Shown here piece after piece: positions 1-64,000 of a stretch of DNA of 64,000 nucleotides. The DNA is from a virus. The stretch is taken from positions 140,652 through 204,651 of the IMG/VR virus record IMGVR_UViG_3300035703_000010. The stretch is one strand, 5' to 3'. Under the pieces are notes generated by a model that did no database searches, was not told where the DNA came from, and worked only from the letters and a program-made list of their open reading frames with translations. The position numbers and the translations under genes were made by a program. How positions within the stretch are numbered: the stretch's first letter is position 1; each line of letters begins with the position of its first letter.

Positions 1-1
1 A

Positions 2-283
2 CTTGACATGAAATCAAAAACCGGTCAAAAGTTCCTCAAAGGAATTACTCATGAATGTATGCATGAGTTATTTGAAGCTAATCTTCTTTTGAAAAACTCA
101 AAAGACCATAGAGCTACTGACGTAAAAGAATTTAATCGTGAAGATTACATTGAAGAACTTGTCGATGCTCTTCACTACTTTTTTGAAATTGCAATTTGTA
201 GTGGTGTTACTATGGATGAACTTCATGAAGCATACATGAAGAAAGGTAGAATTAACATCAATAGAATTGAAAATGGATATTAA
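2..283 (+). CDS. MazG/dCTPase-dUTPase-like pyrophosphohydrolase, probably 5' partial
   Basis: All-alpha NTP pyrophosphohydrolase-like protein; this superfamily includes dimeric dUTPases, MazG and T4 gp56 dCTPase, which hydrolyse (d)NTPs to NMPs. Visible is a helix with spaced acidic residues (HECMHELFEAN), then EELVDALHYFFEIAI, the ExxD metal-binding signature, and a C-terminal YMKKGRININR stretch typical of the family (Y-x2-K-x3-N-x2-R). The frame is open to the window edge and only about 17 residues precede the first acidic helix, so the true start is probably upstream; an ATG at 8 is the first visible one, with no room to see a ribosome site. A dCTPase role would fit the dCMP-type ThyA enzyme at 19.8 kb, but substrate cannot be read from this fragment. 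Confidence 0.65.
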   Translation, partial: LDMKSKTGQKFLKGITHECMHELFEANLLLKNSKDHRATDVKEFNREDYIEELVDALHYFFEIAICSGVTMDELHEAYMKKGRININRIENGY

Positions 284-381
284 AAAGTTCGTCGCACCCC
301 TTTTCAACTTTAATAAGGTGATTATCATCTTTTTGTAACGATGAAAATTAAATTTTCATCAATTTCTAAAGGAGAAATAAA

Positions 382-744
382 ATGTTGACTAGGTATTATG
401 GTACCGCTCGTACACCCATGTTTGATTTGTTCGATCCATTTAAGGTTTTTGATGATTTTGAAGCCTCTAAACATCGTTCAAGATTAGACACGATTGACGA
501 AGAAGGCATTAAAATCGAACTTCCCGGAGTTAAATCAACTGATGTTGATGTATCCGTTGAAGGTAGAACATTGAAAGTTTCAGGCAAGTCTAGACATGGA
601 AAAGAATTTAGCTATTCTTATAGTTTAAAATCTGTTGTTGATGATTCTGGAATTGTTGCAAAACTTGAAGATGGTCTTTTAACGATTACATTACCTAAAA
701 AGCAAGAAAGCTCTGTAAGAAAGATTCCGGTTTCGTCTACTTAA
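382..744 (+). CDS. Hsp20/alpha-crystallin small heat-shock protein
   Basis: Small ATP-independent holdase chaperone. The 120-residue protein has a short N-terminal arm (FDLFDPFKVFDDFE) and one alpha-crystallin domain: GIKIELPGVKSTDVDVSVEG is the usual beta-strand opening, and the domain ends with the conserved GLLTITLPKK (G-x-L-x-I-x-x-P). Phages of the T4 superfamily often carry one Hsp20 gene. A purine-rich ribosome site (AAAGGAG) lies just before the ATG and a strong terminator follows at 768-797, so it is probably transcribed as a short unit. Confidence 0.88.
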   Translation: MLTRYYGTARTPMFDLFDPFKVFDDFEASKHRSRLDTIDEEGIKIELPGVKSTDVDVSVEGRTLKVSGKSRHGKEFSYSYSLKSVVDDSGIVAKLEDGLLTITLPKKQESSVRKIPVSST

Positions 745-767
745 AGTTGTATTTGATGGTGCTCAAG

Positions 768-797
768 GCTCAATAATAAACGTTATTGAGCTTTTTT
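768..797 (+). terminator. Rho-independent terminator after hsp20
   Basis: A perfect 9-bp stem, GCTCAATAA (768-776) pairing with TTATTGAGC (783-791), loop of 6, followed by six T residues. It lies 24 bases after the hsp20 stop. Confidence 0.85.
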
Positions 798-840
798 ATT
801 TTCTACGATATAATTACTTACATTAACTTTTGGTGATATC

Positions 841-1332
841 ATGAATATAACAGAATCTAAGCTTAGAGAAATAATCAAAGAAGAATACCTCCGTTTAACA
901 CCAGTTTCTGCTGGCGAATTGATGTCTGAACATAGAGCAATGCACCTCGCAGAAGAGTTAATTAATGAAGGACTATGGGACAGCATCAAAGCTTTAGCTG
1001 CTGGAAGTAAAGCAGCTGTAAAAACAGTGGCCGGTGCAGGAGCTGAAGCATTAGGAAGTGCTGCAAATTCAGTTGTTGCTCCGATGATCAAAGCTGGAAC
1101 TGAAGCAGCACAAGCTATTAAGGCAGTAAAAGATGATGCAGTTAAAGCTGCCGCTGCTGCTGCAGCAGAGTCTTTAAAGAAGTCTATTCAGGCAAGTTTA
1201 AAGACATCGATTGCTGATATGATCAAAAAGCTTGTTGCTTCTGGAAAAGATGAAGCGACGGCAAAGAAAGAAGCAGGTCAAGCTATCGGACCAGCGCTAA
1301 GCCAGGCAATTGCATCAGCATTAAATCAATGA
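841..1332 (+). CDS. Tagged Ala-rich helical protein, putative packaged internal protein
   Basis: Function not recognised. Residues 1-16 (MNITESKLREIIKEEY) carry the N-terminal tag shared by many proteins in this window, followed by ELMSE near residue 30, a candidate prohead-protease site. After LINEGLWDSIKAL the protein is an alanine/lysine-rich helical region with almost no aromatic residues. The next gene has the same plan (tag, then EEGLFGDLVKTF), so the two look like diverged paralogues of an internal head protein. An AT-rich motif at 811-820 may be its promoter. The packaging role is inferred from the tag. Confidence 0.6.
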   Translation: MNITESKLREIIKEEYLRLTPVSAGELMSEHRAMHLAEELINEGLWDSIKALAAGSKAAVKTVAGAGAEALGSAANSVVAPMIKAGTEAAQAIKAVKDDAVKAAAAAAAESLKKSIQASLKTSIADMIKKLVASGKDEATAKKEAGQAIGPALSQAIASALNQ

Positions 1333-1351
1333 TGAATATTTTAAGGAAAAT

Positions 1352-1927
1352 ATGAAATTAACAAAAGCTTATTTGCAACAAATTATTCGCGAAGAATACG
1401 TAAAAGTTTTGTTTGAATCAAACGGTCAAACGATTTCTGATGAAAAAGCGAGATTGATTGCCGAAAACCTTGAAGAAGGTCTTTTTGGAGATCTTGTTAA
1501 AACTTTTAAAGCAGGAAAAGAAGCTTTCGGTTCTGCGCGTAAAGAATCTTTAGCTTCATCTGCCGCTGCTGCAATGGATTCAATTGCATCAAAACTTGAT
1601 AAGTCCATGAAAGACCTTTTCTCTTCGACAGCTAGAGAGTTACAATCTAAAGCTAATCTTAGCATGGAAGATGCAGCAGAAAAAGCACAATCATTAATGA
1701 CAATTTCTGCATCAAAACTTGTTCCAAGTCTTGAGCCTGTTGCTCAAAAAATGGAAAGAGATATAGAATTAGATTTCACAGATCCAGATACATACGCATG
1801 GCTTCAAACGGGAGAAAGACCTTCTGGCGAGTATCCTGCTGCGAAAAAACAGAAAAAAATGATCGGCCGTCCTGTCCCACGGGTTAGAACAGGGTCTGGC
1901 CAGATGCGTGGCGCTAGCGGATTCTGA
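1352..1927 (+). CDS. Tagged helical protein, paralogue of the preceding gene
   Basis: Function not recognised. It begins MKLTKAYLQQIIREEYVKVL and then FESNG, so the tag is followed directly by L-F-E, a likely processing point. LEEGLFGDLVKTFKAGK (about residues 42-58) matches the corresponding region of the upstream neighbour. The middle is Ala/Ser-rich and helical; the last 40 residues are basic (AAKKQKKMIGRPVPRVR) and could bind DNA. It starts 19 bases after the neighbour and is followed by a strong terminator, so the pair is a two-gene unit. Confidence 0.6.
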   Translation: MKLTKAYLQQIIREEYVKVLFESNGQTISDEKARLIAENLEEGLFGDLVKTFKAGKEAFGSARKESLASSAAAAMDSIASKLDKSMKDLFSSTARELQSKANLSMEDAAEKAQSLMTISASKLVPSLEPVAQKMERDIELDFTDPDTYAWLQTGERPSGEYPAAKKQKKMIGRPVPRVRTGSGQMRGASGF

Positions 1928-1948
1928 TAGGCATTAGATTAATAGTTT

Positions 1949-1984
1949 AAATCGTGTCATTTATACAAATGACACGATTTTTTT
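1949..1984 (+). terminator. Strong rho-independent terminator
   Basis: A perfect 14-bp stem (1949-1962 with 1967-1980), a 4-base loop and a run of T residues that continues past 1980. It closes the two-gene tagged unit at 841-1927. Confidence 0.9.
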
Positions 1985-1996
1985 ATTATTATTTAA

Positions 1997-2434
1997 ATGT
2001 CTCCTGACCTTGATAAAGTTCTTTGTGAAAAATACCCAAAGATATTTAAGAACAGAAACGGTTCTATCATGGAAACATGTATGTCATGGGGATTTGAATG
2101 TGAAGATGGATGGTTTGACATCATCGATATTTTATGTCATGAGATTCAGCATCATGTAGATTGGAAATCAAAGGATCTTTCTGAAGAAGAAAGAGAATCA
2201 TTCCAGGTCGTCGCTGATCAAGTAAAAGAAAAGTACGGTACACTTAGGTTTTATTACTACGGTGGAGATGAAGTTATTGAAGGAATGGTATCAATGGCTG
2301 AGTCAATGTCACATAGGACTTGTGAACATTGTGGCTGCCCAGGAGATCATAGGCCTGGCGGGTACATTAAAACCTTGTGCGATTCTTGCGATGACGAATG
2401 GAAAACATCAAGAGGAGTTATTCGGTGCAAATAG
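1997..2434 (+). CDS. Phage hypothetical protein with C-terminal zinc ribbon
   Basis: A 145-residue protein of unknown function. The N-terminal half has a tryptophan/aromatic-rich core (WGFECEDGWFDIIDILC) followed by VKEKYGTLRFYY. The C-terminal quarter has TCEHCG and TLCDSC, two Cys pairs expected to bind one zinc ion. I recall similar small proteins (GFECGDGW, KEKFGTLRFY, TCExCG) from many phages, always without a known function. Its end overlaps the next gene by 10 bases if that gene uses its GTG start, suggesting translational coupling. Confidence 0.75.
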   Translation: MSPDLDKVLCEKYPKIFKNRNGSIMETCMSWGFECEDGWFDIIDILCHEIQHHVDWKSKDLSEEERESFQVVADQVKEKYGTLRFYYYGGDEVIEGMVSMAESMSHRTCEHCGCPGDHRPGGYIKTLCDSCDDEWKTSRGVIRCK

Positions 2435-3258
2435 GATGGGCAACTGACATTCACCTAGACATGGCAGGTGATGTTTTAGGAAAAGTAAAAATGTTATCTT
2501 CACAATTAAAAAATTGTGAAGCTTTATTGATAACAGGAGATATATCAGTTTCAGAGATGTTGGTTCCTCATCTTTCTATGCTGGAGACAGTTATAGAAAA
2601 ACCGATATATTTTGTTTTAGGAAATCATGATTATTATGGATCAAATATAGGAATCGTTAGAAGAAAAGTTACGAACATGTGTAATTCTTCTTCATTCCTA
2701 AGATACATGTCCAGCGTTCCTTTTATTAAAATTGACGAAGGGAAATACATTATAGGTCATGATGGGTGGTATGATACGCAAAACGGTAATCCGTACAGTG
2801 ATACATTGTTAATGAATGACTGGATAAGAATTGGAGATTTTAATTCTTCTATTCGAGCTTCCTATGATGGAAGAGCAATAAACAAAAATGTAATCGTTGG
2901 AATATCAAAACAGCTTGCTCAACAATCCGTAAATCATGTTGCTAACGCAATTAAAGCAGTGATAAAAAGCAGCGAGCACATTGTTGTGATGACGCATGTC
3001 CCTCCGTTTAAAGAATCATTTAATGCTTCAGAAAAATATTCTGGTATACCATCGACTGACATTTTACCATGGTACACTTCAAAAGTCATGGGTGATATGT
3101 TGCTGAATGCTGCGAAAACATATCCTCACGTTAAGTTTACAGTATTATCTGGACATGTCCATAGTCATTATGATGATGATTTGCTCAATAACTTAAATGT
3201 GAAAGTTGGAAGAGCAATTTATGGAAATCCGCAGCTAGCAACTTCGATATCTGTTTAA
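2425..3258 (+). CDS. Calcineurin-like metallophosphoesterase
   Basis: Binuclear metal phosphoesterase of the calcineurin-like superfamily. The motifs appear in order: ATDIHLD (D-x-H), LLITGDIS (GD), LGNHDYYG (GNHD), VVMTHVPPF (H) and LSGHVHSHY (GHxH), so all metal ligands are present. The substrate cannot be predicted; phage relatives act on phosphodiesters or phosphoproteins. I chose the GTG at 2425, because AGAGGAG lies 7 bases upstream at 2411-2417; an in-frame ATG at 2398 lies further inside the previous gene and has no such site. Confidence 0.9.
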   Translation: MQIGWATDIHLDMAGDVLGKVKMLSSQLKNCEALLITGDISVSEMLVPHLSMLETVIEKPIYFVLGNHDYYGSNIGIVRRKVTNMCNSSSFLRYMSSVPFIKIDEGKYIIGHDGWYDTQNGNPYSDTLLMNDWIRIGDFNSSIRASYDGRAINKNVIVGISKQLAQQSVNHVANAIKAVIKSSEHIVVMTHVPPFKESFNASEKYSGIPSTDILPWYTSKVMGDMLLNAAKTYPHVKFTVLSGHVHSHYDDDLLNNLNVKVGRAIYGNPQLATSISV

Positions 3259-3274
3259 TTATATAAGGGCGGTT

Positions 3275-3805
3275 ATGAAGAGATCGCTACTACTAAACTC
3301 AAACGGCGAACCACTACAGTTCATTAGTGAAGTAAGGGCAATTAAGCTTGTACTTAGCGGAAGAGCAGATCCGCAAACCGGATCTACTGGTGAACCTTCT
3401 TACTGGGATGATGAATACAATACGTGTTCAAGCGCTTTTAAGCTTCCAGCTGTTTTACGATTGAAGAATTACATTGTTCGCAAAATTGATAGAAAACCTC
3501 CACGATTTCAAAAGCGAGTATTGTTTAATAGAGATTCTTGGTGCTGTCAATATTGTGGTATAGAATTAAGTTATTCTTCTATTACGGTCGACCATGTATT
3601 ACCAATTTGTAAGGGAGGCCCAACAACTTGGAATAATTGTGTTGCGGCTTGCAAGATTTGCAATCGTAAAAAAGGTGGAAAAACATTAGAAGAATCAGGA
3701 ATGAAATTAAAAAAGAGACCAACAGAACCATCGCCACTTCATTTTTGGGATATATCTAAGTCTACTGCATGGCATGATGATTGGTCTATTTTCGTGAATG
3801 TTTAA
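3275..3805 (+). CDS. HNH endonuclease
   Basis: HNH-family nuclease. The core spans about residues 87-135: CQYCGIELS, ITVDHVLP (the DH of the HNH motif), a G-G-x-x-x-W-N-N turn, then ACKICNRKKGG, giving two CxxC pairs for a structural zinc plus the catalytic His and Asn. The N-terminal part (LLLNSNGEPLQFISEVRAIKLVLSGRA) is the usual leader of the bacterial/phage HNH group that resembles McrA-type proteins. AAGGGCGG precedes the ATG. It may be a homing-type or repair nuclease; neighbouring genes do not decide. Confidence 0.88.
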   Translation: MKRSLLLNSNGEPLQFISEVRAIKLVLSGRADPQTGSTGEPSYWDDEYNTCSSAFKLPAVLRLKNYIVRKIDRKPPRFQKRVLFNRDSWCCQYCGIELSYSSITVDHVLPICKGGPTTWNNCVAACKICNRKKGGKTLEESGMKLKKRPTEPSPLHFWDISKSTAWHDDWSIFVNV

Positions 3806-3865
3806 TTACTGACATTTACATAAACTGCGATTGAAGTGAATAGTTATGCTAGGAGTTTTTTACAC

Positions 3866-4918
3866 ATGCGTTTGAAGTTATCTGACTTACAGAAAGTTGT
3901 CAAAGAAACGTTGCAAGAAAAAAAGCAATCTGAAGAATTTTGTAATGAGATAAAAAAAGCTTTTGGTCCTTCTGTAGTTCTAAAAGATGATTTACAATCT
4001 TTAGCAGAAGCAGCAAATGAGCGTTTAGATGTAATCGAATACATGGGAAGAGAGTCAGTTAACTTCTCAAGAAAAGTCGCATTAGCAATGTCTTCTCATG
4101 AATCAGCTGAAGTCAGAAAACTCGCTGCAAGGTTGCTACCTGAAAACGCTTCTACAATCTTATTATTCGATCCGAAACCAAATGTTCGTTTAGCTGCAGC
4201 AAAAAAAGCAAAAGTTGAAGTATTAGAAGAAGCTGTAAAGAAATTTCCGAAAGACGTAGCATTAAAAGATTTATTTGAAGAAAAGAAAAAAGAAAAAGCA
4301 TCTGCAATCGAAGCATCTGCTAGCCATAAAGATGAAGATATGCTTAGCGATGAATGGTATGAAGGAGTAGCAAGAAAATTAATTCAAGATTATGCAAGAA
4401 CCCTAGATACAACATGGCAAGGTTCTGCAGTAAAACAATTTTGTTCTTCAGTTAGAGCAACGACAAGACTCCCAGTAGATCCATCAAAGTTAATGGAAAA
4501 AATGTCAGAACTTCTTAAAAATCATGATGAAGCAAGACAAGAGTATTTAGAAATTAACGAAAGCGTAGAATTTCCAGGTTCTGAGTCTTATGATCCTGTT
4601 GACGACATGATGTGTGAAAATCTCTCTTCACAAAAATTTATCGATCGTTGCAACGAAGTTTTAAACATCAAATATTCTCAACTACCTCCTTCTATAATGA
4701 AATTTAAAATTCAAGAAGGATATACGATTAAAAAAATCCCAGTTTCGTGTACGTTGCCTCACGGCGGAGCTCCCAGACGGATAGATGAAATTGCTTTAGA
4801 TACGTACGTAAAAAGCTGGAATGATAAGCAACGTTTAAATGGTGAACCATTCGAAATTAAGTGGTCTTCTCACCCAGACGCAATAAATAAGATTACATTC
4901 AAGGTGGAATTAAAGTGA
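3866..4918 (+). CDS. Tagged protein with HEAT-like helical region
   Basis: Function not recognised. The start at 3866 is chosen because AGGAG lies 10 bases upstream (3851-3855) and because it puts the shared tag at the N-terminus: MRLKLSDLQKVVKETLQEKK. Residues 60-110 contain alternating helices with EVRKLAARLL and NVRLAAAKKA, resembling HEAT-type repeats. The remainder is charged and helical, with a more globular C-terminal part containing ISFKVE-like strand segments. An internal virion or head-assembly protein is the best guess from the tag. Confidence 0.6.
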   Translation: MRLKLSDLQKVVKETLQEKKQSEEFCNEIKKAFGPSVVLKDDLQSLAEAANERLDVIEYMGRESVNFSRKVALAMSSHESAEVRKLAARLLPENASTILLFDPKPNVRLAAAKKAKVEVLEEAVKKFPKDVALKDLFEEKKKEKASAIEASASHKDEDMLSDEWYEGVARKLIQDYARTLDTTWQGSAVKQFCSSVRATTRLPVDPSKLMEKMSELLKNHDEARQEYLEINESVEFPGSESYDPVDDMMCENLSSQKFIDRCNEVLNIKYSQLPPSIMKFKIQEGYTIKKIPVSCTLPHGGAPRRIDEIALDTYVKSWNDKQRLNGEPFEIKWSSHPDAINKITFKVELK

Positions 4919-5478
4919 TGAAAAAGAAAAAGCTTTCTGAGTCTATGGAAATGATGCTTACTGTTGAACCAAACTTAATGGTGATGACTGACAATATGAT
5001 TGCTGAATGGGGCGGAACTCCTTATGCGGCTCTTTCAGTTTTGTTAGTTCATCTTAAGTACCTTTACTCTCTTCACCAAAATCATCATTGGACAGCAATG
5101 GGAGATCCTTACTATGGTGATCATCTTTTATTTCAACGCCTTTACGATGGAATTTTAAAAGAAGTCGATTCAGTTGCCGAAAAAGCAATTGGCCTTGGAT
5201 GCACAGGAAATGTTGATCTTCAATTAGTTAATTCTCAAGTTCTTAAGTTAATCTGCGGACAAGGTTCTGCTAGCATGATTCCTCAATCATCTGATTTAGC
5301 TAAAAAATCTTTGATTGCTGAAATGAACTTTATTAAAGTAATTGATCATGTTATTTCATCACTAGAAGAGTGTGGTCTTTTAACTTCAGGACTTTCAAAT
5401 ATGCTTGAAGGCATTGCAGACGTTCATGAAGGCCATGTATACTTACTGAAGCAAAGAATCTCTAAGCCTTTAGTTTGA
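4918..5478 (+). CDS. Dps/ferritin-like protein
   Basis: Ferritin-fold four-helix protein of the Dps type. Helix 1-2 carries YSLHQNHHWTAMGDPYYGDH and the next segment FQRLYDGILKEVDSVAEKAIGLG, matching the Dps ferroxidase region (H-x-x-H-W, then E-x2-D-x3-E-x3-LG). Dps proteins oxidise and store iron and some bind DNA; the lysine-rich N-terminus (KKKKK) would suit DNA binding. An ATG at 4918 overlaps the previous stop as TGATG, and a GTG at 4915 is also possible; AAGGTGG lies just upstream. In a virion it could protect DNA from oxidative damage, which is inference. Confidence 0.75.
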   Translation: MKKKKLSESMEMMLTVEPNLMVMTDNMIAEWGGTPYAALSVLLVHLKYLYSLHQNHHWTAMGDPYYGDHLLFQRLYDGILKEVDSVAEKAIGLGCTGNVDLQLVNSQVLKLICGQGSASMIPQSSDLAKKSLIAEMNFIKVIDHVISSLEECGLLTSGLSNMLEGIADVHEGHVYLLKQRISKPLV

Positions 5479-5488
5479 GGAATTTATC

Positions 5489-5722
5489 ATGGATCCAATG
5501 TTAGCAACAATCATGTACTTCGCAGGAAATTTTATCCCTCAAGGATGGATGCCTTGCGACGGTTCTACGTTACAGGCGCAACAAAACGTAGCCTTATTTT
5601 CTTTGCTTGGAAACAGATTTGGCGGTGATGGTATCCACACTTTCTGCCTTCCAAAGATTCCTGATCTAAATGGACTTAAGGCAATAATCTGCGTTGAGGG
5701 TATCTATCCTGCAAGACCATAA
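5489..5722 (+). CDS. Minimal tail-collar domain protein
   Basis: A 77-residue protein that is essentially one phage tail-collar domain, as in T4 gp12 and microcystin-dependent proteins. It shows IMYFAGNFIPQGWMPCDGST followed by ALFSLLGNRFGGDGIHTFCLP, which is the whole family signature. Most relatives are 150-180 residues, so this is a shortened form that stops soon after the domain. It likely sits on the tail or baseplate. Confidence 0.85.
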   Translation: MDPMLATIMYFAGNFIPQGWMPCDGSTLQAQQNVALFSLLGNRFGGDGIHTFCLPKIPDLNGLKAIICVEGIYPARP

Positions 5723-5732
5723 GGAAAACAAC

Positions 5733-5993
5733 ATGAAAATTACAGCAACTCAACTTCGCAAAATTATCAAAGAAGAAGTAAAAAACGCAACTATCCTTGC
5801 AGAAGCTTCATCTGACTCTTACATGAAAGTTCAAGATACAGAAAATGGAAAGCAATATTCTGTTTTTGTTCAAGAAGGAACGACTCCTTATTCTGTTTCA
5901 ATTTCTTTCGGAAATTCTTTCTCTATTAATCTAAACGTTGAAGATGCACAGGCTCTGTGCGATGCAATCTCTAAAGCGTCAATGGAAATTTGA
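5733..5993 (+). CDS. Small tagged protein
   Basis: An 86-residue protein of unknown function. The start at 5733 follows AAGGA (5721-5725) and puts MKITATQLRKIIKEEVKN at the N-terminus, one of the clearest copies of the shared tag. The tag is followed by TILAEA, where L-A-E is a textbook T4-type prohead protease site. The rest is a small beta-rich domain (YSVFVQEGTTPYSVSISFGN). The gene follows the collar gene by ten bases. Confidence 0.7.
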   Translation: MKITATQLRKIIKEEVKNATILAEASSDSYMKVQDTENGKQYSVFVQEGTTPYSVSISFGNSFSINLNVEDAQALCDAISKASMEI

Positions 5994-6016
5994 TACAATT
6001 TTATAAAGAGAACAAT

Positions 6017-6553
6017 ATGAAAATCACACCAGCAAAACTTCGTCAAATTATCAAAGAAGAACTTTCACGCGCTCTGAAAGAAGATGAATCGTGCCCCAAA
6101 GACACAATGAATGAAGCAATGTCAAGAATTACACCTGACGAAGTTGAAGCTTGGAAGAGCGGAGACTGGGGTTATGTTTCTGGTGATGAACCGCATCATG
6201 TGGATACGGGCAGTGAAGATCCTAACCGCTTCCTACATGGTAAGGATGGTCATGATGATGAAGGTGCAATGGTTAAGTCTCGTCTTCATTCAATGAAAGA
6301 TATGTCTAAAGACATTTGTGATGTCGTTCAACCTGAGGATCAACTTCCTGGTTGGGTTCAAGATCATATCTCTGTGGCTCATGAGAACCTTCAACAAGTT
6401 CATGGTTACCTTATGGGTAAGCAACATTCAATGGAACATGGCGTGATGGAATCAAAGAAGAATCTTACAGAAGCTCATAACAGAGTTACTCGTGAAGAGA
6501 TGGATGCTTGGATGCGTGGCGATTGGGGATTTGTTTCAGAAGAAAATGAATGA
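6017..6553 (+). CDS. Tagged protein with internal GDWG repeat
   Basis: Function not recognised. AAAGAG at 6005-6010 supports the start at 6017, which gives MKITPAKLRQIIKEELSRAL, then KED. Two copies of a short motif flank the middle domain: EAWKSGDWGYVS near residue 45 and DAWMRGDWGFVS at the C-terminus. Between them lies a helical domain (DICDVV, then LPGWVQDHISVAHENLQQVHGYL) that recurs in the protein at 56789-57190. This organisation suggests a structural or scaffold-associated protein carried in the head. Confidence 0.65.
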   Translation: MKITPAKLRQIIKEELSRALKEDESCPKDTMNEAMSRITPDEVEAWKSGDWGYVSGDEPHHVDTGSEDPNRFLHGKDGHDDEGAMVKSRLHSMKDMSKDICDVVQPEDQLPGWVQDHISVAHENLQQVHGYLMGKQHSMEHGVMESKKNLTEAHNRVTREEMDAWMRGDWGFVSEENE

Positions 6554-6589
6554 TACAAAGATAAGTTAATAGTATATCATTTATTAGAT

Positions 6590-7666
6590 ATGCAAAGAAC
6601 TTTATGCTTTGATGATGTACTATTAGTCCCTCAATACTCTGAAATTGAATCAAGAAAAAATGTTGATTTATCAGTTTCAGGGTTTGACGTTTCTGAAGCA
6701 CAACTGACTACTTCTCATCCTGTTTTAAAGTGTCCAATTGTTGGATCTCCGATGGATACAGTTATCAGTCCTGCTGCAGCTGCAATTCTAGAAGACTTTG
6801 GAGGCTTTGGAGTTCTTCATCGGTACTGTACGATTCAGGAATCAGTTAAAATGTTTTTAGAAACTGTCAGCAAATGCCCTGGCAGTCAAACGCCTAATAT
6901 CATGGTTGCTGTTGGAGCAACTGGCGATTATCTTGAAAGGGCCACTGCATTATACGAAGCAGGTTGTCGAGCTTTTTGTATCGATGTAGCGCATGGTCAT
7001 CATTCTTCTGTAAAGAATGCATTATCAGAAATGCGTTTAAAGTTTGCAAATGAAGTTCACATCATGACAGGAAACGTTGCAACCCTTGAAGCGTTTAACG
7101 ATTTAGCTGATTGGGGGTCAGATTCAATCCGCGTTGGCGTCGGAGGAGGTTCGATGTGTTCGACAAGAATCAGAACCGGTCATGGCGTTCCGACGTTACA
7201 ATCTATTATGGATTGTGCAAAATCTGATAGAGATGTTTTTATCGTTGCTGATGGAGGAATTCGCAATTCTGGCGATGCTGTTAAGGCTCTTGCTGCAGGT
7301 GCTGATATGATTATGCTTGGTTCAGTACTAGCAGGTCATGATGAATCTCCTGGAGAATTGATCGATTCGCACGGATTATCTTATCAAAACAAGCCATTAG
7401 GAATTAGCCTATTTAAAAAATTCAGAGGAATGGCGTCAAGAGAAGCTCAAATTCAATGGAGAGGAAGAGTTTCAGTCGTCGAAGGTGAATCAACAACAAT
7501 ACCTTACAAAGGATCATTATCAAACACAATAACTGATCTATTAGAAGGTATTAGATCTGGTCTTTCTTATTCTGGAGCTAGAACCATTAGAGAACTAAGA
7601 ACCAGCGCTAGATTCATCACAGTGACAGCACAAGGGGTCCGAGAAAACGGACCCCATGGTAAATGA
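6590..7666 (+). CDS. IMP dehydrogenase/GMP reductase family enzyme without CBS domains
   Basis: TIM-barrel purine nucleotide oxidoreductase. It opens with LCFDDVLLVPQYSEI, has the catalytic loop GGGSMCSTRIRTGHGVP with Cys190, the phosphate-binding VADGGIRNSGDAVKALAAGAD, and the flap FRGMASREAQ followed by TTIPYKGSL. FRGMAS and the IPYKG segment are closer to IMP dehydrogenase than to GMP reductase. At 358 residues it lacks the CBS regulatory pair that usually interrupts bacterial IMPDH. IMPDH makes XMP for GTP/dGTP supply; a phage copy would relieve guanine limitation and escape CBS control. Confidence 0.88.
   Translation: MQRTLCFDDVLLVPQYSEIESRKNVDLSVSGFDVSEAQLTTSHPVLKCPIVGSPMDTVISPAAAAILEDFGGFGVLHRYCTIQESVKMFLETVSKCPGSQTPNIMVAVGATGDYLERATALYEAGCRAFCIDVAHGHHSSVKNALSEMRLKFANEVHIMTGNVATLEAFNDLADWGSDSIRVGVGGGSMCSTRIRTGHGVPTLQSIMDCAKSDRDVFIVADGGIRNSGDAVKALAAGADMIMLGSVLAGHDESPGELIDSHGLSYQNKPLGISLFKKFRGMASREAQIQWRGRVSVVEGESTTIPYKGSLSNTITDLLEGIRSGLSYSGARTIRELRTSARFITVTAQGVRENGPHGK
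7634..7655. repeat. GC-rich hairpin inside the IMPDH 3' end
   Basis: GGGGTCCG (7634-7641) and CGGACCCC (7648-7655) form a perfect 8-bp stem with a 6-base loop just before the IMPDH stop codon. No T-run follows on either strand. It lies between convergent genes, so it may act as an RNA stability element or pause. Confidence 0.5.
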
Positions 7667-7678
7667 ATCTAAATTATA

Positions 7679-8182
7679 TCATTTTTCTCGTGGCCATTTC
7701 CCTGTAGCTTTATGCATCATCCATGCTGCTGCAGCTGCAGGGTTTTCTGCCCATCCTGATACTTTCTCCATTTTCTTAGCGAAAGTATCAGCTCCTTTTA
7801 ATATTTTCTTTGCCGTTTTTTTGCTTGGGCCTTTTTGCTTTTTCTTTTTTGCTTCAGTCATTGCGCAACCGCATGGTTGTTCGATTTGAGTAGCCATCAT
7901 TCCACATGCTGGGCAAACTCCGCTCATGTCACAAACACATTGTGAAACGGGTAATCCACATCCTTCGCAACTCTGCTCTGATGGCATGCATCCGCACTTT
8001 CCGGCGACGGACATCATTCCGCATGTTGGACAAATGTCACCCATACTATCTTCGTCTAAGTCTCTTGCTCCAATAGCTCCGACAACCTTTATTCCAGGAA
8101 CATCTCCAATTTTTGTTCCCATCTTAGAGTCAATAGGGTCGCCAAACATTTCTAATATTGTTTTTTCTACGTTCTTTTTCAT
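7679..8182 (-). CDS. Protein with three Cys-rich zinc-ribbon-like knuckles
   Basis: Function not recognised. The ATG at 8182 is preferred (MKKNVEKTILEMFGDP); an upstream extension would run into the divergent neighbour. The middle holds three repeated Cys clusters, CPTCGMMSVAGKCGC, CEGCGLPVSQCVC and CPACGMMATQ...PCGC, which look like a triplicated zinc-binding unit. The C-terminal 50 residues are strongly basic and helical (KKKKQKGPSKKTAKK), then an Ala-rich tail ending in KATGKWPREK. It is convergent with the IMPDH gene and divergent from the next. Confidence 0.65.
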   Translation of the reverse strand: MKKNVEKTILEMFGDPIDSKMGTKIGDVPGIKVVGAIGARDLDEDSMGDICPTCGMMSVAGKCGCMPSEQSCEGCGLPVSQCVCDMSGVCPACGMMATQIEQPCGCAMTEAKKKKQKGPSKKTAKKILKGADTFAKKMEKVSGWAENPAAAAAWMMHKATGKWPREK

Positions 8183-8216
8183 GAAATTAAATATTCTCAA
8201 TACATAGATTATACAA

Positions 8217-8522
8217 ATGGAATCTGATATTGCTTCTATGAATATCCTTTTATATTTCACCGCGTTTGTTTTAGGATACATCGTAGGGCGTATAACTGGA
8301 AAGCCTGACATCAGCGATCATAGAATCGATGCAAAAGGATCATTTTTTAAACCTGAAATTAGACAAAGAAAGCAAGTTGAAATTGATGAGAAGAAATTTG
8401 TAACATCTGTTTCTACTGATTCTTTAGAACGAAAAGGTAAAGATTTAGGAACGCAAACTATCGTAGAAGATGATCTTGCAACATCTGCATCAAAATTGGC
8501 GATGTTAAAGAAAAACAAGTAG
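8217..8522 (+). CDS. Small single-pass membrane protein
   Basis: A 101-residue protein of unknown function. Residues 8-28 (MNILLYFTAFVLGYIVGRI) form one membrane segment with a short N-terminal tail; the rest is hydrophilic, charged and ends KKNK, so it should face the cytoplasm. It is divergent from the zinc-knuckle gene, with only about 34 bases between the two start codons to hold both promoters. Confidence 0.65.
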   Translation: MESDIASMNILLYFTAFVLGYIVGRITGKPDISDHRIDAKGSFFKPEIRQRKQVEIDEKKFVTSVSTDSLERKGKDLGTQTIVEDDLATSASKLAMLKKNK

Positions 8523-8547
8523 TATATAATTCATCTAGGAGACAAAC

Positions 8548-9552
8548 ATGGCTAAAGGATTAGACGTCGGTACATCATTTATAGTTCTTGCTGAAGAAGG
8601 CGCAAAAGGAAAAGTTACATACAAAGATTTCCGCGATGCTTTTTATGTCATCAAACCTACAACTCCAATTGCAACAAAGATGATTGAAAAGGGATTAGCA
8701 GGAAAAACTTTCGTTAAGGATGCCGATGGTTCTTTCATCATCCTTGGAAAAGACGCAATTGAGAAGGCAGTCGAGAGAAACGATTCAGCTAAGAGACCGA
8801 TGTATAAAGGCGTAGTTTCTTCAAAAGAAAAAGATGCAAGAAGAATTTTGACTTATATCCTTAAAGAAGTATCAGGAACACCAGCAGAACCAGGAGAAAA
8901 ATTAGTCTTCTGCGTACCAGCTCAACCTGTCGATCAAGAAGATGAGGATTTTGACGTCGGATACCATGAAGACGTAATCGTAAAACTTCTTACAGAAGTT
9001 GGGTATTCAGCACGTGCAATAAATGAGGCCGAAGCTCTTTGTTATTCTGAACTAGAAAAGGATGATTATACTGGAGTGGCTCTATCATGGGGCGCGGGAA
9101 TGGTTAACGTTTGCGTAATGCTCAATGGTGAACCTGTCGTTACTTTCTCTACAACGAAGTCTGGTGACTGGGTTGATCGCATGGCTGCAGTGGCTACTGG
9201 AGAACCTGATTCTATCGTTCAGGCAGAAAAGGAAAATGGAGATTTTACCGTAGGTCAGCCGAATGACAATCAAGTTCTTGCTGCGGTTGCTTCTTATTAT
9301 GATCGTCTAATCGATTACACGACGAAGCAATTGGCATCATCCATGGAAGGACATAAGTCTATTCCAAAGTTCAAGGATCCGCTTCCAGTCGTCGTTGCTG
9401 GAGGAACCTCAAAAGCAAAAGGATTCGTCGATCTTTTTGCAAAGAAACTTAATGAGAATGGTTTTCCGCTTCCTGTCAAAGAAGTTCGTCATGCAGCTGA
9501 TCCACTTCATGCTGTTGCTCGCGGTTGCCTAATCGCTGCGCAAATTATGTAA
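8548..9552 (+). CDS. Actin-like ATPase (ParM/MreB-fold)
   Basis: Actin/Hsp70-fold ATPase. Phosphate-1 loop KGLDVGTSFI (residues 3-12), phosphate-2 loop VALSWGAGMVNVCV (about 178-191) and the adenosine loop VVVAGGTSKAKGF near residue 288 are all present and in order. The sequence is closer to archaeal/bacterial actin-like ATPases and FtsA/ParM-like phage proteins than to DnaK, as there is no substrate-binding domain. Phage actins segregate or position genomes (for example AlfA- or ParM-like). No adaptor or centromere-like repeat array was found next to it. A good ribosome site (CTAGGAG) precedes the ATG and a terminator follows. Confidence 0.8.
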   Translation: MAKGLDVGTSFIVLAEEGAKGKVTYKDFRDAFYVIKPTTPIATKMIEKGLAGKTFVKDADGSFIILGKDAIEKAVERNDSAKRPMYKGVVSSKEKDARRILTYILKEVSGTPAEPGEKLVFCVPAQPVDQEDEDFDVGYHEDVIVKLLTEVGYSARAINEAEALCYSELEKDDYTGVALSWGAGMVNVCVMLNGEPVVTFSTTKSGDWVDRMAAVATGEPDSIVQAEKENGDFTVGQPNDNQVLAAVASYYDRLIDYTTKQLASSMEGHKSIPKFKDPLPVVVAGGTSKAKGFVDLFAKKLNENGFPLPVKEVRHAADPLHAVARGCLIAAQIM

Positions 9553-9573
9553 GTTTATTGTCGAGTTGTTTGG

Positions 9574-9599
9574 AAAGGGCTCCGTGTGGAGCCCTTTTT
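9574..9599 (+). terminator. Rho-independent terminator after the actin-like gene
   Basis: AAAGGGCTCC (9574-9583) pairs with GGAGCCCTTT (9588-9597) around a 4-base loop, with the T-run contained in the 3' side. It lies 22 bases after the actin-like stop. Confidence 0.9.
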
Positions 9600-9660
9600 C
9601 ATTTTAGAATCTTACTGGTGCAAAATATCTTGTCTTTAGGTTACAATATGAAAATAGGTA

Positions 9661-12354
9661 ATGACTACAAAAGTTCCTTCACGATTCGTAGGCCTTCACA
9701 GCCACTCGGGGTTTAGTACCTTTGATGGACTTGATTATCCGCAAGAACACATCGATTACGTTCTAGAGAACGGTATGGATGCCTGGTCGTTGACTGACCA
9801 TGGTCACATGAACGGATTCTGCCATGCATATCTTCATGCCGAGAAGATGAAAAAATCAGGTAAGAACTTCAAGTTCATTCCTGGCTGCGAGATGTACGTC
9901 CATCCTGATCTAAAACAATGGCAGATCGATCTCGATAAGTCGAGAGAAAAACCGATCAAGGACGAATCTATCCTCACACCCCTCGCTGCGATCGTTGACG
10001 GTAACGATGAAACGACTGACATCGGTACCGATGAAGCCGCATTGACCATCGAAAACGAGGAGGAAACAAAATCAGGCAAGTACAACGACCCGATCAAACG
10101 TCGGCATCATCTCGTTGTCCTACCGAAAACATCAATTGGCCTACAAAGGTTATTCCATCTAGTTTCTCGAGGTTATTTGGAGGGCTTCTATAGGTTCCCA
10201 CGAGTTGATTATGCGATGTTGAAGGAAGCCGCAAAGGGAGGTCATCTCATGATTTCAACAGCATGCCTAGGTGGTGTGCTGAGCTATGACGTCTTCTCAA
10301 AGGTTCAACGCGTCAAGTTCGATGACCTATCACACAAACTTCTTGATGATAGGAGCTTGCTTGAGTCAACCTTGCTTGAGATGGGTAACACATATGACAA
10401 ATTGGTTAATGCTGTAGGACGAGACAATGTTTGCCTTGAGCTACAATTCAACAAACTTCCAGCCCAACATCTTGTTAACCGCGCAATTCTTGAATTTGCG
10501 AAGAAGAATTCATTGACTGATCGACTCGTTGTAACTTGCGATTCTCATTATTCTCGTCCAGACAACTGGAAAGAGCGTGAGATCTACAAGAAGCTAGGAT
10601 GGCTTAATTACCAAAACTTCGATCCGAACATGCTGCCGAAGTCGAAGGACGATCTGAAGTGCGAGTTGTATCCAAAGAACGCACCTCAGGTCTGGGATTC
10701 CTACCTGTCCACGTCTGAAGACATGTCATTCTATGATGATGATGTTGTTCGTGAAGCAATCGAGCGGACTCATGACATCGTCCACAATGAAATCGGCGAT
10801 ATCCATCCTGATAAGGAGATGAAGCTACCATCCTACGTCATCCCTGAAGGATTCACTGAAGATAAAGCATTGGTCGATGCATGTAAGAAAGGTCTCATTT
10901 GGCGAGGGCTCGATGACAAGCCTGAGTACATCGAACGTATCAAGTATGAGCTATCGATCATCAAAGGTAAGAAGTTCTCACGCTACTTCTTGACGATGAA
11001 GGCGATCATGGATTTGGCACGAGAACATATGTTGATCGGGCCAGGTCGCGGATCTGCTGCAGGTTCTCTCGTTGCTTATGTTCTTGGTGTTACTAACCTT
11101 GACCCTATTGAATACGACTTATCATTTGAACGCTTCCTTAACCCATCTCGACAAGGCGCTCCTGATATCGATTCTGACATTGGAGATCGCGATAAACTAA
11201 TCGAGCTCATGCGCGAAAACTTTGGTAATAACAATGTTATCCCAATTTCTAACTACAATACTTTTAAGTTAAAGAGCCTCATTAAAGACATCGCGCGGTT
11301 CTACAACATCCCATTTGAAGAAGTCAATGCAGCCTTAGCTCCCGTTGAAGATGACGTAAAGAAAGAGGTCTTTAAGCCAGGAGTTGATAAGAATCTTTTC
11401 GTCTTGACTTATGAAGATGCGATGAAGTATTCAAAGTCGATGCAAGACTTCGTCGCAGCGCATCCAGAGGTTGCAGAACCTATCGAGATCTTATTCAAAC
11501 AAAACCGATCTCTCGGCCGACATGCGGGTGGCGTCATCGTGTCGGAGAACGTTGCAGAGAGGATGCCTCTTATTCTTGCTCGTGGCGAACCTCAAACCCC
11601 ATGGGTCGAAGGTATGCACTATAAACACCTAGAAGAGTTCGGCTGGATCAAATTCGATCTACTAGGTCTTGAAACCCTGCGCATTATCGAACGAGCTATC
11701 TACCTGATTCTGCAACGTCGAGAAGGTGTAGCAAATCCAACATTTAAGGATGTGAAGGCTTGGTTCGACAAGCATATGGATCCTAAGAATATCGATCTCA
11801 ATGATCAAAGGGTGTATGAATACGTTTATCATGAGGGACGATTTGCTGGTGTGTTCCAGTGTACGCAACCTGGTGCTCAACGATTGTTCACTAAGGCAAA
11901 GCCTCGCAGCATCATCGACATTGCAACTTTGACATCGATCTATCGTCCTGGTCCTCTAGCGGCCAATGTCGATAAGATCTATATCGGCGCCAAGAACGAA
12001 CCTGATAAGATCGATTACCAGCACCCTTTGATCAAGAAGGTGCTTGAGTCTACATACGGATGTTTACATGGATCAACTGTTATTACAACTGATATTGGAG
12101 ATATTACGATTGAAAAAATCGTAGAAGATCAGTTAGTCGGAACAAAATTGCCATCTTTTAACGAAGAATCTTGCGAGATTGAACAAGACGAAATTGTTGC
12201 TGCAGTTTGCACTGGCGTTCAAGAGACTCTAACGATTGAACTTGAAGATGGAAAAACTATTCGTTTAACATCAGATCATAGAGTGTACACAACTAGAGGC
12301 TGGGTCGAGGCTGGAGATTTGACTGCAGAAGACGAAATTTTTGGAATTGAATAG
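9661..12354 (+). CDS. dnaE: DNA polymerase III alpha subunit, N-terminal part, fused to N-intein
   Basis: First half of a C-family replicative polymerase. The PHP domain opens with GLHSHSGFSTFDG and WSLTDHGHMNG. The palm shows GPGRGSAAGSLVAYVLG near 461, PDIDSD (Asp502 and Asp504) and KFDLLGL (Asp666), so all three catalytic aspartates are intact. The extein ends at TYG (residue 800, base 12060); the last 97 residues are an N-terminal split-intein half, then a stop. The rest of the enzyme is encoded at 13386-14555, so activity requires trans-splicing to an enzyme of about 1189 residues, a normal DnaE length. Codons of the extein are richer in C/G-ending forms than in the intein and neighbours. 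Confidence 0.93.
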   Translation: MTTKVPSRFVGLHSHSGFSTFDGLDYPQEHIDYVLENGMDAWSLTDHGHMNGFCHAYLHAEKMKKSGKNFKFIPGCEMYVHPDLKQWQIDLDKSREKPIKDESILTPLAAIVDGNDETTDIGTDEAALTIENEEETKSGKYNDPIKRRHHLVVLPKTSIGLQRLFHLVSRGYLEGFYRFPRVDYAMLKEAAKGGHLMISTACLGGVLSYDVFSKVQRVKFDDLSHKLLDDRSLLESTLLEMGNTYDKLVNAVGRDNVCLELQFNKLPAQHLVNRAILEFAKKNSLTDRLVVTCDSHYSRPDNWKEREIYKKLGWLNYQNFDPNMLPKSKDDLKCELYPKNAPQVWDSYLSTSEDMSFYDDDVVREAIERTHDIVHNEIGDIHPDKEMKLPSYVIPEGFTEDKALVDACKKGLIWRGLDDKPEYIERIKYELSIIKGKKFSRYFLTMKAIMDLAREHMLIGPGRGSAAGSLVAYVLGVTNLDPIEYDLSFERFLNPSRQGAPDIDSDIGDRDKLIELMRENFGNNNVIPISNYNTFKLKSLIKDIARFYNIPFEEVNAALAPVEDDVKKEVFKPGVDKNLFVLTYEDAMKYSKSMQDFVAAHPEVAEPIEILFKQNRSLGRHAGGVIVSENVAERMPLILARGEPQTPWVEGMHYKHLEEFGWIKFDLLGLETLRIIERAIYLILQRREGVANPTFKDVKAWFDKHMDPKNIDLNDQRVYEYVYHEGRFAGVFQCTQPGAQRLFTKAKPRSIIDIATLTSIYRPGPLAANVDKIYIGAKNEPDKIDYQHPLIKKVLESTYGCLHGSTVITTDIGDITIEKIVEDQLVGTKLPSFNEESCEIEQDEIVAAVCTGVQETLTIELEDGKTIRLTSDHRVYTTRGWVEAGDLTAEDEIFGIE
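12061..12351 (+). other. Split intein, N-terminal half (97 aa)
   Basis: Starts with catalytic Cys1 immediately after extein TYG: block A is CLHGSTVITTD, and block B is TSDHRVYTTRGWVEAGDL with the TxxH motif. There is no endonuclease or C-terminal splicing block in frame before the stop. The insertion point lies in the conserved polymerase segment corresponding to TYG/V-I-x-Y-Q-E-Q of bacterial DnaE. Confidence 0.9.
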
Positions 12355-12397
12355 ACATATGGGTATATTTATCTTCCAAGAAAGAGGCTCTTGGAAG

Positions 12398-13303
12398 ATG
12401 AGAACTTGTGAATGTTGTGATAAAAAATTTGTTTATACAGGACCAAAAGGAAAAAATTATCCCGCAAAGACTTGCAGCGCAGAATGTTATAAGATATTAA
12501 GATCAAAAAAAATATCTCAATCAAACATCGATAGAAGGATACACGAAAAAGTAGAAAAGATTTGCGAAATTTGTGGTACGATAATCATAACAAATGATAC
12601 AGAGAACCAACGCATAACTTGCTCTAAGAAATGTCATTCTAAGAGATTATCGAAATTATACGCAGGAAGAAAAATAACTGAAGAGTGGCGACAAAATCAG
12701 AATAAGTCAAAGACTAAAGACAAAATTGTAAAGCATGGAGATTTTTCATGTGATAAATGTCAAAAACATTTTGATACCAACACTTCGCTTAGATCTCATA
12801 GATCATATTGTACTCCTGGAAATGAAGGTCATATTTGTTGCGAAATATGCAATAAGAGTTTTTCTACGCGAGGGTACAAGATCCATTTTAAGAGTCATGA
12901 TTTAATATGGAGATCGAAGACTACAAGTTCTCTTCAAAAATCTCTACTAACAAGAACGAAATGTCAGACTACCTCTAAATCAGAGTTAGAATTTTTTGAA
13001 AAATTAAAGTCTTTGTTGGGTGATGATGTTGTACACAAGTTTAAAATTGAAGGAATTACTCATGAATATGATTTTTTTGTTCCTTCAAAAAATGTTATCA
13101 TAGAGTTTGATGGTGATTATTGGCATGGCAATAAGAAGCTATACGAGTTATCTTCTAGAATGAAACGTCAATATCAGATTGATAAAGTGTGGAATGAAAA
13201 AGCAATAGCTGCTGGGTATAGAATAATAAGAGTTTGGGCATCAGAGTCAAAAGATTTTAAGTTGGAAAATTATGTTAACACCCTTGAAAATAAAGTCGAT
13301 TAA
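12398..13303 (+). CDS. Free-standing Vsr-like homing endonuclease in the intein break
   Basis: Putative homing endonuclease. The N-terminus has several CxxC pairs (CECCDKKF, CEICGTII, CDKCQKHF, CEICNKSF), giving three to four zinc fingers for DNA recognition. The C-terminal domain has HEYDFFVPSKNVIIEFDGDYWHG, then RQYQIDKVWNEKAIAAGYRIIRVW, the pattern of Vsr-like (very-short-patch-repair fold) homing nucleases. The ATG at 12398 follows AAGAGG at 12382-12387; an earlier in-frame ATG at 12341 lies inside the N-intein. Its 3' end overlaps the C-intein start by 32 bases. AT-rich codon use differs from the polymerase exons, indicating separate acquisition. Confidence 0.85.
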   Translation: MRTCECCDKKFVYTGPKGKNYPAKTCSAECYKILRSKKISQSNIDRRIHEKVEKICEICGTIIITNDTENQRITCSKKCHSKRLSKLYAGRKITEEWRQNQNKSKTKDKIVKHGDFSCDKCQKHFDTNTSLRSHRSYCTPGNEGHICCEICNKSFSTRGYKIHFKSHDLIWRSKTTSSLQKSLLTRTKCQTTSKSELEFFEKLKSLLGDDVVHKFKIEGITHEYDFFVPSKNVIIEFDGDYWHGNKKLYELSSRMKRQYQIDKVWNEKAIAAGYRIIRVWASESKDFKLENYVNTLENKVD

Positions 13304-13385
13304 ACGTGACGTACCTGCAAAAGTTTATGATATTCAAACCAAGAAAAATCATAACTTCATTGCAAATGGCTTCTTAGTTCATAAT
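13272..13385 (+). other. Split intein, C-terminal half (38 aa)
   Basis: Block F is VYDIQTKKNHNFIANG and block G is FLVHN, with the terminal Asn needed for cyclisation; the +1 extein residue is Cys. The half is similar in length to known C-inteins. Together with 12061-12351 it has every splicing block, so trans-splicing is plausible. Confidence 0.9.
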
Positions 13386-14555
13386 TGCATAATTTTTCAA
13401 GAGCAAACTATGAAGTTATGTTCTGTCGTTGCTGGGTTCCCGGAGGCTGAAACTGACACGATTCGTAGAAACATCATGAAGCGTTCTGCGTCTAAAAAGG
13501 ATGCAGCTGCTGCAGACGCGAAGAAGGCAAAAGAAGACTTCGTCGCCGGAGCGATGAAGAACGGTGTGCCTGAAAAGGTGGCTGATGAACTATACGAGAA
13601 GATTCTCTTCTTCTCTGGCTACGGCTTTAACGCTTCTCACGCAGTGTCTTACGCAATTGATTCATATTACTGTGCCTGGCTTCTCACCTACTTTGAGGAG
13701 GAATGGCTATGCGCTTACCTCGAGTCGATGTCAGGAAATGATGAAAAGCGTGCTAAGGCATTCTCTGAAGTCAAGGCATTAGGTTACAAGATCGTCAACA
13801 TCGACATCAACTATGCAACGAAGAGCTGGACGATCCTGGATGGTAAACGATTCATGCCTAGCTTCCTTTCATGTAAGGGTGTAGGGGAATCCGCAGTAGA
13901 AGAAATCATGGAAAATCGTCCGTATAAATCAGTGGAAGATATGTTATGGAATGAGGATGGGTCATGGAGGCATTCCAAGTTCAATAAACGTGCCTTGGAG
14001 GCCCTCATTGCAATTAAGGCATTTGATTCTCTTGATTGTATCGGTCATGATAGGACTTTCACCGGATACAAACACATGAGTGAGATCTTGATCAACAGAA
14101 ACGGCGATATCAAGAAACATACAAAGAAGAATCCGACTGCAGGAATCGAAGCATTCCGTGAAGCTTTGATCGATACGAAGAACATGGATGAATGGTCCAG
14201 ATCAGAATTGGTAGATAACAGCATAAAGTATCTCGGTTCATTCAACGCTGCGATGCTGATGCCAGAAGAGATCTTACAAAAGCTTGAGAGCAGAGGAGTC
14301 AAGTCTGTTGATGATTTATCTGAAAGCGACATCTATTGGTTTATCGTTTCTGATACAAAGCCTAAGAAAACGAAGACAGGAAAAAACTATTTGTTGTTAA
14401 CGATTACTGGGCTTGGAGGACAAAACCATAGGTTGTTCTGTTGGGGATGGAATGGCGAAACAGAAATTCCCAAGTACAGCGTTTGCCTTTCAGAAATCAC
14501 CGTAGATGGCTACGGTAATAAAACTTTCATGAGTAAGATTAAAGTCCTTGATTGA
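13272..14555 (+). CDS. dnaE: C-intein fused to DNA polymerase III alpha subunit, C-terminal part
   Basis: Second half of the split polymerase. Residues 1-38 are the C-terminal intein half ending FLVHN; the extein resumes at Cys39 with CIIFQEQTMKLCSVVAGF, matching the DnaE motif VxYQEQVMxIA. Following are GYGFNASHAVSYAIDSYYCAWL, a helix-hairpin-helix region (FLSCKGVGESAVEEIM) and a C-terminal OB-fold-like domain. The start ATG is within the endonuclease gene and has only a weak GGA upstream. Translation and splicing with the product of 9661-12354 are required for a full polymerase. Confidence 0.92.
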   Translation: MLTPLKIKSIKRDVPAKVYDIQTKKNHNFIANGFLVHNCIIFQEQTMKLCSVVAGFPEAETDTIRRNIMKRSASKKDAAAADAKKAKEDFVAGAMKNGVPEKVADELYEKILFFSGYGFNASHAVSYAIDSYYCAWLLTYFEEEWLCAYLESMSGNDEKRAKAFSEVKALGYKIVNIDINYATKSWTILDGKRFMPSFLSCKGVGESAVEEIMENRPYKSVEDMLWNEDGSWRHSKFNKRALEALIAIKAFDSLDCIGHDRTFTGYKHMSEILINRNGDIKKHTKKNPTAGIEAFREALIDTKNMDEWSRSELVDNSIKYLGSFNAAMLMPEEILQKLESRGVKSVDDLSESDIYWFIVSDTKPKKTKTGKNYLLLTITGLGGQNHRLFCWGWNGETEIPKYSVCLSEITVDGYGNKTFMSKIKVLD

Positions 14556-14566
14556 AGAGGTATAAT

Positions 14567-15088
14567 ATGGGAATGGTTATTTTATTTGACGGGCCTGACA
14601 AGGTCGGTAAAACTGAAATGGTCAAAGAACTTTCTAAAAGGCTAAACGTTCCTTCGTTTAAGAATGAATCTGAATGGAAAGCTTTTTCTGATGATCCTGA
14701 TTATTTCGTTAACGCTTTAAGATACGGTGATCCATACTTTTATAATTTTCTAAAATCTACAGGGACATCAGTCATTCTAGATAGATCATATCCTTCAGAA
14801 TGGGTGTACTCTAAAGTTTACGGAAGAAAGACTGATCAAGAAGCGTTGAGGCATATCGACTCTTTGGCTGCATCGTTTGGAGTAAAGATTATTGTTCCAT
14901 ATCGTACTTCTTACGATGGATTGCATGATGATATGCATGACATAGATTCTGAACAAATGAAAAAGATTTCAGACGTTTATATCGAGTTTATTGAATGGAC
15001 GAAGTGTAATGTCCTACGTCTGTGTGTAGATTCAGAAGACCTTGATTGGGAAATGAAAACCATTCTAAAATTTATTGGGAAAAATTGA
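14567..15088 (+). CDS. Thymidylate-kinase-like dNMP kinase
   Basis: P-loop kinase of the dTMP/deoxynucleoside monophosphate kinase group. Walker A is FDGPDKVGKTEMVKEL near residue 7, and the DR-containing substrate loop is VILDRSYPSEWVYSKVYGR. It phosphorylates (d)NMPs to NDPs by homology; the natural substrate is not readable. The start at 14567 follows GAAGAGG (14554-14560). It lies directly after the polymerase gene and before sugar genes, and in T4 the equivalent kinase (gp1) also phosphorylates hydroxymethyl-dCMP. Confidence 0.75.
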   Translation: MGMVILFDGPDKVGKTEMVKELSKRLNVPSFKNESEWKAFSDDPDYFVNALRYGDPYFYNFLKSTGTSVILDRSYPSEWVYSKVYGRKTDQEALRHIDSLAASFGVKIIVPYRTSYDGLHDDMHDIDSEQMKKISDVYIEFIEWTKCNVLRLCVDSEDLDWEMKTILKFIGKN

Positions 15089-15092
15089 TATT

Positions 15093-16118
15093 ATGAAACT
15101 AGGAATCAGTTATTGGGGATTTTGTGAGCCATTTGAAGCATCTAAAGAGGCAAAGACTCCTGATGGTCATCGTTACGGTCGGCCTATCATGGTAGATGCC
15201 TTACTTAATCAAGGGCATGAAGTGTATGCGCTGCAGGAAAGAAGAGAATCTACTCCATATCCTGGAATCACATATGACATGGGATTTCCTGATATTGACG
15301 TTCTATTTGTAGAATGGCGTTGGAAGACATACAAGAATTCTGGACCAAACAAGTTTGAAAAAGATTTGGACAGACAGTTTGAACTATTGACTCATTATCA
15401 TGGAAAGATTCCTGTCGTTATTTGGGATTGTGATTATAAAGTCACACACTTAGATGAAATGATGTGGCCTGAAGCGATTATCGCAGATCCAGCTTTTGAG
15501 CCCAGGTATCTTACAAGAAAACGAGAAAGAATAATGTTCTGGACGGATTGGAAAAAGCTTCTTCCAGCTGTTTCTACATCATTTGAATATGGGTATGTAG
15601 GAAATAACTATGAGCGTCCTCAAGCTTTTGAAAAGTATTATTCTTTTCCGTCGTCGACTCTTCGCAATTATGGAATTCAAACGACAGTTCATGGAAATTG
15701 GTTGGAAGTTTCACCAGAAAGAGAATCTCCGAAAGTATTGATTTCTTCTCACCCTAGTATTTCATTTGCTCAAAGATTGAATTTCTATGAATCGATGAAG
15801 AGATTAAACTCATTTATTTGTACGACACATATTACAAAACCAGAATATGCTCAAAGAGGTTTTGCTTCTCCTAGATATGTTGAGAATATCGTTTCGAACG
15901 TGCCAGCTTTGGTTCCAAAAGAATTTTTGAAGTCGAATCTATTAGGGAAAGACTGGGCAGTTGAAGGTGGAGATTCTGTCATTGAAAAAGTCAAATTAAT
16001 TTTTTCAATGAATTTAGAAGAAAGAAATTCGTTAATTTTAGAACAGGAAAATAATTTAAAATCTAGCGGTGTATTTTCAGTAAGTAATGTTGTAGATTTT
16101 CTTGAGTCGGTTAAGTGA
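15093..16118 (+). CDS. GT-B-like glycosyltransferase
   Basis: A 341-residue protein with the look of a CgeB-like/GT-B glycosyltransferase. The N-terminal Rossmann part has MKLGISYWGF and a DVLFVEWRWK strand; the C-terminal part has FICTTHITKPEYAQRGFASPRYVENIVSNVPALVP, which resembles the nucleotide-sugar-binding region where family members keep a small-residue/acid stretch. The donor and acceptor are unknown. It precedes a GalE-like epimerase by 7 bases, so a shared NDP-sugar pathway is likely. Confidence 0.6.
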   Translation: MKLGISYWGFCEPFEASKEAKTPDGHRYGRPIMVDALLNQGHEVYALQERRESTPYPGITYDMGFPDIDVLFVEWRWKTYKNSGPNKFEKDLDRQFELLTHYHGKIPVVIWDCDYKVTHLDEMMWPEAIIADPAFEPRYLTRKRERIMFWTDWKKLLPAVSTSFEYGYVGNNYERPQAFEKYYSFPSSTLRNYGIQTTVHGNWLEVSPERESPKVLISSHPSISFAQRLNFYESMKRLNSFICTTHITKPEYAQRGFASPRYVENIVSNVPALVPKEFLKSNLLGKDWAVEGGDSVIEKVKLIFSMNLEERNSLILEQENNLKSSGVFSVSNVVDFLESVK

Positions 16119-16125
16119 GGAAAAA

Positions 16126-17121
16126 ATGAAAGTATTAATTACAGGTATTGCTGGTCTTCTTGGTGCAAACTTTTCTCGTTATTTGCTTGATAAAGGCTAT
16201 AAAGTAGTTGGAATCGATGATTTAAGCGGCGGGTATGAAGATTCAGTACCAAAGGATGCTACTTTTTATAAGCTTGACTTGACCGACCAAAAGAAGGTTG
16301 ACGAGATTTTTAACGCAGAAAAGCCTGATTACGTTTTTCATTTTGCAGCATATGCAGCTGAAGGTCTTAGTCCATTCATAAGAAATTACAATTACACAAA
16401 TAATGTATTAGCTTCAACCAATGTAATCAACGCTTGCGTAAATCATGATGTAAAGAAAATCATCTTTACGTCGTCAATGGCTGTTTATGGAGTAGGAAAT
16501 CCTCCATTTACCGAAGAGCAACTACCAACGCCTGAAGATCCATATGGTATTGCAAAATATGCAGTTGAAATGGATCTGAAGTTGGCTCATGAAATGTTTG
16601 GTCTTCGATACAGCATTGTTCGACCGCACAATGTAGTTGGAATCTACCAGAACATTTGGGATCGTTATCGCAACGTAATTGGAATTTGGATTCGAAAAGC
16701 AATGAATGGCGAACCACTTTCGATTTTTGGAGATGGTACACAAGTTCGAGCATTTTCAGACATTAAGTTTTATTTGGAACCATTTGAAAAATTAATGGAT
16801 TCTTACGATGGAGAAATCTTCAACATCGGTGCTGACAAACATTACACAATTAATGAAGCTGCAGACACAGTAATCGGCGTTGCAAAAGAGCTAGGAATTA
16901 ACGCAACTAAAGTTCATCTAGAAAAGAGGAATGAAGTTCATACAGCATATTGTGATCATACTAAGGCTCATAAGCTCTTGTCTTTTGAGGACAAAACAGA
17001 TTTGCGAGAAACCGTTATGAAGATGTTTAAGTGGGCCATGGAACAGCCAAATCGTCCTACAAAGAGCATGAACTATGAAATTGAAAAGAACATGTATTCT
17101 TTTTGGAAGAACACAAAATGA
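16126..17121 (+). CDS. NAD-dependent NDP-sugar epimerase (GalE-like)
   Basis: Extended short-chain dehydrogenase. It has LITGIAGLLGANF (GxxGxxG NAD-binding), DDLSGGYEDSVP, TSSMAVYG and the catalytic Tyr-Lys in PYGIAKYAVE (Y-x3-K), then VRPHNVVG. This is the UDP-glucose 4-epimerase/dTDP-glucose dehydratase-type architecture. It interconverts sugar nucleotides by homology. The start at 16126 follows GAGG. A second epimerase lies at 18864-19832. Confidence 0.85.
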   Translation: MKVLITGIAGLLGANFSRYLLDKGYKVVGIDDLSGGYEDSVPKDATFYKLDLTDQKKVDEIFNAEKPDYVFHFAAYAAEGLSPFIRNYNYTNNVLASTNVINACVNHDVKKIIFTSSMAVYGVGNPPFTEEQLPTPEDPYGIAKYAVEMDLKLAHEMFGLRYSIVRPHNVVGIYQNIWDRYRNVIGIWIRKAMNGEPLSIFGDGTQVRAFSDIKFYLEPFEKLMDSYDGEIFNIGADKHYTINEAADTVIGVAKELGINATKVHLEKRNEVHTAYCDHTKAHKLLSFEDKTDLRETVMKMFKWAMEQPNRPTKSMNYEIEKNMYSFWKNTK

Positions 17122-17897
17122 TCACGAATTTATCTTTTCCTGAAAATTTAAAAGATAGAGAGAAATTTATTTTTGATCAAGTTTTGTTAGGAAACTTTGA
17201 TGCTTCATGGGTTCCTTTAACCTATGATATTTCTGGTAAAAAAGTTATTTTGAACGTTATGTCAGACGCGCTAAAAGTTGGAGGAATTAGAGTAAACGTC
17301 TCTGCGTTCCTCCAACAACAGCTAGCAGATGTTTTTGATGCTTCTTTGTTAACTGCGTTAGTTGCAGATTTGATGTACGTTCACGCGTCGAATATCCTAA
17401 ATCCAGTTCCACAACCGATATCATCAACAGTGTCTTCTATGATATCTCATGATGATAAAGTGACTAAACAATTGAAGTCTTATAATGGCGGAATAGTTTC
17501 TACAGTGGGAAAACATTGGATTTTAGATAAAAAAATAGATCAGCAACCTAGTAAAGCTTGCAATTATGGATGGCATTTTACAGGATCTAATTTTCAAGGA
17601 ATTAATGGATTTCCTTCTACAACATTACAAAAAACGTTAGATGGTAAACCAATCAAAGTGATTCAGCCGAATGCTACTGCTCATGATGCAAAGCATTCTG
17701 ATTATTCACAAATTTGTCAATTGGTTTCTCAACAATGTTGGATTAATGGAGTAGAACATAGATTTTCTGATCTATTGCAAGATTCTTCATTGTGTAATTT
17801 GGTCAACCACAATGGTACATTAAAAAATACTAGACAACCTGGAGTTCAAAAGATTTCTGGCCAAGTTGTGTTATTTCCAACAACAATTTCACCTTGA
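17118..17897 (+). CDS. Hypothetical protein with NYGWHF motif
   Basis: Function not recognised. The start overlaps the epimerase stop as ATGA. The C-terminal half is well ordered: GKHWILDKK, ACNYGWHF, QPNATAHDAKHSDYSQICQLV and LKNTRQPGVQ. I recall similar uncharacterised proteins with this NYGWH/DYSQ pattern from bacterial genomes, but no function. There is no signal peptide or membrane segment. Confidence 0.6.
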   Translation: MITNLSFPENLKDREKFIFDQVLLGNFDASWVPLTYDISGKKVILNVMSDALKVGGIRVNVSAFLQQQLADVFDASLLTALVADLMYVHASNILNPVPQPISSTVSSMISHDDKVTKQLKSYNGGIVSTVGKHWILDKKIDQQPSKACNYGWHFTGSNFQGINGFPSTTLQKTLDGKPIKVIQPNATAHDAKHSDYSQICQLVSQQCWINGVEHRFSDLLQDSSLCNLVNHNGTLKNTRQPGVQKISGQVVLFPTTISP

Positions 17898-17904
17898 GGA
17901 TATT

Positions 17905-18102
17905 ATGCCAACTTATGAATATCAATGCGAATCTTGTTCATTTTTTATGGAAAAAGTTCAATCAATAAAGGATGATCCTCTATCTGATTGTCCTCATTGT
18001 AATAAAAACTGCTTAAAACGCTTGATTTCAGTAGGAGGAGGATTTACTTTAAAGGGTGGAGGTTGGTACAAGGATCTTTATTCTTCTACTCCTTCGAAGT
18101 AG
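17905..18102 (+). CDS. FmdB-family zinc-ribbon protein
   Basis: A 65-residue single-domain protein starting MPTYEYQCESC, with C-x2-C and then DCPHCNKN and CLKRLISVGGGFTLKGGGWYKD, which is the full FmdB/CxxC_CXXC_SSSS zinc-ribbon signature. FmdB-type proteins are putative regulators; no direct function is established. GAGGA lies before the start ATG. Its end overlaps the convergent next gene by 17 bases. Confidence 0.85.
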   Translation: MPTYEYQCESCSFFMEKVQSIKDDPLSDCPHCNKNCLKRLISVGGGFTLKGGGWYKDLYSSTPSK

Positions 18103-18805
18103 ATCCCAACTTTTTTACGATGTTTCTGCTTGTTCTAGCAGCAGGATGAGATGGTTTAATTAAATTATGTTCGTCTTCATCAATTTTTGACTCAAATTTA
18201 GGTTTGATTTCTCCTGTCTCACAATTCAATATTATGTTGTATCCACCTTTTCCAAGCTTTAAAGGCTCAGTTAATGTGGATAGATAATCATATCTTCCTG
18301 CATTTATCATTTCTTTGTCAAACCATTGTTCTAGAACGAAATTAGAAACGCTGACATTAGTACCATTGACATTAATTTCATATGAATTGCTTTCAACAGG
18401 ATCACATAATTCAACAGCTACAAATGTTTCGTCTCCTCTATGCGACCATAAATTGATATAAGGATTATAAAAAGTTTCAAGTATTTCATGAGAAAGAACT
18501 ACGGAGACGGATTTTGATCCAGATAATACCGTTCCTCCATTGTCTAAAACAGGATTAACAAAAACTCTACCCCAAACTTTTCCATCTGGGTCTTGTGTGT
18601 GGTATCCTAATGCGCTAGCATGATCTGAATCATCCATTATCACCATTGGAAATCCATCGTTGCCTTCTATTTTTATTTCCCATGGTAGTCTTCCTAAAAT
18701 AGGACATGCATGATCTCTAAGTTGAATTCTGCACGCCTCGACCATAAGTTCGACATCTTGAGGAGATATTCTGTTTGATTTGTTTATGACGTTGAAAGTT
18801 TTCAT
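18086..18805 (-). CDS. Putative metallopeptidase-like protein (HExxE)
   Basis: A 239-residue protein with SVVLSHEILETFYNP (His106-Glu107-x2-Glu110), an HExxE-type zinc-binding helix, followed by VAVELCDPVE and an aromatic motif FVLEQWFD. This set (SHEILE, ELCDPVE, VSNFV) recurs in an uncharacterised group of phage/bacterial proteins I associate with zincin-like metalloproteases; activity is not shown. It has no signal peptide. It is the only minus-strand gene between 8.2 and 30.3 kb. Confidence 0.6.
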   Translation of the reverse strand: MKTFNVINKSNRISPQDVELMVEACRIQLRDHACPILGRLPWEIKIEGNDGFPMVIMDDSDHASALGYHTQDPDGKVWGRVFVNPVLDNGGTVLSGSKSVSVVLSHEILETFYNPYINLWSHRGDETFVAVELCDPVESNSYEINVNGTNVSVSNFVLEQWFDKEMINAGRYDYLSTLTEPLKLGKGGYNIILNCETGEIKPKFESKIDEDEHNLIKPSHPAARTSRNIVKKLGSTSKE

Positions 18806-18863
18806 AGATATTCATAATTAACAATGAACTTTTAAAATAAAAAAGCGTAATATAGGAAATGTT

Positions 18864-19832
18864 ATGAAAACCAAGAAAGCACTATTAACAGGCGCAGCTG
18901 GATTTATTGGAAGCAACTTGGCAAAAGAACTTTTGTCTAAAGGCGTAGACTTAGATGTTGTTGATGATCTTTCAAGCGGTCATGTAGAGTTTTTACCTCA
19001 GCAGCTTCAAGAAACGTTAATAAAAGAGGATTTTTCATCACAAAATGTTTTAGATTTGATTAAAAACAAAAAATATGATGCTGTTTTTCACATTGCAGCA
19101 ATTCCTCGAGTCAGCTATTCTGTAGATTTTCCAGTACAAACAAATGACAATAACGTATCTAAGACCCTGTCATTAATTGATGCTTGTAGAGGTAATGTAG
19201 GAAGATTTGTTTTTGCTTCTTCATCATCAGTGTACGGCGATACGAATATTTTACCAACTCCTGTTACATGTGAAAAAAATCCTAAATCTCCATATGCATT
19301 ACAAAAATCTATCATAGAAGATTATTTGAAAATTTATTACAATTTGTATGGATTGGACTCTGCTTGCTTAAGGTTTTTTAACGTATTCGGTCCTCATCAG
19401 CTTGGAAATTCTCCGTATTCTACTGCTTTAGGGGCTTGGTTGACTGCAATCCATTCTGGAAATCAAATGCGATCTGATGGAGACGGATCACAATCCAGAG
19501 ATTTATGTTATGTTGATAACGTTGTTGACGTTTGTATAAGAGCAGCAGAGTCCCAACAAGAATTAAAAGCCGTTAAATTAAACGTAGCTTGCGGAGTAAG
19601 AACTACGAATAAAGAAATTCTTTCTTACCTTTTATCCAAATATCCAAATGCAAAATATTATGATGCACCATGGAGACCAGGTGACGTAATGCATACATTA
19701 GCTGATATTTCTATGACAAAGGAAGTTTTAGGTTATGAGCCTTTAGTCCTTCCTTGGGAAGGGATTGATAAAACCATTAAATGGTATGATGAAAATTGGG
19801 ATATGATTAAAACTCTAGGTCTTTCAAAATGA
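18864..19832 (+). CDS. NAD-dependent NDP-sugar epimerase/dehydratase
   Basis: Extended SDR enzyme: LLTGAAGFIGSNL (GxxGxxG), VDDLSSGHVEFLP, FASSSSVYG, and YALQKSIIEDYL (Y-x3-K catalytic pair), then LRFFNVFGP and GDGSQSRDLCYVDNVV. This is the UDP-N-acetylglucosamine/glucose 4-epimerase type. It overlaps the start of the ThyA-like gene by four bases, so sugar and pyrimidine steps are co-transcribed. It is only moderately similar to the epimerase at 16126. Confidence 0.87.
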   Translation: MKTKKALLTGAAGFIGSNLAKELLSKGVDLDVVDDLSSGHVEFLPQQLQETLIKEDFSSQNVLDLIKNKKYDAVFHIAAIPRVSYSVDFPVQTNDNNVSKTLSLIDACRGNVGRFVFASSSSVYGDTNILPTPVTCEKNPKSPYALQKSIIEDYLKIYYNLYGLDSACLRFFNVFGPHQLGNSPYSTALGAWLTAIHSGNQMRSDGDGSQSRDLCYVDNVVDVCIRAAESQQELKAVKLNVACGVRTTNKEILSYLLSKYPNAKYYDAPWRPGDVMHTLADISMTKEVLGYEPLVLPWEGIDKTIKWYDENWDMIKTLGLSK

Positions 19833-20830
19833 AAGTTTACGAGAATTTCACTGAAGCTTACGTCGACATTGTCAAAGATGTCTATACAGAGCCTGAATTC
19901 ATTTCGTCTCCTCGCGGAATGAAGATCAAGGAGATCTTGGGATACCAATTCAAGATCCTTAATCCTCGAAACAGAATTCCTTATGTTCCTGGAAGAGAGC
20001 TGTCGATCCACTACATGATCGCAGAGCTTCTTTGGTATTTGAGCGGAAATGATTCAACGGATTGGATCTCGAACTATTCTGCTTTCTGGTCAAAGATCTC
20101 AGATGACGGCAAGACGGCCAACAGCGCTTATGGCGCTCGTATTTTCAAGCCTCATGATAGAATCGCAGCTAAGGTAAAACAGGACTGGACCCAATGGAAT
20201 TATGTCGTAAATGAACTAAAGTCCGACCCTGATTCTCGCCGTGCCGTTGTTCATATCAGGTCTCCGCAGGATTCCATTCTTGCTAGCCTTGATGTGCCGT
20301 GTACTTTATCTCTTCAATTCTTTTTGAGGAATGACAAGGTTCACATGGTAACATCCATGAGATCATCCGATGTTATCCTTGGTTTAGCTTATGATGTTCC
20401 AGCATTTACTATCTTCCAAGAACTTTTGGCTCTTCAACTTACTCTAGAGCTAGGTCGTCCTATTGGTCTTGGGACATACACTCATTTAAGCGCTTCTCTT
20501 CATTTGTACGAGAGGCATTTTAAAATGGCAGAAAAAATACTTGAGGAAGATAAGAAGCAGGATTATAGAAATGTTTTAGAGATGCCTCCTATGCCTTCTA
20601 TGCCTCCGCTTGATGATCTGATGGTAGCGGAACGTGAGATTAAAAAGTGTATGACGGTTCCTGTTCTTTCAAGGGCGATTAATAACATCAACTTGAAAAG
20701 TGATTATTGGAACGATTGGTGTAGAGTTTTAGCATCTCATAAAGCTATTAAACTAAACGATGAACAAGCTTGTAACGAATTACTTTCTAATACAAAATTT
20801 GAAGGATACAGGTATTTCATAAAATCATGA
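19829..20830 (+). CDS. ThyA-family enzyme, predicted dCMP (hydroxy)methylase
   Basis: Thymidylate-synthase-fold enzyme. It has the phosphate-binding SRRAVVHI, catalytic Cys158 in DVPCTLSLQF, MRSSDVILGLAYD and SLHLYERH. The Asp189 in GLAYD falls where dUMP-specific thymidylate synthases have Asn (E. coli Asn177, in GLPFN) and where T4 dCMP hydroxymethylase has Asp; the residue after the catalytic Cys is Thr, not the usual His. The enzyme therefore probably acts on dCMP, making 5-hydroxymethyl- or methyl-dCMP. Annotation as thymidylate synthase would be the default alternative. The gene overlaps epimerase and thymidine kinase genes. Confidence 0.8.
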   Translation: MKVYENFTEAYVDIVKDVYTEPEFISSPRGMKIKEILGYQFKILNPRNRIPYVPGRELSIHYMIAELLWYLSGNDSTDWISNYSAFWSKISDDGKTANSAYGARIFKPHDRIAAKVKQDWTQWNYVVNELKSDPDSRRAVVHIRSPQDSILASLDVPCTLSLQFFLRNDKVHMVTSMRSSDVILGLAYDVPAFTIFQELLALQLTLELGRPIGLGTYTHLSASLHLYERHFKMAEKILEEDKKQDYRNVLEMPPMPSMPPLDDLMVAEREIKKCMTVPVLSRAINNINLKSDYWNDWCRVLASHKAIKLNDEQACNELLSNTKFEGYRYFIKS

Positions 20831-21405
20831 CTACGACATTTACTGTATTTTGTGGACCCATGTTTTCTGCTAAGACCACATCTTTGTTGTCTGTTTTAGA
20901 CAGGTTTAAATATCAAGGTAAGAAGATTGCAGTTTTTAAACCCATGCTAGATGATCGATACAGTGTAGATAACATATCAACTCATGGAGGATGGAAAATT
21001 CCTGCAACTTGCGTAAAATTAGGAACCGATATTCTTGAGCATCTTGCAAATATGGATGAAAATCCTAATGTAATTGCAGTAGATGAAGCTTTTATGATTC
21101 CTGGAGTTGCCGATGTTCTTATTTGGTTGTATCGAAGCGGTTATTCTATCGTTGTTTCCAGTTTAGACTTGTCAGCAACTGGAAAGTCATTTAATGAAAT
21201 CGAAAAAATGCTTCCTTGGGCAACTAAGGTCGAAAAACTAAGCGCAGTTTGTACAGTATGTAATAAAGATGCTTTTTACACATATAAAAAGCAAACAGGC
21301 GGAGATGAGATTGAAGTAGGAGGCGTTGAATTGTATGAGCCTAGATGTTCTAGATGCCATCCTATAATTCTAAATCAAGATAGAAATTATGCCATGAAGG
21401 ATTGA
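20827..21405 (+). CDS. tdk: Thymidine kinase (type II)
   Basis: Type II thymidine kinase: P-loop FCGPMFSAKTTSLL near residue 8, AVDEAFM (Walker B, Asp85-Glu86), and a C-terminal zinc site made by CTVC and the CSRCH pair after VELYEPR. It phosphorylates thymidine to dTMP for salvage. Start overlaps the preceding stop (ATGA). At 192 residues it is complete. Confidence 0.9.
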   Translation: MTTTFTVFCGPMFSAKTTSLLSVLDRFKYQGKKIAVFKPMLDDRYSVDNISTHGGWKIPATCVKLGTDILEHLANMDENPNVIAVDEAFMIPGVADVLIWLYRSGYSIVVSSLDLSATGKSFNEIEKMLPWATKVEKLSAVCTVCNKDAFYTYKKQTGGDEIEVGGVELYEPRCSRCHPIILNQDRNYAMKD

Positions 21406-21408
21406 TTT

Positions 21409-21888
21409 ATGTCAAATTCTTTAGAACGTAGTATTCAAAAATTGAGCGTTTTCATGAAAATGTGCAATGAATTGTCTACGCTGTCATATGATGACAAATA
21501 TAAAGTTGCTTCTATAATAATAACGAAGGATTATAGAGAAGTTTGTGCTATAGGATATAATGGAGGATACAAAGGCGGTCCTAATAAAAGATCATCTTTA
21601 GAACAAGGAAAATCAGGGTTTTTGCATGCTGAAGAGAATGCATTGTTCCATTTATGCAAACCTTATGAACTTAGAGGTGATCTTTTGATGCTATGCACTC
21701 ATAAACCATGTTCAATGTGCGCAAGAAGAATTGTCAATAGTGGGATTAAGAACATTATCTATTATTCTGATTATATTGATGCAGAAGCCGCTTCCGATGA
21801 TATTTTTAAGGTTACTGGAACTTCTTGTGTTAAATTTGATCAACTTTTGCAGAATCCAGCTATTATCCTGAATATTCTAGAGTCCTGA
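21409..21888 (+). CDS. dCMP/cytidine deaminase family protein
   Basis: Zinc-dependent deaminase: His73-Ala-Glu75 (GFLHAEENALF) and Cys101-x2-Cys104 (THKPCSMCARR) are the catalytic zinc ligands. GYNGGYKGGPNK upstream is typical of dCMP deaminase. It converts dCMP to dUMP by homology. It is separated from tdk by three bases. In T4-like systems dCMP deaminase feeds TS, here next to a dCMP-type ThyA enzyme. Confidence 0.87.
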   Translation: MSNSLERSIQKLSVFMKMCNELSTLSYDDKYKVASIIITKDYREVCAIGYNGGYKGGPNKRSSLEQGKSGFLHAEENALFHLCKPYELRGDLLMLCTHKPCSMCARRIVNSGIKNIIYYSDYIDAEAASDDIFKVTGTSCVKFDQLLQNPAIILNILES

Positions 21889-21916
21889 TCGATAATTACT
21901 TAGAAGCGGAGTTGTT

Positions 21917-22282
21917 ATGAAGCATAAGCTTACAGAAAATTACATTATCAATATTATGAGAGAAGAATGGCAAAAAAAAATTAATTCTTTAATCTCAGAA
22001 TCAAAGAAAGAAAAGCCGCGTGGTCTTCGCATGCAGGTTGATGTTGACGGCGACGGAAATAAAGAAAACGTTATAGACGTTGGATTACGAGTTCAAAAAA
22101 AGAAGCCTGACGATAAAAGGATCAATGTAAAAAGTGATCCTTCCATGGGTTTAGTATATACGGTTGTTTCAGTAAATGAACGAGATGGTACAATAACGTT
22201 AGGACGTCCAGGATCAGGAGACGGAGATAAAACAATAGTTATAACTAAACAAGCTTTTGAAAGCGAATACGAAAGAAAGTGA
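21917..22282 (+). CDS. Tagged protein with small beta domain
   Basis: A 121-residue protein of unknown function. It begins MKHKLTENYIINIMREEWQK, a variant of the shared tag, then SLISES (I-S-E). The remainder is mostly short beta strands (RMQVDVDGDGNKENVIDV, LVYTVVSVNERDGTITLGRP). DVDGDGNK is a calcium-loop-like acidic stretch, though too short to call an EF-hand. A TAATTACTTA motif at 21893-21902 lies upstream. Confidence 0.6.
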   Translation: MKHKLTENYIINIMREEWQKKINSLISESKKEKPRGLRMQVDVDGDGNKENVIDVGLRVQKKKPDDKRINVKSDPSMGLVYTVVSVNERDGTITLGRPGSGDGDKTIVITKQAFESEYERK

Positions 22283-22292
22283 TAATAACATC

Positions 22293-23024
22293 ATGAACAT
22301 TAAATCTTTAGGCGTAGATTTAGATAACATCTTAAAAGATGTTGTGAAAAATTCTATTAAAACACAAACAAATCAGTTACCAACTATTGAAAAGTTAGAT
22401 GAAGCTTATGTTGCTGAACCAAAGGTTTTTAAGCAAGTATCAGAATTTTCTACACAAAAAACTAAAGATTCACATGATGCGTTATACAAAGGTTATGTAG
22501 AGTCATTAAACAAAATTTCTGCCGAATTAGATTCAGCCGATCGATCTTCTGCTGATTCAAAGCATTCTCAATATCGTTCTTTAAAGCTTGATGAAGTTTA
22601 TAATTTAAATGCAACATGGCTTCATGAACTATATTTTGCAAATGCATTTGATCCTCATTCTGAAATTACCATGGATTCTTTATCATACATGAGGCTTGAA
22701 CGCGATTTCGGAACTTTTGAAGATTGGCAAAGAGATTTTATGGCATGTGCAATGTCAGCCGGTAGCGGATGGGCAGTTTGCGGATATCACATGTTTCTTC
22801 AACGATACGTTAATACAGTAATAAGCAATCACAGTGATAATGTAATGTTGGGACTTTATCCCATTATCGTTGTAGACATGTGGGAACATGCTTATTATCG
22901 TGATTATCTAAATGACAAAAAGAGTCATTTAGTTGCAAGAATGAGAGAATTTGATTGGGAAGTTATCGAAGAAAGAATTAAAAAAGCAGAACTATTCGCC
23001 CAGACGCTAAAGGTGAACCGATGA
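22293..23024 (+). CDS. Fe/Mn superoxide-dismutase-like protein
   Basis: SOD-fold protein of 243 residues with an extra N-terminal helix. It shows LYKGYVESLNKI, NATWLHELYF (His111), GTFEDWQRDFMACAMSAGSGWAVCGY and DMWEHAYYRDYL (Asp195, His199), the signature of the Fe/Mn SOD C-terminal domain. The first metal His of classical SOD aligns one residue away from His61, so metal binding and catalysis are uncertain. It sits among tagged proteins, and its own N-terminus (LDNILKDVVKN) weakly resembles the tag. It could be an enzyme or a structural SOD-fold protein. Confidence 0.75.
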   Translation: MNIKSLGVDLDNILKDVVKNSIKTQTNQLPTIEKLDEAYVAEPKVFKQVSEFSTQKTKDSHDALYKGYVESLNKISAELDSADRSSADSKHSQYRSLKLDEVYNLNATWLHELYFANAFDPHSEITMDSLSYMRLERDFGTFEDWQRDFMACAMSAGSGWAVCGYHMFLQRYVNTVISNHSDNVMLGLYPIIVVDMWEHAYYRDYLNDKKSHLVARMREFDWEVIEERIKKAELFAQTLKVNR

Positions 23025-23575
23025 CTCGAAAATTAGACGTTTTTAAATTAAAGAAAATAATTCAGGAACAAGTAAAGCTAGTTCTTGAACAAAAAGAAAA
23101 AAAAGAAATTGAAGATTCTTTAGATCAACAAGTTGATGATCTGCTAGCATCCTATGAATCTGAATCAAGATCAAAGAAAAATGAAGGTTTAGATTTTAGA
23201 ATGATGACTCGCAGGTTTTTATCTTCAACAACTCGTACTTTAGTAGAAGCACAAGATGAAGATAAAAAAGAAGAAGAACCTTCAGAAGAAAAGAAAAAAT
23301 TAACAATTGAAGATATTGATGTTGAAGAATTTGCTTCAAACGTGGCAAGAATGATTGAGAATTATGATTCTTTGCTTGAAGTAAGAAATACTCTTGCTAG
23401 AAGAGCTGTCAATTTTTTAATTGAAAACTATGAAGAAGACGTCGTTAATCAATTCAAAGACGTATTAGAAGAAGTACACGATATTGAAATAGGAAAGTCA
23501 AAAGCAGAAATTGAAGATGAGAATTTTCAAGCACCACCAGCTGATCGTGCCGGAGGTGGTGGAGGTGCCGCTTGA
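23021..23575 (+). CDS. Tagged acidic helical protein, scaffold-like
   Basis: Function not recognised. The start overlaps the SOD-like stop (ATGA) and gives MTRKLDVFKLKKIIQEQVKLVLE, the tag then V-L-E. The body is Glu/Lys-rich with a DSLDQQVDDLLASYE segment and ends in a Pro/Gly-rich ADRAGGGGGAA. High charge and helical content suit a prohead core or scaffold protein. Confidence 0.6.
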   Translation: MTRKLDVFKLKKIIQEQVKLVLEQKEKKEIEDSLDQQVDDLLASYESESRSKKNEGLDFRMMTRRFLSSTTRTLVEAQDEDKKEEEPSEEKKKLTIEDIDVEEFASNVARMIENYDSLLEVRNTLARRAVNFLIENYEEDVVNQFKDVLEEVHDIEIGKSKAEIEDENFQAPPADRAGGGGGAA

Positions 23576-23874
23576 TTCGTACTGATATTCTTTACGATAA
23601 AAAGTGCATTCATGTTAAGTTAACGAAAAATACTCATTTAAAATTAAGAGAAAAATTATTTCAGTATCAACTTTCAATGCAATCAGTTTTTGATGAATTT
23701 GCAAGACTGATAATAGAAGATGATAAAGTTGCAATTAAAGTATTAGAAGATCTTTGCTTAAGACGAGCAAAATTAGAACTTGAAAAACCTATAAAAAAGA
23801 CAACTTCATATAATAGAGATCGCATTAATGAACTAGATCATAATACGTTGTATAATATGATCAACGATGACTGA
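23572..23874 (+). CDS. Small basic protein, possible ribbon-helix-helix
   Basis: A 100-residue protein, starting at TTG (23572) inside the previous stop, with GGAGGTGGTGGAGG just upstream as an unusually strong ribosome site within the Gly-rich coding end. VKLTKNTHLKLREKLFQYQLSMQSVFDEFARLII resembles a ribbon-helix-helix DNA-binding fold by pattern, but the match is weak. No other function seen. Confidence 0.55.
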   Translation: MIRTDILYDKKCIHVKLTKNTHLKLREKLFQYQLSMQSVFDEFARLIIEDDKVAIKVLEDLCLRRAKLELEKPIKKTTSYNRDRINELDHNTLYNMINDD

Positions 23875-24166
23875 AGAAAAAAAACAAAAAGAAGATAGAC
23901 CAAAGATAAAATTATTTGATTATATCTTTGAGTCTTCAATCAAGTCTTCAAAAACAATACAAGGTATTGTTGCTGAGTTAGTCTTATTGACTGAAGACAT
24001 ACGTTCATTACGCGATACACTATTGGCACTATCAAAGGTCATACAAGTTCATCAAGGTATCATAGAAGATATTTGCATTGCATTTGAGCATGCTGCGAAG
24101 CAAGCTAAAAAAGATGAAATTTTATTACCTACGATTAAAGACGCAAAAAAGGATAAACTTAACTAA
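23867..24166 (+). CDS. Small coiled-coil protein
   Basis: A 99-residue helical protein (KLFDYIFESSIKSSKTIQG, then IRSLRDTLLALSKVIQ) with no known domain. It overlaps the previous gene by eight bases and abuts the next, so it belongs to one unit with the membrane proteins that follow. Confidence 0.55.
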   Translation: MTEEKKQKEDRPKIKLFDYIFESSIKSSKTIQGIVAELVLLTEDIRSLRDTLLALSKVIQVHQGIIEDICIAFEHAAKQAKKDEILLPTIKDAKKDKLN

Positions 24167-24556
24167 ATGACTTGGAATAAAGTTTTAAAAACTGCAAAAA
24201 AATATTGGCAATATGTTGCTTTATTTTTTGTTGGTATTTTTGGATTTATAATTTTTAGAAAAAAAGAAGTTGCTTCTGATGATCAAAAATCTTCTAGAGA
24301 TTCAAAAAACAATCAATTAGACCAAATTGACGTTATAAGAAAAGATGAACGAGATCAACAAGATGCAGTTGATAAAACTCTTGAAGATGGATTAAAAGTT
24401 GTTGAACAGCAGTATGAGCAACAAAAGAAAGAATTGACGCAAAAGAAAAAAGAAGAAATAAAGAACGTTTTAGAAATGCACAAAAATGATCCAGTCGGAT
24501 TAGCAAAAAAACTGTCAGAGGTGACTGGATTTAAAATTATAATGCCAGAAGAATGA
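24167..24556 (+). CDS. N-terminally anchored coiled-coil membrane protein
   Basis: A 129-residue protein. Residues 13-33 (YWQYVALFFVGIFGFIIF) form one membrane segment, then about 70 residues of charged coiled coil (EQQYEQQKKELTQKKKEEIK). The layout resembles an inner-membrane spanin, but no diagnostic motif exists. It starts directly at the previous stop and overlaps the next gene. Confidence 0.55.
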   Translation: MTWNKVLKTAKKYWQYVALFFVGIFGFIIFRKKEVASDDQKSSRDSKNNQLDQIDVIRKDERDQQDAVDKTLEDGLKVVEQQYEQQKKELTQKKKEEIKNVLEMHKNDPVGLAKKLSEVTGFKIIMPEE

Positions 24557-24561
24557 GATAT

Positions 24562-25128
24562 ATGAAAAATAAATTAATTAATTTAGTTGTAGCTTTGTCT
24601 ATTACGATGTCTTCAGTCTCTAATGCAGATGATTATTCTTTGAGTCCAGACCCTGAAGAAGCAATAGACATTAACGTCGTTCCAAAAACAACGACGTTAA
24701 CATTTCCAGAAATTCCAGAAATTCCAGAATCAGAACCTGATGTTGGTGAAGCAATTTCTCCAATGAAAAGATGGCAAAGGGCTCCTTTTACGGGCTTATT
24801 GCTTTCTCCAAGAGCTATTGCTTCTATCATGTATGATCTTCAAGAAAAACAAGATTTAATTGAAATTGAAGTCAATAAAGTAACAAAGAAGCTTAATTTA
24901 TTGCACAATCACGAAATATCAATTTTAAAGATTAGAAATGAATCAGATTCAAAAATTGATAAACTAAGAATTGAAGAACAGAAGAAAGAAATTGAAAAGC
25001 TTGATCTTCAAATAAAAAAAGAAAGAGAAAGCCGTCCTGATCCACTACTATGGGCATCAATCGGAGCAGGGGCAGGAATTGTATTAACAACACTAACGGC
25101 TGCAGTTATTGTTTCAGTTGGAAAATAA
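24562..25128 (+). CDS. Exported protein with C-terminal membrane segment
   Basis: Signal peptide at residues 1-21 (MKNKLINLVVALSITMSSVSNA), a Pro-rich stretch (FPEIPEIPESEPDVG), then APFTGLLLSPRAIASIMYDLQ, a motif I associate with phage envelope/lysis-linked proteins. A charged coiled coil and a C-terminal membrane segment (GAGAGIVLTTLTAAVIVSV) follow. The ATG at 24562 is preferred over the one at 24553 because it gives a cleaner signal peptide. Possibly lysis- or envelope-associated. Confidence 0.5.
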   Translation: MKNKLINLVVALSITMSSVSNADDYSLSPDPEEAIDINVVPKTTTLTFPEIPEIPESEPDVGEAISPMKRWQRAPFTGLLLSPRAIASIMYDLQEKQDLIEIEVNKVTKKLNLLHNHEISILKIRNESDSKIDKLRIEEQKKEIEKLDLQIKKERESRPDPLLWASIGAGAGIVLTTLTAAVIVSVGK

Positions 25129-25150
25129 ATGAAATAGAATGGTGGAAAAA

Positions 25151-25459
25151 ATGGTAAAAAAATCGCAAGAAGATAAAAAAGTTCAAGACGCTCAGCAAAA
25201 AGAAAATAAAGTTCCTTGGTGGTGGATGAGAAATGATAAGGGACTTCAGTCTGTTTCAGTTACGTTTTCAGCTGTTTCTTTTATTGTTACCACTTTAATT
25301 TACTTAGGATCTGCATTTGAAAAAATAGGTCCAATCACGTTTAGGCCGTTTGACGTATCTGCAGCAATGACATATTTTATTCCTGTATTATCTTTGTATT
25401 TCGGCAGAAGACTTACTGATGCAAAATACAACGTTACGAATAAAAATGACGCAGTCTGA
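25151..25459 (+). CDS. Small two-segment membrane protein, holin-like in shape
   Basis: A 102-residue protein with a charged N-terminus and two hydrophobic segments (VSVTFSAVSFIVTTLIYLG and AAMTYFIPVLSLYFG) separated by a short loop. Holins look like this, but no endolysin was recognised nearby, so the role is open. GGTGG before the ATG at 25151 supports this start; an ATG at 25139 is also in frame. Confidence 0.5.
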   Translation: MVKKSQEDKKVQDAQQKENKVPWWWMRNDKGLQSVSVTFSAVSFIVTTLIYLGSAFEKIGPITFRPFDVSAAMTYFIPVLSLYFGRRLTDAKYNVTNKNDAV

Positions 25460-25480
25460 TAATACTTATCGACATTCGAC

Positions 25481-26338
25481 ATGCATCATATTTTAATAAC
25501 AGAATCATCTCTACGAGAATTGTTAAAAGAAATAATGGACTCATCTGCTCCTGTTAATGTAAACCCAGTAGTAGATCCACAGGCAGCAGAAACAAATCCT
25601 ACAAATCAAAATTTTTCTCCTGACAATAAAATAGAATTAATGTCTGCATTAAGAATGTTGGTAAATTCTGTAAATGATGAAGATGCTAACGATGTATACG
25701 TCGCAATTAAAGATGCAATAGAAGAAAAGGAAGATGAAATGAAAAAGGCTAACGTTGAAGAAGCAATTCGTATGACAATTAGAAAGATGCTAACTGAAGT
25801 GAACGATGATGATAGTGAAGACGATCTTCCAGGTCTTCCACCAGTAACAAAAATTCCAGCTGGACAACATGGTTCAGAGTTCATGAAAAGATTTGAGAAG
25901 TCAAAAGCAGGATTACAAAAAACGTTTTCATCCATGAGAGATGAAGATTATGAACAACCTAGAGCAGATGAGCCTGCAGCTGGTAGAGGAAGAAAAAACG
26001 TAATGATGACAGACGTTAGCGGTGCATCATTTAAAGATATAGCAAAAGAGATGGGTTTTGCAGCTGAGTCAGGGGCAAAACAAGCTGTAGAGAAAGCATT
26101 ATCAAAAGCAAAATTCGTTATGAAAATGGATTTAATGGATCCAGAACAATTAGAAATTATCGTTCTTCAAAGCATGAAAGATTACATTGATGTATTGAAG
26201 AATACAGGAGAACTTGACACAGCAGAAGTCAAGATATTAAAAGATAACCCAGGAATAGTTCGAGAATTAGATGGATTCAGAGAATTTTTGGATAAAGAAT
26301 TAAGAAAAGTAAGAAAATCCAACGAAGGCGAAGAATGA
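25481..26338 (+). CDS. Tagged protein with a second internal tag-like segment
   Basis: Function not recognised. N-terminus MHHILITESSLRELLKEIMD carries the tag. Near residue 95-110 there is a second tag-like helix, NVEEAIRMTIRKMLTEVND, ending L-T-E. The middle is acidic and proline-rich, the C-terminal 100 residues helical. Two tag-like modules in one chain suggest either a processed precursor or a repeated assembly motif. A TAATACTTA motif at 25460-25468 precedes it. Confidence 0.6.
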   Translation: MHHILITESSLRELLKEIMDSSAPVNVNPVVDPQAAETNPTNQNFSPDNKIELMSALRMLVNSVNDEDANDVYVAIKDAIEEKEDEMKKANVEEAIRMTIRKMLTEVNDDDSEDDLPGLPPVTKIPAGQHGSEFMKRFEKSKAGLQKTFSSMRDEDYEQPRADEPAAGRGRKNVMMTDVSGASFKDIAKEMGFAAESGAKQAVEKALSKAKFVMKMDLMDPEQLEIIVLQSMKDYIDVLKNTGELDTAEVKILKDNPGIVRELDGFREFLDKELRKVRKSNEGEE

Positions 26339-26342
26339 TAAT

Positions 26343-27101
26343 ATGAATGTTCAAGAAGCCATAGTAGCAGCCGTTCAGTTTGAACCTAAAATACTTAAAG
26401 TTCATGAAAACCTTGGTACGGCAGTTCAGCTTGTTCATGAAGCAGCTGCTAAAGGAGCTTCTGTTATCGTTCTTCCTGAACTTTGTATTAGCGGATACGC
26501 TTTAAGAAATTCTTCTGAGGCAATGGAATGTGCTCAAACAAGAGATGGGTATCAAACTCAAGCCTTTAAAAGAATTGCTGAAAATTATAATTGTCATGTA
26601 GTTTTAGGATACGTAGAACTTAGAGACGGTAATCTTTATAATTCTGCTGGAGTAATAGGTCCTACTGGGTTGGTTTCAAACCATCAAAAACATAATCTTT
26701 GGGGTAGTGATTATCTTTGGGCAACCCCATCTGATGCAATCAATCCAGTAGTGATTACAAGAGCTGGAAGATTAGGCACACTTATTTGCCGCGACGCGAT
26801 GAACAATTATAGAAATTCTTATAAGTTTTTTAATGAAAACCATCGTTTCTATAAAAAAGGATCTATAGATACATTAGCACTATTAACCAACTGGAGCGGT
26901 GAGTATGGCTATCCAGATAATAACTGGGTTGATTTAGCTGAAGAAACATGTTCAAACGTCATCGTTTCTAACAGGGTTGGCAAAGAAAGAGACTTAAGTT
27001 TCAAAGGCGGATCATGCATCATCGATAAAAATCGAAAGATTTGGTCTAATGGTTCATCATTTACCGAATCAGCAGTCGTCGGTGGAGTCATTCTTTTATG
27101 A
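26343..27101 (+). CDS. Carbon-nitrogen hydrolase (nitrilase superfamily)
   Basis: Amidase of the nitrilase superfamily. The catalytic Glu46 (VLPELCISGY), Lys116 (NHQKHNLWG) and Cys149 (TLICRDAMN) are all present, so it should be active. Members hydrolyse amides such as omega-amides, N-carbamoyl compounds or the glutamine of NAD synthetase; this short single-domain form does not reveal its substrate. It overlaps the next gene by four bases. Confidence 0.85.
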   Translation: MNVQEAIVAAVQFEPKILKVHENLGTAVQLVHEAAAKGASVIVLPELCISGYALRNSSEAMECAQTRDGYQTQAFKRIAENYNCHVVLGYVELRDGNLYNSAGVIGPTGLVSNHQKHNLWGSDYLWATPSDAINPVVITRAGRLGTLICRDAMNNYRNSYKFFNENHRFYKKGSIDTLALLTNWSGEYGYPDNNWVDLAEETCSNVIVSNRVGKERDLSFKGGSCIIDKNRKIWSNGSSFTESAVVGGVILL

Positions 27102-27469
27102 AGCTAGTTGATTTAAATAGAGATTTTATAGAAAGAACAGTTAAACCTGTCGTTTCTGGTCTACCGATTAAGGTCTCAAATCCTGACAAATTAATCATTC
27201 CAATAGAAAAATGGAAGATTGATAAAGATAAGAAACTTACAAAAAAGTTTATCTTTGAATCGTACGAAGACAGAAATAGATTTCTTACTTCGATGTTATC
27301 GTACGAATTTCAATTAGGCCATCATGCATCTTTTGAGATGCATGAGCTTGAAATAAAAATATCTTTGTTGACTAAAGGCGTAGAAAAAATAACTGAACTT
27401 GATAAAGAATATGCTAAGTATGCGGACACGGTCCGAAGAGATTTAGTATATAAATTTAAAAATGATTGA
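27098..27469 (+). CDS. Pterin-4a-carbinolamine dehydratase-like protein
   Basis: A 123-residue protein. The C-terminal 80 residues resemble pterin-4a-carbinolamine dehydratase: KLTKKFIFESYEDRNRFL, then GHHASFEMHELEIKISLLT and ITELDKEYAKYAD, with the twin His of the active-site region. The usual Pro after the HH is Ala. Family members recycle tetrahydropterins or act as dimerisation cofactors. It overlaps the neighbours and could use a cofactor linked to the nitrilase gene; this is speculative. Confidence 0.6.
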   Translation: MKLVDLNRDFIERTVKPVVSGLPIKVSNPDKLIIPIEKWKIDKDKKLTKKFIFESYEDRNRFLTSMLSYEFQLGHHASFEMHELEIKISLLTKGVEKITELDKEYAKYADTVRRDLVYKFKND

Positions 27470-27836
27470 CATAGACGATAAGCTAATGATGAGTGAGGAA
27501 TTAATAGGCTTAATTCCAGATCTTGAAGAATATCATAAAGAAAATAAGCCGTTTATTTCTTATAAACTTTTAGGAAATGAATCTGCTTTTAGTTTCTACT
27601 TAAATTCAATTTCGGCAGGAAATACATTTTTTATAGAATATTTCTGCGACTTGAAATCTTCATTAGAAATTACAAAAAATTATAATGAAATTGTAATAGA
27701 AGAATTTAATTTAATTTATAATGAGTTCATTTCTTCATTCGAAGGGCCATTTAAGATTTTAAACGTATCGTTAAAACCAAGTAGCCAATCTGATAAGTCA
27801 TTCTTATTACGTTTAGATTTAATCAAAGACGTGTAA
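27462..27836 (+). CDS. Hypothetical acidic protein
   Basis: A 124-residue protein of unknown function, starting eight bases before the end of the previous gene. It has alternating strand-like and helical segments (FISYKLLGNESAFSFYLNS, then FKILNVSLKPSSQS) and no recognisable motif. Confidence 0.55.
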   Translation: MIDIDDKLMMSEELIGLIPDLEEYHKENKPFISYKLLGNESAFSFYLNSISAGNTFFIEYFCDLKSSLEITKNYNEIVIEEFNLIYNEFISSFEGPFKILNVSLKPSSQSDKSFLLRLDLIKDV

Positions 27837-27880
27837 GTTATGTTTTTGTTTGTTCATCCTATTTATTAAAGGAGCGTATC

Positions 27881-28060
27881 ATGTCACAAGACAACGACAA
27901 CGAAGATCTTACTTTCACATTTGATAAATTCATGGATGATATCTTGATAAAAGAATCTGCACAAAAGCCAGTTCTTTTAGAAGAAACTCCATCACGCAAG
28001 TACGTAAAGCGTTACATTGAAAAAGCAGCGAATAGAATCAAATACACAAAGGTGACGTGA
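27881..28060 (+). CDS. Small charged protein (59 aa)
   Basis: A short gene with a very good ribosome site: AAAGGAG at 27868-27874, six bases before ATG. The product has an acidic first half (DNDNEDLTFTFDKFMDDIL) and a basic second half (SRKYVKRYIEKAANRIKYTK). LIKES and LLEE resemble the tag helix and cleavage pattern weakly. Its stop overlaps the next start (TGATG), supporting an operon. Confidence 0.65.
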   Translation: MSQDNDNEDLTFTFDKFMDDILIKESAQKPVLLEETPSRKYVKRYIEKAANRIKYTKVT

Positions 28061-28554
28061 TGTTGAAACGTGATGTGATTACAACTAAAATAGATTTAAA
28101 AGATTTTTTAAGCGGTGTAATTAAAGAATCTCTTCATTCAACGAAAAAAGTGATCAAAGAAGATGAAGAGAAAGAAGCTTTAAAAACTGGCGATGTGTCC
28201 GTAGAAGAAGTCATTGATAAGCTAAATACAATTAGAGCTGGAAAGTCTTTTAAAAGTGAAGAGATAAAATCTGCGATGGAATCTTATTTAAATGATTTAA
28301 ATTCTGCAGAGAAAACAGCTTTATTTGCATTTCTAAAAGGAATTTCTCAAGTTGTTGGTGGCGAGGTTGAAGGAAGCAAAGCCGTAGAACCTCAAGATTC
28401 ACCAGCAAATGTAAAAATGGAAAAGAAACCGTCTTCACAGAAAGTTACAGTTAAGCCAGTCGTAATTAAGAAACCAGAAGCGCAACCAGGTTCTGGCGCG
28501 AAAGGCAAAGAAGATACGACTCCTCCTGTGCCTATTGCACCCAAGAAAAAGTAA
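28060..28554 (+). CDS. Tagged-like protein with Pro/Lys-rich tail
   Basis: A 164-residue protein. The ATG at 28060 overlaps the previous stop, with AAAGGTG five bases upstream. N-terminal TKIDLKDFLSGVIKESLHS is a divergent tag copy. The middle is helical (EVIDKLNTIRAG); the last 60 residues are Pro/Lys-rich (KVTVKPVVIKKPEAQPGSG) and probably disordered. Function unknown. Confidence 0.55.
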   Translation: MLKRDVITTKIDLKDFLSGVIKESLHSTKKVIKEDEEKEALKTGDVSVEEVIDKLNTIRAGKSFKSEEIKSAMESYLNDLNSAEKTALFAFLKGISQVVGGEVEGSKAVEPQDSPANVKMEKKPSSQKVTVKPVVIKKPEAQPGSGAKGKEDTTPPVPIAPKKK

Positions 28555-28558
28555 AGTC

Positions 28559-28613
28559 TAATAAACTTGGTGTATATTGTTATACATGAATACCGATAGC
28601 ACCAAGTTTATTA
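28559..28613. repeat. Perfect 14-bp inverted repeat enclosing a start codon
   Basis: TAATAAACTTGGTG (28559-28572) and CACCAAGTTTATTA (28600-28613) are exact inverse complements, separated by 27 bases that contain the ATG at 28586. A smaller nested hairpin, GTATA-TTGT-TATAC (28572-28585), ends directly at that ATG. An mRNA hairpin or operator controlling this gene is likely. Confidence 0.7.
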
Positions 28614-28771
28614 AACTTCCTAATGGAAACACGTTAGAAGTTTCTATTTTTCCAGGTTTTTTAGAAAAAGTTAAAGAACATTTTTCTTTGAGTAATGTCG
28701 AAGAAGTCAATGATGATCATGTTAGAATGTATATTTATGGTGCATTTAAAAGCGCATTAGATAAGCAATAG
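28586..28771 (+). CDS. Small hypothetical protein under a hairpin-covered start
   Basis: A 61-residue protein of unknown function (MNTDSTKFIKLPNGNTLEVS, then LEKVKEHFSLSNVEEV). No Shine-Dalgarno sequence is visible; the start codon sits in the loop of the inverted repeat at 28559-28613. Good codon pattern and tight placement support a real gene. Confidence 0.55.
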   Translation: MNTDSTKFIKLPNGNTLEVSIFPGFLEKVKEHFSLSNVEEVNDDHVRMYIYGAFKSALDKQ

Positions 28772-28791
28772 CATGAAAGGAATCATTATAC

Positions 28792-29079
28792 ATGACCACT
28801 CCGATGTTGCAAGAGCTGATAAAACTTATTATCTTACAAGAATCTCGGATTAGAGAAGCTGAAATAACTGGTGATCGCAAGGTTCCATGGGGATCTGAAG
28901 ATCACGTTTCTGACTTAGAGAATCGCTGCGCAAATGTTGAGTATTGGAGAAATAAGTACCCAAGAGGTTCTGCAAAAAGAGATCATTACGGTACAGTTCT
29001 CAAACACCTAAAAAATGAATTAAAATCTGCAAAGAAAGCTGCGCAACATAGACAACTTCACGAAAAAGAAGAGGAATAA
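28792..29079 (+). CDS. Small tagged helical protein
   Basis: A 95-residue protein, N-terminus MTTPMLQELIKLIILQESRI (variant tag), then IREAEI. The rest is charged and helical (NRCANVEYWRNKYPRGSAKR, KNELKSAKKAAQHRQLHE). Unknown function; it directly precedes the ligase-like gene with three bases between. Confidence 0.6.
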   Translation: MTTPMLQELIKLIILQESRIREAEITGDRKVPWGSEDHVSDLENRCANVEYWRNKYPRGSAKRDHYGTVLKHLKNELKSAKKAAQHRQLHEKEEE

Positions 29080-29082
29080 ATC

Positions 29083-30315
29083 ATGGGTGGTGCCGTTGGG
29101 CATTTGCAGCACTTGTATGACGATCGTAATCTCACATTCGATGAGATACAAGACATTCTTACTTCTGCCGCTACAGGCAAGCTTGAAAAAGTTTCAGAAA
29201 AGTTAGATGGATTAAACCTAGTTTTTTCTTGGGATGTTTCTTCAAATCTTTTAAAGGTTGCTAGGGCGGGAGGAGACATCAAGCGTGGAGGAATGGATGC
29301 AAAAGCATTAGCTTCTAAGTTTGCTGGAAGGGGTAATCTTACAGAGGCTTTTACTTTTGCATTTCATGTTCTAAATGAATCTCTTGTTGGATTGCCAAAA
29401 AAAGTAAAGTTGAAAATTTTTGGACCTCGCTCCAACAGATGGTATTCTGTTGAGATCATTTATGCAGCCAATCCTAACGTCATCAATTACAATTCTAACA
29501 ACGTAGTGTTTCACAGATGGCCTGTATTTTCTGTTAGCAAAAGCGGAAAAGTGCAGATGACCACTGATGACCTTGGTGGCTTTGACCTTTTGACAAAACA
29601 TATTGATAGAATGCAAAAGTCTATCAGCATGAAGGATTGGAACATTCAAGGTCCAACTTCTGTCAAACTTAAAAACTTTTCCAACTTAGCTTTTTTAAAT
29701 AATGTTCTTGTAAAGATTAAAGATGAGTTATCTACGGTGGGATTATCAGGTAATTCTACGATTAGAGAATATCTAGGAGAAAAGATTAGACGTGATGCGG
29801 AACGTCTAAATCTTCAGCCTCACGTCGTTGGTATGTTGATTGAACGATGTCTTGCAGAACCTGGTTCTCCGACCCTTGTTCAAATTAAAAAAAATGCTAA
29901 TAAATCAGACCATGATACAATCAACGATTTTGTTCGTAATTCTCTTGAAAGGATGAAGAGTTACGTGTTGCCAATTGAATTGGCTATCAACGATTTTGCT
30001 ATTGAGCTTTTAAAAGGCCTTGAGTCAACGTTCGTTAATAACGCTGAAGAAGAAGTGTTACGACTACGTAATCAAGTTGCAAAAGCGATTTCTACTATCG
30101 AATCATCTGGTGATGAAACAGCCATGAGTATTTTAAAAAACCAGATGAATAAATTGAAGTCGTTGGAAAATATCACATCACCAGTTGAGGGTGTAGTATT
30201 CATCTATAAAGGTAATGCATACAAATTTACAGGAAGTTTTAGTTCAGCGAATCAGATTTTAGGTCTATTCAAATATGGAAGAAAAGGTTCAGTCTTAAAC
30301 CCTGAATCAATCTAA
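29083..30315 (+). CDS. Predicted RNA/DNA-ligase-fold nucleotidyltransferase
   Basis: A 410-residue protein with ligase-type motifs: KLDG (motif I, Lys40-Gly43) in VSEKLDGLNLVFSW, KIFGPRSNRWYSVEII where motif III is expected, VEGVVFIYKG (motif IV) and AYKFTGSF (motif V) near the C-terminus. These are the order and spacing of the ATP-dependent ligase/capping nucleotidyltransferase superfamily. The insert of about 160 residues between motifs III and IV is helical. Substrate and reaction are unknown; a phage RNA ligase or end-sealing enzyme is likely. Confidence 0.65.
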   Translation: MGGAVGHLQHLYDDRNLTFDEIQDILTSAATGKLEKVSEKLDGLNLVFSWDVSSNLLKVARAGGDIKRGGMDAKALASKFAGRGNLTEAFTFAFHVLNESLVGLPKKVKLKIFGPRSNRWYSVEIIYAANPNVINYNSNNVVFHRWPVFSVSKSGKVQMTTDDLGGFDLLTKHIDRMQKSISMKDWNIQGPTSVKLKNFSNLAFLNNVLVKIKDELSTVGLSGNSTIREYLGEKIRRDAERLNLQPHVVGMLIERCLAEPGSPTLVQIKKNANKSDHDTINDFVRNSLERMKSYVLPIELAINDFAIELLKGLESTFVNNAEEEVLRLRNQVAKAISTIESSGDETAMSILKNQMNKLKSLENITSPVEGVVFIYKGNAYKFTGSFSSANQILGLFKYGRKGSVLNPESI

Positions 30316-30319
30316 AATG

Positions 30320-31300
30320 TCATCCCCAGGTTTCTTTCCCTGATCGTCCTTTAACAGGTACTTTAAACTTTGGTTTGCCTTGCGATATCCTGCTGAATTT
30401 TATTTTGTCTTTATACGGGCTTTTAATCATCATAAATCCTTCAGGGGTGACTAAAATGATGCCTGTTAAATCAAATACATCTTCTGCTAAAATAGTTTTT
30501 TCCCATTGAGACTTTAAAATATCTGGATTTGAAAAAACAGGACTGTTTAGTATTGATAGAGCTGCAGCTATGCTTGAAACGTCGCCTAGTTTACTTGAAG
30601 CTTCATCTTCATCGATGCCTAACAATCTAAGTATTTTCAACATGTTCGTTGGAGCAACTTTATATGTTTTATCGTTTATTTTGACATTCATCACTTTGCT
30701 TTCTGCAATTTTGATTATGCTTGAAGCGGCCATAATGATTTTCATAATGTCATTGAAACGTGCAGCAGTTATCTCTCCGCTTTGTAACAAATCATAATTG
30801 CTTTTACCTGATTTTGTGACGGCGTCTTTCATAAAAGACACAATTTGATTGTATTCTGATGACATTCCGTTACTTTTTACAATTTCTTCAATGCCTGGAA
30901 AATCTATGAATTCTTGTAATTCATCAAACGCTATTCTTAGAGTCTTATTTATAGCACCTACAGCTAGATTTCCTTCCGTACCAGGTCTAATTTCGCTGTC
31001 TTTATCAGGGGCTTTTACTTCCCATTTTCCGCTGAATGGACCATCTGGGATGTCTAAATCATATGATTCTGATTGACCTTGTACTTTTCCGCCTAAAATA
31101 TCAGCTAGGCGATTTTCACCTGGTCCAACGCCTGTTTCTCCACTCAGCGGAACATCACTAGGAAAATCAACCCATTTATTTAATTCATCAAATTTAGGAG
31201 CATTATTAGGAGACTGTTCAGTTAATTTTTTTTCGAAGATCATCTTAGACAGCTCTTCATTTATTATGCTTCGTAATTCTTTAATACGCATCTTCATCAT
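30320..31300 (-). CDS. Tagged protein with PD-(D/E)XK-like core
   Basis: 326 residues. N-terminus MMKMRIKELRSIINEELSKM then IFE: the shared tag followed by a cleavage-like site. Next is GPGENRLADILGG and SYDLDIPDG...GKWEVKAPD, an E (Glu62), an Asp pair and a Glu94-x-Lys96 that look like a PD-(D/E)XK nuclease core. The C-terminal 150 residues are helical, ending in a basic strand (IKFSRISQGKPKFKVPVKGR). A packaged nuclease is a tempting reading; catalytic status is unproven. Confidence 0.6.
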   Translation of the reverse strand: MMKMRIKELRSIINEELSKMIFEKKLTEQSPNNAPKFDELNKWVDFPSDVPLSGETGVGPGENRLADILGGKVQGQSESYDLDIPDGPFSGKWEVKAPDKDSEIRPGTEGNLAVGAINKTLRIAFDELQEFIDFPGIEEIVKSNGMSSEYNQIVSFMKDAVTKSGKSNYDLLQSGEITAARFNDIMKIIMAASSIIKIAESKVMNVKINDKTYKVAPTNMLKILRLLGIDEDEASSKLGDVSSIAAALSILNSPVFSNPDILKSQWEKTILAEDVFDLTGIILVTPEGFMMIKSPYKDKIKFSRISQGKPKFKVPVKGRSGKETWG

Positions 31301-31367
31301 CTTAATTATACTTCTTGCTTGAGTACGACACTGCGTATTTTCGATAAAATAGGAATATTTTGACTTC

Positions 31368-32246
31368 CTACTTTACTTCAGGATCGCTACAACATCTAAA
31401 TCCTTGCTGGTAAAACGTGTGTAATTCTCCATGAGTTCTAATTGAACTTCTACATTGGGCTTTGGTACCAGACCAATATCCTCCTTTTAATATCGACCGG
31501 TATTTGTTTGAAATTGACGTCACAGTCCATTCTTCAACGTTTCCTATCATGTCATGAACGTTGAATGGGCTTGCACACTTAGTTCGTGATCCTGAAAGAT
31601 ACCCTTGCCATAAGTGGTTTAACTCTATGCCACTTTTCATCGTTCCCCTTGGGAACATTAATCTATTATCATAAGCCTTCCATGGTTTGTCGATATTGCA
31701 ACTTTCAGCATCTCGAATGTATCCATTCGGAAAAGGTAACATTTCTTCACCTTCGCATGCAAATGTCCATTCGTCTTCTGAACACAATCTTTTTCCTTTT
31801 AATTCGCACAATTCTTTTGATTCTTCCCATGTTGTCATAACCCATGGCGCTGCACCGTCACGGTTTGGCCATTCGTATGGGTCGATACAAAAATGCATAT
31901 CTTTTCTAGGAAGATCTTTTTTTATTTTTTCCCATTTTGCTTGATCAAATTCAAGACAATATTCTTTTTTTTCTGACCATTTTTTACATGTAGATTTTTG
32001 CAAATTTTCTATATTGTCATATGAAAATGGATTGGAATCACGGGTTATTCCCATTTTTCCTTTAATTTCTATCATATCATTTCCAGGACAATTTTGTGAA
32101 CCTTCATGAACAATTCCTGGATCTTTTTCAGCAATCCAGTATTTCTTATCGATAAACTTCCAATTTATAATGTTTGATTCGATTCGAGGGCAGTTTTCTG
32201 TGCATTCTGCAAATAGAAGTTGTGATAGAACAATAACAAAATTCAT
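31368..32246 (-). CDS. Exported FGE/SUMF1-like protein
   Basis: 292 residues with an N-terminal hydrophobic export signal (MNFVIVLSQLLFA) followed by a Cys-rich region. The C-terminal half is a formylglycine-generating-enzyme-like (SUMF1/C-type-lectin fold) domain: WEESKELCELKGKRLCSEDEW, DMIGNVEEWTVTSI and KGGYWSGTKAQCRSSIR. True FGE enzymes oxidise a Cys in sulfatases; this copy could instead bind ligands or peptidoglycan. Such exported SUMF1 proteins are common in deltaproteobacteria. It may modify the host envelope. Confidence 0.75.
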   Translation of the reverse strand: MNFVIVLSQLLFAECTENCPRIESNIINWKFIDKKYWIAEKDPGIVHEGSQNCPGNDMIEIKGKMGITRDSNPFSYDNIENLQKSTCKKWSEKKEYCLEFDQAKWEKIKKDLPRKDMHFCIDPYEWPNRDGAAPWVMTTWEESKELCELKGKRLCSEDEWTFACEGEEMLPFPNGYIRDAESCNIDKPWKAYDNRLMFPRGTMKSGIELNHLWQGYLSGSRTKCASPFNVHDMIGNVEEWTVTSISNKYRSILKGGYWSGTKAQCRSSIRTHGELHTFYQQGFRCCSDPEVK

Positions 32247-32250
32247 AGCT

Positions 32251-32508
32251 TTATTTTTTTACGTTATCGACCATACTGTACGGCACCCATCCCATTTCAG
32301 AATTACCTGTTAGGATTTTTATCCAAACTTGTGCGCCATGCCCTAGTCGTGATTCAATAATTATACCAATTTGGCCAGGTTCTAAATTTTCTATTCTAGA
32401 AAAAACGTATCCTGGTCCTATTCTCAGGACAACAGGAAATTTTCTTTTAGGTAAGATTACGATTAAGTCGCCTATGTCAAATTTTTTATCAAAAGATTCA
32501 TCATTCAC
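32251..32508 (-). CDS. Small SH3-like protein
   Basis: An 85-residue protein with FDIGDLIVILPKRKFPVVLRIGP and AQVWIKILTGNSEMGWVPYSMV, the pattern of a small beta-barrel (KOW/SH3-like). Similar small GDLV proteins are at 33106-33396, 50138-50410 and 52051-52275. Function unknown. It overlaps ClpP by four bases. Confidence 0.6.
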   Translation of the reverse strand: MNDESFDKKFDIGDLIVILPKRKFPVVLRIGPGYVFSRIENLEPGQIGIIIESRLGHGAQVWIKILTGNSEMGWVPYSMVDNVKK

Positions 32509-33068
32509 ATTATAATTTCATCTACACAACCCCACTTTAGGGAGTCTTTAGCACTTAAATACCAGTCTTTCTTTTTGTTGTAGACTTTTTGTAGTTTTTC
32601 TTTAGTAATTTTTGTGCTTTCTAATGTCATCTCTTCAATTTTCTTTTGAAGTCGTTTTGTTTCAATGACATCCTCTTCTATTTCCTTTAGCTTCCCCCAG
32701 GCGGCAGAGCTAACTTGATGATACATCATTGTACCATGTTTATGAATAGAACGATGGTCACCATGGATCGCTATCATAAATCCGCAAGACATAGCGCAAC
32801 CAGTCACCACGGTGTTAACAGGTGTTCCTTTATCTTTCATAATTGAAAGAAGTCCAAAGCATTGATAAACAGCCCCACCATATGAATCGATGTGAATTAC
32901 GATGGGCTTTGGTTCATAAGATATTCCGTATATTGGATAAAACTTTTTTAGAAATTCGTCATGTTGCCTGATTTCTAAAATGCTTTTTGAAAGTTGATTC
33001 ATCGAATCTTGATCGACTTGTTGCGCAAGGAAAAGACTGCGTGGAAATGGTTTTTCTAAATCAGCCAT
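32505..33068 (-). CDS. ClpP-family serine protease
   Basis: 187 residues with the ClpP fold: VIHIDSYGGAVYQCFGLL, the nucleophile Ser94 in GCAMSCGFMIAIHG, His117 in TMMYHQVSSAAWG and Asp168 in KKDWYLSAKDSLKWGCVDEI. The triad is complete. No Clp ATPase was found in the window, so it may use the host unfoldase or act alone. It could also serve in capsid maturation, though prohead proteases are usually of other families. Confidence 0.85.
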   Translation of the reverse strand: MADLEKPFPRSLFLAQQVDQDSMNQLSKSILEIRQHDEFLKKFYPIYGISYEPKPIVIHIDSYGGAVYQCFGLLSIMKDKGTPVNTVVTGCAMSCGFMIAIHGDHRSIHKHGTMMYHQVSSAAWGKLKEIEEDVIETKRLQKKIEEMTLESTKITKEKLQKVYNKKKDWYLSAKDSLKWGCVDEIIM

Positions 33069-33105
33069 AATAAAATAACGTACTATACTATTTGATAGTT
33101 GTATA

Positions 33106-33396
33106 TTACGCTATTAAGCTGCTAAGGTATTTTGCACTAACCCAGCCTACTATGTTTCTTTCAGTGCATATCTTTGCGCCGACGGATCCTTTTAAGGGGC
33201 TATAAATTTCTAAAAGAACAGCAATTTCATTTTTATTAAATTTGCCAATAATTTTAGGCCAAAAATTTTCAAATAATTCTTCATGGCCTTCCCAAGTTTC
33301 CCAGATGGCTAATCCATTAGGCTGTCCAAAATCGACTAGAACGACAAGATCGCCTGGATTTAATAGATTTTCGTTTATTGAATTAAACTTCTTTAT
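33106..33396 (-). CDS. SH3-like small protein without a standard start codon
   Basis: A continuous frame (stop at 33106-33108, upstream in-frame stop at 33403-33405) encodes LLNPGDLVVLVDFGQPNGLA and ERNIVGWVSAKYLSSL, clearly a relative of 32251-32508. No ATG, GTG or TTG exists in the conserved N-terminal part. ATA codons at 33396 or 33378 are the only near-cognate starts; a purine-rich stretch lies before 33396. The gene overlaps 33383-33559 by a few bases. It may use an unusual start or be decaying. Confidence 0.4.
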   Translation of the reverse strand: MKKFNSINENLLNPGDLVVLVDFGQPNGLAIWETWEGHEELFENFWPKIIGKFNKNEIAVLLEIYSPLKGSVGAKICTERNIVGWVSAKYLSSLIA

Positions 33397-33559
33397 ATTC
33401 TTCTATTTCCTTATCTTGTTCTAGGTTGTCTAATTCTATGATTAATTTAATTAATTCTTGAACTTCTTGAGAACAGTCTTTGCCAATACTTCGCAAGTGT
33501 CGAATGAGATCATTTAATTGATTGATCTCTTCGACAAGAGATTCGCGTTTGCTCGTCAT
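33383..33559 (-). CDS. Small coiled-coil protein (58 aa)
   Basis: A short frame starting MTSKRESLVEEINQLNDLIR, with heptad-like Leu/Ile spacing through the whole length and an acidic C-terminus (KEIEEYKEV). No known function. It lies in an otherwise plain block between clpP and the exported small protein. Confidence 0.55.
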   Translation of the reverse strand: MTSKRESLVEEINQLNDLIRHLRSIGKDCSQEVQELIKLIIELDNLEQDKEIEEYKEV

Positions 33560-33637
33560 AACGTTACCTACGCGATTTTAAATATCAAGTAAGTTTGATA
33601 AAAACAAAAAATAAAAAAGAGCAAAAAAGTTGCAATG

Positions 33638-33658
33638 TATAAGATACATTATCTTATA
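33638..33658. repeat. AT-rich inverted repeat in a 206-bp gap
   Basis: TATAAGATA (33638-33646) and TATCTTATA (33650-33658) are exact inverse complements around CAT. The gap from 33560 to 33765 otherwise holds only AT-rich sequence and the hairpin at 33686-33704. It could be an operator or promoter site. Confidence 0.4.
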
Positions 33659-33682
33659 TGCAGCAATTTGCCCTAGAGATAT

Positions 33683-33704
33683 TAAAAAAAGTTTTAGACT
33701 TTTT
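33683..33704 (-). terminator. Weak terminator-like hairpin
   Basis: On the minus strand AAAAAGT (33704-33698) pairs with ACTTTTT (33692-33686) around a 5-base loop, followed by further Ts. It lies downstream of the minus-strand gene at 33766-34017. Stability is low because the stem is AT-rich. Confidence 0.4.
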
Positions 33705-33765
33705 CTGGAAATTTCTCTTTTTTTCTGGATTTCTTGTTAAGTTTTTTGATTTTTTATACCTTTAA

Positions 33766-34017
33766 TCAATCGTCTAAACAAATATTAGAATCAAGTTCAT
33801 GATACGTTTGATCGCTTTGCAAGATTTCTTGCAGGCTTACTTTTTTAGTTTCATCTTTAGAAAAGTAGCAAGATCCTTCTTCTAATTCATTAATTTTTTC
33901 TTCGAAAAGAGATAATTGATTTTGTGGTTCATCATAAGAAACGTTCTTCATTTTAGGAACGTTGGGTAAGATGCAAATTGCGAAAGATGCTACGTATAAA
34001 ACTTTTAAAATTTGCAT
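33766..34017 (-). CDS. Small exported protein
   Basis: 83 residues with an N-terminal hydrophobic segment (MQILKVLYVASFAICILPN), probably a signal peptide or anchor. The rest is acidic with three Cys. Unknown function. Its start lies one base from the end of the isocitrate lyase gene, so it could be co-transcribed. Confidence 0.5.
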   Translation of the reverse strand: MQILKVLYVASFAICILPNVPKMKNVSYDEPQNQLSLFEEKINELEEGSCYFSKDETKKVSLQEILQSDQTYHELDSNICLDD

Positions 34018-34018
34018 A

Positions 34019-35269
34019 TCAACCCTTATTGATAAATTGTTGCATTTCAGTTGAATGTTCTAACGCTAGAGTTGATGAAGTTCCTCCTGAAATTACTTTT
34101 GATACTTCATCAAAGTAACCTGTTCCAACTTCTCTTTGATGCTTTGTTGCAGTATATCCAAATTCCTCTGAAGCAAATTCAGCTTGTTGCAATTCAGAAT
34201 AAGCCGCCATACCATGATCGCGATACTTTCTTGCTAACTCAAACATTCCATGATTCAATGAATGGAAGCCTGCCAAAGTAACGAATTGGAACTTGTAACC
34301 CATAGCGCCAAGTTCTCTCTGAAACTTTGCAATTGTCGTATCATCAAGCTTCTTCTTCCAGTTGAATGACGGTGAACAATTGTATGCAAGAGGCTTACCT
34401 GGGAATTTTGCATGGATGCCTTCTGCAAATGTTTTAGCCTCTTCAAGATCTGGTGTTGACGTTTCCATCCAGATCATATCTGCATAAGGCGCGTATGCAA
34501 GCCCTCTAGCAATAGAACGCTCCATTCCTGTCCTACATAGGTAATGGAATCCTTCTGGAGTTCTCTTTCCAGATTCGATGTAATCGTGATCATATGGATC
34601 AACGTCGCTAGTGATAAGATTTGCCGATTCAGCATCTGTTCTAGCAATGATAATCGTTGGAACATCCATGACGTCAGCAGCAAGACGAGCTGCAGTTAGT
34701 GTGCGAATAAATTGAGATGTTGGGACAAGAACCTTTCCTCCTAAATGACCACATTTCTTTTCTGATGCAAGTTGATCTTCCCAATGAACGGCTGCTGCAC
34801 CTGCTTCAATCATCGCTTTCATTAATTCAAAAGCATTAAGAGGACCTCCAAAACCAGCTTCTGCATCAGCTACGATAGGAGCCATCCAGTGTTTATCATT
34901 ATTCGGATTTTCAGCATGATCAATTTGTTCTGCGCGTAACAATGCATTATTGATTCTTTTAACGATTGCTGGTACGCTGTTTGCTGGATAAAGACTTTGG
35001 TCAGGATATGTGTTTCCAGAAAGATTTGCGTCAGCTGCGACCTGCCACCCAGATAGATAGATAGCTTCTAGACCTGCTTTAACTTGCTGTACGGCCATAG
35101 CTCCAGTCGACGCTCCAAGAGCATTGATATATGGTTTTTCGTTAATTAGCTTCCATAATCTTTCAGCTCCAAGCCGAGCAATAGTATGTTCTACCTTAGT
35201 TTTTCCTCTAAGTTTTTCAACGTCTGCTTGAGTATAAAGTTTTTTAATATTCGCAAATCTGTCATCCAT
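34019..35269 (-). CDS. aceA: Isocitrate lyase
   Basis: A complete 416-residue isocitrate lyase, first enzyme of the glyoxylate shunt (isocitrate to succinate plus glyoxylate). The active-site loop KKCGHLGGK (Cys173) is intact. Other family hallmarks are [40 protein letters not shown] and YNCSPSFNW. No malate synthase is in the window, so it would feed the host shunt or redirect carbon. Length is near the family norm (about 430), with no sign of decay. Confidence 0.95.
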
Positions 35270-35333
35270 AAGTCACCTATAAAAGAATGTGGGAATAAAT
35301 CTATCTACTTCATTAAAAGTTTTTACAAGTTTT

Positions 35334-35987
35334 TTAACTTTTTATTAGGACTTGACGAACATATTTGCGGATCAATGATTCACCAATAATGTCATTCTTT
35401 AATATATCGAATATTTCATTGCCATGTTTTTGAATTGACTTTGGCAAAAAAGAAATGAATAGTTCTTTATTGTCATTTTCTTCTTCGACATCATCTTCGT
35501 CGTCAAATTCATTTTCATCTTCTTCAGCTGCATCTTCTAAGAAATCTCTCATTTGAGTTCCACTGATGTCAATCGTTTCTTGCCTGCTGATGCCTCTTGG
35601 AATAATCTGGCCATTCTTTAATAAATTTGGTGCAGATTCAATTAAGCTTTTTTCATTATAATTTCTGATGATGTCTTCATCATCAGAATAAATTGTGTAC
35701 ACATCTGTTGATGCTTCAGATTCAGCACGTTCTAATTCATTATAAACTTTTGCGACAGGAGAAGTACGATCATAATCTGGCGTTACGTTACTAGGTAACG
35801 TATCTTGAATATACGTTAACCAAATGTACAGCATCGTATCTCCACTTATTCCTATGTCATCTTCTCTTCTATCTGCAGTAGAAACATATAATTTAACTTG
35901 ATCATTTTCTTTTGCTGCAATTCTAACGAGCATATCATGACCAGCATGGTATGGTTTTGCAGCCATTGGAACTAAACCTATTTTCAT
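35334..35987 (-). CDS. Nucleotidylyltransferase (NMNAT/cytidylyltransferase-like)
   Basis: HIGH-superfamily nucleotidyltransferase: AAKPYHAGHDMLVRIA has the HxGH motif, and IDISGTQMRDFL is the second nucleotide-binding motif (I-S-x-T-x-x-R). A very acidic insert (EEDENEFDDEDDVEEEN) follows. The C-terminus (ESLIRKYVRQVLIKS) looks like a tag-type helix at the wrong end. NMN adenylyltransferase or related sugar/choline-nucleotidyl transfer is possible. Divergent from the NUDIX gene, 39 bases apart. Confidence 0.75.
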   Translation of the reverse strand: MKIGLVPMAAKPYHAGHDMLVRIAAKENDQVKLYVSTADRREDDIGISGDTMLYIWLTYIQDTLPSNVTPDYDRTSPVAKVYNELERAESEASTDVYTIYSDDEDIIRNYNEKSLIESAPNLLKNGQIIPRGISRQETIDISGTQMRDFLEDAAEEDENEFDDEDDVEEENDNKELFISFLPKSIQKHGNEIFDILKNDIIGESLIRKYVRQVLIKS

Positions 35988-36026
35988 AATCCTATATTTA
36001 TCCTGAAATAATAATAAGTTTATGTT

Positions 36027-36449
36027 ATGTTAAAAACCGTAATATCATGCGGAGCAGTTGTTTATAAAAAAGAGGAAGAAAAAACTTACGTTCTTCTTGT
36101 AAAACAATCTGGACCGGTTCCTGGGTGGGGAATTCCTAAGGGACATATGGAACCAGGGGAAACTTACATAAAAACAGCGATTAGAGAAGTAAAAGAAGAG
36201 ACAGGAGCAGACGTAAAAATTTTGACGAGACTTCCTCACGTCGTTTTAGAAAAAAGGAACTATAGAAAAATCGTTATTCCTTACTTGGCAATTCAAGCAA
36301 AAAATTCAATTCCTCGTTGCGATCATAAAATGAGTGAAGTTGTTGATGTAAAGTGGTTTGATATCGAAAATCTTCCTCAAATATATTCTTATCAAAAGCC
36401 AATCATCGATGCAGCAATGCTTATTTTGGGAGGATACCTCGATGGATAA
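36027..36449 (+). CDS. NUDIX hydrolase
   Basis: 140 residues with the complete Nudix box, GHMEPGETYIKTAIREVKEE followed by TGADV (G-x5-E-x7-R-E-x-x-E-E-x-G). It hydrolyses nucleoside diphosphate derivatives (NTPs, NADH, ADP-ribose or capped RNA) by homology; the substrate is not readable. It overlaps the next gene by eight bases. Confidence 0.9.
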   Translation: MLKTVISCGAVVYKKEEEKTYVLLVKQSGPVPGWGIPKGHMEPGETYIKTAIREVKEETGADVKILTRLPHVVLEKRNYRKIVIPYLAIQAKNSIPRCDHKMSEVVDVKWFDIENLPQIYSYQKPIIDAAMLILGGYLDG

Positions 36450-36675
36450 AAGAATTTTAGATGAAGCCATTGAAGCTGTGTCTTCATACGTTGGAAAAAC
36501 AGATAATTGGATTATTATAAAAAAAGAGCTTTTAAAGTCGTTGTCTTCTCAAGATAGAATGTATTTTTCCACGAGAGACCCTATCACAAAAAAGCAGTCT
36601 ATGAATGACTTTGAAAAAATTGTGGCAGAAAAATGGTATAAAAAAACAGGAATACGTCCTATACTTATCGAATGA
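36442..36675 (+). CDS. Small hypothetical protein
   Basis: A 77-residue protein, start ATG 36442 with GGGAGGA seven bases upstream. DKRILDEAIEAVSSYVG then RMYFSTRDPITKK; mixed helix, no known motif. Coupled to NUDIX upstream and to the tagged gene downstream. Confidence 0.6.
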   Translation: MDKRILDEAIEAVSSYVGKTDNWIIIKKELLKSLSSQDRMYFSTRDPITKKQSMNDFEKIVAEKWYKKTGIRPILIE

Positions 36676-36676
36676 A

Positions 36677-37609
36677 ATGAATGTCCAAGAAAAAATTATA
36701 AGAGAGTTTATAAGAGAATCTTTGCTTTCTAATGAAATTATTGTTGAAAGCTCTTTTACTTCTGGCGTGAAATCTGCTGTTTCAGATTTGGGGAAAGTCG
36801 TTGCTGGATCTGCTGCAACTATATTAGCTTCAGTGAAACAATTAACAGGTTTAACGTATCAAGCTATAAAAGAAGTAGGTTCGTTGGGGATATTTAAAGC
36901 TGACTACGATAAAGTAAAAAGTCAATATCACCAAAACTTGGCAGAGATACAAAAAGAATATGGAGCTGAAATTGATGCAGCTGAAAAAACTTTTTCAAAA
37001 GCCTTGTTCCCTTTAACTTCTGCAGCAAAAATAGGATTAGGAGCAACAGCTACAGCATTTTTCTTTGCAAACCCATTAGCGTTTATTGCCTTAGAAGGCA
37101 CGGCTACTGGAACATCTAAAAAAATAAAAGGTGAAGTTGTGCCAAAGATTAAAGATCTAAAATCTCAGGCACAAAAAGCCATTGATAAGTGGTCTGGTTA
37201 TGAAGAACAAAGTGAAACTAAAAATAAAGGTAATGACCTTTTAAGACAAGATTGGGTAAGAGAAGGACAACAAAAGTTTAAACAATCTACAGAGTTGTAT
37301 TTTAAACAAATAAATGATAAGATTAAAAAAATTTCATCTGCTGCAGATGTTAAAAGTCTTGGAATTCCTGATAAGATAGTTCAGCAGCTTTCGAAAGATT
37401 CAAAAAATCAAGCGGAAATATTAAAAGCTTGTAAAGCTTTAGCATTGAATGAAATTCTTAATACTGTAAAAGTCGACAAAGAAAAACAAATAGCTGATGC
37501 AAAAAAAGCTAACGTTCCTGAGTCTGCAATAACTGGATCTAAAAGTTTCATTAAATTATACGATAAGATCATAGTGACAATTAACGAAAAAATTTCATCA
37601 TTAAAATGA
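36677..37609 (+). CDS. Tagged internal-virion-like protein
   Basis: 310 residues. N-terminus MNVQEKIIREFIRESLLSNE followed by IIVES carries the tag. Long amphipathic helices dominate, with a Gly/Ala-rich hydrophobic stretch (LFPLTSAAKIGLGATATAFF), the kind of segment seen in phage internal or ejection proteins. The C-terminus is Lys-rich. Role inferred from the tag and helix content only. Confidence 0.6.
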   Translation: MNVQEKIIREFIRESLLSNEIIVESSFTSGVKSAVSDLGKVVAGSAATILASVKQLTGLTYQAIKEVGSLGIFKADYDKVKSQYHQNLAEIQKEYGAEIDAAEKTFSKALFPLTSAAKIGLGATATAFFFANPLAFIALEGTATGTSKKIKGEVVPKIKDLKSQAQKAIDKWSGYEEQSETKNKGNDLLRQDWVREGQQKFKQSTELYFKQINDKIKKISSAADVKSLGIPDKIVQQLSKDSKNQAEILKACKALALNEILNTVKVDKEKQIADAKKANVPESAITGSKSFIKLYDKIIVTINEKISSLK

Positions 37610-37651
37610 AATGTTCTAAACATGTGATCGACATCTTGTATAGTTTACATT

Positions 37652-37957
37652 ATGCCGAAACGACAACAAAAAAGTTATAATGTTGATTTGATGCAGCCAG
37701 ATGAACTAGGTGAAGTCAAAAAACTTGTAAAAGAGTTCGTGTCTAGAATTGAAAACGTTGATAATGAAATTGAACTCTTAAAGCAAGATAGAAAAGAAAT
37801 TATTGAAGAATATTCTACAAAGTTAGACTTAAAAGTACTCCAAGCTGCAATGAGGGTTGTTAAGATTAAGCAAGGAGTCGCTCATAAAGATACGTTTGAT
37901 CTCTTTTTGGAAGTTTTAGACCCAGAATTGGGATCATCATCAGAAGGTGATACATGA
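37652..37957 (+). CDS. GapR/DUF2312-like protein
   Basis: 101 residues, with VKEFVSRIENVDNEIELLKQ and DRKEIIEEYSTKLDLKVLQA plus VVKIKQ, the helical layout of DUF2312/GapR proteins, which bind overtwisted AT-rich DNA. The basic patches are preserved but sequence similarity is limited. Overlaps the next gene by four bases. Confidence 0.5.
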   Translation: MPKRQQKSYNVDLMQPDELGEVKKLVKEFVSRIENVDNEIELLKQDRKEIIEEYSTKLDLKVLQAAMRVVKIKQGVAHKDTFDLFLEVLDPELGSSSEGDT

Positions 37958-38337
37958 GTAAATCTCCTAAAAAAACGCAACCTCAGCAGGAAGTCGAATT
38001 GAAGCCAAAGAAAAGTTTTTCTTTAAAGCTTTCCAAGCAAGAGCTTGTTCACTTGCGAGATTTATTTGGTGTGATGCTACCTGCAGACATGAAGTCAACA
38101 GTCAGTCAATCTCTTGCTTCTAGCCAGGATAGACAATTGGTCGAATCAAAGCTCTGGAATAAGGTTATTTCTTTATGTTCTGAGGCTGAAATTCCAATGG
38201 GAGAATATGCTCCTGATTTCGTCATAAGCATATCTGCTCCACCTCAACTTAATGTTTTTGAAATGATTTCTGACGATGAAGCCGTGGCTGCTACAGTAGT
38301 TCAACAGATGTTAGAAGAAGATGATTCGGAGGAGTAA
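37954..38337 (+). CDS. Hypothetical protein
   Basis: 127 residues of unknown function. A Lys/Pro-rich N-terminus precedes an apparent helical domain (SLKLSKQELVHLRDLFGVML) and an acidic C-terminus (LEEDDSEE). Overlaps both neighbours, so it is a stable member of a four-gene unit (37652-39020). Confidence 0.6.
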   Translation: MSKSPKKTQPQQEVELKPKKSFSLKLSKQELVHLRDLFGVMLPADMKSTVSQSLASSQDRQLVESKLWNKVISLCSEAEIPMGEYAPDFVISISAPPQLNVFEMISDDEAVAATVVQQMLEEDDSEE

Positions 38338-38750
38338 TGAAGTACTCTATAGGTCAAGTCTTATATGTTTTGATGAACCGTGAAACAAAAATTTGTCCAG
38401 TTCAAGTCGTAGAAGAAATTACTAAAAAGAGTTTAAACGGAGAAACTACAAATTACGTTGTTCGTACAGGAGCTAAGGGAGAAACTATTTCTTTGTCTGA
38501 TTTAGACGGACAAATATTTGATTCGATAGATACATTGAAGCAAACTTTACATGAAAAAGTAGTAAAGATGATTGATATTGTAGTAGAAAATTCAGAAAAA
38601 AGAGCAAAACAGTGGTTCTTCAATGAAGAGAAAAGTCTTGAAACTAATGTTGAAGAGATTCAAAACACATCAACGAATACTGATGATGCAATCGTAATTT
38701 TGCCTGATGGAACAAAAGCAAAAGTAAAAATACCTCTTTCGGGAACATGA
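38337..38750 (+). CDS. Hypothetical protein with N-terminal beta domain
   Basis: 137 residues. The first 60 (YSIGQVLYVLMNRETKICPVQ) form an SH3-like strand pattern, then a helical part (LKQTLHEKVVKMIDIVVENS) and a C-terminal VILPDGTKAKVKIP strand. No family recognised. One-base overlap with the previous gene's stop. Confidence 0.6.
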   Translation: MKYSIGQVLYVLMNRETKICPVQVVEEITKKSLNGETTNYVVRTGAKGETISLSDLDGQIFDSIDTLKQTLHEKVVKMIDIVVENSEKRAKQWFFNEEKSLETNVEEIQNTSTNTDDAIVILPDGTKAKVKIPLSGT

Positions 38751-38753
38751 TCT

Positions 38754-39020
38754 ATGATAGAGCAAAGAAGTGATGAATACGATAATGTCTATAAGACATT
38801 AAATGAAATTAAGAAAAAACTGACGGAGTTATCACTTACTGATTTATCAAAAATTCATGTAGGCATTGAATGGACATGGATGCCTTATGTAAAAGATCAT
38901 ATAGATTTTTTGATAGAGCAAACAGACGGAATATTACAAAACATTCATGATTCTCCGCCTCCTGTAGCTAAAAATATCGATGCTGCAATCGATAACGATA
39001 ATTTATCGATGAATGAATGA
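38754..39020 (+). CDS. Hypothetical small acidic protein
   Basis: 88 residues, helical (EYDNVYKTLNEIKKKLTELS), with an aromatic HVGIEWTWMPYVKDHI segment. Unknown function. The gene ends just before the start-codon hairpin of the RNA methylase gene. Confidence 0.55.
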   Translation: MIEQRSDEYDNVYKTLNEIKKKLTELSLTDLSKIHVGIEWTWMPYVKDHIDFLIEQTDGILQNIHDSPPPVAKNIDAAIDNDNLSMNE

Positions 39021-39025
39021 AAAAT

Positions 39026-39057
39026 CCATCACCTATGTGTTATCATATAGGTGATGG
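39026..39057. promoter_or_regulatory. Hairpin covering the RNA methylase start codon
   Basis: CCATCACCTAT (39026-39036) and ATAGGTGATGG (39047-39057) are exact inverse complements, 11 bp with a 10-base loop. The 3' arm contains the ATG at 39054 and the only candidate ribosome site (AGG), so the folded mRNA would hide both. No T-run follows, so it is not a terminator. Confidence 0.65.
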
Positions 39058-39635
39058 ACTCGTTAGAAATCAAGCATGATCAAGAAAGCCCTTATTCTCT
39101 ATGGGCTAGAAACGTTATTGATGAATTTAAAAACCTGACAAATGATGAAATTTGTAAGCGAATTCAAGAACGTTCAAACGGATTTGCTGTTCTTATGACA
39201 CATGTTAATGGAGACTTTAACATTGGAACAGTTCTAAGGTCTGCAAACTCGCATGGAGTTAAAGACTTTTTCTACTATGGTCGTAAGAAATTTGATCGTA
39301 GAGGATGTGTAGGGGTTCATAACTATACTCAAATGCAATTTTTAAGAGATCTTGATGAAGTTATCAAGATCAAAAACGACTATTGTTTTGTCGCTTTAGA
39401 GAACAATATTGATGGTGTCGTATCATTACCAGATTTTGATTGGAATTTAAGTAAACCACCTTGCATTATCGTAGGAGAAGAATGCAACGGTATTCCAAAA
39501 GAAATTCTTGATCTTTGTGATGCGTTTGTAGAAATTCCTAGTTTTGGATCTGTAAGAAGCATGAATGTCGGTTCTGCTTCTTCAATTGCGATGTATGATT
39601 ATGTAAGTAAAAAACGAAAGATTAAATCTCAGTAG
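39054..39635 (+). CDS. SPOUT (TrmH/SpoU-like) RNA methyltransferase
   Basis: 193 residues. The three SPOUT motifs appear: NIGTVLRSANSHG (motif 1), IIVGEECNGIPKE (motif 2) and VEIPSFGSVRSMNVGSASSIAMYDY (motif 3, split here), the knot that binds S-adenosylmethionine. Members 2'-O-methylate tRNA or rRNA; the target is unknown. A GTG at 39051 is an alternative start. The start codon is in a hairpin (39026-39057), so translation may be self-controlled. Confidence 0.88.
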   Translation: MDSLEIKHDQESPYSLWARNVIDEFKNLTNDEICKRIQERSNGFAVLMTHVNGDFNIGTVLRSANSHGVKDFFYYGRKKFDRRGCVGVHNYTQMQFLRDLDEVIKIKNDYCFVALENNIDGVVSLPDFDWNLSKPPCIIVGEECNGIPKEILDLCDAFVEIPSFGSVRSMNVGSASSIAMYDYVSKKRKIKSQ

Positions 39636-39660
39636 TTTAAACGTACTAAAAAACTGATTT

Positions 39661-40404
39661 TTATTTATCAAGAAATTTTCTTGTTACGCTAGGAAAATTT
39701 TTCTCAGCATATAAAATCCATGAATTTCTAATGTCTTCAATTGTTTTGTCAATCATTTGTTGATCATTTATCCCATGATTGATGAATGATCTTTCAATTT
39801 TTTGTAACATTTCATCTATGATCTCATAAAATGATTTTTTTTGTTTCTTTGACTGTTGTCTTGCTCCGGCAACAAATGCTGGTATTTCAGAAGGATCAGT
39901 ATAGTATTTTTTCTTTTTTTCTATGTCTTTTTTATCTTGCATCATTTCATATCCTGTCTGTATCGAAGAAACAGCTAATTCAGGACCTTGAGATGAATGT
40001 TCTAATTCATGTCTGATAGCGTTGTGTAGGTAAGGCTGAATCATTCTTAGATGAATAGGCATGAGCATTCCAGTAGTTGATTGAACCGTGATTGAAATGT
40101 TCAATTCATTTAATTGCCAGTCCCATGATGCTTCTGCTAAAGCTTTATCGTTCTTAGTATGAAGAACTTTAACGATCATACTTAATGAAATTTTTTCAGA
40201 AGTCTGTGGTGCAATATCATTGCTTATTTCTATAAGAAATTTTGCAATTCTAACAATGAAATTTCCTTCTTTCATTCTTGGAAGATCATTGATTTTTTCA
40301 ATAGAAGAAGCAAGTTTCTTCATTGCAATTCTACTGATCTTGCTAGCAAGAGAATCAAGCTTCGACTCTAAAAGTAAACGTCTAATTATCGACTCATAAA
40401 TCAT
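39661..40404 (-). CDS. Tagged zinc metallopeptidase-like protein
   Basis: 247 residues. The ATG at 40404 gives MIYESIIRRLLLESKLDS, the shared tag with L-L-E. The catalytic motif is His132-Glu133-x2-His136 in IRHELEHSSQGPE, with a downstream DPSEIPAFVAGAR that can supply the third ligand, the gluzincin/phage-peptidase pattern. A packaged protease is the simplest reading. It is divergent from the nuclease-like gene, 63 bases apart. Confidence 0.7.
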   Translation of the reverse strand: MIYESIIRRLLLESKLDSLASKISRIAMKKLASSIEKINDLPRMKEGNFIVRIAKFLIEISNDIAPQTSEKISLSMIVKVLHTKNDKALAEASWDWQLNELNISITVQSTTGMLMPIHLRMIQPYLHNAIRHELEHSSQGPELAVSSIQTGYEMMQDKKDIEKKKKYYTDPSEIPAFVAGARQQSKKQKKSFYEIIDEMLQKIERSFINHGINDQQMIDKTIEDIRNSWILYAEKNFPSVTRKFLDK

Positions 40405-40467
40405 AAAGTAAATATTTGTTGAAATGCTATAATGCAATTTTTATTGTCTATGTAATATGATTGTTTA

Positions 40468-41157
40468 ATGAGCAAAACATTACTTTCAAGAATTTCTGCA
40501 TCTATGTTGAAAGACGGATTGTCTCCAACATTAGAGATGATATCATACGCATTAGTTTGTGATGAATACGCAGCAGGAGTTGCCGATGAAGATCAATTAC
40601 AGTTTGCTATGTGCAATTATCTCGATCAATCAGCAAGAAGATCAAGATCGCTTTCAGAAGTAATCAATAGAGTTAAAGAACCTCCTATTTCAGAGATTTT
40701 TACTGAATGCACGATCATGATGGTTGATGCGGTTATCAGATCACCAAAATTTATTCATAGATCACTTCACGTTTCATCAGAAAATAATATCAAAATAGGG
40801 GATGGGAAATACATCAAACCAGATGTAGCAATTTGGAATGACGATAAGATAATTGGAGTGATTGAATGTAAGACTAGTTTAGGAAGAGCTAGGAAAGAAT
40901 GGAAAAATGATTTTGAACAAAGAGTTGAGATTTTTAAAGGAGTTGGCATTAAGCCTGACTCGGTGTTCTTTGTAGTTGCAACAGAAAATTCTTGGCAAGG
41001 TTTTCCAGCAGATGATCCAAATACATTAAATTCGTGGTTTTCCTTATGCCCTAAAGGAACTTGGTTCGGAGGAGGAAAGCAAGGTGAACTTAAACTTTCA
41101 GATAAAATGAATCAAGGATGCTTGAAAAAATTAATTCAAAAATTAGAAAATCTATGA
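40468..41157 (+). CDS. PD-(D/E)XK nuclease-like protein
   Basis: 229 residues. YIKPDVAIWNDDKIIGVIEC then K forms a PD-(D/E)XK core (Asp119, Glu133, Lys135), the metal-dependent restriction-endonuclease fold. Flanking regions are helical (EDQLQFAMCNYLDQSARRSR). Could be a restriction-like, repair or homing nuclease; no partner methylase is adjacent. Its end overlaps the next, convergent gene. Confidence 0.65.
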   Translation: MSKTLLSRISASMLKDGLSPTLEMISYALVCDEYAAGVADEDQLQFAMCNYLDQSARRSRSLSEVINRVKEPPISEIFTECTIMMVDAVIRSPKFIHRSLHVSSENNIKIGDGKYIKPDVAIWNDDKIIGVIECKTSLGRARKEWKNDFEQRVEIFKGVGIKPDSVFFVVATENSWQGFPADDPNTLNSWFSLCPKGTWFGGGKQGELKLSDKMNQGCLKKLIQKLENL

Positions 41158-41520
41158 TTTTTTGTCTTCAAACGTATCACGTTCATCTGGTCTTTTAGAC
41201 AATTTTTTATCTGATTCTTGTTCTTTTCTTTCTTCGTCTTGAAACTTATCTTGAGCTCTCTGTAGCTTTGAAGACATATTGATATAATCGTACATTCTTC
41301 TTATGCTGATTCCAAGGGTTTTTGCAGCTTCTCTTGCATTACCATCAGAAGCTGCAAGAGCTTTCATTGCATCAGCAATTGCATCTGATCTTTCTATTTT
41401 ATATTCTGCGCCGAATTTAGTTAGACCACCACCTGGCTTATCATCTTCATTTAATAAAGATTCTTTTACAAATTCTCTAATGAGAACCTTTAAATTTGAT
41501 AGTGTTCTTTTATTGCTCAT
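41152..41520 (-). CDS. Tagged helix-turn-helix protein
   Basis: About 122 residues (an in-frame ATG at 41523 adds one). SNLKVLIREFVKESLLNE is the tag, ending L-N-E. AIADAMKALAASDGNAREAA then KTLGISIRRMYDYIN fits a Fis-like helix-turn-helix. The C-terminus is charged. A DNA-binding protein packaged for early gene control would fit. Convergent with the preceding nuclease gene, with a six-base overlap. Confidence 0.65.
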   Translation of the reverse strand: MSNKRTLSNLKVLIREFVKESLLNEDDKPGGGLTKFGAEYKIERSDAIADAMKALAASDGNAREAAKTLGISIRRMYDYINMSSKLQRAQDKFQDEERKEQESDKKLSKRPDERDTFEDKKS

Positions 41521-41582
41521 CATTTTTATTCATGATAATTATCTATCGATAGCCTTTTTTAAACTACTCGATACATATTACC

Positions 41583-44435
41583 GTGACTACGACGCAAATA
41601 AAAGGAAGCCAAATTCAAGATGGTTCTATCAAATCAGAAGATGTTGATGATTCTCTTGAAAAAGATTTTACCAGAGTTAGAGTAACAACAGGTGATTCGT
41701 CACCAGACTTTCTTTCTACGAAGATCATAGCTGGTGATAATATCACGCTCAACATTGTCGGTTCTTCTGGATCGATTCAATATCTCGCCATATCTGGATC
41801 AGCAGGTGGTGGTGGTGGGGGAGGCAGCGGCGACATAACCTCAGTTTCTGCAGGAACTGGATTGAGCGGTGGTGGGACAAGCGGCGACGTTACTTTAGCG
41901 ATAAATGATTCTATCGTTGCGACCGTTTCAGGAACAACATTTATAGGACGAACAGTTCATTTAAATGGACTGAGCGGATCATTAACAACGCTTGCTGACG
42001 GAACTTCTTATCTAATCGCTGGTAATAACGTTGTTATAACATCTGGATCAGCTGGATCAATCACGATATCTAGCCTTGGAGGTTTCGTCGGTGGGAATGG
42101 GACTAATAACAACTTAGTTACCGCTGATGGAAGCGGAGCAATTGTCGCTGAATCAAACTTAAACTTTAACGGATCTATCCTTGACGTAACAGGAAGTATC
42201 ATTGCTTCTAATTTAAGCCTGTCAGACAAGGTATTGATTACTTCTGGTTCGACTAGAACGATATCTCAAGCTTCGAATTTGACATGGGATAGTACAAACA
42301 GCTATCTTGGTATCAACGTTCCAACGGCTGCAAGAAACTTACACGTTCCAGCTGGAATCAGGGTTGGGACTACAAACTATCTTGAATGGGTTCAAGTTAG
42401 TTCTGCAGTACAAAGATTTACAGGAGGAGGTTCAACAACAACTTTAGAATCCAACGCAGACATTTTGTTGCCTCCTGGGAAAACTTTAGGATTTCAACCA
42501 GGATTAGGCCAAACAAAAGATGCAGGATTTATTAGAGCTGGAGCTGGAATTATAAACGTTAGCGGTTCTGCTCCCGGTGTAGTTCTAAGATTTAATGATT
42601 CCTCTACCCCATTAGCCGCTGGTGATCTTGGGATGAATGTATCTACAGGCCGCCCATCTGCTTTCATAGGAGGAGCTGTAAGATCCCTGGCTCACACAGA
42701 TGAAATGGGAAATGTAGTAGGGCCAGCTTCAGCGACTGACAATGCTGTAGTACGTTTCGATCTTACAACTGGAAAACTAATCCAAGATTCGGTCGTAACA
42801 ATTGCAGACACGACTGGCAACATTACAACACCAGGAGATCTTGCAGTTAATGGCGGAGATATAACAACAACGGCTGCTTCGTTTAATCTTCTGAACGGTG
42901 CTAGCACGTTAAACATTGGCACTTCGAACATCGCAAGAACTATTAACGTTGGAACGCCGTCGTCAGAAGCGCAATCGATTAACATAGGTAGCAACTCTTC
43001 TCCAAATTCAATCATTATTGGAAACACGACGACAGCGACGACCACAAGAATTCGAGCTGGTGATTTGTACTTAAATGACCTCAGCAGCGGTCTTGTGACT
43101 GTAGGAAGCACGACCAGCACTGGAAGTATAACAATCGGTCGTTCTACTGCAAGCAACTCAATATCGATAGGAGCTTCTGGAAACAACACTTCGAATACAC
43201 AAACGATCAACATTGGTTCTGGAACTGGAACTTCTGCAATCATGATCGGATCGAAGTCAGGGGCTTCTCCTGTCGTTATTCAAGCTGGAACTTCAGGACT
43301 ATCCATCAGCGGATCAGCAAGGTTTAATCAAGGATTCAGTGGTTCATTGACACAGTTAACTGACGGAACCCCATACCTTCTTGCAGGATCTAATATTACA
43401 TTGTCAACTGGATCAAACGGAGCAGTGACAATATCGTCTACGGCTTCTGGCGGATCTGGAGCGCCGACAGATGCTTCATATGTAGTTCTTTCCAGCAATG
43501 GAACATTAACATCAGAAAGAGTTCTTACTGCTGGATCTGGTATCAGCATCACAGATGGAGGTGCAGGAGGTAATGTTACTATCGCCGCTACAGGAGCTGG
43601 TGGGGGATCAGGAGGAATAAACTACTTTGATTCAACTGCAGCTGGATCAATTTTTACATCAGGATCGACTGCATTTAAAGGCAACGAATTAGTTAGCTCA
43701 CCGCGAAACAAGGGCTCTGATGTATTTTTCTATGTAAGCGGATCATCTGCTGATAAAACTTTGTTTGGTGGAGACGTTAGGATAAGTGGATCATTGACGA
43801 TAGGATCAGGTTCTATAACGCTTACGTCGAATGACATTCAGTTCGGTTCGTCTGCTAACAGAATACAATTGAATGGTTCTGATCTAACGTTCGTAGATGT
43901 TTCAAACCCGAGCGGTAGGACGTTATCAAATATCTCAGATCTTATCTTAATTGAAAGTAAATATATTGAAAGTAATACGCAGTCAGTCGTATTTTCTAAC
44001 CTAGATGGGAACAGAGATAGAAATTATTACTTAGTTGGTAGAAGAATCAACGGAGTCAATACGGTAACTTACGAAGTTAGACCGAACCAGTCAAATGCGA
44101 ATCTTTTCGCGGTTTACCACATAATTGCGACCAACGGTTCGACTGTAACACACGCTGCATCTACTGCTTATGGAGCAAATTTTTACTGGGGTTCTTCTTT
44201 ATCATCAGGATCTGTCGGAGATATCGAGATGTTTTTTAATGCCGAAAGTAGTAGGAATAGATTTTTTACATTAAAATCTCGTTATACTTCTGTATCTTCT
44301 TTGTATAATAATTTAGAAGTTTTTACTCGATGGACAAGTTCCGATAACTTTACTTCCCTTGAGATTAGAGGAAGCGCAGCAGATTCCTTTGTTTCAGGTT
44401 CTGAGTTCCATCTATATAGACTTAGAAGAGGTTAA
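41583..44435 (+). CDS. Large tail fibre/adhesin protein
   Basis: 950 residues, GTG start. N-terminal TTTQIKGSQIQDGSIKSEDV is followed by a Gly-rich hinge and repeated Ser/Gly/Thr-rich beta segments (TINIGSGTGTSAIMIGSKSG, SVSAGTGLSGGGTSGDVTLA), as in long phage fibres with beta-helical repeats. The C-terminal domain (LILIESKYIESNTQSVVF... GSEFHLYRL) matches the ends of the three collagen-like fibres downstream, so this may be the receptor-binding head domain shared by the fibre set. Confidence 0.8.
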   Translation: MTTTQIKGSQIQDGSIKSEDVDDSLEKDFTRVRVTTGDSSPDFLSTKIIAGDNITLNIVGSSGSIQYLAISGSAGGGGGGGSGDITSVSAGTGLSGGGTSGDVTLAINDSIVATVSGTTFIGRTVHLNGLSGSLTTLADGTSYLIAGNNVVITSGSAGSITISSLGGFVGGNGTNNNLVTADGSGAIVAESNLNFNGSILDVTGSIIASNLSLSDKVLITSGSTRTISQASNLTWDSTNSYLGINVPTAARNLHVPAGIRVGTTNYLEWVQVSSAVQRFTGGGSTTTLESNADILLPPGKTLGFQPGLGQTKDAGFIRAGAGIINVSGSAPGVVLRFNDSSTPLAAGDLGMNVSTGRPSAFIGGAVRSLAHTDEMGNVVGPASATDNAVVRFDLTTGKLIQDSVVTIADTTGNITTPGDLAVNGGDITTTAASFNLLNGASTLNIGTSNIARTINVGTPSSEAQSINIGSNSSPNSIIIGNTTTATTTRIRAGDLYLNDLSSGLVTVGSTTSTGSITIGRSTASNSISIGASGNNTSNTQTINIGSGTGTSAIMIGSKSGASPVVIQAGTSGLSISGSARFNQGFSGSLTQLTDGTPYLLAGSNITLSTGSNGAVTISSTASGGSGAPTDASYVVLSSNGTLTSERVLTAGSGISITDGGAGGNVTIAATGAGGGSGGINYFDSTAAGSIFTSGSTAFKGNELVSSPRNKGSDVFFYVSGSSADKTLFGGDVRISGSLTIGSGSITLTSNDIQFGSSANRIQLNGSDLTFVDVSNPSGRTLSNISDLILIESKYIESNTQSVVFSNLDGNRDRNYYLVGRRINGVNTVTYEVRPNQSNANLFAVYHIIATNGSTVTHAASTAYGANFYWGSSLSSGSVGDIEMFFNAESSRNRFFTLKSRYTSVSSLYNNLEVFTRWTSSDNFTSLEIRGSAADSFVSGSEFHLYRLRRG

Positions 44436-44438
44436 TCC

Positions 44439-44747
44439 ATGAATCATCCTTGTAATTGTAATCCACCTGCAGTCGTATCTACTATAGTCGGTGATAGATG
44501 CCACATCACTAATGAAAGAGGAGAATGGTGCGCAATAATAAACAAAGATGGAGTTTACTTACAAAACCTATTAGTTCCATCATCAGAAGAAATAACCAGA
44601 GAACAGGAACATCAACAAAAAATTCTTGCTGAACAATCAATTGCTGAATCACGTGAAGCAAGAAAACAAGAGTTAAAAGCTAAATTAGACAGTGGCGAAA
44701 CTTTAACTCTTCAAGAACTCACAGAATTATTAAAATTAGCATTATAA
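44439..44747 (+). CDS. Small fibre-associated protein, Cys-rich N-terminus
   Basis: 102 residues. N-terminal NHPCNCNPPAVVSTIVGDRC holds three Cys, followed by GEWCAIINKDGVYLQNLLVP and a long acidic-basic coiled coil (REQEHQQKILAEQSIAESRE). Three bases after the fibre gene. Role unknown; chaperone or tip protein are possibilities. Confidence 0.55.
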   Translation: MNHPCNCNPPAVVSTIVGDRCHITNERGEWCAIINKDGVYLQNLLVPSSEEITREQEHQQKILAEQSIAESREARKQELKAKLDSGETLTLQELTELLKLAL

Positions 44748-44759
44748 TTGGAGAAAACA

Positions 44760-45005
44760 ATGCCTTTAGATATTACGCCAAACACAGTTACATTAGACAA
44801 AGTTCGTATTGAACAGTTTACCGTCAGCCCTCAGTTAAACGCCGTTATGGTTCAATACTCAAAAGGTTATGATGATGCAAATGGACAGTATGTTCCAAAG
44901 GAATATACTCATGTTAATTTTACAGACGTATCATTCGATCAAACACTTTATGAACAAGTGAAAAATACCTTATACTCTATGTTGAGCTCTCATCTCAATC
45001 AATGA
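44760..45005 (+). CDS. Small hypothetical protein in the fibre operon
   Basis: 81 residues, start at 44760 with TTGGAGAA upstream. MPLDITPNTVTLDKVRIEQF, then LNAVMVQYSKGYDDANGQYV; beta-rich, with a C-terminal helix. No family known. It ends the first fibre unit. Confidence 0.55.
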   Translation: MPLDITPNTVTLDKVRIEQFTVSPQLNAVMVQYSKGYDDANGQYVPKEYTHVNFTDVSFDQTLYEQVKNTLYSMLSSHLNQ

Positions 45006-45131
45006 TTTTGAAGTAAAATAAAAATAAATTACGAACTTTAAAAAAATCGCCGCGGAATTTGATAAATATTTAGACGGCGAATTCGCCATCGCACGCCTTT
45101 CGCTTGAACATAAAAAGAAAGGGCCTTAAGA
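45006..45131. promoter_or_regulatory. Intergenic region with 12-bp palindrome
   Basis: Between the fibre units a 126-base gap holds the self-complementary GGCGAATTCGCC (45076-45087) after TTTGATAAATATTTAGAC. It may carry the promoter for the collagen-like fibre genes; I see no strong -35/-10 pair. Confidence 0.35.
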
Positions 45132-46655
45132 ATGGCAATCTTATCAATAAGAAACTTCGGCAATATACAAATATTGAGAGTTGATTCTAATCCAGAGGGT
45201 ATATCTGCTCCTACAAATTCACTTGCGACAGTATCCACTAGTCGAAACGTTTACAGAAACGTCGGAGGGACTAGCTGGCAATTATTGAATTCTGTTTCTA
45301 TATTACCTCCAGTTGTTCCGAAGCCAGGTTCCGGATCTGGTTCAGGTTCCGGAGGCGCACAAGGTGCTCAAGGAAGAGTTGGGCATCAAGGTCTTCAAGG
45401 CCTTCAAGGATATCAAGGAAGCCAAGGTACTATGGGCACACAAGGTGTTCAAGGTGCACAAGGCGCTTTTGGGTATGGACCTCAAGGAAATAGAGGTCCT
45501 CAAGGCCTTCAAGGCGTCCAAGGTGATGATGGTGTCCAAGGACCTCAAGGTGTTCCAGGATCTCAAGGAGCAACTGGTATTGGAGCTCAAGGATATCAAG
45601 GCCGACCTGGAAATAAAGGAGAAGATGCAACTGAACCTGGTCCTCAAGGTTATCAAGGTCCTCAAGGTAATACAGGACCTGCAGGAACGTCAGGAACTCA
45701 AGGCCTTCAAGGAGCTCAAGGCGTTCAAGGAGCTCAAGGAAGAGTAGGCCCTAACGGGTCTATTGGTCCTCAGGGTCTTCAAGGTGCCCAAGGACGACAA
45801 GGATCAGGCGGAATCGGTCAACAAGGTTCACAAGGATATGATGGTGCGCAAGGTAGATCTGGATCAGCTGGATCTCAAGGTACTCAAGGCGCTCAAGGAC
45901 ATCCTGGATCTGACGAAATTGGAGCTCAAGGTGCTCAAGGAGTTCAAAGCGTAGTTGCAGGCCCTCGAGGATATGCTGGATTAATTGGCCCACAAGGTGG
46001 GATAGGCCCACAAGGCGATACTGGAGCTCAAGGATACGGAATACCAGGTCCTCAAGGTGACGTTGGTGCTCAAGGGCATCAAGGTAGAATCGGTTCGAAT
46101 GGGTTATCAGGAAATACTGGAGATTCTAACGGGTCAGCTTTGATTCTAGTTGAAGCAAAACAAATCAGCACTGGAGTTCAAACAGTAACATTCGAAAATC
46201 TAGATGGAGATTCTGATAGAATTTATTTTATTAGAGGAAGAGTGTTAAGACCAGCAGGATCTGCAGGAACTACATTTACTTATTCAGTTCGTCCTAATGG
46301 ATTAACAACTAATTTAGCTTATATAAGCTACGGTGGATATTATAGCACCGCTGCAGGATCAAACGCTATCTCAACCAGCGCAGGATCTAGTGGGTATTTG
46401 ATAGGTAGCAGCACTTCTACAACAAGATTTGATCTTCAGATGTGGATTTCTGCTGAAAAAACGTTGCCTAGACTCTTCGACATCGCTATTAGCAGAAGAG
46501 TTTTTGATGGATCAAACCAACAATTTGATGTTTGGAGAAGCGGGGTTCGTTGGAATGAAACTACAACGAATTTAACATCAATAGAAATTAACTGTGATAG
46601 ATCTGGCGGTCTTGCTGCTGGAACTGAGCTTTACCTTTATAAATTAGTATGCTGA
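45132..46655 (+). CDS. Collagen-like tail fibre 1
   Basis: 507 residues: an N-terminal domain (MAILSIRNFGNIQILRVDSN ... GGTSWQLL), then about 255 residues of G-x-y repeats rich in GAQ, GPQ and GVQ (bases 45354-46121), then a C-terminal head domain (LILVEAKQISTGVQTVTF ... YLYKLV). Collagen-like repeats form trimeric stalks in phage fibres. Codon variation makes the DNA repetitive with CAAGG motifs. Confidence 0.88.
   Translation: MAILSIRNFGNIQILRVDSNPEGISAPTNSLATVSTSRNVYRNVGGTSWQLLNSVSILPPVVPKPGSGSGSGSGGAQGAQGRVGHQGLQGLQGYQGSQGTMGTQGVQGAQGAFGYGPQGNRGPQGLQGVQGDDGVQGPQGVPGSQGATGIGAQGYQGRPGNKGEDATEPGPQGYQGPQGNTGPAGTSGTQGLQGAQGVQGAQGRVGPNGSIGPQGLQGAQGRQGSGGIGQQGSQGYDGAQGRSGSAGSQGTQGAQGHPGSDEIGAQGAQGVQSVVAGPRGYAGLIGPQGGIGPQGDTGAQGYGIPGPQGDVGAQGHQGRIGSNGLSGNTGDSNGSALILVEAKQISTGVQTVTFENLDGDSDRIYFIRGRVLRPAGSAGTTFTYSVRPNGLTTNLAYISYGGYYSTAAGSNAISTSAGSSGYLIGSSTSTTRFDLQMWISAEKTLPRLFDIAISRRVFDGSNQQFDVWRSGVRWNETTTNLTSIEINCDRSGGLAAGTELYLYKLVC
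45354..46121 (+). repeat. Collagen-like G-x-y repeat region 1
   Basis: About 256 codons in which almost every third residue is Gly, with Q very common in position three (GAQGVQGAQG). The DNA consists of near-copies of CAAGG-type units, which look like direct repeats. Confidence 0.85.
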
Positions 46656-46670
46656 TGAAAGGAACATGAT

Positions 46671-48179
46671 ATGGCTGTTTTATTAAGAAAAAAATTTGGC
46701 ATCATAGACTTGTTAAGAGTTGATGCTGTTCCTGATGGAATAACGGCTCCTGTTAATTCATTGGCAACGTTGTCGACTAATGGAAGCATCTATAAAAACG
46801 TAGGAGGGACTTCATGGCAATTAGTGAGTTCTTCAACGTTACTTCTTCCTTCTAATGATGAAGGTGGACAAGAAGGAGGCGGAGGAGCGGGTTCTCAAGG
46901 CGCTCAAGGAGCAAGAGGCGTACAAGGTGCTCAAGGTGCTCAAGGACCAGTCGGAAATGAAGGTTCAAAAGGAACTTCTGGATTAGGTGGGCCAGGAGGT
47001 GATTCTGGTTCCGGAGCGCAAGGTTTACAAGGGCCTCAAGGATTATTAGGACCACAAGGTCGTCCTGGGATGGTCGGCGCGCAAGGACATCAAGGAGTCC
47101 AAGGAGCAAACGGCGATACTACCCAACAAGGGCCGCAAGGAAATCCTGGAATCAAAGGTGCAGATGGTTCAGATAGCATTGGGTCAATTGGCCCGCAAGG
47201 GTTGCCTGGATCGCAAGGACCTCAAGGACAAAGTTATGCTGGTTATGCTGGACATAGAGGCATGTCAGGAGATACTGGTCCTCAGGGATCTTCTAATAAT
47301 TCTCCAGGATTAACTGGACATACTGGATCACCAGGGCTTCCTGGAGATGGTGTACAAGGACCAGCAGGAAGCCCTGGTGATCCAGGGCCTCAAGGCGAAC
47401 CTGGTAATTCTGGATCTAGAGGTCATCAAGGAGCCCAGGGTATTCAAGGAAATGGAATCCAAGGGCAACAAGGAGCTCAAGGGGATAGAGGACCTCAAGG
47501 AACTATAGGGGTCATAGGGTCGCAAGGATCAATCGGCCCACAGGGCATAATAGGATCTCAAGGAGCTCAAGGTCCAATACTTCAAGGCGCTCAAGGTGTT
47601 CAAGGAAACGTTGGAGCTCAAGGTGATGTTGGAAATCAAGGATCAGCAGGATCTTCAGGAGTTCCAAATAGCGGATTGATATTGATAGAAAGCAAGTATG
47701 TTACTGACTCTGCAGCTTCATCTTTAACATTTTCAGATTTAGATGGAGATGTCGAAAAGAGTTACCTTCTAGTGTATAGATTATATGTTGAAGGATCTTC
47801 CTCAACGTTGTTCAATATTGATCTTAGACCTAACGGACAAACGACAGATATTTCAGGCGTTTACAGAACATCATATTCTTCAACGACGACAAACGGAAGT
47901 TTGTCTTCTCCATTGATCACTTCCGTTAGAGGAACTGGGTATGCTTTCGGAACATTTAGAATTTCAGGAAAAACAGGAATTCCTAGGTTCCTTTTTTCAA
48001 ACTATGTAGGTTATTCTCCTGCTCTTTCTGCTTTCTTTTCAGCCGAAAATGCGGTCTACTGGAATGAAACGACAACAAACTTGACTTCTCTAGTCGTTTT
48101 TGGTTCAAGTTCAGGGGTAGAAAGCTCATGTATAGGAGTTGGTAGCGAGTTTCATCTTTACAAATATGAGGTAGCATAA
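46671..48179 (+). CDS. Collagen-like tail fibre 2
   Basis: 502 residues, same plan as fibre 1. It has MAVLLRKKFGIIDLLRVDAV, GGTSWQLV, about 257 residues of G-x-y repeats (46890-47660), and the head domain beginning LILIESKYVTDS and ending GSEFHLYKYE. It follows fibre 1 by 15 bases. Confidence 0.88.
   Translation: MAVLLRKKFGIIDLLRVDAVPDGITAPVNSLATLSTNGSIYKNVGGTSWQLVSSSTLLLPSNDEGGQEGGGGAGSQGAQGARGVQGAQGAQGPVGNEGSKGTSGLGGPGGDSGSGAQGLQGPQGLLGPQGRPGMVGAQGHQGVQGANGDTTQQGPQGNPGIKGADGSDSIGSIGPQGLPGSQGPQGQSYAGYAGHRGMSGDTGPQGSSNNSPGLTGHTGSPGLPGDGVQGPAGSPGDPGPQGEPGNSGSRGHQGAQGIQGNGIQGQQGAQGDRGPQGTIGVIGSQGSIGPQGIIGSQGAQGPILQGAQGVQGNVGAQGDVGNQGSAGSSGVPNSGLILIESKYVTDSAASSLTFSDLDGDVEKSYLLVYRLYVEGSSSTLFNIDLRPNGQTTDISGVYRTSYSSTTTNGSLSSPLITSVRGTGYAFGTFRISGKTGIPRFLFSNYVGYSPALSAFFSAENAVYWNETTTNLTSLVVFGSSSGVESSCIGVGSEFHLYKYEVA
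46890..47660 (+). repeat. Collagen-like G-x-y repeat region 2
   Basis: Same type of repeat as region 1, with more GPQ and GSPG units. It encodes the fibre stalk. Confidence 0.85.
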
Positions 48180-49645
48180 TGTCAGTCTTATCTAGAAGAA
48201 GTTTTGGTAACATTGAATTATTAAGAGTTAATTCAAACCCAGATGGATCTGTAAGTTCTACCGTCGGATCTCTAGCAATAGTTGCATCCACTGGAATTAC
48301 TTACAAAAACGTAGGAGGAACTAGCTGGATAGCGACAAACTCTTCTGGTGTCGGAGGGTCAGGTGCACAAGGTGCGCAAGGAGCACAAGGTTTCATCGGA
48401 CTTCCTGGTGACAGAGGGACTCAAGGAGTTCAAGGTGTTCAAGGTGACGTCGGTTCTCAAGGAGCTCAAGGTGATACAGGAAGCGGTGCTCAAGGCGTTC
48501 AAGGAGACATAGGCCCTCAAGGGGCTCAAGGAATTAGTCCAACAGGAGCCCAAGGCGCTAGAGGATATCAAGGAAATGATGGCTCATATTCACCTCCAGA
48601 GAACATGAGAGGACCACAAGGCGTTCAAGGAGCTCAAGGAAGTTCTGGAGTAAGCCAAAGAGGAACTCAAGGTGTGATTGGGCAAACCGGTCCACAAGGC
48701 GATCCATCTGATGGAGAAATTGGCGCGCAGGGAGCTCAAGGGCTTCCTGGATTTCAAGGCGCTCAGGGATTACCTGGAGAATCTTCGAACGTTCAAGGTC
48801 CTCAAGGTTCTCAAGGCGCTCAAGGATATCAAGGATATGCAGATGGTCCAATGGGTGCCCAAGGCACTCAAGGTTCGCAAGGATCTCCTGGTGCAGCTGG
48901 GCCTCAAGGATATCAAGGCTATCAAGGGTTCGGAGGCGTAGTTGGCCCGCAAGGGCACCAGGGAGCATCAGGCCCACAAGGATATCAAGGTGCTCAAGGT
49001 GTACAAGGACTTACTGGACCTGATGGAAATCCAGGATTCCAAGGGTATCAAGGTCCAGAAGGAGTACAAGGTCCTCAAGGATTACAGGGGCATCAAGGAG
49101 CACAAGGCGTCCAAGGAACAATAGGGTTACAAGGAGTACAAGGATCTGGGTTTTCTGACCAGGACTTAGTTTTATTAGAAAGCATATACGTTACTGGATC
49201 TGCGGCATCTTCAGTTACGTTTTCTAACTTAGATGGAAACACGGATAGAATGTATCTCATGGTCTACACAATAAAAGTTGGTGGCCCTTCAACGGGAGTC
49301 AACTATGACATTTCGATAAGGCCAAACAATTTAACCACAAATCAAGTTAGCTTCTTTAACGTAGCTTCTTCTGCAGGAATAGGACGTGGTTATTATTCTC
49401 CTATATTATTATCTAGAAACGCAAAAGGTACGACGCTGTTCGGAATGGTCGAAATAGCTGCGCAAACATCAGCGCAAAGAATATTCTCTATTAGATACAC
49501 TGCAACAACAGCAGTTACTGGCACGGCTTTTGGACATTGGAATGAAACTTCTACAAATTTGACTTCATTAGTCATCACGTCGGGTACATCCAGCACTTTA
49601 GACGTTGGTAGCGAATTCCACCTGTACAAGTATGCCACTGCATGA
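48179..49645 (+). CDS. Collagen-like tail fibre 3
   Basis: 488 residues: MSVLSRRSFGNIELLRVNSN, GGTSWIAT, about 263 residues of G-x-y repeats (48362-49150), then LVLLESIYVTGS to GSEFHLYKYA. Its start overlaps the stop of fibre 2 by one base. The paralogue pattern (fibre 1, 2, 3) suggests duplication and use as interchangeable tips. Confidence 0.88.
   Translation: MSVLSRRSFGNIELLRVNSNPDGSVSSTVGSLAIVASTGITYKNVGGTSWIATNSSGVGGSGAQGAQGAQGFIGLPGDRGTQGVQGVQGDVGSQGAQGDTGSGAQGVQGDIGPQGAQGISPTGAQGARGYQGNDGSYSPPENMRGPQGVQGAQGSSGVSQRGTQGVIGQTGPQGDPSDGEIGAQGAQGLPGFQGAQGLPGESSNVQGPQGSQGAQGYQGYADGPMGAQGTQGSQGSPGAAGPQGYQGYQGFGGVVGPQGHQGASGPQGYQGAQGVQGLTGPDGNPGFQGYQGPEGVQGPQGLQGHQGAQGVQGTIGLQGVQGSGFSDQDLVLLESIYVTGSAASSVTFSNLDGNTDRMYLMVYTIKVGGPSTGVNYDISIRPNNLTTNQVSFFNVASSAGIGRGYYSPILLSRNAKGTTLFGMVEIAAQTSAQRIFSIRYTATTAVTGTAFGHWNETSTNLTSLVITSGTSSTLDVGSEFHLYKYATA
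48362..49150 (+). repeat. Collagen-like G-x-y repeat region 3
   Basis: Third stalk region, again Q-rich, with YQGYQG units not seen in the other two. Confidence 0.85.
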
Positions 49646-49705
49646 TTTTAGAAAAAAATCGATAAAATGTCTTCAGTACAACAATAAACAAATTATTTCA
49701 ATTTT

Positions 49706-50122
49706 ATGAGAGGCATTTCCGAGGTACATGGATATGACTTGATAAAAAGAGTTGCCAACGAAAAGCTCAATGAAAAGAATAATAAGTCAAGAGTTTGGTC
49801 TGAAGAGATGCAAAGTTGGGGGTTTTTTTCTAAAAACCCCAATGAAAATGACGTTTTTTTGATAATCGGATGTTGTAGTCCTGGGGATATGTTTATTCCC
49901 ACGATGGAAAATCCTCATTTGTTTTTATTCAGCGTTCCGGATTGTAATTTTGTAGAAAGCGTAAATCAAAATAATCCTCACATTATCTTGAAATTAACTG
50001 AATTTTTTTCAAATGGATCTCATGTGTATGGTCTTGAAATGTTAGGATCAAATCCACCAAAAGTCGTGCAGCTCTTGGCATATCATAAAACTTTATTTAA
50101 GATCGCTTGGGAGTCTTTGTGA
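49706..50122 (+). CDS. Hypothetical protein
   Basis: 138 residues of unknown function. MRGISEVHGYDLIKRVANEK, then EEMQSWGFFSKNPNENDVFL; a small alpha/beta domain ending YHKTLFKIAWESL. No motif recognised. Sixty bases after the last fibre gene. Confidence 0.6.
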   Translation: MRGISEVHGYDLIKRVANEKLNEKNNKSRVWSEEMQSWGFFSKNPNENDVFLIIGCCSPGDMFIPTMENPHLFLFSVPDCNFVESVNQNNPHIILKLTEFFSNGSHVYGLEMLGSNPPKVVQLLAYHKTLFKIAWESL

Positions 50123-50137
50123 GAAATAATTACCCCT

Positions 50138-50410
50138 ATGGATGAAGCTTTGCATCCTGGTCTTCGTTTTTGTGTTGGAGACATCGTCATTCCGTCTAAA
50201 CGATCTTATCCAATTTTGCTTAGATCAGGGCCATACGAAAAAATTTCTAATTGGGAATCATGTCCATCATGGGTTTATGGTACGACTGCTGTCATTGTCG
50301 ATATAAAAATTGATATGCAAAGCATAGGAGAAGTCATGGTAAAGATCATGACTCCTACAGCGACGGGGTGGACTGATTGGTGGAATTTGTCTCACTGCTT
50401 AGACATGTGA
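50138..50410 (+). CDS. Small SH3-like protein
   Basis: 90 residues, FCVGDIVIPSKRSYPILLRS then AVIVDIKIDMQSIGEVMVKI and TGWTDWWNLSHCL: same type as 32251-32508 and 52051-52275, a small barrel with GDIV and a Trp-rich end. Function unknown. It overlaps the convergent HNH gene by 19 bases. Confidence 0.6.
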   Translation: MDEALHPGLRFCVGDIVIPSKRSYPILLRSGPYEKISNWESCPSWVYGTTAVIVDIKIDMQSIGEVMVKIMTPTATGWTDWWNLSHCLDM

Positions 50411-50787
50411 ATTCTTCTTGCTTTAATTTCTTCGGTTAAAAACTTACGATGATCAGGGTTTTTTAAGAAGTTTTTTGCATCATCTTTTACTTTAGGATTG
50501 TAACATCTCCAAGAGTCTCCATGTCCTATTTCTAAATGACACTCATTTTTTCCCATGCATAAAGTTATTAAATTATCTTCTTCAAGTTCTAAACTTTCAT
50601 CTACATGAAATGGAATTATATGATGAACTTGTAGTTTTTCTGTTCCTCCGCATGCAGCACAATTTGGGTGTAATAACAGGAAATTGTCTCTTACTTCTGC
50701 CCATTCAGAAGATCTTTGTTTTTCTTTCTTCTTTTCTCTGATTCTTGAAGAGAAAACTCTAAAATTATGTTTTAATTTTAAAAACAT
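50392..50787 (-). CDS. HNH endonuclease (second copy)
   Basis: 131 residues with CAACGGTEKLQVHHIIPFHV (HHIIPF, the HNH motif) followed by DNLITLC and CHLEIGHGDSWR, complete for a small HNH nuclease. N-terminal 35 residues are basic. Unrelated in length and details to the HNH protein at 3275, so probably a separate mobile or packaging nuclease. Confidence 0.85.
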   Translation of the reverse strand: MFLKLKHNFRVFSSRIREKKKEKQRSSEWAEVRDNFLLLHPNCAACGGTEKLQVHHIIPFHVDESLELEEDNLITLCMGKNECHLEIGHGDSWRCYNPKVKDDAKNFLKNPDHRKFLTEEIKARRIHMSKQ

Positions 50788-50793
50788 AACTCT

Positions 50794-51111
50794 TTATCTT
50801 CTATGGTCTGCTTTGGGCGTGACATGCCAATTTGTTGTATAGGGATCTATAAAGACCCCTGGTTCTTCTGCAGTCGGAGGAACTGGACCATAGCAATCTT
50901 CCATGTCGGCTTCTGGTTCCATTAAGTGAGCAGATATTTCATCTTCTTCTTTTTTTCTTTTTTTTCCTAAATAAGGAATTTCATCTCTTTGAGCAAGATG
51001 AGTTGACATTACGTTTGATACATGGGGACCATCTATATTACTAGCATATGCTTCTTTTAAGAAGCATCTTATGTAATGTCGTAAGACTGATTCACTTAAT
51101 TTTTTCATCAA
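50794..51111 (-). CDS. Small tagged protein
   Basis: 105 residues, MMKKLSESVLRHYIRCFLKE then AY: tag variant ending L-K-E. The rest is proline- and acid-rich (PEADMEDCYGPVPPTAEEPG). Unknown function, likely internal virion. Confidence 0.55.
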   Translation of the reverse strand: MMKKLSESVLRHYIRCFLKEAYASNIDGPHVSNVMSTHLAQRDEIPYLGKKRKKEEDEISAHLMEPEADMEDCYGPVPPTAEEPGVFIDPYTTNWHVTPKADHRR

Positions 51112-51113
51112 GA

Positions 51114-51248
51114 TTAACTATTGCAGTTATTCATCTTTTTATGTTGTTTTGACTCTGCGATTTTTGAAACGCAAACATTGACTGAAGTTATCGCATACAT
51201 CAATAAAATCATAAACATGTAAGGATGATGTTCGATCCATGCATTCAT
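51114..51248 (-). CDS. Very small single-pass membrane protein
   Basis: 44 residues, MNAWIEHHPYMFMILLMYAI then a hydrophilic tail. An AAGG-containing ribosome site (AGAAGAAGG) lies before the ATG at 51248. It fits between the tagged gene and IF-1 in one minus-strand run. Function unknown. Confidence 0.5.
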   Translation of the reverse strand: MNAWIEHHPYMFMILLMYAITSVNVCVSKIAESKQHKKMNNCNS

Positions 51249-51254
51249 GTTTAA

Positions 51255-51473
51255 TTACCTTCTTCTCATGATCCGTCCACGCGTCGTATCATATGGAGAA
51301 ACTTCAATAATAACCTCATCACCAGGAAGTACCATAATGTGGTTTTGCCTCATTTTACCTGATAATGTTGCTAAAACAGTCTGTCCTGTTGTCGTTTTTA
51401 CTTCAAATAATGTTCCTGGTAACGATTCGACGACGTGCCCAATCAATTCCATTCTATCTTCACGATCATTCAT
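51255..51473 (-). CDS. infA: Translation initiation factor IF-1
   Basis: Exactly 72 residues with the IF-1 OB-fold: MELIGHVVESLPGTLFEVKT, VLATLSGKMRQNHIMVLPGD, then IEVSPYDTTRGRIMRR. All core positions of bacterial IF-1 match (SGKMRxNxI, LxGD, PYDxxxGRI). It binds the ribosomal A site during initiation. Longer in-frame starts exist (51542) but 51473 gives the family length. It overlaps a tagged gene by eight bases. Confidence 0.92.
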   Translation of the reverse strand: MNDREDRMELIGHVVESLPGTLFEVKTTTGQTVLATLSGKMRQNHIMVLPGDEVIIEVSPYDTTRGRIMRRR

Positions 51474-51699
51474 GTCCTGATAACGACCACTCTTTTTCAT
51501 ATTTTGTTTCTTCATTCTCCTTATCAATATCATTTTCATCACCAGAATCTGATCCTAGACCTGGTGGAACACCGTAGTTTATTCCCTTGCTGGGTTTATT
51601 AAGTTTTGCACCATCAGCTGAGATACCAGCAGACCATCTAAGGTTTCTCTCAACTTCTTCCCTTATCATCTTTCTCAGATTTGACATTCTTATTTTCAT
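51466..51699 (-). CDS. Small tagged protein
   Basis: 77 residues, MKIRMSNLRKMIREEVERNL, one of the clearest tags. The body is Gly/Asp/Glu-rich (GSDSGDENDIDKENEETKYE) and probably disordered. Co-encoded with IF-1. Confidence 0.6.
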   Translation of the reverse strand: MKIRMSNLRKMIREEVERNLRWSAGISADGAKLNKPSKGINYGVPPGLGSDSGDENDIDKENEETKYEKEWSLSGHE

Positions 51700-52051
51700 G
51701 ATTCATACCTATTTCAAGATTCATGAGTTGTAATTCTTTTGAAGAATTTAAAATGTCTTCTGAATCGACTGTAACAATCATGTCATCTAAAATAAATTCT
51801 AAAATAGAACCATTGTTCACTGGATAAACTTCTAGAATATTTTTCTTGCAATTAAAAAATTGATCAGTATTCATTTCCTTTAAACGTCCAGAAGAAGTAA
51901 GAATGATTAATTCTTGGGTTTTAGGATGTATACCGCACGAAACAATTGCGCTGTTTCCATCATCATAAAAAACTTCTAATGTATTCATATATGAAGGAAG
52001 ATCAATTTCGCAATTTCCATGGATAGAATATGAAGGACTATTTTCTGACAT
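51650..52051 (-). CDS. Hypothetical beta-rich protein
   Basis: 133 residues with alternating strands (VFYDDGNSAIVSCGIHPKTQ, ELIILTSSGRLKEMN) suggesting two small beta domains; a charged C-terminus. Unknown. Its 3' end overlaps the tagged gene by 50 bases. Confidence 0.5.
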   Translation of the reverse strand: MSENSPSYSIHGNCEIDLPSYMNTLEVFYDDGNSAIVSCGIHPKTQELIILTSSGRLKEMNTDQFFNCKKNILEVYPVNNGSILEFILDDMIVTVDSEDILNSSKELQLMNLEIGMNHENKNVKSEKDDKGRS

Positions 52052-52275
52052 TAAACTACCTTTGATAACTCGCTTGAAAGAAAAGGACCTTCTATTAAAT
52101 CTTCAAAAAGAACATAATGATTCCAACAATAACTTTCAGAAACATTTTCTACATGTTTACTAGGATAATTGTTTGATGGTTTCGAAGACACAACAATACC
52201 ACATTTAGGTTTAAAGATATGATATACTAAGTCTCCGTTGTTTATTTTGCTTAACAAATTATACCTTAGAATCAT
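52051..52275 (-). CDS. Small SH3-like protein
   Basis: 74 residues: INNGDLVYHIFKPKCGIVVS, then YCWNHYVLFEDLIEGPFLSS; related in pattern to the other GDLV small proteins. It overlaps GroEL by 17 bases. Function unknown. Confidence 0.5.
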   Translation of the reverse strand: MILRYNLLSKINNGDLVYHIFKPKCGIVVSSKPSNNYPSKHVENVSESYCWNHYVLFEDLIEGPFLSSELSKVV

Positions 52276-53869
52276 TTAAAACTACGGCGTCTAAAGTCAT
52301 GAAAAGTTTTGCTACAGAAGTTGAATTTTTCAATGCTGTCTTAGTCACTTTTGCTGGATCAATAATTCCTGCTGAAATTAAATTGATAAACTTTCCTGTA
52401 GATGCATCATATCCTAGTCTTTGTTCTTTGTTTCTTGCCATTTCTTCTTCAACGACGTCAGCAGACTTATCTGAATTTTCAACAATTCTTCTTAAAGGCG
52501 CCTTACAAGCCTTAAGAACAACTTCTATACCAGCAAGAATATCTCTATCATAATCATTCTGCAATAGAACTGTCTTTGCTTCTTCTGCTGCGTAAAAAAG
52601 AGCTGAACCGCCGCCTGGAACAATTCCATCTTCAGCTGCTGCTCTTGTTGCATGTAAAGCATCTTCAATTCGATACTTTCTTTCAATCATTTCAATTTCT
52701 GTTGCACCACCGACCTTAATGATAGCAACACCAGAAGCTAATCTCGCAATTCTCATTTTTAAAATTGAAAGTTCTTCTTGGCTTAGCGTAATATCAGCCG
52801 ATCTGTTTCTTAGATCTTCTACATAAGAACTTACGTTTTCTTGAGTTGATTCGACACCAACAATAGTCGTTGATTTTGCATCAACGATAACTTTTTTCAT
52901 TTTGCCGAGTTCATTTAATGTCGTTTTTTCAAGAGAAGTTCCGTTTGTGCTCGAAATTAAAGTTGCTCCAGTTAGGACGCAAATGTCATTCAAGTAATCT
53001 GTTTTTGATGGACCGAATCCAGGAGCTTTGATTGCAATCACTTGAAGCTGAGTTTTTACTCTATTCAAAACCAATCCTTGTAGAGCTTCTCCTTCTACAT
53101 CATCAGCGATGATTAATAGAGGTTTTCTTGCTTCTAAAGTTCTTTCTAGAACTGGAAGGATGTCTTTAATCGTCGAGATTTTCTTGTCAGTAACTAGAAC
53201 ATATGCATCGTTATAACATGCATGCATTTTTTCATTATTTGTTACGAAATAAGGCGATAGATACCCTCTATCAAATTGCATGCCGTCGACGACATCAAGA
53301 GCAGTTGTCGTTCCTTTTGCGTCCTCTACAGTAATGATTCCGTCTCTTCCAACCTTTTCCATTGCCGAAGCGAGGATTTCTCCTATTTTTTCATCACCGT
53401 TTGCACTGATCGTGCCAATTTGTTTAATTTTTTCTGATGATTCTACTGGAGTTGACATTACTGACAAAAAGCTAGTTATCGTTTTAGTAGCTATGTCTAA
53501 TCCTTCGCATAACTTTTTAGAGTTATACCCAGCATCTAGAAGTTTCATTCCTTCTTTTACTAACGCGTGAGTAAGAACAGTAGAAGTAGTTGTACCATCG
53601 CCAGCAACATCATTGGTTTGAGAAGCTGCTTCTCTAAGTAGCTGAGCTCCCATCATTTCAAGAGGATCTGATAGTTTTACTGATTTGCTTACAGTAACTC
53701 CATCTTTAGTGACGATAGGAGAATTATTGCCGTTTTGGATTAGAACAGTCTTTCCGTTGGGTCCTAGCGTGCAGCTTACTGCTTCTGCAGCTAATCTCAA
53801 TCCATTATAAAGCTTTTTTCTTGCGTCTTTAGAAAAGACAATTCCTTCTACTTTAGTTTCAACATTCAT
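52259..53869 (-). CDS. groEL: GroEL chaperonin
   Basis: Group I chaperonin, 536 residues from the ATG at 53869 (a TTG at 53899 adds ten). It has the nucleotide-binding GPNGKTVLI and DGVTVSKSVKL, GDGTTTSTVL, the apical domain (DGMQFDRGYLSPYFVTN) and PGGGSALFYA. The C-terminus ends DAVVLNDSKV without the Gly-Gly-Met repeats seen in many cellular GroEL. No GroES was found in the window, so it may use the host co-chaperonin or an unrecognised one. Confidence 0.93.
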   Translation of the reverse strand: MNVETKVEGIVFSKDARKKLYNGLRLAAEAVSCTLGPNGKTVLIQNGNNSPIVTKDGVTVSKSVKLSDPLEMMGAQLLREAASQTNDVAGDGTTTSTVLTHALVKEGMKLLDAGYNSKKLCEGLDIATKTITSFLSVMSTPVESSEKIKQIGTISANGDEKIGEILASAMEKVGRDGIITVEDAKGTTTALDVVDGMQFDRGYLSPYFVTNNEKMHACYNDAYVLVTDKKISTIKDILPVLERTLEARKPLLIIADDVEGEALQGLVLNRVKTQLQVIAIKAPGFGPSKTDYLNDICVLTGATLISSTNGTSLEKTTLNELGKMKKVIVDAKSTTIVGVESTQENVSSYVEDLRNRSADITLSQEELSILKMRIARLASGVAIIKVGGATEIEMIERKYRIEDALHATRAAAEDGIVPGGGSALFYAAEEAKTVLLQNDYDRDILAGIEVVLKACKAPLRRIVENSDKSADVVEEEMARNKEQRLGYDASTGKFINLISAGIIDPAKVTKTALKNSTSVAKLFMTLDAVVLNDSKV

Positions 53870-53911
53870 ATAATGTGATAATAGTAAGGTCTTTATCAAT
53901 CTTGTACACGG

Positions 53912-54235
53912 TTATGCTTTAGTTACTTGAATATAAACCGGTTGACCTCTTCTCCATGCCAGTGCGACATCACCTTTCATATAGTCATGTAATAAAGCGT
54001 AAAGAACCATCTTTTGTTGAGCATCATCAATAGTGTCGATATAGCGCTCAAGCTTTTTTTGTGAATAATCAATTAAATTCTTTCTTTTTCCAGAAAGAAT
54101 TGTCTGCTGACTAACATGCAAAGTAAACTCAGTGCATGAACCAAGTTTTGTATTTTGACCTTTAATGCCGTTAGTTCTCATTTTAAGCTTATTATCTACT
54201 GAAGCTTGTTCATAAGTAGTATTCGTTCCAAACAT
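53912..54235 (-). CDS. Hypothetical protein
   Basis: 107 residues of unknown function (IDTIDDAQQKMVLYALLHDY, then DVALAWRRGQPVYIQVTK), mostly helical with a basic C-terminus. Placed between GroEL and a tagged gene, with an AT-rich hairpin region upstream (54301-54316). Confidence 0.5.
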   Translation of the reverse strand: MFGTNTTYEQASVDNKLKMRTNGIKGQNTKLGSCTEFTLHVSQQTILSGKRKNLIDYSQKKLERYIDTIDDAQQKMVLYALLHDYMKGDVALAWRRGQPVYIQVTKA

Positions 54236-54316
54236 TTATATTAAATCTCCATCCTCTATAGAAGATGATTATAAACTAAATCAATGTTAGTAACAATTAC
54301 ACTAAATAAAAAATAT

Positions 54317-55210
54317 TTATTTTTTATCATATTTTCGTGACATTTTATATGCTTTTTCCTTTGGAATGCCACCAGAAACATATACTCTCATCTTATAATC
54401 AGCAGAATCTACATCACCATCTTTATCGATATCTAATTCATCATTATGCTTACTGTCTGATAATTCTTTTTCTTCTTCAACAATTTCTTTGATCATCTTT
54501 CTAAGATCACTAATGCTTATTGATTCTAAAAACTTTGGAGTTTGTTTCGAATACATGGGAACTTGAAGTTCAGGAGCAATCTCAGTTTGTTTTCCATATC
54601 CTGCAATATATTTTGAAGGCTGTTCAATTTCTTGTTGATATAACCCGTTTATAGTATCACGAATAAACTTTTTTAATTTTAACTCGTGTCCACCGCTCGT
54701 GCCTTCACCACGTCCAGGATCGACTGACATATGCCATTGAACAACTTTTTCTTCGATGTATCTTCTGAACTCAGGATCTAATTTTAATGGTGAATCTTTT
54801 TTAAGATTGTCATCACGAACAAGCATGTTTTCGAGAGTATCATACAATAAGTCATCGTCATATCCACCGGGGATTGAAAAAACATGCTTTTCTAATTCAT
54901 CTTTTGACAAAAAAAACTTTGCATCTTTTTTTGTTGGAGCAGCAAGAAATGCAGCTTCTTTACCTTCGGGGCTCATTAAAGTTGTAATAGCTTCTCTAAT
55001 TAACTGGCGTAATTCTGATAAACGAATTTGCATGGTTGAATTTCTTTCTACACTTTCTGCTTCTATTGCCGCGATTTGCCCTCTAGCTTTTTTGCGAGAC
55101 GTATGACAAGCTCTGTGCTTTTTCCCCTTTTTATCAGTATAAGATAGAACGTGGGTTCCTCTTTTTCCTGAAGACTGCTTACATTTCTGTTTTCTTATCT
55201 TATAAGGCAT
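54317..55210 (-). CDS. Multi-module tagged protein
   Basis: 297 residues. Residues 1-55 form a small basic domain (KIRKQKCKQSSGKRGTHVLS, then KKGKKHRACHTSRKK). Residue 60 starts a perfect tag (MQIRLSELRQLIREAITTL), and a second copy lies near residue 233 (ISISDLRKMIKEIVEEEKEL). The C-terminus has DIDKDGDVDSADYK, a dockerin/EF-hand-like calcium loop. An internal start at 55033 is possible but lacks a ribosome site. The layout suggests a processed precursor with two tags. Confidence 0.6.
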   Translation of the reverse strand: MPYKIRKQKCKQSSGKRGTHVLSYTDKKGKKHRACHTSRKKARGQIAAIEAESVERNSTMQIRLSELRQLIREAITTLMSPEGKEAAFLAAPTKKDAKFFLSKDELEKHVFSIPGGYDDDLLYDTLENMLVRDDNLKKDSPLKLDPEFRRYIEEKVVQWHMSVDPGRGEGTSGGHELKLKKFIRDTINGLYQQEIEQPSKYIAGYGKQTEIAPELQVPMYSKQTPKFLESISISDLRKMIKEIVEEEKELSDSKHNDELDIDKDGDVDSADYKMRVYVSGGIPKEKAYKMSRKYDKK

Positions 55211-55217
55211 AGGGTAA

Positions 55218-55433
55218 TTATTTCTTGCTAGTCGATAGACCCATATCTTTTGCCCACTTTTTTATTTTCTTTTTTATATCGTCTGGAACGTAAACGCTTC
55301 CAGCATTAAAAGCAGAATCATCTAATAGTTCTTCATCATATTGTTCTTCAGGATGTGAACCACCCCTAGATTTATGCGCAGTTACAAACTCTCTTATTAA
55401 TTTTCTTAACATAAGCTCTTCTTTTAAATTCAT
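55218..55433 (-). CDS. Small tagged protein
   Basis: 71 residues, MNLKEELMLRKLIREFVTAH then KSRGGSHPEEQYDEELLDD; the tag followed by an acidic linker and a helical end (DDIKKKIKKWAKDMGLS). Unknown function. Divergent from the lipoprotein gene. Confidence 0.6.
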   Translation of the reverse strand: MNLKEELMLRKLIREFVTAHKSRGGSHPEEQYDEELLDDSAFNAGSVYVPDDIKKKIKKWAKDMGLSTSKK

Positions 55434-55462
55434 GTGGATACTTATGTTTGAGGTGCGGACAA

Positions 55463-55780
55463 ATGAAAAAACATCGCATCATTATAGGGTTTTTGATTCT
55501 TAGCACTGGAATGTCTTGCGCAGAAGAAACAGCAATGGATGAAAACCCTGCATCTTCTTCATCAGGAATGGAGGGGTATGGTCCATATCCGAATGTTATC
55601 AATTATGATAAACACGAAGATGAAAAACAAGAACCTTGGGTATGTGGATATGAATTGATTGAATCAATTGGGCCACAGGGAGAAATATTTTTAATAGAAG
55701 TTCAGGTTCCGTGCGATCCTTCGGCTGACGTATACAAGGGATGTCCACAACCCGACATAAAAAACAAGAAAGCCCCGTAA
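55463..55780 (+). CDS. Predicted lipoprotein
   Basis: 105 residues. The start at 55463 gives MKKHRIIIGFLILSTGMSCA, a signal peptide with a near-lipobox (S-C). The mature part is acidic, Ser-rich (ENPASSSSGMEGYGP), with four Cys, no known domain. Likely on the outer membrane of the host. Confidence 0.6.
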   Translation: MKKHRIIIGFLILSTGMSCAEETAMDENPASSSSGMEGYGPYPNVINYDKHEDEKQEPWVCGYELIESIGPQGEIFLIEVQVPCDPSADVYKGCPQPDIKNKKAP

Positions 55781-55796
55781 CTACGGGGCTTTCTTT
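55766..55796. terminator. Bidirectional terminator
   Basis: AAGAAAGCCCCGTA (55766-55779) pairs with TACGGGGCTTTCTT (55782-55795), giving a long GC-containing stem with runs of A and T on the two sides. It sits between the convergent lipoprotein genes and works in both directions. Confidence 0.9.
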
Positions 55797-55815
55797 ACTG
55801 ATTATAAAGATCTAA

Positions 55816-56118
55816 TCAAGTCCCGCCAGCACCACCGGCACCAGGAGATCCGCCAGTTCCTGGAGCGCCTCCAGCTCCAACACTGCTAGAAGCTGAAGAA
55901 CTATCTACGCTAGACATTCCGCCTGTACCTTGTTGACCTCCAGAAGAAGCTGTAGAACCTCCTTGACCAGACTCAGAAGTCCCACCAGCTCCTCCTTGAC
56001 CAGATGCTGAGGAAGCGACGACTGATGAAGGTGAAGACTCATCTGTATCGCACTTTTTCTCTTCGCACCCAACAACTAGAGAAGCCAAACAAATAAAAGC
56101 AAAAGTATTCTTAAACAT
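55816..56118 (-). CDS. Ser/Gly-rich lipoprotein
   Basis: 100 residues. The start at 56118 has AAAGGA seven bases upstream and gives MFKNTFAFICLASLVVGC, a signal peptide with a clean lipobox (VVGC). The mature protein is almost entirely Ser, Gly, Ala and Thr (SGQGGAGGTSESGQGGSTAS). Such Ser/Gly low-complexity lipoproteins are typical of myxobacteria-type deltaproteobacteria. Possibly a surface masking or receptor-blocking protein. Confidence 0.65.
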   Translation of the reverse strand: MFKNTFAFICLASLVVGCEEKKCDTDESSPSSVVASSASGQGGAGGTSESGQGGSTASSGGQQGTGGMSSVDSSSASSSVGAGGAPGTGGSPGAGGAGGT

Positions 56119-56193
56119 TTTATATCCTTTCATCTCACAAGAGATGAAAACATTATACAACACTATAAAACGATTTTTTACTTAATTAAAGCT

Positions 56194-56754
56194 TTATTTT
56201 CCTTTAAGAATTTTAGAAACTGGTTTTCTAGACCACATTCTGCAACTCCAGTAAGCTGCTTTTGTTCTATTAGAAGCTCTTGGTGTACCACACCCATGCC
56301 TTGCTCGGAAAGATTTTCTGGCTTTTGGATTATCTCTACGAATTTCCATGTTTGGATCACCAAACTCTACCTTTTTAACGTTTCCTGTCTTAGGATCTTT
56401 GACGTATACTTTGTATTTTTTTACGTCACCTTTCATAGGTTTTCCTAACTTGACTTCTCTTCCTTTGTATTTTGCTTCAACGATACATTCTCTTACTGAT
56501 TCATAATCAAGTTCAAATTGTTCAAAAACGTTCAAGTTTTGTAACATGATTCCTTCAGCAACGATTTGTTCTACTACTTCTTCAGGAAGATCTTCTTCTT
56601 CTATTCCATCTGGAAACCCCGCATAATAAAGCTGGTCAAGCTCGTCTGGTTCTAATGGTTCTCCAGTGGATGGTTCGTATCGACCAGGAGGATAGTTAAT
56701 TTGAGACAAAGACTCTCTAATTAATTGCTTTAAATTTGTGATTGATATCTTCAT
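56194..56754 (-). CDS. Tagged protein with a conserved phage C-terminal domain
   Basis: 186 residues, MKISITNLKQLIRESLSQIN at the N-terminus. The middle is acidic. The last 60 residues, YKVYVKDPKTGNVKKVEFGD then RKSFRARHGC and KAAYWSCRMWSRKP, match a conserved domain I recall from T4-like marine phages, function unknown. Two Cys and the final basic tail are conserved. Confidence 0.65.
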   Translation of the reverse strand: MKISITNLKQLIRESLSQINYPPGRYEPSTGEPLEPDELDQLYYAGFPDGIEEEDLPEEVVEQIVAEGIMLQNLNVFEQFELDYESVRECIVEAKYKGREVKLGKPMKGDVKKYKVYVKDPKTGNVKKVEFGDPNMEIRRDNPKARKSFRARHGCGTPRASNRTKAAYWSCRMWSRKPVSKILKGK

Positions 56755-56788
56755 ACGATATTTGATATATATCCTTTAAGGTAAAGAT

Positions 56789-57190
56789 ATGCACGATAAC
56801 ATGAATGGAAAAGACTGGAATGAAGGTCATCCAGACCATGAAGGAGAAATGGCTGTTTCTCAGCTTCATCGGTTGGTTGATATGGCGCAAATGTTACTAG
56901 ACGTCATTGGAGAAAATGATGAGTTACCTGCTTGGGTACAATACAAGTTAGGTAGATCTTATACTGATTTATCTGATGTTTTCGGATATATTGAGTCAGA
57001 ATCTCATCAAGGAATTCAATACGATCAACATGGAATGATGTTGCCAAACATCGATTCTCAAGTTTCTGAAGCGAAAAAAAGAGGTCTTTGGTATAACATT
57101 CACAAAAGACGAAAAGCAGGGAAAAAACGTCGCAAACCAGGCGAAAAGGGATATCCTGACGCAAAAGCTTGGAAAAAATTGACCAAATAA
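56789..57190 (+). CDS. Virion-associated-like protein with WVQ helical domain
   Basis: 133 residues. A helical domain (LLDVIGENDELPAWVQYKLG) parallels the middle of the protein at 6017-6553. The last 45 residues, EAKKRGLWYNIHKRRKAGKK then RKPGEKGYPDAKAW, form a basic tail common in phage head-associated proteins. Unknown role. Confidence 0.65.
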   Translation: MHDNMNGKDWNEGHPDHEGEMAVSQLHRLVDMAQMLLDVIGENDELPAWVQYKLGRSYTDLSDVFGYIESESHQGIQYDQHGMMLPNIDSQVSEAKKRGLWYNIHKRRKAGKKRRKPGEKGYPDAKAWKKLTK

Positions 57191-57221
57191 GTTAAGTTAA
57201 TTAAATTTTGAGAATTATTAC

Positions 57222-57377
57222 ATGATTATGATAGCATGTCATATGATCATTGCTACTCTAGCAATTGGTCTATTCGTTTGCACGTTAAAAATAAAGTCTA
57301 ATCCAAAGATTCCAAAGCCATCATTTTCTAGCAGCAGAAGCGTTGACTTTCCCGACGATTTTGATTTTTGGAATTAA
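57222..57377 (+). CDS. Small membrane protein (51 aa)
   Basis: MIMIACHMIIATLAIGLFVC is a single membrane segment, then a cytoplasmic-like tail SNPKIPKPSFSSS ending DDFDFWN. No strong ribosome site is seen. Likely real given the filled gap and clean frame. Confidence 0.45.
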   Translation: MIMIACHMIIATLAIGLFVCTLKIKSNPKIPKPSFSSSRSVDFPDDFDFWN

Positions 57378-57431
57378 TGTTATTTATCGAATATTCATTT
57401 TGCTGATAGGTACTTATAATCAAGGTATCTA

Positions 57432-58598
57432 ATGAGTATTTTTAGAGAACACAAGACAGTCGCTGATCGTACGGCTTCTGACCGTAGAAGACATAAGCAT
57501 AAGATTGAAAAAGCCATACGAGAAGGTATTCATCATATCGTTGCTGATGAAAGCATTATCAGCAAAGATGGAAAACAAAAATATCGTATCCCAGTAAGAG
57601 GAATAAAAGAATATCGTTTCGTATACGGAAGTAACGGTAAACAAGTTGGATCTGCTCCTGGGAGAGATGTAAAACGAGATCAAAAAATTGGTGATCCTCC
57701 GCCTCAAGGCCAGGGAGGGCAACCAAACAAGGCAGGTGGCGATAAAGGTGAAGAATATTATGATGTTGAAATTACGCACGAAGAGTTAGCTGAATATCTC
57801 TTTGCGGAATTAAAACTTCCAGAACTTCAAAGAAGACAATTAAAAAACATTGAATCAGAAAAGCTGAAAAGAAAAGGTTATCGTCCACAAGGAATCATGC
57901 CGAGGTTGGACAGGAAGAAGTCTGCAATTGCTCGCATCAAGCGAATGAAGGCTGCTGGATTTGATCCTGAAAAAGCCGAAGACGGAGAAACCTTCTCTTT
58001 TCATGAAGATGATCTTGTTTATCGACACTACAAGATGAAGAAAAAGCCATGCACAAATGCCGTTATTTTCTTCGTCATGGATGTTAGCGGATCGATGTCA
58101 CAAGAAAAGAAGTTTCTCGCAAGATCGTTCTTCTTCCTTCTATACCAATTTCTTCGTCTTAAGTATGAAACGATTGACATCGTCTTCATATCTCATGATA
58201 CCGAAGCTAAAGAAGTTGAAGAAAAAGAATTTTTTACAAAGGCTTCGACAGGAGGAACTAGAGCTTCTTCAGCTATATCAATGACGAACGATATTATAGA
58301 GAAGAGATATCATCCTTCATCATGGAACATTTATTTGTTTCAATGTTCTGATGGTGATAATTTTTCCGATGATAATGAGAAATTTATACAAGAAGTTCAA
58401 AAAGCTATGTCAGTTTCGCAGCTATATGGTTATTGCGAAATTGAACCTGAAACAAGCTGGATGTCAGAACCTGGAAGATTGTATGGGTTATTGCGGCCTC
58501 TTCAAGGAAACGTTTTAAAAGAAGTTAGAATTCAAAAACGAGAAGATGTGTGGCCAGCATTCATGAGTTTAATGAACGGCGCGAAGGAGGATGAGTGA
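57432..58598 (+). CDS. YeaH/YhbH (DUF444) family VWA-domain protein
   Basis: 388 residues. FREHKTVADRTASDRRRHKH opens the family; the VWA domain has a MIDAS motif DVSGSMSQ at Asp217, then FISHDTEAKEVEEKEFF, and TGGTRASSAI. In enterobacteria yeaH is the middle gene of the prkA(yeaG)-yeaH-ycgB stress operon. Order here is yeaH, spoVR, prkA. The first 20 kDa is charged with a DxQIGDPPPQGQ linker, as in cellular members. Confidence 0.9.
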   Translation: MSIFREHKTVADRTASDRRRHKHKIEKAIREGIHHIVADESIISKDGKQKYRIPVRGIKEYRFVYGSNGKQVGSAPGRDVKRDQKIGDPPPQGQGGQPNKAGGDKGEEYYDVEITHEELAEYLFAELKLPELQRRQLKNIESEKLKRKGYRPQGIMPRLDRKKSAIARIKRMKAAGFDPEKAEDGETFSFHEDDLVYRHYKMKKKPCTNAVIFFVMDVSGSMSQEKKFLARSFFFLLYQFLRLKYETIDIVFISHDTEAKEVEEKEFFTKASTGGTRASSAISMTNDIIEKRYHPSSWNIYLFQCSDGDNFSDDNEKFIQEVQKAMSVSQLYGYCEIEPETSWMSEPGRLYGLLRPLQGNVLKEVRIQKREDVWPAFMSLMNGAKEDE

Positions 58599-59905
58599 TG
58601 GATTATAAATTAGAAGACCTAAAAGTGTGGGATGAAAGAATCGTCGCTCTAGCTAAAAAGCACAATCTAGATTGGTTTGAACTAGATTACGAGGTCATCG
58701 ATTATCATGAAATGATCGGTGCCATGGTCCATCATGGCATGCCATCCATGTATTCTCATTGGTCGTTTGGAAAGTCTTTCGAACAAACGATGAATCGTTA
58801 TAATCTCGGAGCCGAAGGACTACCTTACGAGCTAATCATCAACAGTGATCCTTCTCTTGCTTATCTCATGAGAGAAAATCCGTTATACCTCCAGATTCTC
58901 ATCATGGCTCACTGCGTTGGACATTCAGATTTCTTCAAGAACAACAGAATGTTCAAGAACACACGTCCAGAATCCGTGATCCAACGTTTGCGTTCTGCCA
59001 AGAAGAGAATTCAAAAGTACGTGGAAGATCCCCACATCGGAATTGATGCAGTAGAAAGAACGTTAGACGCATGTCAGGCTCTTCAGTTTCAAACGACAAA
59101 GTATGGTCAAGTTCGTCGCCCTCATGCCGAGATAAAAGCAGAATACATCGAATTGATCAACAACGATAAAGACGGAAAATACAAAAACTTCAACATCGAT
59201 ATCGTTCCACTAGAACCAGACTACGATCTTCTTGGATTCATCGAAGAAAACGCTAGGATTCCAGAGTGGAAGCGCGATATCATCCATGTTTGCCGAGAAG
59301 AAGGTCAGTATTTCTGGCCACAAATTCAAACGAAGATCATGAATGAAGGTTGGGCTTCATACTGGCATTACACGCTTTGCCACGAGCTCGAGCTTCCTGG
59401 TGAACTTCACCTTCCAATCGTCAAGATGCACAATGCCGTCGTCAGACCACACATCGGAGCAATTAATCCTTACCACCTTGGATTCCATCTTTTCCAAAAG
59501 ATAAAGGAACGTCATGGAATTGAAGAGTGCTTCTTGGCTCGCGAGGTTTGTTACGACTCATCGTTCTTGCGTCAGTATCTTACTGAAGAAGATTGCATCG
59601 ATTTAAATCTTTTTTCTTATTCTTTCAAGAAAAAGATTGGAATCACGGTTGATGACGTTTCTGACGAAAGAGGATGGAAACAAGTAAAAGAAGATTTAAT
59701 TTCAAACGTTGCGGGAGGATCAATTCCTGTCGTATATGTAGATGAAGTAAAAAAAGATAGAATGCTAATTGTTCGTCATGAACATGAAGGTAGAGATTTA
59801 GACATAAAGCATGCAAATGAAGTAGTTGAACACATAAAAAATTTATGGGATGGTCAGGTTAAGTTTTATACGATGTTAGAAGACGAACCTTGGGAAATTG
59901 ATTAA
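58598..59905 (+). CDS. SpoVR/YcgB family protein
   Basis: 435 residues, typical SpoVR: IDYHEMIGAMVHHGMPSMYS, HWSFGKSFEQTMNRYNLG, LIINSDPSLAYLMRENP, LQILIMAHCVGHSDFF, and NEGWASYWHYTL. ATG overlaps the yeaH stop with AAGGAGG seven bases upstream, so they are translationally coupled. The 5' two-thirds use more C-ending codons than the 3' part and the neighbours. Confidence 0.92.
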   Translation: MDYKLEDLKVWDERIVALAKKHNLDWFELDYEVIDYHEMIGAMVHHGMPSMYSHWSFGKSFEQTMNRYNLGAEGLPYELIINSDPSLAYLMRENPLYLQILIMAHCVGHSDFFKNNRMFKNTRPESVIQRLRSAKKRIQKYVEDPHIGIDAVERTLDACQALQFQTTKYGQVRRPHAEIKAEYIELINNDKDGKYKNFNIDIVPLEPDYDLLGFIEENARIPEWKRDIIHVCREEGQYFWPQIQTKIMNEGWASYWHYTLCHELELPGELHLPIVKMHNAVVRPHIGAINPYHLGFHLFQKIKERHGIEECFLAREVCYDSSFLRQYLTEEDCIDLNLFSYSFKKKIGITVDDVSDERGWKQVKEDLISNVAGGSIPVVYVDEVKKDRMLIVRHEHEGRDLDIKHANEVVEHIKNLWDGQVKFYTMLEDEPWEID

Positions 59906-59936
59906 CTCTAGCCTTAGAAGAGGATACATATAAATT

Positions 59937-61874
59937 ATGAGCAGCATCAAGAAACAACTTTTACAACAAATTAAAACAGCACGCGAAGAATCTAGCAAGA
60001 CCAAAAAGTTTTCTGGAAACTTAATGGACTACATCGAGATGGTCGAAAAAGATCCATCCGTCGTCAAGTCCGCCCACAAACGTCTTCATGACGCTATCGA
60101 AGAACACGGCTCCTACGTGTTGCCGGATTCAGATCCAAGAAAGTTTAAGATTTTTGATGGCGAGAACATCAAGATTCACAAATACTTCGAAGGCGAGTTC
60201 TTCGGAATGGAAACCGTCATCGAGAAGGTCATGAGCTTCTTGTCATCCGCAGCTCACAAAGGTGAAGAGTCACGTCAGGTTCTTCTCCTCATGGGACCAG
60301 TCGGCGCTGGTAAGTCTGCCCTAACAGAGCACATCAAGAAGTCTCTTGAAGGCAAGAAGTACTACACACTAAAGGGTGATCCCCATCGTGGCGAACCTCT
60401 TCAGTTAATTCCAAGATCTCTTCGTCCTTCAGTAGAGTCAGCCATCAATGTGAAGATCGATGGTGACATCTCACCTGTCGCCCGTCACAAGCTTCTCAAC
60501 GATTACGCTGGCAAGTACGAGGACTTCGAGGTTGAAGAAGTTACCTTCTCGCAACGTGGTCGTCGTGGTGTAGCTTCTGTTCCTCCGATGGATGCTAACT
60601 CTCAAGACGTTTCCGTTCTCATCGGATCAGTCGATATTTCAAAGCTTGATAAGTTTGCAGAGGATGATCCAAGAGCTCTTTCTCTTAATGGTGCATTCAA
60701 CGTTGGTAATCGTGGCATCGTTGAACTCGTCGAGGTCTTCAAGAACGAGATTGAGTTCCTCCACACGATCATCACCGCGACCCAAGAGAAGCGCGTCCCA
60801 TCACCAGGCAAGTCAGACATGCTTCACTTCGATGGTGTCATCCTCGCACACTGTAACGAGGCTGAGTGGAATCGTTTCCAGTCAGAACACACCAATGAAG
60901 CCATCATGGATCGTATCGTAAAGATCTCAGTTCCTTACTGCCTTGAGCTTAACCAAGAGGTTAAGATCTATGAGAAGATGCTGGGTAAGTCAGAGTTTAA
61001 GTCACACATCGCTCCACACACCTTGAAGATTGCCTCAATGTTCTCCGTCATGAGTCGACTCAAGGATTCGGCTAAGTGTGACCTTCTCACCAAGATGAAG
61101 ATCTACAACGGTGAAGACGTCCTTGAAAAGGGACGCGTTCGTAAGGTCGACATCAAGGATCTCAGAGAAGAAGCTAAGCATGAAGGAATGGATGGAATTT
61201 CAACACGCTTCATTACGAAGGCTCTTGACAATGCTCTTACTGCATCCGACAAGAACATGATCACACCAATCTCTGTCATGGATTCTTTGACCAAGATGGT
61301 GAAAGAACAATTAATCGATGAACAATTTAAGTCAAAGTGCCTTGAGCTTCTTCAGAAGACTATCCGCGAAGAATATCTAAAGATTTTAGAGACAGAGATA
61401 GCAAAAGCTTTCATTACTGCTTATGAAGAACAAGCTCAATCTTTGTTTGAATCTTATTTAGATAACGCAGAGGCTTACACAACTCGTGCAAAGCTTAAGG
61501 ATAGAGTTACTAAAGAAGAAAGAAAGCCTGATGAACAATTTATGACTTCTATCGAAGAGCAAATTGGAGTTACAGGTTCTTCTCGTGACGGATTCCGCTC
61601 TGACGTTACTGCATACATGTTTGCAAAGATGCGCAGAGGAGAAAAGGTTTCTTATGCTACGTATGAACCTTTGAAGAATGCAATTGAATCATATTTGATT
61701 TCTTCAGTTCGCTCTATGGCACGAATTGTCACTAAGTCCAAGACTCGTGACGAAGATCAACAAAAGAAATACAGCGACATGGTTCAAACTATGATCAAAG
61801 ATTATGGTTATTCTGCAGAATCAGCAGAAGAGATTTTAGTCTTCGCTTCAAATAACCTTTGGAGAGACTCTTGA
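59937..61874 (+). CDS. prkA: PrkA-family serine protein kinase
   Basis: 645 residues with the PrkA AAA+ domain: LLLMGPVGAGKSALTEHIKK (Walker A from residue 119), DPHRGEPLQLIPRSLRPS, GNRGIVELVEVFKNEIEFLH and the C-terminal kinase-like module. This is the YeaG-type kinase of the nitrogen/stress-starvation operon. It ends the triad with yeaH and spoVR. Codon composition changes near 61.3 kb, where the 3' end becomes AT-rich like the rest of the genome. Confidence 0.93.
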   Translation: MSSIKKQLLQQIKTAREESSKTKKFSGNLMDYIEMVEKDPSVVKSAHKRLHDAIEEHGSYVLPDSDPRKFKIFDGENIKIHKYFEGEFFGMETVIEKVMSFLSSAAHKGEESRQVLLLMGPVGAGKSALTEHIKKSLEGKKYYTLKGDPHRGEPLQLIPRSLRPSVESAINVKIDGDISPVARHKLLNDYAGKYEDFEVEEVTFSQRGRRGVASVPPMDANSQDVSVLIGSVDISKLDKFAEDDPRALSLNGAFNVGNRGIVELVEVFKNEIEFLHTIITATQEKRVPSPGKSDMLHFDGVILAHCNEAEWNRFQSEHTNEAIMDRIVKISVPYCLELNQEVKIYEKMLGKSEFKSHIAPHTLKIASMFSVMSRLKDSAKCDLLTKMKIYNGEDVLEKGRVRKVDIKDLREEAKHEGMDGISTRFITKALDNALTASDKNMITPISVMDSLTKMVKEQLIDEQFKSKCLELLQKTIREEYLKILETEIAKAFITAYEEQAQSLFESYLDNAEAYTTRAKLKDRVTKEERKPDEQFMTSIEEQIGVTGSSRDGFRSDVTAYMFAKMRRGEKVSYATYEPLKNAIESYLISSVRSMARIVTKSKTRDEDQQKKYSDMVQTMIKDYGYSAESAEEILVFASNNLWRDS

Positions 61875-61906
61875 GATTCTGAGTAATTTAAAATAATCTA
61901 AAATAA

Positions 61907-61936
61907 AAGGCCAATGGAAACGTTGGCCTTATTTAT
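61907..61936 (+). terminator. Rho-independent terminator after prkA
   Basis: AAGGCCAA (61907-61914) pairs with TTGGCCTT (61923-61930), then ATTTATTT. It lies 32 bases after the prkA stop. Confidence 0.75.
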
Positions 61937-62036
61937 TTCTATTTTTTAAACGCCTATAGGCATAGGCAATCCCAGGTATAACGAATGTCCACGGTGTTGC
62001 TAGCACTATAAAAATTAAAATAGATTTATAGTTCAT
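61929..62036 (-). CDS. Tiny membrane peptide (35 aa)
   Basis: MNYKSILIFIVLATPWTFVI then a basic tail RRLKNRNK: one membrane segment with positive-inside C-terminus. No clear ribosome site. Immediately follows the glycosyltransferase on the minus strand; possible but weak. Confidence 0.35.
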   Translation of the reverse strand: MNYKSILIFIVLATPWTFVIPGIAYAYRRLKNRNK

Positions 62037-62043
62037 TATAAGA

Positions 62044-63348
62044 TTAAATATATTTTGCGCCTGGTTGTCGTTGGTCTTTTAATGCAACAAGGTCTGCAAC
62101 AACATAAGGTACTTCGTAAGAAAACGGACTGGGACCCATAATCCTAGTTTCTTTGTATAATCTTACAGGTTGAAATCTTGATTTTGCTGGCGGGTATGCA
62201 GATTCAAGGAACGGTCTTAGACCTTTGTGGCACCAGTACAAAAATCTTCTCTCATCCCATTTTGATCTATGAGACGGATCGCAGGTTGCTCCTATTCCTA
62301 ATGCATGAGGAGTATATGATAAAAACCATCCTCCTGGAACCAAGCATCTATAAATTTCATCCATCAGCCAGAAAGCATCAAGATCTTCGCCATGCTCAAG
62401 AAAATCAAATGCCCTGAAAGCGCCGATAGAGTTATCTTCAAAAGGAAGTTTTTTTGAACCAAAAACGTCATGAAACACGTCTGGATTTCCAGATATGTCT
62501 AGCGTTTTCCATCCAGGAGCTCCAAAGATACCGCCGCCTAGATCAAATTTAGGCAATCCTTTTACGTCACACTCTCTTGCGACTAAGTCATGTATGTACT
62601 TGTCGCGGAGCAACATAGGTTGAGCCTCGGCAGGTATTTCTAAGTTTTTTCCTTGGCCGCAAAGTCTTTGAATTTCATCACAGTTTTTAAGCCAAGTATT
62701 TTCGCCGTCTGCCCGTCTACGATAACCATAAAGAGGCTTTTCTATATATCGAAATTTTGTTTTTAAATACGTTCTTGCGATTAAATCAAAGTCATCAGCA
62801 ACGTTCAAAGTAACGTCATGACCTCCGACTTCATCATATACTGATTTTCTCCAAGCCCTGAAATGGTTAGGAGCATAAAGTATTTGACATATAGATCTAG
62901 CAGTGGGATGAAATGACCTTGTAGCAAGAAGATTTCTGCCTCTTATTTCACAAGGATAAGATTCCCATCCATACGCTTCACCGTATGTGAAGGGTTCTCC
63001 TGTAGCATCTACCCATTCTGCACAATCTGAATAAGCAAATCCGACTTCAGGATCTTCAAATGCCTTTTCTGCTTCAAGAAGAGCATTTTCAGCTAAAATG
63101 TCATCATGATCTAACTCAAGAAGAATTTCTCCATGAGCAGATTGGCATAGTTGCTTTTTTGCATCTCCTACGCCTTTCCATTCTCCTGTACTAATAATCC
63201 TAACTCTAGGATCTTTAGGAATATTATCTAAGTCAGGATTTCCATTAATTCCTATCAACCATTCAAATTCGACAGGTTGATCAACTAATGATTCCCATGC
63301 ATCTTTTAACCAAGTTGTATTATTAGTAGGAGTAAAAATTGATATCAC
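62044..63348 (-). CDS. Glycosyltransferase (GT2)-methyltransferase fusion
   Basis: 434 residues. The N-terminal half is a GT-A enzyme (MISIFTPTNNTTWLKDAWES ... LLELDHDDILAENALLEAEK with the D-x-D metal site, then AWRKSVYDEVGGHD). The C-terminal 190 residues form a SAM-binding methyltransferase-like domain (PKFDLGGGIFGAPGWKTLDI, FDFLEHGEDLDAFWLMDEIY, VPGGWFLSYTP). Both parts appear intact. Could make or decorate a methylated sugar on DNA or virion; target unknown. Confidence 0.75.
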   Translation of the reverse strand: MISIFTPTNNTTWLKDAWESLVDQPVEFEWLIGINGNPDLDNIPKDPRVRIISTGEWKGVGDAKKQLCQSAHGEILLELDHDDILAENALLEAEKAFEDPEVGFAYSDCAEWVDATGEPFTYGEAYGWESYPCEIRGRNLLATRSFHPTARSICQILYAPNHFRAWRKSVYDEVGGHDVTLNVADDFDLIARTYLKTKFRYIEKPLYGYRRRADGENTWLKNCDEIQRLCGQGKNLEIPAEAQPMLLRDKYIHDLVARECDVKGLPKFDLGGGIFGAPGWKTLDISGNPDVFHDVFGSKKLPFEDNSIGAFRAFDFLEHGEDLDAFWLMDEIYRCLVPGGWFLSYTPHALGIGATCDPSHRSKWDERRFLYWCHKGLRPFLESAYPPAKSRFQPVRLYKETRIMGPSPFSYEVPYVVADLVALKDQRQPGAKYI

Positions 63349-63364
63349 TCTGACATTTTATACA

Positions 63365-63673
63365 CTATTTTCCAGGTGGAAAATGTAATCCATCATCAGA
63401 AGGATATGAAAAATCAAATTTTTGATTCTTTAGTTTGGATAAATCTTGAGTTAATTGAGAAATTTTCTTTTCTTCATTTTTTACCCAAGTCGAAAGCTTC
63501 TCTTTGTTTTGATTTTGGTACAACTTTTCTAATGAATCTTGGATCGTTTCAGATAATTTTTCTCTAATTTGAACCAGAGATTCACGTTTTGAAGATGCAT
63601 TAGAAGAAAAAGACGCGCTTGAAACTAGCTCGTATAATACTACAAATTGTTCGGGTGTAAGTTGCAAGTTCAT
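63365..63673 (-). CDS. Small coiled-coil protein
   Basis: 102 residues, Leu/Glu/Lys heptads (SETIQDSLEKLYQNQNKEKL) ending SYPSDDGLHFPPGK. N-terminal LTPEQFVVLYELVSSASFSS is helical. Unknown. It overlaps the TilS gene by four bases. Confidence 0.55.
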   Translation of the reverse strand: MNLQLTPEQFVVLYELVSSASFSSNASSKRESLVQIREKLSETIQDSLEKLYQNQNKEKLSTWVKNEEKKISQLTQDLSKLKNQKFDFSYPSDDGLHFPPGK

Positions 63674-64000
63674 AGAGTTTTATCAATATACTTCTTGTCT
63701 AAAAGAATATTCAACCCATCGAGATATTTCTTCTTAATAACCTTGTGCAAACCTGGATTAACACGTAAGGCTTCTGGCACGATACGATGTCTAATCAAGT
63801 TACGCATGAATCGTAGATCGCAATTTGAACTATCCTCGATCCATCGAAGTTTCTTCCTCTCACACCAAGAGATAAACTCTGCCTTCGGTGTGATGAGGAA
63901 CGGATGAACCACGTTTCCACTTGCATATGGAATCAATCGTGATTCACCATGCAGAGAAGTAAAGATCCAGGTCTCTACAGCGTCATCTAGATGATGTGCT
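63670..64000 (-). CDS. tilS: tRNA(Ile)-lysidine synthase, 3' part (cut by window edge)
   Basis: The reading frame continues to the window end (the true start is beyond 64000). The visible part begins AHHLDDAVETWIFTSLHGES (the PP-loop HHxDD..ET motif of TilS), then LITPKAEFISWCERKKLRWI, EDSSNCDLRFMRNLIRHRIV (TilS signature ED-x-S-N-x-D-x-x-x-x-R-N-x-x-R-H). TilS converts the CAU anticodon of tRNA-Ile2 to lysidine, so it reads AUA codons. Such an enzyme is rare on phages and suits this AT-rich genome, where AUA codons are frequent. Confidence 0.85.
   Translation of the reverse strand, partial: AHHLDDAVETWIFTSLHGESRLIPYASGNVVHPFLITPKAEFISWCERKKLRWIEDSSNCDLRFMRNLIRHRIVPEALRVNPGLHKVIKKKYLDGLNILLDKKYIDKTL

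Follow-up and report, generated by a model that had tools for sequence, protein, structure and literature searches.

The DNA analysed here (the window) is a stretch of 64,000 nucleotides that forms the end of a 204,651-bp IMG/VR virus record (IMGVR_UViG_3300035703_000010, positions 140652-204651). Three genes lie together on its plus strand as a PrkA-YeaH-SpoVR operon: a yeaH/yhbH-like gene for a DUF444 protein of 388 aa with a putative VWA domain (57432-58598), spoVR (58595-59905), whose product has 436 aa when read from the GTG at 58595 or 435 aa from the ATG at 58598, and prkA (59937-61874), encoding 645 aa with an AAA+ ATPase part and a helical C-terminal domain. A sequence-only reading of the window had described three intact genes at 57432-61874, and this is confirmed by the open frames and by Pfam matches of all three products. 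The same reading had claimed coupled starts throughout the block. The yeaH and spoVR genes are indeed coupled because they overlap, the stop TGA of yeaH and the GTG/ATG starts of spoVR falling in AAGGAGGATGAGTGATG, and a strong ribosome-binding site for spoVR sits within the 3' end of yeaH (AAGGAGGATGAGTGATG); spoVR and prkA are 31 nt apart, and thus this pair is close and not coupled. A strong intrinsic terminator with a 10-bp stem, a loop of 4 and a T-rich tail (61907-61930, plus strand) closes the operon and faces a converging gene at 62044-63348. The 241-bp intergenic region upstream of yeaH (57191-57431) is presumed to be the promoter region and holds no clear promoter: a sigma-70 scan of it scored below the shuffle mean, with matches not above those in shuffles, and the T4-type late promoter TATAAATA is absent from it. 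As TATAAATA is absent here and was found within 250 bp upstream in only 4 of 99 related loci, no conclusion on timing was drawn from it and it was dropped as evidence of timing.

Each protein was assigned to its family by profile searches. YeaH matches Pfam DUF444 (PF04285) with 360 bits (E=2.5e-107) and has a complete MIDAS motif, DxSxS...T...D. SpoVR matches PF04293 (382 bits, E=2.9e-114) and SpoVR_C PF24755 (37 bits) over its full length. PrkA matches AAA_PrkA PF08298 at residues 28-381 (455 bits, E=1.8e-136) and the PrkA C-terminal family PF06798 at residues 384-636 (270 bits, E=2.2e-80), again a full-length assignment. All three proteins score below the cut-offs of the NCBIfam equivalogs, YeaH with 380 bits against 468 for spore_yhbH and PrkA with 403 bits against 576 for NF011999. 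Judged by these profiles, the window PrkA is a diverged member of the same family as bacterial PrkA.

The MIDAS, the Walker A motif and the SpoVR HxxGH/E residues are invariant or nearly so across viral and bacterial homologues. The five MIDAS residues of YeaH, D217-x-S219-x-S221 (58080-58094) with T276 (58257-58259) and D307 (58350-58352), are invariant in 163 homologues (100 T4-like viral, 6 from other phages and 57 bacterial). In SpoVR, H105-x-x-G-H109 (58910-58924) and E250 (59345-59347) make up a putative metal site proposed from the motif, and H105, H109 and E250 are invariant in 153 homologues. Position 106, between the invariant histidines, is Cys in all 102 T4-like phages counted (L011-L120) and Val or Ala in bacteria and other phages. 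The Walker A motif of PrkA, GPVGAGKS, occupies residues 120-127 (60294-60317), and the ATPase residues G120, K126, S127, E263, E266, R326 and R374 are all present and invariant in 191 homologues. Median dN/dS values of close pairs were 0.011 for yeaH, 0.024 for spoVR and 0.040 for prkA, with 5 to 9 pairs per gene close enough to measure; by this measure the triad is maintained by strong purifying selection.

The PrkA model (pLDDT 89.7) has an AAA+ domain and, after it, a C-terminal domain built of helices, in which residues 406-645 are helical without any strand as long as 3 residues. The structural matches that rank best are the AAA+ domains of Lon and of sigma-54 activators, and BchI; the target-normalised TM-scores are highest for NorQ, solved in complex with the VWA domain of NorD (0.73), and CbbQ2 (0.67), with BchI at 0.49. 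No protein kinase is found among the 50 best structural matches, and the C-terminal half lacks the beta-rich N-lobe of a Hanks-type Ser/Thr kinase. A solved relative of PrkA, 9xip, is deposited as a 'serine protein kinase'. Both the kinase and the protease activity of purified B. anthracis PrkA are negligible (PMC13001217). The name of kinase, which had been given to this protein when the sequence was first read, is therefore unsupported in view of its all-helix C-terminal half, its AAA+ neighbours and the B. anthracis result. For SpoVR (model pLDDT 95), a fold search of the PDB gave no match with E<=0.001, and the weak top matches, which are zincin-like, were set aside as evidence; its metal role is accordingly proposed from the motif, SpoVR being a probable metal-binding protein with a putative site at H105/H109/E250. 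Profile searches of the PDB with YeaH and SpoVR returned nothing credible, and the DUF444 profile does not reach the solved VWA structures there, the suggested link of YeaH to VWA proteins being drawn from the MIDAS motif.

Several other genes of the window were identified. A DNA polymerase III alpha gene (9661-14555, plus strand) is split in two. An intein N-terminal region closes the N part and an intein C-terminal region opens the C part; a gene for a free HNH endonuclease (12341-13303) separates them, so that the arrangement is that of a split intein with its endonuclease in between. An actin-like protein (8548-9552, plus strand) matches the 'Volactin' Pfam family and is 92-97% identical in relatives. 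A full-length GroEL is encoded on the minus strand (52259-53899), about 3.5 kb from the triad, and some dozen related loci also have a GroEL gene close to the triad. A small lipoprotein-like ORF (55816-56163, minus strand) has a long low-complexity tail of Ser, Gly and Ala, as is common in Myxococcota, which is a possible hint to the host. The isocitrate lyase gene (34019-35269, minus strand) has an intact KKCGH catalytic motif, scores above the NCBIfam cut-off and also lies less than 8 kb from the triad in three related loci (L028, L029 and L104); a phage isocitrate lyase fits a slow-growth setting and proves nothing.

The triad was rightly described as lying on a phage, because the same 204,651-bp record encodes a T4-type large terminase, a portal, a major capsid protein, a baseplate wedge and a sheath stabiliser; tail fibres and a replicative DNA polymerase are also present. 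A search of other large phage genomes, which the sequence-only reading had proposed as a check, was carried out in IMG/VR. The PrkA profile gave 540 relatives, of which the 80 best were retained; scanning again with the window PrkA brought in more, so that 109 loci were fetched. All three genes were found in 102 of them, in every case on one strand and in the order yeaH-spoVR-prkA; the other seven are short of one or two genes, in each case where the contig ends. Sampling through SpoVR, with a single protein as query, gave 75 loci with all three genes, again all in this order and on contigs partly shared with the PrkA sample, and the two samples together contain 125 distinct spoVR sequences. 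In one locus (L428, 4001-5729) spoVR is interrupted, perhaps by an intron or an intein, its match extending over 1.7 kb. Since both samples are biased to close relatives, contigs were also sampled via polymerase, capsid and terminase. Of the contigs of at least 240 kb found in this way, 4 of 4 have prkA, as does 1 of 5 related contigs of 185-213 kb and none of the smaller ones; the contigs that lack it (four of 185-213 kb and the small ones) may be fragments or real absences. Most cultured T4-like phages are without the triad, and the genes that flank it are not conserved across the T4-like clade. A 293-kb viral record (G004) carries the T4-like major capsid gene in two tandem copies (C1:176275-180147). 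With more than 100 related environmental phage sequences holding the same genes in the same order, the triad looks like a working, selected phage module and not like stray host DNA.

The order yeaH-spoVR-prkA differs from that of bacteria. Among 80 loci from bacterial genomes, nearly all of those with all three genes have prkA-yeaH-spoVR. The exceptions are a locus of a Clostridia MAG with yeaH-spoVR-prkA and bacterial-looking neighbours (L173), two Paenibacillus loci with spoVR-yeaH downstream on the opposite strand, and one MAG-derived locus (L120) that is a phage contig. This last is a 305-kb contig (NHDW01000006.1) from the MAG 'Methylococcaceae bacterium TMED69'. It belongs to a T4-like phage and carries, besides the triad, the same T4-like capsid gene as the window phage, which makes it either a misbinned contig or a weak hint to the host. 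The closest true bacterial PrkAs found are 52-57% identical to that of the window and come mostly from Clostridium and its relatives, with some from Bdellovibrionota, Myxococcota and Flammeovirga.

A tree of PrkA places the T4-like phages in a single supported clade within a Clostridium-rich bacterial group and is most naturally read as acquisition from bacteria. The Thermus phages make up a separate clade in another part of the tree. Of the uncultured very large phages, three (635-642 kb) group with proteobacterial YeaG and one (595 kb) with planctomycete-type PrkA; some phage branches are long, which leaves exact placements unsure. A single clade of T4-like and Thermus phages was rejected (p=1.6e-9), as was one of T4-like and the three very large phages (p=3.7e-41). 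By formal test phages have thus acquired the PrkA system at least twice separately, and probably four times. A single phage origin of the system appears unlikely from the tree, and therefore the order yeaH-spoVR-prkA probably arose more than once.

Related sets of genes are known from bacteria and from a few phages. The window operon resembles bacterial prkA-yeaH(yhbH)-spoVR (R. etli CH02817-02815; Bacillus prkA/yhbH), a starvation and sporulation system whose E. coli counterpart is yeaGH plus ycgB, in that the three families are full length, the motifs are conserved and the genes form one operon; it differs in gene order and in its PrkA, whose identity to the bacterial PrkAs found does not exceed 57%. 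The cultured Thermus phages phiYS40, TMA, phiLo, MN1 and Lalka8/27 have yeaH-spoVR-prkA in the same order in GenBank, but their PrkA is about 27-34% identical to that of the window and lies on a separate branch of the tree, a shared clade being rejected. The Ralstonia jumbo phage RsoM2USA is likewise a large phage with prkA and spoVR, and its SpoVR (ORF28) and PrkA (ORF30) have been reported, each listed singly (PMC8504454). The uncultured 595-642-kb phages LR745206, LR756502, LR756504 and LR756511 also carry prkA, spoVR and yeaH, but with prkA followed by yeaH as in bacteria and with bacterial-type PrkA; in LR756502 spoVR lies elsewhere, apart from prkA-yeaH. PHROGs holds families for all three proteins. 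The phage triad is therefore not unprecedented, being preceded by the Thermus phages and RsoM2USA. In the literature searched, outside which most subscription journals fall, there was no paper on the phage triad as a unit or system, and its breadth, its repeated capture and its fixed, re-ordered layout appear to be undescribed.

Other explanations of the triad were weighed against these data. It ends 2.1 kb before the end of the contig, and therefore the question whether it is host DNA at a prophage or assembly boundary, which the sequence-only reading had named as its own refutation, was tested directly. Such cases do exist, as Enterobacter phage LAU1 (L008) demonstrates, a record that starts with a host-type yeaG-yeaH pair (1-3308), likely host DNA at a phage boundary. 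Here, however, the gene order of the window over 52.1-63.7 kb is repeated, with the same flanks, inside a separate 211-kb contig (L021), the triad is internal in other viral contigs of 255-361 kb, and the same T4-like capsid gene is present at 62-90% identity in 14 of 17 triad contigs longer than 100 kb. With these observations, the 102 IMG/VR triad loci and a nearest bacterial PrkA that is only 57% identical and set in a different gene order, the refutation fails, and contamination, chimerism or a prophage boundary is rejected as an exceedingly improbable source of the triad. A host operon might also be carried as selfish or neutral cargo without benefit to the phage, as its apparent acquisition from bacteria would allow, but the strong purifying selection seen in dN/dS, an order fixed in more than 100 diverged loci, persistence down to about 50% SpoVR identity and the separate acquisitions by phages make this very unlikely, and the dN/dS values and the persistence largely refute it.

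If the triad does act for the phage, its target could be phage proteins and not host physiology, PrkA-YeaH-SpoVR serving as a chaperone that remodels them, for instance in virion assembly. The triad of Thermus phage Lalka8 has portal/minor head genes on one side and the terminase on the other, that of phiYS40 is near the terminase and tail sheath, and a GroEL gene lies 3.5 kb upstream in the window. We consider this reading unlikely, as the homologous bacterial system works without any phage (PMC3188799, PMC10954441), the flanking genes vary within the T4-like clade, those identified here (GroEL, glycosyltransferase, isocitrate lyase) are non-structural, and most cultured T4-like phages do without the triad. 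AAA+/VWA pairs are known in some defence systems, and a growth-braking module could act as a weapon or shield between phages, by superinfection exclusion or by a slow-down that blocks competitors or host defence. Such a role seems quite improbable, since neither YeaH nor SpoVR is modelled in PADLOC and no defence-like cluster surrounds the triad in the loci examined. As to identity with a named defence system, the weak match of PrkA to part of DolB (24 bits) in PADLOC gives no support.

We favour, with a probability of about 0.55, the reading that the triad is a functional phage operon for an AAA+/VWA remodelling machine plus SpoVR, supplied to tune the infected cell. With its AAA+ motor next to a VWA protein that bears a MIDAS, the operon suggests a remodelling pair of the MoxR/chelatase-like kind. 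Like NorQ-NorD, CbbQ-CbbO and BchI-BchD, PrkA and YeaH would combine a matching AAA+ fold with a VWA partner; unlike them, PrkA has a large helical C-terminal domain of its own and SpoVR is a third partner, so that the modelled likeness extends to the fold of the AAA+ part. PrkA would form an ATP-driven AAA+ ring with YeaH as its VWA/MIDAS adaptor, in the manner of MoxR-VWA pairs such as NorQ-NorD, and SpoVR, with its invariant, metal-site-like HxxGH...E, would be the effector or client that the PrkA motor activates or remodels, a role that we infer because SpoVR matches no known fold significantly. We infer likewise that the three proteins would form a complex, that SpoVR would hold a metal and that the host would be affected.

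What the operon may do in the cell is suggested by its bacterial relatives. In E. coli, YeaG acts jointly with YeaH under nitrogen starvation (PMC4664914), and the two have been described as a metabolic brake (PMC10954441); in R. etli prkA, the VWA gene and spoVR form one stress-linked operon (PMC3188799). By analogy with YeaG/YeaH (PMC10954441), the most plausible reading is that the phage would steer the starvation physiology of its host, and its copy may hold the infected cell in a survivable state of low activity or allow a long infection to proceed in that state. More tentatively, the starvation brake of bacteria may have been domesticated by a clade of large T4-like phages, in which the module, re-ordered to yeaH-spoVR-prkA, would be near-universal and would let the phage set the state of slow-growing hosts; its recruitment by phages, at least twice and probably four times, would make it a common viral strategy for infecting non-growing cells. 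This wider proposal is possible, although we hold it with less than even confidence.

The spoVR gene is the most abundant 'sporulation' gene in the virome of an ocean oxygen-minimum zone (PMC8940887), and the phage triad offers an explanation for its abundance there, in which the phages need not infect spore formers. PrkA-YeaH-SpoVR is widespread in bacteria, and phiYS40 on Thermus thermophilus HB8 is a tractable system for tests. The repeated capture of the full set by unrelated phages, with all three genes strictly retained together, argues for joint action of the proteins as a unit and for a benefit to phages from control of host quiescence.
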